Source: Chitinispirillaceae bacterium (GTDB lineage Bacteria > Fibrobacterota > Chitinivibrionia > Chitinivibrionales > Chitinispirillaceae). From it: DNA of 14,903 bases. The stretch is from the NCBI GenBank assembly GCA_016926315.1, contig JAFGOU010000432.1:1-14903 (forward strand), read 5' to 3'. The notes beneath the pieces are model-generated. The model was not told the DNA's origin and did not search any database. It worked only from the letters and a program-made list of their open reading frames with translations. This document shows positions 1-14,903 of the stretch, one piece after another (positions within the stretch are counted from its first letter, which is position 1; each line of letters opens with the position of its first letter). A program made the position numbers and the translations under genes.

Positions 1-2
1 GG

Positions 3-482
3 GGAACCCCCCGCATGCGAGAGCGGGTCGTTGCCGGATTTCAAACGCTTGTCAAACAGAAGGATGTCGATGCGGAAAGGACCGTTGGAATGGGATTCTG
101 CTTCGGCGGCACCGCGGTGCTGGAACTTGCCTATAGCGGCGAAAAGGTCGATGGGGTCGTTGCCTTTCATGCAGGAATCGTTTCGCCAAAACCAGAAGAC
201 CTCACGCGAATAAAAGCAAAAATACTCGTCCTGCACGGCGCCGACGATCCTTATGTCCCCGCGGATTCCCTTGCCCGGTTTCAGGAATCCATGCGAAAGG
301 CCGGCGCTGACTGGCAGATGGTCTATATCGGCAATGCGGTGCACGGGTTCACCAATCCGGCCAACGGCAGCGACAACAGCAAGGGGCTTGCCTATAGCCC
401 AACCGCGGACCGTCGTTCGCGGGAACACATGAAAGCGTTCATTCGCGAGGTGTTCGGCGGTAAAAACCCGGGCACGCGTTGA
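3..482 (+). CDS. Dienelactone hydrolase family protein, 5' end outside window
   Basis: This is an alpha/beta hydrolase of the dienelactone hydrolase (DLH) family, which hydrolyses lactone or ester substrates in the cytoplasm. The true substrate cannot be told from sequence. Counting from the first ATG at base 15, the Cys nucleophile lies in GFCFGG (C29), the acid in HGADDPYVP (D78) and the catalytic His in NAVHGFTNP (H110), so the Cys-Asp-His triad is complete. The frame stays open to base 3 and only about 155 residues are visible, against roughly 230-260 for the family. The true start is therefore probably upstream of the window, and the ATG at 15 is internal. The gene ends with FIREVF and a short tail. 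A 3' fragment of a close paralogue lies at 3464-3675. Confidence 0.88.
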   Translation, partial: GTPRMRERVVAGFQTLVKQKDVDAERTVGMGFCFGGTAVLELAYSGEKVDGVVAFHAGIVSPKPEDLTRIKAKILVLHGADDPYVPADSLARFQESMRKAGADWQMVYIGNAVHGFTNPANGSDNSKGLAYSPTADRRSREHMKAFIREVFGGKNPGTR

Positions 483-738
483 TTTTTTGAGCGGGCCAAA
501 CCCGCGCATCGGGAGCCGACCGGATGGCCATCCCCACCCCCCGGGCGCCGGGCTTCATTTCAGTCGTGACGCTGCAAAATCCCCGGCCGTCACCGCTGTA
601 ACCATGACCAACAGCAACCCAAGGACGCGGAATAACATCAGCGATCTTTTTTCCGGGAAGCTGCGTATAAACATAGCGCAATGAATATTCTTCCCGGATA
701 AAAAGATCCCGTTCCCTTCACCGCACCACGCGACCGTT

Positions 739-1647
739 TCAAGCATTTTTAATGAACGCGCCTGCATCGAGCTCCTCAAACGCGGTTTGAAGCTCGAGCC
801 GCGTATTCATGACGATCGGTCCGTACCAGGCGACCGGCTCTCCCAACGGTTTTCCTGCCATAAGGAGGAACCGGACCGGTTCGAGTTCCGTGGTGACCAC
901 GATTTTTTCACCCTCGGCAAAGAGAACCAGCGACTCGACGGATATAAGAACGTCCCGCTTATAGTCGAAATAATTTGATCCCTCCATCGCATATTCATAC
1001 GGATTTTGTTCATTGCCAAAATTTCCCCGCCCTTCAATGACATACGCGATTACCGTATGCTGGGGTTCAACCCCATAGGCGAATGTCGCATGGGGCGGCA
1101 CCCTTACATCAAGATATTCCAGGTCGGCGGAGAGATCGGACACCGGCCCGCGAGTTCCATCGATTTCGCCGCAAATGACTTTGATGGTGGCACCCACGCC
1201 ATCAAGCAGTACCGGTATATCACCGGCTTTTACTTCACGATACCGTGGCGCAGTCATTTTTTGCACGGCGGGAAGGTTTACCCAAAGCTGAAACCCCCCC
1301 ATGGCATCCATGGTATTTCCCTTGGGCATCTCCTGATGGATAATACCGCTACCGGCGGTCATCCATTGAAGGTCGCCGGGGCCGATCACCCCGCTGTTTC
1401 CCATGCTGTCTCAATGTTCAACGCTTCCTTCGAGCACGTAGGTGACCGTTTCTATTCCGCGATGAGGGTGCCATGGAAATCCTTTGCTGTAAAGCTTCGG
1501 GTCGTTTGAACGGAAATCATCCAGAAGCAGGAACGGATCGAACAGGGGTGCTTCGCTGAAACCGAACGCGCGTTTCAGGTGTACCCCCGCACCTTCGATG
1601 GTGGGCCTGCTCCTGATCACCTTGCGGATTTTTCTGGTTTTCTCCAT
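739..1647 (-). pseudogene. Pirin family protein interrupted by an in-frame TGA
   Basis: Pirins are bicupin proteins with one Fe ion in the N-terminal cupin; some act as quercetinases or redox-responsive regulators. Read through the stop, the frame gives about 301 residues, the usual pirin length. It has the metal ligands H60 and H62 (PWHPHRG) and H104 and E106 (IIHQEMP). Codon 79 (bases 1413-1411) is TGA where the family has Gly in EHGDSMGNSG. A GGA to TGA change is the simplest explanation. Both halves are in the same frame and otherwise intact, so the lesion is recent, or it is a sequencing error. The start at 1647 has an AAAGGA ribosome site. Glycine recoding of UGA is unlikely because neighbouring genes end in TGA. 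The gene lies 64 nt downstream of the DUF3047 gene and may share its transcript. Confidence 0.88.
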
Positions 1648-1711
1648 GCGGTTTCCTTTCTTTGCCGTACAGGGGAGGTTTGCTCGATTACCTCATTTAA
1701 AGATTGTTGGC

Positions 1712-2389
1712 TTAGTTTTCCAAAAAAAAGCCGTCATAATCCGCCTCCGCATACGACCTGGTGTTGTCGGCGTCGGACATGATCCCGATCGCGACAATTT
1801 CCGGAGGCTCGGCCGAGTACAGCCTTCGATAATCGTCGTGCACGTTGACCTTTTCGGCTATCCACGATCCGAGTTTTTCAGCTCCGCTCCTGACGACGAT
1901 AATTTTCGTTCTGGAGGAGTAGGGACTCTGGGTGACGGTACCTGGCGGCAGCGTCGTGCTCCACACATATTTGACAATGTTGTTCATCCAGAAATGGCCG
2001 CGAAAAATAACATACACCCCGGCGCCGCTATCAGCCTTTTTTTTATCATTTTCCCTGGCTCCCTCAGGAAGGACATGGGCTCTCCATCGCCAGAGCAGAA
2101 AACGCATACCGGCCCCGCGGGAATAAACCCTTTTCCCTATTGCCGTATATCCATGCCGGCTGCGGATTTTGACAAAATAATTTCCTTTTTCCTGCTCGAG
2201 CGAATACATGCTTACGTCCGGTTTGGTGGCGTCCCAACCGCATGGAAGCCTGGTTTTGGCGTCGAGGCACAGGTCAAAAGTATCGATTAGGAGACGATCG
2301 GTGACGTTATTCTGCTTCGAAGAGGAGGAACCCGGAAGAATAAGGAGGAACGTGACAAATCCCGTAAAAAGCAGAGGATGCCTCCTCAT
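1712..2389 (-). CDS. DUF3047 exported protein
   Basis: The 225-aa product begins with a signal peptide: basic MRRH, then a hydrophobic stretch of about 15 residues ending in PGSSSS. It is therefore expected to be exported to the periplasm. The mature part matches the DUF3047 pattern as I know it: a TFD-like opening with LPCGWD, a W-R-W strand near the middle, AGVYVIFRG, IKYVWS-type and VVRSG segments, and a C-terminal IGIMSDADNTRS-AEADYDGFFL. The function is unknown; the fold is probably a beta sandwich. The start at 2389 was chosen over an upstream in-frame ATG at 2470 because it begins the signal peptide and has AAGGGG 8 nt upstream. The sigma-54 element at 2481-2467 also overlaps the longer start. 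Pirin follows on the same strand. Confidence 0.85.
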   Translation of the reverse strand: MRRHPLLFTGFVTFLLILPGSSSSKQNNVTDRLLIDTFDLCLDAKTRLPCGWDATKPDVSMYSLEQEKGNYFVKIRSRHGYTAIGKRVYSRGAGMRFLLWRWRAHVLPEGARENDKKKADSGAGVYVIFRGHFWMNNIVKYVWSTTLPPGTVTQSPYSSRTKIIVVRSGAEKLGSWIAEKVNVHDDYRRLYSAEPPEIVAIGIMSDADNTRSYAEADYDGFFLEN

Positions 2390-2466
2390 CGAACAACCCC
2401 TTGTCGCTGATTTGTTGTATCTGCCGGTGAACCCGGCTTTTGGGCAGAGAACGACTCTGAATTTCC

Positions 2467-2481
2467 GCAAATACTATACCA
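2467..2481 (-). promoter_or_regulatory. Sigma-54 (-24/-12) promoter for DUF3047
   Basis: Read on the minus strand the site is TGGTATAGTATTTGC. It has GG and GC separated by exactly 10 nt and fits the RpoN consensus TGGYAYRN4TTGC throughout. The -12 GC ends 77 nt before the DUF3047 start at 2389, so transcription should begin near 2456. It is the best of the five similar elements in this window. An enhancer-binding protein would have to bind within the PCD1 coding region upstream. Confidence 0.72.
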
Positions 2482-2489
2482 ACGGCCTT

Positions 2490-2594
2490 TTATTTCTCCT
2501 CCGGTTCCGCTTCAGGAGCCGACCCGGCAGGGGAAAGCATGGTTGGGAAATGCTCGCGTATCCGCTCCTCCATTTCCCGGTACATCTCCTCCAT
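2490..2594 (-). CDS. Possible 34-aa acidic helical small ORF
   Basis: An open frame between PCD1 and the DUF3047 promoter encodes a heptad-like, Glu-rich peptide beginning MEEMYREMEERIREHF and ending APEAEPEEK. The frame stays open upstream into the PCD1 3' end (as DLTHLDRAIDE) but has no upstream ATG and no convincing ribosome site. It could be a genuine small protein, the displaced 3' end of a lost gene, or chance. The biased composition resembles real coding sequence more than a shadow. I do not recognise it. Confidence 0.22.
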   Translation of the reverse strand: MEEMYREMEERIREHFPTMLSPAGSAPEAEPEEK

Positions 2595-2620
2595 CTCATC
2601 GATCGCGCGATCAAGGTGCG

Positions 2621-2956
2621 TCAGGTCGAGATGATGCCGTCGATCTTCGATGCCAGGATAAAATCATTTTCCGACAACCCTTTGACTGCATGGGTCGAGA
2701 GTTCGATGGTCACCGTGCGATAGTCAATCTTTATGGACGGATGGTGGTCCTCGTCTTCAGCAAGAATGGCGACGCTGTTCACGAATCCGACCGCCTCCAT
2801 GAACGTTCCGAAGTAAAAACGCTTGGTCAACCGGTGAACGCCGCTTTTATCCAGCTCCCATTGCGACAGCTCGCGAAGCAGGTCGTTCTCGGCATTTTCG
2901 GTCAGCGGTGTTCCGCCCTTTTCGCAGGGGATACAGGATTTTTGTTGAAGCTTCAT
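2621..2956 (-). CDS. phhB: Pterin-4a-carbinolamine dehydratase (PCD1)
   Basis: PCD dehydrates 4a-hydroxytetrahydropterin, recycling the cofactor used by pterin-dependent hydroxylases; some bacterial members are proposed to act in molybdopterin metabolism. The 111-aa protein has the complete active-site motif in register: E67, H71-H72-P73, Y79, H89 and D98, with the terminal SENDFILASKID. The N-terminus carries CIPCEKGG (C8, C11), a CxxC seen in a subgroup of PCD-like proteins that could bind metal. It starts 23 nt after the stop of the pncA remnant, so it was probably the last gene of a pncB-pncA-PCD transcript. The ribosome site is weak (GTGGGA). A second copy with an altered active site lies at 10467-10844. 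Confidence 0.93.
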   Translation of the reverse strand: MKLQQKSCIPCEKGGTPLTENAENDLLRELSQWELDKSGVHRLTKRFYFGTFMEAVGFVNSVAILAEDEDHHPSIKIDYRTVTIELSTHAVKGLSENDFILASKIDGIIST

Positions 2957-2979
2957 CGGGTTTTCCCACTTTCCAACGG

Positions 2980-3261
2980 TTAATGGGTGAATGGAGCAAT
3001 AACGTTTACCCCGGCTGCTTTCATCTCTTCAACCGCGCGTTCGACATCCCCGGCCTGTGCCTCGACTCCCCTGCAGGCCGCAAGCAGTATATGCGTGGTA
3101 AAGCCGAGTTCCACGGCATCCAGGGCGGTATATTTAACACAGTAGTCTGCAGCCAGACCGGCCAGATAGACGTTGTGTACACCCTTTTCATGAAGGTATA
3201 CCCCCAATCCGGTCGCCTTTTTATGGAGATTGTCGAAAAAGCCGCTGTAACTGTCGATGTT
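2980..3261 (-). pseudogene. pncA: Nicotinamidase 3' remnant
   Basis: About 93 residues match the C-terminal half of PncA, which converts nicotinamide to nicotinate in NAD salvage. Visible blocks are DSYSGFFDN, HKKATGLG, the nucleophile Cys in ADYCVKYTALDA and ACRGV, with EEMKAAGVNVI near the end. The N-terminal half with the catalytic Asp and the metal-binding region is missing, and so is a usable start. Homology begins abruptly at 3261-3259, where it abuts a nicotinate phosphoribosyltransferase fragment in another frame. This is a deletion product and is not expected to be active. Confidence 0.85.
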
Positions 3262-3436
3262 CCAGTCCGCACATGATGGTAAACCCGCCATTAAACGGAT
3301 TCTCCCTGAAATGCATATGAAAGACCGACTCCTTGGCACCCGCACCGGATTTCCAATAGCCATAGGCCATGGTCAGTTCATACAGATCGGCAAACAGCGC
3401 AAGTGATCGTTTGTAAAGTTCGTCCTGGTGCCTCAC
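3260..3436 (-). pseudogene. pncB: Nicotinate phosphoribosyltransferase 5' remnant
   Basis: The first ~59 residues of an NAPRT remain: LALFADLYELTMAYGYWKSG, then VFHMHFRENPFNGGF and CGLE. This N-terminal signature is specific to the family, which makes nicotinate mononucleotide from nicotinate. The start is a GTG at 3436 with AGGAG 8 nt upstream. After CGLE (3262-3260) the homology stops and the DNA continues as pncA in a different frame. Some 85 percent of the usual ~430-490 residues is lost, including the active site. The translated frame runs on for about 12 unrelated residues to a stop near 3221. Confidence 0.85.
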
Positions 3437-3463
3437 GATTTTTGACTCCTGCTTTTTTGGAAC

Positions 3464-3675
3464 CGGATGTTACGATGGTTTATTTCAGCACTGCCGTTCG
3501 CGGATTCACCAACCCGGCAAACGGCACCGATAATGCTAAAGGTGCGGCGTATAATGACCTGGCAGCAAAGCGTTCCAGGAGGCTAATGAAGGGGTTATTA
3601 AGAGAGCTTTTCACCGTACCGGCAACCGGAAAGCGATACCGCCTCCTCAGGTCAGATTCGACGTCTATGGCATGA
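3464..3675 (+). pseudogene. Dienelactone hydrolase 3' fragment with altered catalytic His
   Basis: From about 3464 the plus strand encodes MVYFSTAVRGFTNPANG, TDNAKGAAYN and SRRLMKGLLRELF. This aligns without gaps to the C-terminal ~55 residues of the intact gene at the left edge (MVYIGNAVHGFTNPANG, SDNSKGLAYS). The nucleophile and Asp regions are absent, and the catalytic His is Arg (VRGF for VHGF). Upstream sequence belongs to the 5' end of the divergent pncB remnant, so the two broken genes abut head to head. An ORF can be read from an ATG at 3403, but its first 20 residues do not look like DLH. Not expected to function. Confidence 0.8.
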
Positions 3676-3832
3676 GACTGGCACCAGTACCTCTGCAGCC
3701 TCGCAACGAACGCTGACGGATTTCTCCCCGCTACACTCGTCGAAATGACATCGCACCCCACCGGCAGTAATTTTTATTATGAAACCCTTGACAGGTCACC
3801 ACGAATAAAACCGGTGGTTATTTGTCACCGTA

Positions 3833-4072
3833 TCATGCAACGTTCATTATTCTGGCTGTGTTTTTCTGCTGCTGGATGTCGGATTTTCCGGAATAGTTGT
3901 TTCGTGCAACCGTTTTTTCCTTACGTCCGGTTTCCAAAACCGCTTTGCCGAGTATTTCTTTTTCTGCCAGGATCCAGTCCTCGAGGGCAAAGCCGTCTTT
4001 TCGTCCGCGGGCTTCATAGAGTTCATGGGCCCTTTTCGCAATCTGTTCCTCTTTGGTGATGGTAACGCTCAT
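3833..4072 (-). CDS. DUF2934 small protein
   Basis: A 79-aa cytoplasmic protein with the DUF2934 core: ITKEEQIAKRAHELYEARG (residues 5-23) then KDGFALEDWILAEKEI (25-40), a short helical domain with invariant A-ELYE-RG and ALEDWL-AE motifs. The family has no known biochemical role; members often sit among stress and accessory genes. The C-terminal 35 residues are basic and low in complexity. The start at 4072 was preferred to an ATG at 4132 because it has AAAGGGG just upstream and a sigma-54 element at the right distance. The gene is divergent from DUF1540. Confidence 0.85.
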   Translation of the reverse strand: MSVTITKEEQIAKRAHELYEARGRKDGFALEDWILAEKEILGKAVLETGRKEKTVARNNYSGKSDIQQQKNTARIMNVA

Positions 4073-4128
4073 AAGAACCCCTTTCAATGATGAGGTGGAG
4101 GTTGAAAATCGATAACTCTTAATTTTTA

Positions 4129-4143
4129 GCAATTATCATTCCA
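4129..4143 (-). promoter_or_regulatory. Sigma-54 promoter for DUF2934
   Basis: The minus strand reads TGGAATGATAATTGC followed by T. GG-N10-GC spacing is exact and TTGCT is the consensus -12. The only departure from TGGYAYRN4TTGCW is A at the fourth base. It ends 56 nt before the start at 4072. The same bases include an AT-rich block that resembles a Fur half-site, but the sigma-54 match is better. Confidence 0.65.
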
Positions 4144-4325
4144 TGTCGCAGTCCGTCGCCGCAACAAGCAATAAGGTAAACAAAAAGGCGGTAGAAGACC
4201 CATTCGGCAAAGGACGATTATCGAAAATGAGAAGGTTTTTCTCACCATTATGCCGGCAAAGCCGGAACGGCAGGGTAACCGTGGTCTATGAATAATCGAT
4301 GATAGAAACTGCCCGGTTTTTAAAA

Positions 4326-4340
4326 TGGCATATCTTTTGC
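4326..4340 (+). promoter_or_regulatory. Sigma-54 promoter for DUF1540 and the redox genes after it
   Basis: TGGCATATCTTTTGC matches TGGCAYRN4TTGC at every fixed position, with GG and GC ten bases apart. It ends 55 nt before the DUF1540 start at 4396 and would initiate near 4352. It is the only good promoter seen ahead of the DUF1540, superoxide reductase and bacterioferritin genes. Confidence 0.72.
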
Positions 4341-4395
4341 GGGGAAAGAGGTCTATCAGACATCTACCCCTCCTCATTTTCGAAAGGAGTCACTT

Positions 4396-4686
4396 ATGTC
4401 AACTGATCTCCCCGAGGTCGGCATGTGCAACGTCGGCAAATGTGTGTACAACTACTCTGGAAAATGCTGCACCTACGGCATCAATGTCGGCGGTCCGGAA
4501 CCGTTGTGCGACACCTATTATTCCAACGGTAAAAAAGGCGGGATACCGGAATTCCTCGCCAAGGTGGGCGCCTGCAAAGTCGATAACTGCATTCACAACC
4601 AGTCGTATGAATGCAGCGCCAGCGGAGTGGACATCGTGGCCGTCGGTAATCGCGCCGAATGCGCCACGTTTCAGTCGCGATTATAG
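4396..4686 (+). CDS. Tandem DUF1540 cysteine-rich protein
   Basis: A 96-aa soluble protein made of two DUF1540 repeats of ~32 residues joined by a linker. Repeat 1 has C11, C16, C24/C25 and C38 in MCNVGKCVYNYSGKC...CDTY; repeat 2 has C60, C65, C73 and C89 in ACKVDNCIHNQSYEC...CATF. The four-Cys spacing suggests a small metal or zinc-binding fold. The family function is unknown. The start has a strong AAAGGAG. It is the first gene after the sigma-54 promoter and lies 57 nt before the superoxide reductase, from which it is separated by a stem-loop. Single-repeat versions are common, so the double form is worth noting. Confidence 0.85.
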   Translation: MSTDLPEVGMCNVGKCVYNYSGKCCTYGINVGGPEPLCDTYYSNGKKGGIPEFLAKVGACKVDNCIHNQSYECSASGVDIVAVGNRAECATFQSRL

Positions 4687-4687
4687 T

Positions 4688-4710
4688 ACCGCCCGTTTTT
4701 CACGGGCGGT
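4688..4710 (+). other. Stem-loop between DUF1540 and superoxide reductase genes
   Basis: A perfect 8-bp stem, ACCGCCCG/CGGGCGGT, with a 7-nt loop TTTTTCA begins 2 nt after the DUF1540 stop. No T-run follows, so it is not a classical terminator. It may stabilise the upstream mRNA or reduce read-through and so set the ratio between the two genes. Confidence 0.55.
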
Positions 4711-4743
4711 TCATCACCCCTACCACGATTCGGGAGGAACGAC

Positions 4744-5178
4744 ATGAGCATCAACCAGTGCAGTGCTTGCGGCCACATTGAATTCGGCGAGGCGCCGGAA
4801 CGGTGCCCGGTCTGCAAATCACCAAAAGAAAAATACCGGCGGAATGACACGATCTTCGAAGAATCGAGCGCAAAAAGCAAGGAGGCCGCGGTAAAGCACA
4901 TCCCCGCCGTCACGGTCAATAAAAAATGCGGCTTGATTCCGGAACACTCCTGTACCGATATCATCGTCCGCATCGGAGCGACCATGCATCCGATGGATGC
5001 GGCCCACTTCATCCAGTTTATCGACTGTTACGTCGACGGGAAGTATGTTTCGCGAATTACGCTGACGCCGGGGGTGTTTGCCGCGGGATGCTTCCATCTC
5101 AAGGCCACGGGAACGAAAGCGACGATAGTGGAATCCTGTAACATCCACGGCGTCTGGAAGGCGGAAACGGATCTCTGA
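4744..5178 (+). CDS. Superoxide reductase with N-terminal rubredoxin-like domain
   Basis: Reduces superoxide to hydrogen peroxide without making O2, typical of anaerobes. Residues 6-24 form a rubredoxin-type Fe knuckle pair (CSAC, CPVC: C6, C9, C21, C24) of the rubrerythrin C-terminal style rather than the desulforedoxin type. Residues ~48-142 are the neelaredoxin/SOR domain. The Fe(His)4Cys ligands are all present: H52 (KHIP), H82 (MHPM), H88 (AHF), C132 and H135 (CNIHGVW). The catalytic Lys (K51) is kept, but the Glu that normally precedes it in EKH is Val50. The start has GGGAGGA 5 nt upstream. The fused knuckle pair is probably an internal electron relay. The downstream ferritin-like protein and FAD reductase are plausible partners. 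Confidence 0.92.
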   Translation: MSINQCSACGHIEFGEAPERCPVCKSPKEKYRRNDTIFEESSAKSKEAAVKHIPAVTVNKKCGLIPEHSCTDIIVRIGATMHPMDAAHFIQFIDCYVDGKYVSRITLTPGVFAAGCFHLKATGTKATIVESCNIHGVWKAETDL

Positions 5179-5235
5179 GAGACTCCACAGAACATCTCAT
5201 TTTCGGCAGGGGTCCGGTAATGGAGAGAATCTCTC
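5172..5235. repeat. Two related palindromes between SOR and bacterioferritin-like genes
   Basis: TCTCTGAGAGA (5172-5182, overlapping the SOR stop codon) and GAGAGAATCTCTC (5223-5235) are each perfect inverted repeats and share the TCTCT/AGAGA arms, 40 bp apart. They could form local hairpins, pair with each other in the mRNA, or be a two-site operator for the ferritin gene. No regulator is assigned. Confidence 0.45.
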
Positions 5236-5296
5236 GCGTGCCGGGCCCTTCCCAACGTATTCCCGTCAACGAACACTCTTTCCTCCAGGAGGAGCC

Positions 5297-5719
5297 ATGC
5301 AGATAACCGTCCCGATGCTCATTGAGTTACTGAACAAAGACCTTGAACTCGAGTTCTCCGCCGCCATCCAGTATATCAACCATGCTGCGGTCATGAAAGG
5401 CGCGGCGTACGGCGATATCATCAAGGAGCTGAAAATCCATGCGAACGAGGAGATCCAGCACGCGATCATCCTCGCCGACCAGATCGATTACCTGAAAGGT
5501 AAACCAAGTATCGGCGTGGGTCCGATCCATACTCACGACGACAACGTCGAAATGCTGACGCAGGACCTGGATGGTGAGGAGGACGCGATTCGCAGGTACA
5601 AGATCAGGATCGATCAGGCCGAGCACCTCAAGGAATTCGCCCTTTCGCAGCAGTTGCGCACCATTCTGGCCATGGAACAGGAGCATGCCATGGACCTGGA
5701 GCAGGCGCTGGGGAGATGA
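5297..5719 (+). CDS. Bacterioferritin/Dps-type ferritin-like protein
   Basis: A 140-aa four-helix-bundle protein of the ferritin superfamily, likely storing iron or detoxifying peroxide in the cytoplasm. Diiron ligands fit the bacterioferritin pattern: E19 (ELEF, with Y26 seven residues on), E52 and H55 (EEIQH), E94 (with Y101) and E127/H130 (MEQEH). It is shorter than E. coli Bfr (158 aa), and no haem-ligand Met is obvious at the usual place, so haem binding is unproved. The start has AGGAGGAG 4 nt upstream. It lies 118 nt after the superoxide reductase and probably handles the peroxide and iron that go with superoxide reduction. Confidence 0.88.
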   Translation: MQITVPMLIELLNKDLELEFSAAIQYINHAAVMKGAAYGDIIKELKIHANEEIQHAIILADQIDYLKGKPSIGVGPIHTHDDNVEMLTQDLDGEEDAIRRYKIRIDQAEHLKEFALSQQLRTILAMEQEHAMDLEQALGR

Positions 5720-5767
5720 TCGTTTTCTCCCGGAGAACTGCTCTGTCGGCGGCCGTATAACCTATGT

Positions 5768-5800
5768 TTTTTTCCCTGCGTCGCATCAGACGGGAAAAAA
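5768..5800. other. Inverted repeat between ferritin-like and FAD reductase genes
   Basis: TTTTTTCCC (5768-5776) and GGGAAAAAA (5792-5800) are perfect complements around a CGTC-GCATCA-GACG inner stem. The polarity (T-tract in the 5' arm, A-tract in the 3' arm on both strands) is opposite to an intrinsic terminator. A TTGACA at 5817 follows, but no good -10 is seen at normal spacing, so a sigma-70 start here is doubtful. Confidence 0.4.
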
Positions 5801-5864
5801 GCGGCATCCGACACGGTTGACAAGGCATGATTTTTATTGTTCTTTTTTCACCGCAGGAGGTCCG

Positions 5865-7070
5865 ATGGCGGCGAATAATTTCACCTATGTGATTATCGGC
5901 GGCGGTCTCGCCGGAGCGTCGGCAATAACGGGAATCCGGGAGATCGACAAAAACGGTTCCCTGTTGCTGGTGGGAAGGGAACCCCACCTGCCCTATGACC
6001 GGCCCCCTCTCAGCAAAAAACTCTGGTCCGGAAAGAAAAAGGTCGAGGAGCTATTCGTTCATTCAGAAGAGTATTACGACCAGAACGGCGTTACCGTGCT
6101 GAGGGGTAATACCGTTCAGGTCGTGGACCCGCAACGGTCAACAATCACCGACGCGACAGGGCAGACCTTTGGATTCAAAAAACTACTGCTGGCGACCGGT
6201 GCGACTCCCCGAAACCTGTCAATTCCCGGGAGTGATATGGACGGGTTGTGTTATTTTCGCAACCTTGAAGATTACCTGAACTGCCGAAGCCGTGCCCTGG
6301 AGGGACGGTCGGCGGTCGTCATCGGCGGCGGATTCATGGGATCGGAAATCGCCGCAGCACTTTCCATCAACGCATTGAAGGTCACCATGATTTTTCCGGG
6401 ACCCTACCTCTGCAGCCGGATATTTCCAAGGGATCTCGGAAGTGCGCTTCAGCGGCGTTACGAAGAGCGGGGGGTGGTTGTTGTCGCGGAGGATACGCCA
6501 ATGGCATTCGAAAAAAACGGCGAGGGGTTTATAACCGTCACTGAAAAAGGGAAAAGGATTCTCTCTGATCTGGTGGTCATCGGCGTCGGCGTTGAACCCG
6601 AACAGCGTCTGGCAACGGCGGCCGGTATAAAGACCGGCAACGGGATCATCGTCAATGGCTATCTGGAAACGTCATATCCGGGAATCTACGCCGCGGGCGA
6701 TAACGCCCGGTTTCCCTACCAGGCGCTCGGCAAGTCCATGCGCATTGAGCACTGGGACAATGCACTTAACCAGGGGAGACTGGCAGGAAGGAATATGGCA
6801 GGCGCTTCAGAATCGTATACCTACATGCCCTATTTTTTCTCCGATCTGTTTGAGTTCGGTTATGAAGCCGTGGGCGATATCGATTCGACGCTCGAAATTT
6901 ATGCCGACTGGGAAAAAGAAAACGATACCGGCATACTCTATTACCTGAAAGACAACATCGTCAGGGGGGTGTTGATGGGTAATGTATGGGATAAGATACC
7001 CGCGGCACGGGAGCTTATCCGGAAAGCCGATCAGGTCAGCCGCCAGAGCTTGACGGGAACGATACGGTAA
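5865..7070 (+). CDS. FAD-dependent NAD(P)H oxidoreductase, ferredoxin/rubredoxin reductase type
   Basis: A 401-aa flavoprotein of the AIF/BphA4/putidaredoxin-reductase group, which passes electrons from NAD(P)H to a small iron-sulfur or rubredoxin carrier. An FAD Rossmann motif IIGGGLAG is at residues 10-17, the diagnostic YDRPPLSKKLW follows near 45, LLATGATPR near 109, a second NAD(P) motif VIGGGFMGSE at 152-161, and the FAD-contacting YAAGDNARF near 279. The C-terminal reductase domain includes YMPYFFSDLF and RGVLMGNVWDK. The frame runs open upstream to 5571, but ATG 5865 begins the Rossmann domain and has GCAGGAGG 6 nt ahead. The SOR knuckle or the rubrerythrin-like protein are candidate acceptors (inference). 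The SDR gene follows after 21 nt. Confidence 0.92.
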   Translation: MAANNFTYVIIGGGLAGASAITGIREIDKNGSLLLVGREPHLPYDRPPLSKKLWSGKKKVEELFVHSEEYYDQNGVTVLRGNTVQVVDPQRSTITDATGQTFGFKKLLLATGATPRNLSIPGSDMDGLCYFRNLEDYLNCRSRALEGRSAVVIGGGFMGSEIAAALSINALKVTMIFPGPYLCSRIFPRDLGSALQRRYEERGVVVVAEDTPMAFEKNGEGFITVTEKGKRILSDLVVIGVGVEPEQRLATAAGIKTGNGIIVNGYLETSYPGIYAAGDNARFPYQALGKSMRIEHWDNALNQGRLAGRNMAGASESYTYMPYFFSDLFEFGYEAVGDIDSTLEIYADWEKENDTGILYYLKDNIVRGVLMGNVWDKIPAARELIRKADQVSRQSLTGTIR

Positions 7071-7091
7071 CCCCCAACCGGAGGAGACGGG

Positions 7092-7841
7092 ATGTCGCTT
7101 ATCGAGAACCGCGCATCCGCCCTGGCCGGCAGGACCGCGGTAATCACCGGCGCGTCGAAGCGCATCGGCCGCGAGATCGCGCTCTCGCTTGCCGCTGAAG
7201 GGGCGGGTGTCGTTGTCCATTACCGGCGTTCGGCACGTGAGGCCGCGACCGTATGCGACGAGATCCGGCAATACGGCGTGGATGCCTGGGCAATCGGCGC
7301 CGACCTGGGGAGCGCCGGCGATGTCAATGCCTTTATCGGCCGGGCACTGGAGATCGCGGGTAACGTGGATATCCTCATCAACAACGCCTCCCTGTTCACC
7401 AAGAGCACGCTGAGCGATATCACGTTTGATGACCTGCTCAATACGATGATGGTCAACGCATGGTCGCCGCTGGTGCTGTGCCGTGAGTTTAAAAAACTCG
7501 TGGGGAAGGGCGCCATTGTCAATATCCTGGACAGCCGGATCGCCGGTCACGATCCGTCCCATCTCGGTTACCACCTGAGCAAGCGTACGTTTTACGCCCT
7601 GACGCTGGCAATGGCCGTCGAGTTCGCCCCGGACATCACCGTCAACGCGGTGGCCCCCGGCGGTATCCTGCCGCCACCGGGGAAGGATCGCGCCTACCTC
7701 GAACAGCTCGCTGCCGGAATCCCCCTGAAACGTCACGGCGACCCGCAGGATGTCTCCCATGCCGTCAATTTCCTGCTGAGCAGCGGCTTTATTACCGGCC
7801 AGGTACTTTTCGTGGACGGGGGCTCGCACTTATATGGATAG
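7092..7841 (+). CDS. SDR oxidoreductase of pteridine reductase (PTR1/FolM) type
   Basis: A 249-aa short-chain dehydrogenase. The nucleotide motif is TGASKRIG (19-26), with the Lys-Arg typical of NADPH-dependent pteridine reductases. INNAS is present near residue 95. The catalytic set is D147, Y160, K164 with 13- and 4-residue spacing, matching the Asp-Tyr-Lys of Leishmania PTR1 (D181, Y194, K198) rather than the usual Ser-Tyr-Lys. It overlaps folB and stands ahead of folK, so a role reducing dihydropterin (dihydromonapterin or dihydrofolate) is likely. Enzymes of this type can stand in for DHFR or make a tetrahydropterin cofactor. The C-terminus GQVLFVDGGSHL is standard for SDRs. The ribosome site is GGAGACG. 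Fatty-acid or sugar SDR activity is a less likely alternative. Confidence 0.87.
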   Translation: MSLIENRASALAGRTAVITGASKRIGREIALSLAAEGAGVVVHYRRSAREAATVCDEIRQYGVDAWAIGADLGSAGDVNAFIGRALEIAGNVDILINNASLFTKSTLSDITFDDLLNTMMVNAWSPLVLCREFKKLVGKGAIVNILDSRIAGHDPSHLGYHLSKRTFYALTLAMAVEFAPDITVNAVAPGGILPPPGKDRAYLEQLAAGIPLKRHGDPQDVSHAVNFLLSSGFITGQVLFVDGGSHLYG

Positions 7842-7845
7842 GAAA

Positions 7846-8202
7846 ATGGACAGGATAATGATCAATGACCTCGCCGCTCGCTGCATCATCGGCACCAATG
7901 AATCAGAGCGTACGCTGAAACAGGACGTGCTCATCACGATTTCGCTCTATACCGACCTTGCCAAGGCCGGGAAAAGCGACCGGATCGAGGACTCGGTTGA
8001 TTATCGCACATTGAAAAAAAAAGTGCTCGCCCTGGTGGAAAATTCAAGTTTTTTCCTGGTGGAGTCGCTGGCTGCGGCAATCGCAGAGATCTGCCTTGCG
8101 GATCCCAGGGTCGTTGAAACCCGGGTGATGGTGGAAAAACCGGGTGCCCTGCGCTATGCCCGAAGCGCAGGCGTCGAGATCCGGCGGGAACAAAGGAAAT
8201 AG
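7846..8202 (+). CDS. folB: Dihydroneopterin aldolase
   Basis: Cleaves 7,8-dihydroneopterin to 6-hydroxymethyl-dihydropterin in folate synthesis and can epimerise it to dihydromonapterin. The 118-aa protein opens MDRIMINDLAARCIIG and has the expected E21 (NESER), Y53 (VDYRTL), E73 (LVESLA) and catalytic K98 in VEKPGALRYARS. The start is uncertain: in-frame ATGs at 7834, 7846 and 7858. I chose 7846 because family members begin at MDRI. The 7834 start would overlap the SDR stop by 8 nt. No choice has a strong ribosome site, which suggests translational coupling to the SDR. It is followed 4 nt later by folK. Confidence 0.93.
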   Translation: MDRIMINDLAARCIIGTNESERTLKQDVLITISLYTDLAKAGKSDRIEDSVDYRTLKKKVLALVENSSFFLVESLAAAIAEICLADPRVVETRVMVEKPGALRYARSAGVEIRREQRK

Positions 8203-8206
8203 CTCA

Positions 8207-8905
8207 ATGACCCGGGCTTTTATCGGCATCGGATCAAATATTCACCCTGAAGAAAATTTCAGGGAGTCGATCCGGCTCTTGTCTCATTCCGTCACCATTG
8301 CCGCCATTTCCACCGTGTACCAAACCGAACCGGAAAACCGACCGGACCAGCCGCCCTATCTCAACGGTGTCGTGGCGATTGAGACCGGCAGGTCGCCGCT
8401 CTACCTGAAATATCGCCTGTTGCGCCTGATCGAGGAAAAGCTCGGCAGGTTGCGAACCGACGATAGGTACGCTTCGCGCACCATCGATCTCGACCTTTTG
8501 CTGTACGACGATGTTACCATTGCGACTGAGGAGCTCGTTCTTCCTGACCCTGACATTTTCCGCCGTCCCTACGTGGCCATTCCCCTTGCTGAACTGGCCC
8601 CGGGGCTCGTTATTCCCGGTATGGAGGTTCCGATTGAGGTGGTTTCCGGGAGTCTCCCGCGAAACGCCATGAAAGCCCTGCCCCGCTTTACCGAGTCTTT
8701 GCTCAGAATAGTGCCGCCGATGCCAAGGCGCCTGAATGCCGGAGATAGTGAAAAACGAGATATCACCGATACGCTAGCAGGCAACAGAGAAAAAACACCG
8801 GGAAAGGAGGGAGATGCACATGGCAATAGTGCGGTGCGCTTTTTTCGACACGAAACCGTACGATCGGGAGTTTTTCGATCAGGCCAACGACCCGGCCTCG
8901 ATTGA
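8207..8905 (+). CDS. folK: HPPK (pyrophosphokinase) with C-terminal extension
   Basis: Transfers pyrophosphate from ATP to 6-hydroxymethyl-dihydropterin. The start at 8207 has AAAGGAA and lies 4 nt after folB. Conserved parts are FIGIGSN (5-11), TVYQTEP (36-42), YLNGVV, R91-TIDLDLLLYDD (catalytic D94 and D96) and the IPLAELAP close. Two oddities stand out. The LPHP motif is LPDP, so the ATP-binding His (H115 in E. coli) is Asp114. The protein also runs to 232 residues, about 70 more than usual, the extra being charged and low-complexity and its last ~30 codons lying inside ldhA. The family assignment is clear; full activity is not certain. Confidence 0.9.
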   Translation: MTRAFIGIGSNIHPEENFRESIRLLSHSVTIAAISTVYQTEPENRPDQPPYLNGVVAIETGRSPLYLKYRLLRLIEEKLGRLRTDDRYASRTIDLDLLLYDDVTIATEELVLPDPDIFRRPYVAIPLAELAPGLVIPGMEVPIEVVSGSLPRNAMKALPRFTESLLRIVPPMPRRLNAGDSEKRDITDTLAGNREKTPGKEGDAHGNSAVRFFRHETVRSGVFRSGQRPGLD

Positions 8906-9908
8906 AATCACCTATTTCGATCCGCACCTCAATCGCGAAACGGTCAGGCTGGCCGAAGGTTTTGATGCCGTATGCGTTTTCGTAAATGATGAGCTGTCCG
9001 CGGAAGTCATTGAACGGCTGTATCGCTACGGCGTCCGTCTTATTGCCCTGCGCTGCGCAGGCTATAACAATACCGACCTGAAAAGCGCTTACGGAAAGCT
9101 TCACGTGGTGCGCGTTCCCGCGTATTCCCCGCATGCGGTTGCCGAACATGCAACGGCGCTGATGCTTGCTCTTAACCGCAAAACGCACAAAGCCTATAAT
9201 CGGACCCGCGAGATGAATTTTTCGATCACCGGATTGCTCGGGTTCGATTTGCACGGGAAAACGGCGGGCATCATCGGCACCGGTAAAATCGGCCGGGTCC
9301 TGGCGCAAATACTCAAAGGGTTCGGCATGCGGGTGCAGGCATACGATGTTGAACCCGACCATGCGCATGCATTGAAGGCGGGATTCACCTATACGACGAT
9401 TGAGGGTATCTTCAGCGAATCCGACATTATTTCACTCCATTGCCCCTTGACATCAAACACCACACATCTGGTCAACAAGGAGACGATTGCGGCGATGAAA
9501 GACGGGGTGATGATCATTAATACCGGCCGCGGCAAGCTGATTAACACGCAAGACCTTGTTAATGGGTTGAAAAAGAGGAAAATAGGGTCCGCGGGTCTGG
9601 ATGTCTACGAAGAGGAGAGCGAGTATTTTTTTGAGGATTATTCGAGTACGGTGCTGACCGACGATGTGCTTGCGCGGCTGATGACGTTCCCCAACGTTCT
9701 TATTACTTCGCACCAGGGATTTTTTACACGCGAAGCGCTCGAGGCGATCGCAAAAACCACCCTTTCGAATATCAGTGATTTTTTCGCGACCGGGATTTTA
9801 AAAAATGAAATCAGTCATCACCAGGGTGCCGGCAGAACCGACCATTCCCCGCGTGGCATGCCGAAAACCGCCCGCTCATATCACCCAGGGGAAGGAGGCG
9901 GACGATGA
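8820..9908 (+). CDS. ldhA: D-lactate dehydrogenase (2-hydroxyacid dehydrogenase family)
   Basis: Reduces pyruvate to D-lactate with NADH in fermentation; cytoplasmic. Numbered from 8820, substrate-side R78 is in LRCAGYNN, the NAD motif GTGKIG is at 153-158, and the catalytic triad is R237 (NTGRGKLI), E266 (DVYEEE) and H298 (TSHQGFF). FFED and the SHQGFF-TREAL helix are typical of LdhA. ATG 8814 is two codons upstream, but GGAGG lies only 3 nt from it and 9 nt from 8820, so 8820 is the better start. Both overlap the folK 3' end by about 90 nt. The family usually ends near FFATG-LKNE; about 30 extra residues follow, rich in His, Pro and Gly. Other 2-hydroxyacids cannot be excluded. Confidence 0.92.
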   Translation: MAIVRCAFFDTKPYDREFFDQANDPASIEITYFDPHLNRETVRLAEGFDAVCVFVNDELSAEVIERLYRYGVRLIALRCAGYNNTDLKSAYGKLHVVRVPAYSPHAVAEHATALMLALNRKTHKAYNRTREMNFSITGLLGFDLHGKTAGIIGTGKIGRVLAQILKGFGMRVQAYDVEPDHAHALKAGFTYTTIEGIFSESDIISLHCPLTSNTTHLVNKETIAAMKDGVMIINTGRGKLINTQDLVNGLKKRKIGSAGLDVYEEESEYFFEDYSSTVLTDDVLARLMTFPNVLITSHQGFFTREALEAIAKTTLSNISDFFATGILKNEISHHQGAGRTDHSPRGMPKTARSYHPGEGGGR

Positions 9909-10018
9909 ATCCGTTTATCGGTCAATGGTTGATGGGAATAGTGGTTCTTGTGCCGCATCGTTTAACCTGTCAGAATAGAAAAACAAATACTCATGTGCAG
10001 AATTCTTGTTGTAGATGA
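9905..10018 (+). CDS. 37-aa ORF translationally coupled to ldhA
   Basis: ATG 9905 overlaps the ldhA stop as ATGA and has AAGGAGG 6 nt upstream, the strongest ribosome site in this part of the window. The peptide starts MNPFIGQWLMGIVVLVPH, a hydrophobic segment, and ends QNSCCR after reading 26 nt into the response regulator gene in another frame. It may be a small membrane peptide, a coupling leader that brings ribosomes to the response regulator (which lacks its own Shine-Dalgarno), or the surviving 5' end of a deleted gene. No family recognised. Confidence 0.4.
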   Translation: MNPFIGQWLMGIVVLVPHRLTCQNRKTNTHVQNSCCR

Positions 10019-10367
10019 CGAAGAGGTGGTTCTCTTTGCCTTTAAAAAGGTCTTAAGCGGGCCGACGGTAACCGTGGACACCGCGCCCTCATTCGGGGAA
10101 GCGAGAAGGTTGATCCAGTTGAAGTCGTATTCGGCGATTATAACCGATTTGCGACTCTCGGGTACGGAGGTGAAGGATGGTCTGGCGGTCATAAAGGAAA
10201 CAAGGAGAATTCAAACCGAGTGCAAATTAGTCGTGATTACGGGGTATGGTGAAAGTGACACGCGGGAAAAGGTATTCAGTCTTGGCGCCGATGTTTATAT
10301 CGAGAAACCGGTCGCTCCCGAAAAAATAAAAGAACTCCTTCAATCGATGGGAACAATGCCAACATGA
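9993..10367 (+). CDS. Receiver-only response regulator
   Basis: A 124-aa CheY-like receiver with no output domain. Acidic pair D8-D9 (VVDDEE), phosphoacceptor D52 (IITDLRLSG), T83 (VVITGYGE) and K105 (YIEKPV) are all present, so phosphorylation is expected. Lacking a DNA-binding or AAA domain, it must act by protein contact, or on a hybrid kinase or an enhancer-binding protein elsewhere. It has no ribosome site at ATG 9993, consistent with coupling to the preceding 37-aa ORF. Its closest relative in view is the receiver at 14250-14630, which shares VDDEE-VLF-F, VDTA, DLRLS, SLGAD and EKPV blocks. No kinase gene is adjacent. Confidence 0.9.
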   Translation: MCRILVVDDEEVVLFAFKKVLSGPTVTVDTAPSFGEARRLIQLKSYSAIITDLRLSGTEVKDGLAVIKETRRIQTECKLVVITGYGESDTREKVFSLGADVYIEKPVAPEKIKELLQSMGTMPT

Positions 10368-10373
10368 AAGAAA

Positions 10374-10426
10374 GAACCTGTTACCGCGCAGCCGGATGAA
10401 AGGCAGACGCTGGTAATGGCAGGTTC
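10374..10426. other. Inverted repeat between convergent genes
   Basis: GAACCTG-TTACC (10374-10385) pairs with GGTAA-TGG-CAGGTTC (10412-10426), a 12-bp stem with a 3-nt bulge between the stop codons of the receiver gene and PCD2. The palindrome CGGTATACCG (10426-10435) abuts it. A long T-run is missing, so I call it a probable transcript-end hairpin rather than a defined terminator. Confidence 0.45.
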
Positions 10427-10466
10427 GGTATACCGGTCCAGGAATGGACGGCACGTACATTGGTAC

Positions 10467-10844
10467 TCATAACATGGCGGATTCATATACCCCGTATGCC
10501 GGCAACCTGACGACGGAATAGAGATCGTCGATTTTCGCGGCCATGATAAAGTCGTTTTCGGAAAGCCCTTGCACGGCAGGGGTGGTGAGCGTGACGACTA
10601 CCTTCCGGTACTCTATCGTTATTGTTGGATGGTGTTCCTCATCGTTGGCCGCGATAGCAACACTATTTGCAAACCCGACCGCTTCCACGAAGGTACTGAA
10701 AGTGAACTCCTTGAAAAGCCGGTGTATGCCGCTCCGATCAAGGTTCCAAGAAGGAACTTCCCTCAGAAGTTTCTCCTCGGCAGGGGCAGAAATCGGGGGT
10801 TCTCCTTTTTTACACGGAACACAGTTTTTGATCCTGAACGTCAT
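10467..10844 (-). CDS. PCD-like protein with altered active site (PCD2)
   Basis: A 125-aa paralogue of PCD1 that aligns to it without a gap over residues 1-106 at about 60 percent identity (counted by eye). It keeps the N-terminal CVPCKKG (C8, C11), H71-H72-P73, Y79 and D98, but residue 67 is Asn for Glu and residue 89 is Pro for His. These are two positions of the PCD signature. It also has a 15-20 residue C-terminal extension ending YESAML. Dehydratase activity may be weak or lost; a binding or chaperone role is possible. ATG 10844 was chosen over TTG 10856 because GGAGG sits 5 nt upstream. It follows the rubrerythrin-like gene by 18 nt and is probably cotranscribed with it. Confidence 0.9.
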   Translation of the reverse strand: MTFRIKNCVPCKKGEPPISAPAEEKLLREVPSWNLDRSGIHRLFKEFTFSTFVEAVGFANSVAIAANDEEHHPTITIEYRKVVVTLTTPAVQGLSENDFIMAAKIDDLYSVVRLPAYGVYESAML

Positions 10845-10862
10845 CTTTCCCTCCAATGATGG

Positions 10863-11363
10863 TTAAAATTCTTCCGCGTGGCGCCATTCGGCATTTTCAA
10901 GCCACTCACCAGGATGCCGCAGAAAATCGGCTAGCGCGGTAATGGTATTAATATGGTTGCGTTCCTGTCCGATGATTTTCAGTAAAAGCGCCCTTTCGTG
11001 CGCTATGGCCGATTCATCCCGGTCCAGCATCTCTGTATAGAGATCGATGCTCTTCTTCTCCAGATCAAGCGCCAGGTCAAATATCTGGCTTCTGCTGAAA
11101 AACTCTCCTGAGGTTACCATAAATTGCCCGCTTAACCGTTCAAAGACCATTGATGGATTATCGACCAGAGGAAGAACCTGTTCCAGATCCGGCAGTGGCT
11201 CCTTCTTCTGCCATTTTTCGAAAACTTCAAAATGCTTGCGTTCCTCCCGGGCAAGGTCGGCGAAAATTCCACGATATTCCCGGGTCTGGCACTTTTTTGT
11301 CAGATCATCATAGAAATCAACTGCTTTCGCTTCAAGCGCTTTGGCCATGCCGAGCAGGTCCAT
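10863..11363 (-). CDS. Rubrerythrin-like diiron ferritin-fold protein
   Basis: A 166-aa protein with two helix-pair halves, each carrying an ExxH: E11 (with Y18), E41/H44 (EERKH), E102 (with Y109) and E134/H137 (QERNH). This is the ligand set of the rubrerythrin diiron domain, which reduces peroxide. There is no rubredoxin domain, so electrons must come from a partner such as the knuckle pair on the SOR or a separate rubredoxin (inference). The ribosome site AAAGGA precedes ATG 11363, and a sigma-70-like promoter lies at 11440-11412. PCD2 follows after 18 nt. The closing segment HPGEWLENAEWR resembles that of sulfate-reducer ferritin-like proteins. Confidence 0.88.
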   Translation of the reverse strand: MDLLGMAKALEAKAVDFYDDLTKKCQTREYRGIFADLAREERKHFEVFEKWQKKEPLPDLEQVLPLVDNPSMVFERLSGQFMVTSGEFFSRSQIFDLALDLEKKSIDLYTEMLDRDESAIAHERALLLKIIGQERNHINTITALADFLRHPGEWLENAEWRHAEEF

Positions 11364-11411
11364 GTGCCCCGTCCTTTCTCATTATTAAGTTCATTTTTCT
11401 CATTTTCGGTA

Positions 11412-11440
11412 AAAATACACTCATCATTAACTCCTATCAA
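11412..11440 (-). promoter_or_regulatory. Sigma-70-like promoter for rubrerythrin-like gene
   Basis: The minus strand has TTGATA (11440-11435), a 17-bp spacer, and TATTTT (11417-11412), about 48 nt ahead of the start codon. No -24/-12 element with correct spacing is present here (the nearest, around 11453-11468, has GG-N9-GC). This gene pair therefore appears to be outside the sigma-54 group. Confidence 0.5.
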
Positions 11441-11505
11441 ATCCTTAATGGTACTGCTCCTTTTTTCCAATTCAATAGTTGTTTCAAGATTGGAGGAACC
11501 TTTCC

Positions 11506-11796
11506 ATGAAAGCCTTTGCCTGCCTTATAGGTGCAATGGCATTATCAATGCCATCATTTTCCTATTCGGAGAGCAGTTACCGATGCGGGTCAAAAATTAT
11601 CACCGTCGGCACCGCGATGCAAATCGTCAAGTTGCATTGCGGCGATCCGGAAGAACGGGATATTATCGGAGAGATCACCAAAAAACCGGCCGTCATTGAT
11701 GCTTTACGCCCGGTCCTGTCGATCTCCTTTCCCGCCAGGACATGCGGGATTCATTGCCTTTGCCTTTATCGTGCCGGGACAGGCTTCCGTAAATGA
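11506..11796 (+). CDS. DUF2845 exported protein, C-terminus probably lost
   Basis: A 96-aa product with a signal peptide (MKAFACLIGAMALSMPSFSYS) and the start of a DUF2845 domain: YRCGSKIITVGTAMQ (25-39) and HCGDPEE (44-50), with the two family Cys at C27 and C45. Family members continue with a W-Y-FGP-type strand and a C-terminal strand. Here residues after ~57 do not match and end in a Cys-rich run. The last 31 bp overlap the 3' end of the opposing metal-binding gene. I infer a deletion or frameshift after about 11675 rather than a normal short form. The start has TTGGAGGAA. A secreted role is likely; no biochemical function is known. Confidence 0.65.
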   Translation: MKAFACLIGAMALSMPSFSYSESSYRCGSKIITVGTAMQIVKLHCGDPEERDIIGEITKKPAVIDALRPVLSISFPARTCGIHCLCLYRAGTGFRK

Positions 11797-12035
11797 AGTT
11801 TCATCCCGCAGAGAGGACACTTGCCCGCCTCACCCAGACGAACCTGAGGATGCATGGGACAGGTGTAGTAACTGGCGCCGGCCGTATCCGGATTTTCCAT
11901 CGATGGAGATGCAGACTCTTTTTGCCAGTCTGTTTTCGCGCCCTCCGGTCTCTGGCACATCGGGACAACCGCAAGCAGAAGAGCAATAGCGCCGGTCGCC
12001 GCAACAAAGCTCGAATAAACCTTTTTTTTAGCCAT
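11766..12035 (-). CDS. Exported heavy-metal-binding-domain protein
   Basis: An 89-aa protein with a basic N-terminus, a hydrophobic segment (residues ~10-24) and a Cys at 27 (VVPMC) that could be lipidated, although the lipobox is not ideal. Residues 57-81 are the heavy-metal-binding domain, YYTCPMHPQV...GKCPLCGMKL, with C59, M61, H62, C73, C76 and M78. This motif is found at the N-terminus of copper ATPases and CusB-like proteins. Standing alone it is probably a periplasmic or lipoprotein copper/heavy-metal scavenger. The start at 12035 has GGGAGGAG and was chosen over 12065. A sigma-54 promoter lies 79 nt upstream. The 3' end overlaps that of DUF2845. Confidence 0.8.
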   Translation of the reverse strand: MAKKKVYSSFVAATGAIALLLAVVPMCQRPEGAKTDWQKESASPSMENPDTAGASYYTCPMHPQVRLGEAGKCPLCGMKLHLRKPVPAR

Positions 12036-12114
12036 GACTCCTCCCTTGTGTTGAGGTAACATCATGCAGTGCGATACATGATATCTGTTACACTTTTTTA
12101 AACACCATAGCAGC

Positions 12115-12129
12115 GCAAATATCAGGCCA
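12115..12129 (-). promoter_or_regulatory. Sigma-54 promoter for heavy-metal-binding protein
   Basis: The minus strand reads TGGCCTGATATTTGC: exact GG-N10-GC spacing, a perfect TTGC and Y-R at the expected places, with C instead of A at the fifth base. The -12 end lies 79 nt before ATG 12035, with initiation expected near 12103. Confidence 0.62.
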
Positions 12130-12272
12130 AGGCTACCATGCGGGTGAAGGTATCAGGAAATAACCAAACTTATCCGGATTGAAGGTCGGAGGTACGTTGA
12201 TTTTTGATTTTCAGGAATAAGGCCCTGCCGGACGGTCATCGATATCCTATCACCTGCCCTACCCGGTGTCAA

Positions 12273-12287
12273 TGGAATGCCATTTGC
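12273..12287 (+). promoter_or_regulatory. Sigma-54 promoter for degenerate ferritin-like gene
   Basis: TGGAATGCCATTTGC followed by T. GG-N10-GC is exact, and only the fourth base departs from TGGYAYRN4TTGCW. It shares TGGAATG with the DUF2934 promoter. It ends 79 nt before ATG 12367. Confidence 0.66.
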
Positions 12288-12366
12288 TTCGTAAAACAGG
12301 AAACAACGCGTCATTTGTGTGTGGCCTCGATAGACGGAGAGACTATTTTTCCAAAAGGATTCAACT

Positions 12367-12954
12367 ATGAAAAGCATAGGAAATTTTATCGAGCAAATTC
12401 ATTTTACTTTTCTGGAATCCGATGACGGCAGCCAGAGCATGCAAACAGACCCTACCTTCAGGGATTTTTTAAGATTTGTCGCGATTCAGCAAAGTCTGCA
12501 GACGGCCAGGATCTATGAAAACCTTGCCGAAAAGGTGTTTCCGGAAGAACAGAAATATTTTTTTTCCGACATGACTGATCTGAAACACAGTGAAATAGAA
12601 TGTCTTTTACGATACCGGTCCGACGGTCGCATTGTTTCACTCGAGACGAAAAACCCTATGACGCGTGCCCCATGGCCGGGTAAACCGGGAGTCAAAAGGT
12701 TCGCCACGCTTCAAAACGCCTGCCGATTCGCCATGAACAAAGAACTGGAAACGTACTGCTTATACCTGCGGCTTGCCGACCTGGAGGAGGAGCTGGTGAC
12801 CAAACGGCTGTTTTTATTTCTTGTCCGCCTGCAGAAATGCAGCCTCAACTACGTACAAAACAGGCTACAGTTGATTGCGAATCCGCAAGGGAGCGCGACT
12901 CCCGACGACGCCGCCTCGGCATGCACCCGCCATTCATTCGCCAGGATTGCCTGA
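12367..12954 (+). CDS. Degenerate ferritin-like (rubrerythrin-fold) protein
   Basis: A 195-aa soluble, mostly helical protein with the two-half layout of the rubrerythrin family. Half 1 (~35-82) runs FVAIQQSLQTARIYENLAEK and DMTDLKHSEIECLL; half 2 (~115-170) has FAMNKELETYCLYLRLADL and LFLFLVRLQKCSLNYV. Against the intact paralogue at 10863-11363, the first Glu is Ser43, the first ExxH is D71-LK-H74, the second Glu is kept (E126), and the second ExxH is Q156-KC-S159. The diiron site is therefore probably not functional as such, though a single metal might bind. An unrelated fold is possible. The start has AAAAGGA 8 nt upstream and its own sigma-54 promoter. The C-terminal 25 residues are disordered-looking. 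Confidence 0.6.
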   Translation: MKSIGNFIEQIHFTFLESDDGSQSMQTDPTFRDFLRFVAIQQSLQTARIYENLAEKVFPEEQKYFFSDMTDLKHSEIECLLRYRSDGRIVSLETKNPMTRAPWPGKPGVKRFATLQNACRFAMNKELETYCLYLRLADLEEELVTKRLFLFLVRLQKCSLNYVQNRLQLIANPQGSATPDDAASACTRHSFARIA

Positions 12955-12977
12955 ATCGGTATGTCGTCGATGCATAA

Positions 12978-13196
12978 AAAGGTCGCTCAGCAAGACATCC
13001 TGACGTGGCGGCGCTTTCGTCCCGCTGTACCCATAGGGAGTGCGATCTCCCGCTTCCCGCCAACAACCGGATCACCTGCCCGTGTCACGGTTCGCAATTC
13101 GACGGGGCCGGGAACCTGGCGAGCGGGCCTGCGACAAGAAACCTGAGGAAATACGATACGACGCTGCAGGGGACTGCGGTCACCATCAATGCATAA
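12978..13196 (+). pseudogene. Rieske [2Fe-2S] protein 3' fragment
   Basis: The frame encodes LSSRCTHREC, then CPCHGSQFDGAGN and GPATRNLRKYDTT, the two cluster-binding loops and C-terminal strand of a Rieske protein. All four ligands (two Cys, two His) and the two disulfide Cys are visible. There is no ATG: the frame opens after a TAA at 12975, and only a GTG at 13005 is available, just 6 codons before the CTH loop. The first beta strands, and any Tat or membrane anchor, are missing. The family is normally at least ~100 residues and often ~140-170. It is read as a 5'-truncated gene. The stop overlaps the ATG of the SRPBCC frame. Confidence 0.72.
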
Positions 13197-13728
13197 AGAG
13201 CCGGACATCGCCGGTGCGGGATGCCAGGGTTCCCTGTTCCGGGTTGAGGGCGAAAATCCCCGGACGGTAAAGGGCGCCCACGGCAAGGGGAGAATAACCA
13301 TAAAAGAGATTAGAAGCGAAATCCTCATTAACGCAATGCCTGATAAAATATGGCGGGTGCTTAATGATTTTGGAAAGTACCCGGAATGGAATCCGTTCAT
13401 TCCCTCAATTCAAGGAAAGGTATCGCTTGGAAATGTCATAAAGGTAAAACTGACTCCGCCGGATGCTCCGTCCATGACCTTCAAACCAAAAGTATTGAAG
13501 ATCGATCCAAACAGAGAGTTGAGGTGGTTGGGCAGATTCATCATACCTGGATTGTTTGACGGGGAGCATATTTTTAAAATAATCGACAACAAAAATGGAA
13601 CGGCGACCTTTGTTCAAAGAGAACTGTTTACCGGGGTATTGGTTCCTTTTTTGAGAAAAATGCTCGACGACAACACCGGGCGAGGATTCGAACTGATGAA
13701 TATGAAATTAAAAGAACGGTGTGAATGA
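13189..13728 (+). CDS. SRPBCC family protein, start codon uncertain
   Basis: From about 13303 the frame is a typical SRPBCC/polyketide-cyclase-like lipid-binding fold: KEIRSEILINAMPDKIWRVL, FGKYPEWNPFIPSI, LRWLG near the middle and FEL-N-LKERCE at the end. No ligand can be assigned. The only ATG in frame ahead of it is 13189, giving 179 residues whose first 37 look non-homologous. A good Shine-Dalgarno (AAGGGGAG) stands 7 nt before an ATA at 13300, exactly where family members begin (ATA-AAA-GAG for ATG-AAA-GAG) and giving the usual 142 residues. The native start may thus have mutated, leaving the gene poorly expressed or using the ATA. Confidence 0.82.
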   Translation: MHKEPDIAGAGCQGSLFRVEGENPRTVKGAHGKGRITIKEIRSEILINAMPDKIWRVLNDFGKYPEWNPFIPSIQGKVSLGNVIKVKLTPPDAPSMTFKPKVLKIDPNRELRWLGRFIIPGLFDGEHIFKIIDNKNGTATFVQRELFTGVLVPFLRKMLDDNTGRGFELMNMKLKERCE

Positions 13729-13952
13729 GAGGTTGTCGCTTTATCCGTACGGAGGTATGGAGTAGTGGTAATACACGATCGAACAGCGCCGGGAAATCAG
13801 CGTGGTTCCGGGTCGTCCGAACCGGAAAAAAACGTTAAGCAACATCTTTTCAAAAAACTCGTCATCCAGACCCAATGCATTTGGTTGCCCGATAACCGTT
13901 GATTATTTTTTCATCACAGGAACCCTCCTGCCACGCCAGCGGACATTTTTCA

Positions 13953-13982
13953 TTACCGGAAATCCCTCTGCCGGTAAGAGGG
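13953..13982 (+). other. Overlapping alternative hairpins
   Basis: TTACCGG (13953-13959) pairs with CCGGTAA (13971-13977). CCCTCT (13964-13969) can instead pair with AGAGGG (13977-13982). The two stems exclude each other, as in an attenuator, and lie just before the PAS fragment. The rest of the gap from 13729 to 13992 shows no gene. Confidence 0.25.
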
Positions 13983-13992
13983 TCTCGATACA

Positions 13993-14238
13993 ATGCGGGA
14001 ATTTGATAAAAACTCCTTGATGAAGAATAAAAGTGCGTTGACACCCGTCAACCGGCAGCGCGCGGAGGATACCTTCGATACCACGCCGCAGTGCGGATCT
14101 CGTGGTTCCCCGCAAGGAAAGGATGATCTCACCCCCGGGTCCGACCTGTTCGATTTCGCGCCGGTCGGCTATTTTGTGCTCGATGAAAAAGGCGTGACCT
14201 TCACCGTCAACCTTCCGCTTTCGCGCCATTCCGGCTGA
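13993..14238 (+). pseudogene. PAS-domain sensor protein 5' fragment
   Basis: An 81-aa frame whose residues 51-73 read DLFDFAPVGYFVLDEKGV and TFTVNL, the opening of a PAS domain as seen in sensor histidine kinases and diguanylate cyclases (FDFAPVGYFTLD-G-I--VN). It breaks off after VNL and stops 8 codons later, so the rest of the PAS domain and any kinase are gone. The N-terminal 50 residues are low complexity, with RAED as in PAS linkers. No good ribosome site. It converges on the receiver gene and may be what remains of its cognate sensor (inference). Confidence 0.55.
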
Positions 14239-14249
14239 ATAGCAGCGGT

Positions 14250-14630
14250 TCAGTATACCCCGAAAGCAACGAGATTCTGCTTAAGCGTTTCCGGATCAAC
14301 CGGTTTTTCAAGAAAAAGGTCGGCTCCAAGCGAGAAGGCGTTGCTCCTGATGGACTCGTCTCCGTAAGCGGTCAGGACTATGACGCGGCAGTGTTTCTGT
14401 ACGGTTTTGAGGAGGGTAACAAGATCAAGACCCTCCATGGCAGTGGAGTTCGAGAGCCGCAGATCCACAATCGCCGCGGCATAGACATTTTTTTCCATTA
14501 GCGCTTTGGCCGCATCGGCGGTGGACGCCGTATCCACCTGCACCCAGGGTTCCATAAGCACCTGCCTGAAGCCGAAAAGGACCGCCTCCTCATCATCAAT
14601 CAGCAGAATTCTCTTTTTCTCATCGTTCAT
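14250..14630 (-). CDS. Receiver-only response regulator, second copy
   Basis: A 126-aa CheY-like receiver without an output domain. D12-D13 (LIDDEE), phosphoacceptor D56 (IVDLRLS), T87 (VLTAYGD) and K109 (LEKPV) are intact. It shares block structure with the receiver at 9993-10367, so the pair probably arose by duplication. The start at 14630 has GGGAGA 4 nt upstream and was preferred over a longer frame to 14717. The upstream DNA carries a hairpin (14731-14746) and then the end of a group II intron, so its promoter may have been altered by the insertion. Confidence 0.9.
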   Translation of the reverse strand: MNDEKKRILLIDDEEAVLFGFRQVLMEPWVQVDTASTADAAKALMEKNVYAAAIVDLRLSNSTAMEGLDLVTLLKTVQKHCRVIVLTAYGDESIRSNAFSLGADLFLEKPVDPETLKQNLVAFGVY

Positions 14631-14730
14631 TGAATCTCCCTGATTCCACGACACCTTCGGGTGGCCATAGGGCTTTCGTGAAATGGCGCCAATGCCGCTT
14701 TGCAGTGTAGCAATCATAGTATATTGCCTT

Positions 14731-14746
14731 CAGGCGACTTCGCCTG
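14731..14746. repeat. Inverted repeat upstream of second receiver gene
   Basis: CAGGCGA-CT-TCGCCTG, a 7-bp palindrome with a 2-nt centre, flanked on both sides by GTATATT in direct repeat (14719-14725 and 14748-14754). It may be an operator or an mRNA hairpin. Confidence 0.35.
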
Positions 14747-14832
14747 CTGTATATTAACGTTGCGACCGCGACTCGATGTTCAATTTAAACCGCTTTATTC
14801 ATAAATTCCAACAAGATTTCACCGCAGAGGCG

Positions 14833-14903
14833 GTAGAGTAGGCGCGGGGATTACGCCGCGCCCCTCGTCGAACCGTACGTGCAGATTTCCCGCATACGGC
14901 TCA
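14833..14903 (-). mobile_element. Group II intron 3' end (domains V and VI)
   Basis: On the minus strand, 14902-14870 reads GAGCCGTATGC...GCACGTACGGTTC, the 33-nt catalytic domain V with the AGC triad. The central loop is GAAAT in place of a simple GNRA. Next, 14866-14834 folds as domain VI: GAG and the GC-rich arm pair with the CCCGCGCC and CTC arm, leaving a bulged TA whose A (14839) is the expected branch point, 7 nt from the presumed 3' splice site ...CTAC (14833). The intron body and any reverse transcriptase would lie beyond the right edge of the window. A hairpin ACCGC-AGAG-GCGGT (14821-14834) spans the junction. Confidence 0.75.

Follow-up and report, generated by a model that had tools for sequence, protein, structure and literature searches.

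Genes and promoter-like elements in the window

The window, i.e., the whole stretch of 14,903 nt of contig JAFGOU010000432.1 from a Chitinispirillaceae bacterium that was analysed here, contains five short elements that, to judge from their sequence, are very probably sigma-54 promoters. These elements, the adjacent genes and a recurrent upstream word are listed below.

1712..2389, minus strand: DUF3047 protein, N-terminus apparently hydrophobic (PF11249, E 1.1e-37)
2467..2481, minus strand: predicted sigma-54 promoter 1, TGGTATAGTATTTGC, upstream of the DUF3047 gene
2525..2532, minus strand: CCCTGCCG, tentative candidate activator-site word upstream of promoter 1
3833..4072, minus strand: DUF2934 protein, 79 aa (PF11154, E 5.3e-13)
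4129..4143, minus strand: predicted sigma-54 promoter 2, TGGAATGATAATTGC, upstream of the DUF2934 gene
4268..4275, minus strand: CCCTGCCG, tentative candidate word between promoters 2 and 3
4326..4340, plus strand: predicted sigma-54 promoter 3, TGGCATATCTTTTGC, upstream of the DUF1540, superoxide reductase and ferritin genes
4396..4686, plus strand: DUF1540 protein, cysteine-rich, 96 aa (PF07561, E 6e-9)
4744..5178, plus strand: superoxide reductase (desulfoferrodoxin family) with a rubredoxin-like N-terminal domain (PF01880, E 3.7e-16; PF21349, E 3.1e-8)
5297..5719, plus strand: ferritin/bacterioferritin-like protein (PF00210, E 1.9e-19)
5865..7070, plus strand: FAD-dependent reductase of the ferredoxin/rubredoxin reductase type (PF07992, E 5.1e-60)
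11766..12035, minus strand: small protein with a heavy-metal-binding domain (PF19335, E 3.7e-12, scanned from 12065)
12115..12129, minus strand: predicted sigma-54 promoter 4, TGGCCTGATATTTGC, upstream of the heavy-metal-binding protein gene
12223..12230, plus strand: CCCTGCCG, tentative candidate word between promoters 4 and 5
12273..12287, plus strand: predicted sigma-54 promoter 5, TGGAATGCCATTTGC, upstream of the ferritin-like protein gene
12367..12954, plus strand: predicted four-helix ferritin-like protein, 195 aa, without ExxH, downstream of promoter 5

The clearest predicted sigma-54 target is the row of genes for the DUF1540 protein, superoxide reductase, ferritin and reductase. The DUF1540 protein has a named relative in a Chitinispirillaceae MAG (52%), and the alignment of its family (A1, 20 members) contains eight invariant cysteine residues; the predicted structure is uninformative (mean pLDDT 38.9). 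Family A1 is represented in 1 of 145 Omnitrophota genomes and in 17 of 201 genomes from the phylum of genome G005. The superoxide reductase scores under the NCBIfam desulfoferrodoxin cut-off, and the FAD-dependent reductase (start inferred; Pfam scan from 5769) resembles HcaD and NorW, both under the cut-off. The heavy-metal-binding protein may be exported, given its hydrophobic N-terminus. The first-pass annotation had described the targets as small stress and metal proteins, a label that suits the DUF1540-superoxide reductase-ferritin row and the metal-binding protein; the DUF3047 and DUF2934 proteins do not demonstrably belong under it.

The 195-aa protein has no match in Pfam or NCBIfam at E 0.001, and its predicted structure is a four-helix ferritin-like bundle. 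The ExxH motif is absent from helices B and D in all 14 members of the family, in contrast to ferritins and the COG1633 protein 2oh3, so that an ordinary diiron site is lacking. The first-pass annotation had called this protein a degenerate ferritin-like one. Searches that included no positive control genome find this family in 0 of 198 Nitrospirota genomes and, among 384 Omnitrophota genomes, detect one doubtful fragment with stops.

Named relatives of the lactate dehydrogenase encoded in the window are scattered over several phyla. No relative is found on viral contigs; of the plasmid searches, two queries give no match and the third retrieves distant DUF1540 relatives. An Rfam search detects no RNA element at the promoters, its sole match being an intron at the window end.

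Pattern, spacing and chance expectation of the five elements

The pattern TGGNNTRNNNNTTGC has exactly five matches in the window, on the coordinates and strands that the first-pass annotation had assigned to them, and all five elements fall between the hand-made gene models. In each, GG and GC are 10 nt apart and TTGC occupies the -12 position, like the GG-N10-GC with TTGC of the published sigma-54 consensus (PMC2725144; PMC4641369). At position 6, all five elements carry T in place of the published C; in four elements, position 5 is A and TTGC is preceded by T. Each element points toward a gene, and the start codon is 77, 56, 55, 79 and 79 nt away from the -12 end for promoters 1 to 5, respectively, in agreement with the distances claimed earlier; the value for promoter 1 presupposes the DUF3047 start at 2389, which was set at the ATG lying at that distance (the Pfam scan began at 2404).

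The first-pass annotation had estimated less than one match by chance. Dinucleotide shuffles contain 0.23 matches on average (maximum 2, n=200), and in other DNA the strict pattern occurs 22 times per 939 kb, i.e., 0.35 times per window length. The count for TGGNNTRNNNNTTGC overstates the case because the five elements themselves served to derive the pattern, and plainer patterns were therefore tested, with proximal matches defined as those on the correct strand at a distance of 20-200 nt upstream from a gene start. The bare core TGG-N8-TTGC matches the same five elements and nothing else in the window; shuffled sequences yield 2.23 matches on average, and at least five in 155 of 2000 shuffles. 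All five real matches are proximal, compared to a shuffle mean of 0.30 and maximum of 3, and five proximal matches are reached in 0 of 2000 shuffles. The eight control spacings, N4-N7 and N9-N12, give 11 matches in total, one of which is proximal. The related pattern TGG-N9-TGC has 13 matches vs 7.9 expected, a number reached by 14 of 200 shuffles.

The unweighted published consensus (YTGGCACG-N4-TTGCW, GG and GC obligatory, 13 positions scored, 1000 shuffles) provides weaker support, with modest enrichment only. At 9 or more of 13 positions, there are 17 matches vs 13.0 (149/1000 shuffles), 5 of them proximal vs 1.8 (27/1000); at 10 or more, there are 6 matches vs 3.0 (93/1000), 3 of them proximal vs 0.41 (14/1000). 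When all window positions are scored with a -24/-12 weight matrix, the five elements rank 1, 2, 3, 5 and 7, and the sites at ranks 4 (3668, plus strand) and 6 (378, minus strand) have no gene close downstream. The counts for TGG-N8-TTGC and the control spacings already make a chance origin of the cluster unlikely.

Activator genes and words common to the upstream blocks

No AAA+ enhancer-binding protein is detected among the window proteins scanned (part of the open frames), and both response regulators encoded in the window match the receiver family only; the activator may be encoded elsewhere. Two 8-mers, CCCTGCCG and ATCGATGA, are common to all three upstream blocks. At least two common 8-mers occur in 1 of 2000 shuffles of the three blocks and in 28 of 15131 real noncoding triples, and the layout of the two words varies between blocks in order, orientation and distance. 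As putative activator sites of one regulon, these words are only a hint. Exact IHF, NtrC and NifA consensus sequences are absent from the upstream blocks searched.

A scan for sigma-70-like promoters yields 17 matches vs 10.8 (sd 4.0) in shuffles. The best of the matches listed, TTGACA-N17-TAGGAT at 12272-12244 (minus strand), agrees with the consensus at 10 of 12 positions, has TG before the second hexamer and is directed toward the metal-binding protein gene; further matches, at 4299-4326 (plus strand) and 4245-4217 (minus strand), agree at 9 of 12 positions.

The same families in other genomes

The loci compared for DUF2934, DUF1540 and DUF3047 (n=120) all come from other phyla, not from close relatives. 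The strict pattern is found upstream of 0 of 36 DUF2934 loci (samples of 29 and 7, one locus listed in both, part of a longer list of matches) and upstream of 0 of 24 DUF1540 loci. The latter comprise 10 of 16 Nitrospirota rows, the other 6 being the second repeat of the same proteins, with one upstream region shorter than 300 nt, and 14 of 19 rows from the phylum of G005, after 5 weak rows were dropped. For DUF3047, where the 60 loci are a subset of the matches listed, there are 0 strict matches among 30 Nitrospirota loci and 2 among 30 loci from the order of G007 (Gallionella), namely L137, about 93 nt before an ATG, and L160.

In a relaxed test, 450-nt upstream regions scoring at least 11 with the weight matrix were compared with other 450-nt windows from the same loci. 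The counts for DUF2934 are 6/36 vs 11/318 controls (Fisher p 0.004); for DUF1540, 0/10 vs 1/80 in Nitrospirota and 3/14 vs 6/135 in the phylum of G005; for DUF3047, 2/30 vs 7/300 in Nitrospirota and 2/30 vs 10/290 in the order of G007. In these phyla, the enrichment upstream of these families that the first-pass annotation had proposed to look for does not appear with the strict pattern (2/120, both DUF3047), and the relaxed excess across all families (13/120 vs 35/1123 control windows, p 0.0003, uncorrected) is a weak hint in favour because the controls were chosen without matching their intergenic content, and because three of the nine relaxed hits at DUF2934 and DUF1540 loci (L065, L086, L088) come from genomes in which rpoN was not found. 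The rpoN gene was found in 70 of the 80 comparison genomes tested, which include 7 of the 30 genomes of the Gallionella order.

Conservation of a promoter ahead of the reductase gene was also considered and rejected, given that a close upstream strict match is present in only 1 of 19 loci (L008, some 80 nt ahead of the match); in L004 the strict match lies about 1 kb upstream, and L007 and L015 have less than 100 nt of upstream sequence.

Proposed regulation and alternative explanations

In the reading that we consider probable, the five elements are the -24/-12 RpoN promoters of five units, the main output of which is a module for defence against oxygen, superoxide and free iron. RNA polymerase with sigma-54 (RpoN) would bind the five promoters and transcribe five units, of which four form two divergent pairs. 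The holoenzyme would remain in a closed complex until ATP is hydrolysed by an enhancer-binding protein, presumably bound at a site between the promoters or upstream of them. The defence module would consist of the DUF1540 protein, superoxide reductase with its rubredoxin-like domain, ferritin and the reductase, which could provide electrons; the second divergent pair would add the metal-binding protein and the ferritin-like protein. The host is probably anaerobic. The elements, with their spacing, orientation, position and adjacent gene families, are observed directly; from these we infer sigma-54 binding, the grouping into operons, the activator, an inducing signal, an anaerobic way of life and a physiology common to the five units.

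Of the first-pass interpretation, the sigma-54 promoters hold up in sequence, spacing, orientation and position; the common activator and regulon do not find the same backing, as no AAA+ gene is seen among the window proteins scanned and the shared upstream words are only suggestive. The elements might be genuine sigma-54 promoters that respond to different activators (nitrogen, envelope, metal, etc.), their adjacency reflecting wide use of sigma-54 rather than a functional regulon, an alternative that we regard as a serious one, if somewhat short of an even chance. In Desulfovibrio vulgaris, 87 sigma-54 promoters were reconstructed in a regulome of 36 regulons (PMC4641369), so that adjacent promoters need not have a common activator; furthermore, no redox role is evident for DUF3047 or DUF2934, and the varying layout of both 8-mers amounts to no common activator-site arrangement. 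Five promoters in 15 kb are dense, however, and the sharing of two 8-mers by the three upstream blocks is rare in shuffles.

The strongest version of the regulon model is unlikely in our estimate. It would combine a single enhancer-binding protein, acting at a CCCTGCCG-containing site, with one dedicated oxygen/iron-defence regulon of an uncultured anaerobic lineage, comprising the DUF1540-superoxide reductase-ferritin-reductase operon, DUF2934, DUF3047, the metal-binding protein and a ferritin-like family, itself new, in which the diiron site was lost.

It is more improbable still that another factor, a repressor or a different sigma factor, recognizes a motif resembling -24/-12 and that some of the genes are transcribed from sigma-70 promoters. 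The invariant T at position 6, along with the A and T preferences, is tighter than the general consensus, and sigma-70-like matches occur in two upstream blocks, but host-specific tightening of a consensus is usual, and promoters typically have what is seen here, namely exact GG-N10-GC spacing, a constant strand with respect to the gene and a narrow range of distances (55-79 nt). A chance cluster, to which the after-the-fact choice of pattern and the whole-window counts for the unweighted consensus and the bare core lend some colour, is very improbable in view of the proximal placement of all five core matches and the background behaviour of the other spacings.

If confirmed, the proposed regulation would bring the genes for superoxide reductase and ferritin under sigma-54 control in one lineage and provide DUF1540, DUF2934, DUF3047 and the 195-aa ferritin-like family with a common inducing condition, whereby the function of these uncharacterised families becomes testable. 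RpoN and superoxide reductase are already named together in the literature, and the link may have been published before.

Comparison with known systems

Three known systems resemble parts of the locus. The zraP gene, which encodes a metal-binding protein, is under sigma-54 control (PMC4987338), and the zraP/zraSR locus of enteric bacteria shares with the window a small metal-binding protein, a sigma-54 promoter, predicted in the window, and a divergent pair. The partner of zraP is a two-component system, whereas that in the window is the ferritin-like protein. The norVW operon of E. coli and Salmonella (NorR, sigma-54) detoxifies reactive species under anaerobiosis (PMC4987338), which is comparable to the sigma-54-dependent detoxification proposed here, and the window reductase matches NorW, under the cut-off; norVW includes flavorubredoxin, whereas the window has superoxide reductase and ferritin, with no NorR-like gene seen. 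In D. vulgaris, the divergent sigma-54 orp operons have one activator in common (DVU2106), with IHF (PMC3897727). The orp genes differ from those described here, and their activator and IHF sites are known, whereas in the window neither an activator gene nor an exact IHF consensus is seen; what the two loci have in common is a pair of divergent sigma-54 promoters, predicted ones in the window, within one intergenic region, in the case of orp in an anaerobe.

Sigma-54-like elements in the window

The first-pass annotation had claimed five matching -24/-12 sites, and these are borne out, the fitted pattern TGGNNTRNNNNTTGC matching the window exactly five times, in the places and on the strands originally reported:

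2481-2467, minus strand: element 1, upstream of the DUF3047 gene
4143-4129, minus strand: element 2, upstream of the DUF2934 gene
4326-4340, plus strand: element 3, upstream of the DUF1540-superoxide reductase-ferritin-reductase row
12129-12115, minus strand: element 4, upstream of the heavy-metal-binding protein gene
12273-12287, plus strand: element 5, upstream of the gene for a 195-aa predicted ferritin-like protein

Against these five, 0.23 matches are expected (200 shuffles). Because TGGNNTRNNNNTTGC was itself derived from the five elements, less fitted patterns were tested. The bare core, TGG-N8-TTGC, has five matches, identical to the five elements, a total that is unremarkable by itself (reached in 155 of 2000 shuffles). 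All five are proximal, meaning on the coding strand with a gene start 20-200 nt downstream (24 hand-made gene models, degenerate genes included), compared with a mean of 0.30 and a maximum of 3 in 2000 shuffles. As a spacing control, the same half-sites at N4-N7 and N9-N12 gave 11 matches, one of them proximal. The unweighted published consensus, with a minimum of 9 agreeing positions out of 13, gives five proximal matches versus 1.8 expected (27 of 1000 shuffles); counted across the entire window, its matches show no clear excess (149 of 1000). A -24/-12 weight matrix ranks the elements 1, 2, 3, 5 and 7 among all window positions. In the comparison DNA (162 loci from other bacteria, some of them overlapping, 939 kb; GC 0.52-0.62 by group versus 0.53 in the window), there are 22 strict and 150 bare-core matches, or 0.35 and 2.4 per window length, versus five of each in the window.

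Side by side, TGG, TTGC, a T at position 6 and a purine at position 7 are common to all five elements; A at position 5 and a T just ahead of TTGC occur in four of them. The consensus from 186 sigma-54 promoters, as given in PMC2725144, is mrNrYTGGCACG-N4-TTGCWNNw, with C at position 6 in contrast to the T of the window. This T is taken as a preference of the host. A further high-scoring site, TGGCATGAGACTGGCA, lies at 3668-3683 (plus strand) in a region that looks decayed, 713 nt from the nearest same-strand gene start.

A possible common activator

At sigma-54 promoters, the closed complex at -24/-12 is opened by an upstream activator. Two 8-mers, CCCTGCCG and ATCGATGA, both occur in each of the three promoter-upstream blocks (upstream of promoter 1, between promoters 2 and 3, and between promoters 4 and 5). 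At least two shared 8-mers were found in 1 of 2000 shuffles; among real triples the figure was 28 of 15131 for noncoding ones and 7 of 9416 for those taken from anywhere in the window, and both sets may include the blocks themselves. The order, orientation and distance of the two words vary from block to block; CCCTGCCG is additionally found at 5204, 10574 and 10778, and CATCGAT has nine matches in the window. Longer words common to the two divergent blocks are not above shuffles, the blocks searched contain no exact IHF, NtrC or NifA consensus, and the window's two response regulators match the receiver family only. The shared 8-mers are only a hint of a common activator.

The main rival explanation is that these are neighbouring sigma-54 promoters with separate activators. 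The precedent is D. vulgaris, for which PMC4641369 describes 87 sigma-54 promoters and 36 regulons, so that a shared activator is not required for adjacent promoters. A sigma-70-like site is likewise oriented toward the metal-binding gene.

The same gene families in other phyla

MAGs with relatives of the reductase carry the names Nitrospirae, Gallionella, Sulfuricella and Omnitrophota, among others. DUF2934, DUF1540 and DUF3047 are present in 69, 8 and 76 of 148 Nitrospirota genomes, respectively; within the Gallionella order, 40 of 120 genomes have DUF3047. In phyla other than that of the host, the strict element was found upstream of DUF2934 in 0 of 36 loci and of DUF1540 in 0 of 24; for DUF3047, it was found in 2 of 60 loci, both from the Gallionella order. 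Since rpoN was found in 70 of 80 genomes (those compared and their neighbours), this scarcity mostly does not come from a missing sigma factor. A relaxed matrix score (at least 11 in a 450-nt region) was reached in 13 of 120 upstream regions versus 35 of 1123 control windows (uncorrected; controls unmatched for intergenic content), most clearly at DUF2934 (6 of 36 versus 11 of 318, uncorrected). The best such matches are TGGTACGCAACCTGCA (DUF2934, locus L057) and CGGCACAGCTTTTGCT (DUF1540, locus L085); three of the relaxed matches come from genomes without detected rpoN. Strict conservation of the element is not seen in the phyla compared, and there is a weak hint that these families may occasionally use sigma-54. 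Searches for the 195-aa family, run without a positive control, found nothing in 198 Nitrospirota genomes and a single doubtful fragment among 384 genomes of Omnitrophota.

In an Omnitrophota genome (locus L038, 1498-2202, minus strand), the gene for a DUF1540 tandem protein sits immediately downstream of those for a response regulator and a histidine kinase, the latter recognized by eye; the locus has no strict -24/-12 element, and rpoN was not found in this genome.

Other features of the window

739-1647, minus strand: Pirin gene, broken after codon 78 by a single in-frame stop
2621-2956 and 10467-10844: two pterin dehydratase genes, outside the 5865-8905 row
within 2980-3675, minus strand: remnants, an isochorismatase-like (nicotinamidase) C-terminal part adjoining a nicotinate phosphoribosyltransferase N-terminal part
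5865-8905, plus strand: reductase, SDR (pteridine reductase-like), FolB-like and FolK-like genes
14833-14903, minus strand: group II intron domain (Rfam RF00029, 47.6 bits), truncated where the window ends

The 2980-3675 region looks decayed or rearranged; by eye, a piece on its plus strand resembles the last part of the frame at 15-482, which is dienelactone-hydrolase-like. The reductase-SDR-FolB-FolK order is the same in four loci (L003, L009, L018 and L014), with an inserted pterin dehydratase gene. The remainder of the intron would be outside the window. In the gap between the DUF1540 and superoxide reductase genes, a GC-rich hairpin, CCGCCCGT-loop-ACGGGCGG (about 4688-4710, by eye), without a T run, may govern the relative amounts of the two messages.

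Comparison with known systems

Judging from gene content, NAD(P)H would supply the electrons for removing superoxide, and iron would be stored. The main text of a sigma-54 regulon survey of 16 phyla (PMC12316311), as far as accessible, does not mention rubrerythrin, ferritin, Fibrobacter or Nitrospir-; superoxide, ferritin and rubrerythrin are absent from the available portion of the Geobacter RpoN paper (PMC2725144), as are superoxide, ferritin and rubredoxin from that of the Desulfovibrio sigma-54 paper (PMC4641369). Divergent sigma-54 operons under a single activator are known in D. vulgaris, according to PMC3897727, and zraP, as described in PMC4987338, is a metal-binding protein gene that is under sigma-54 and belongs to a divergent pair.
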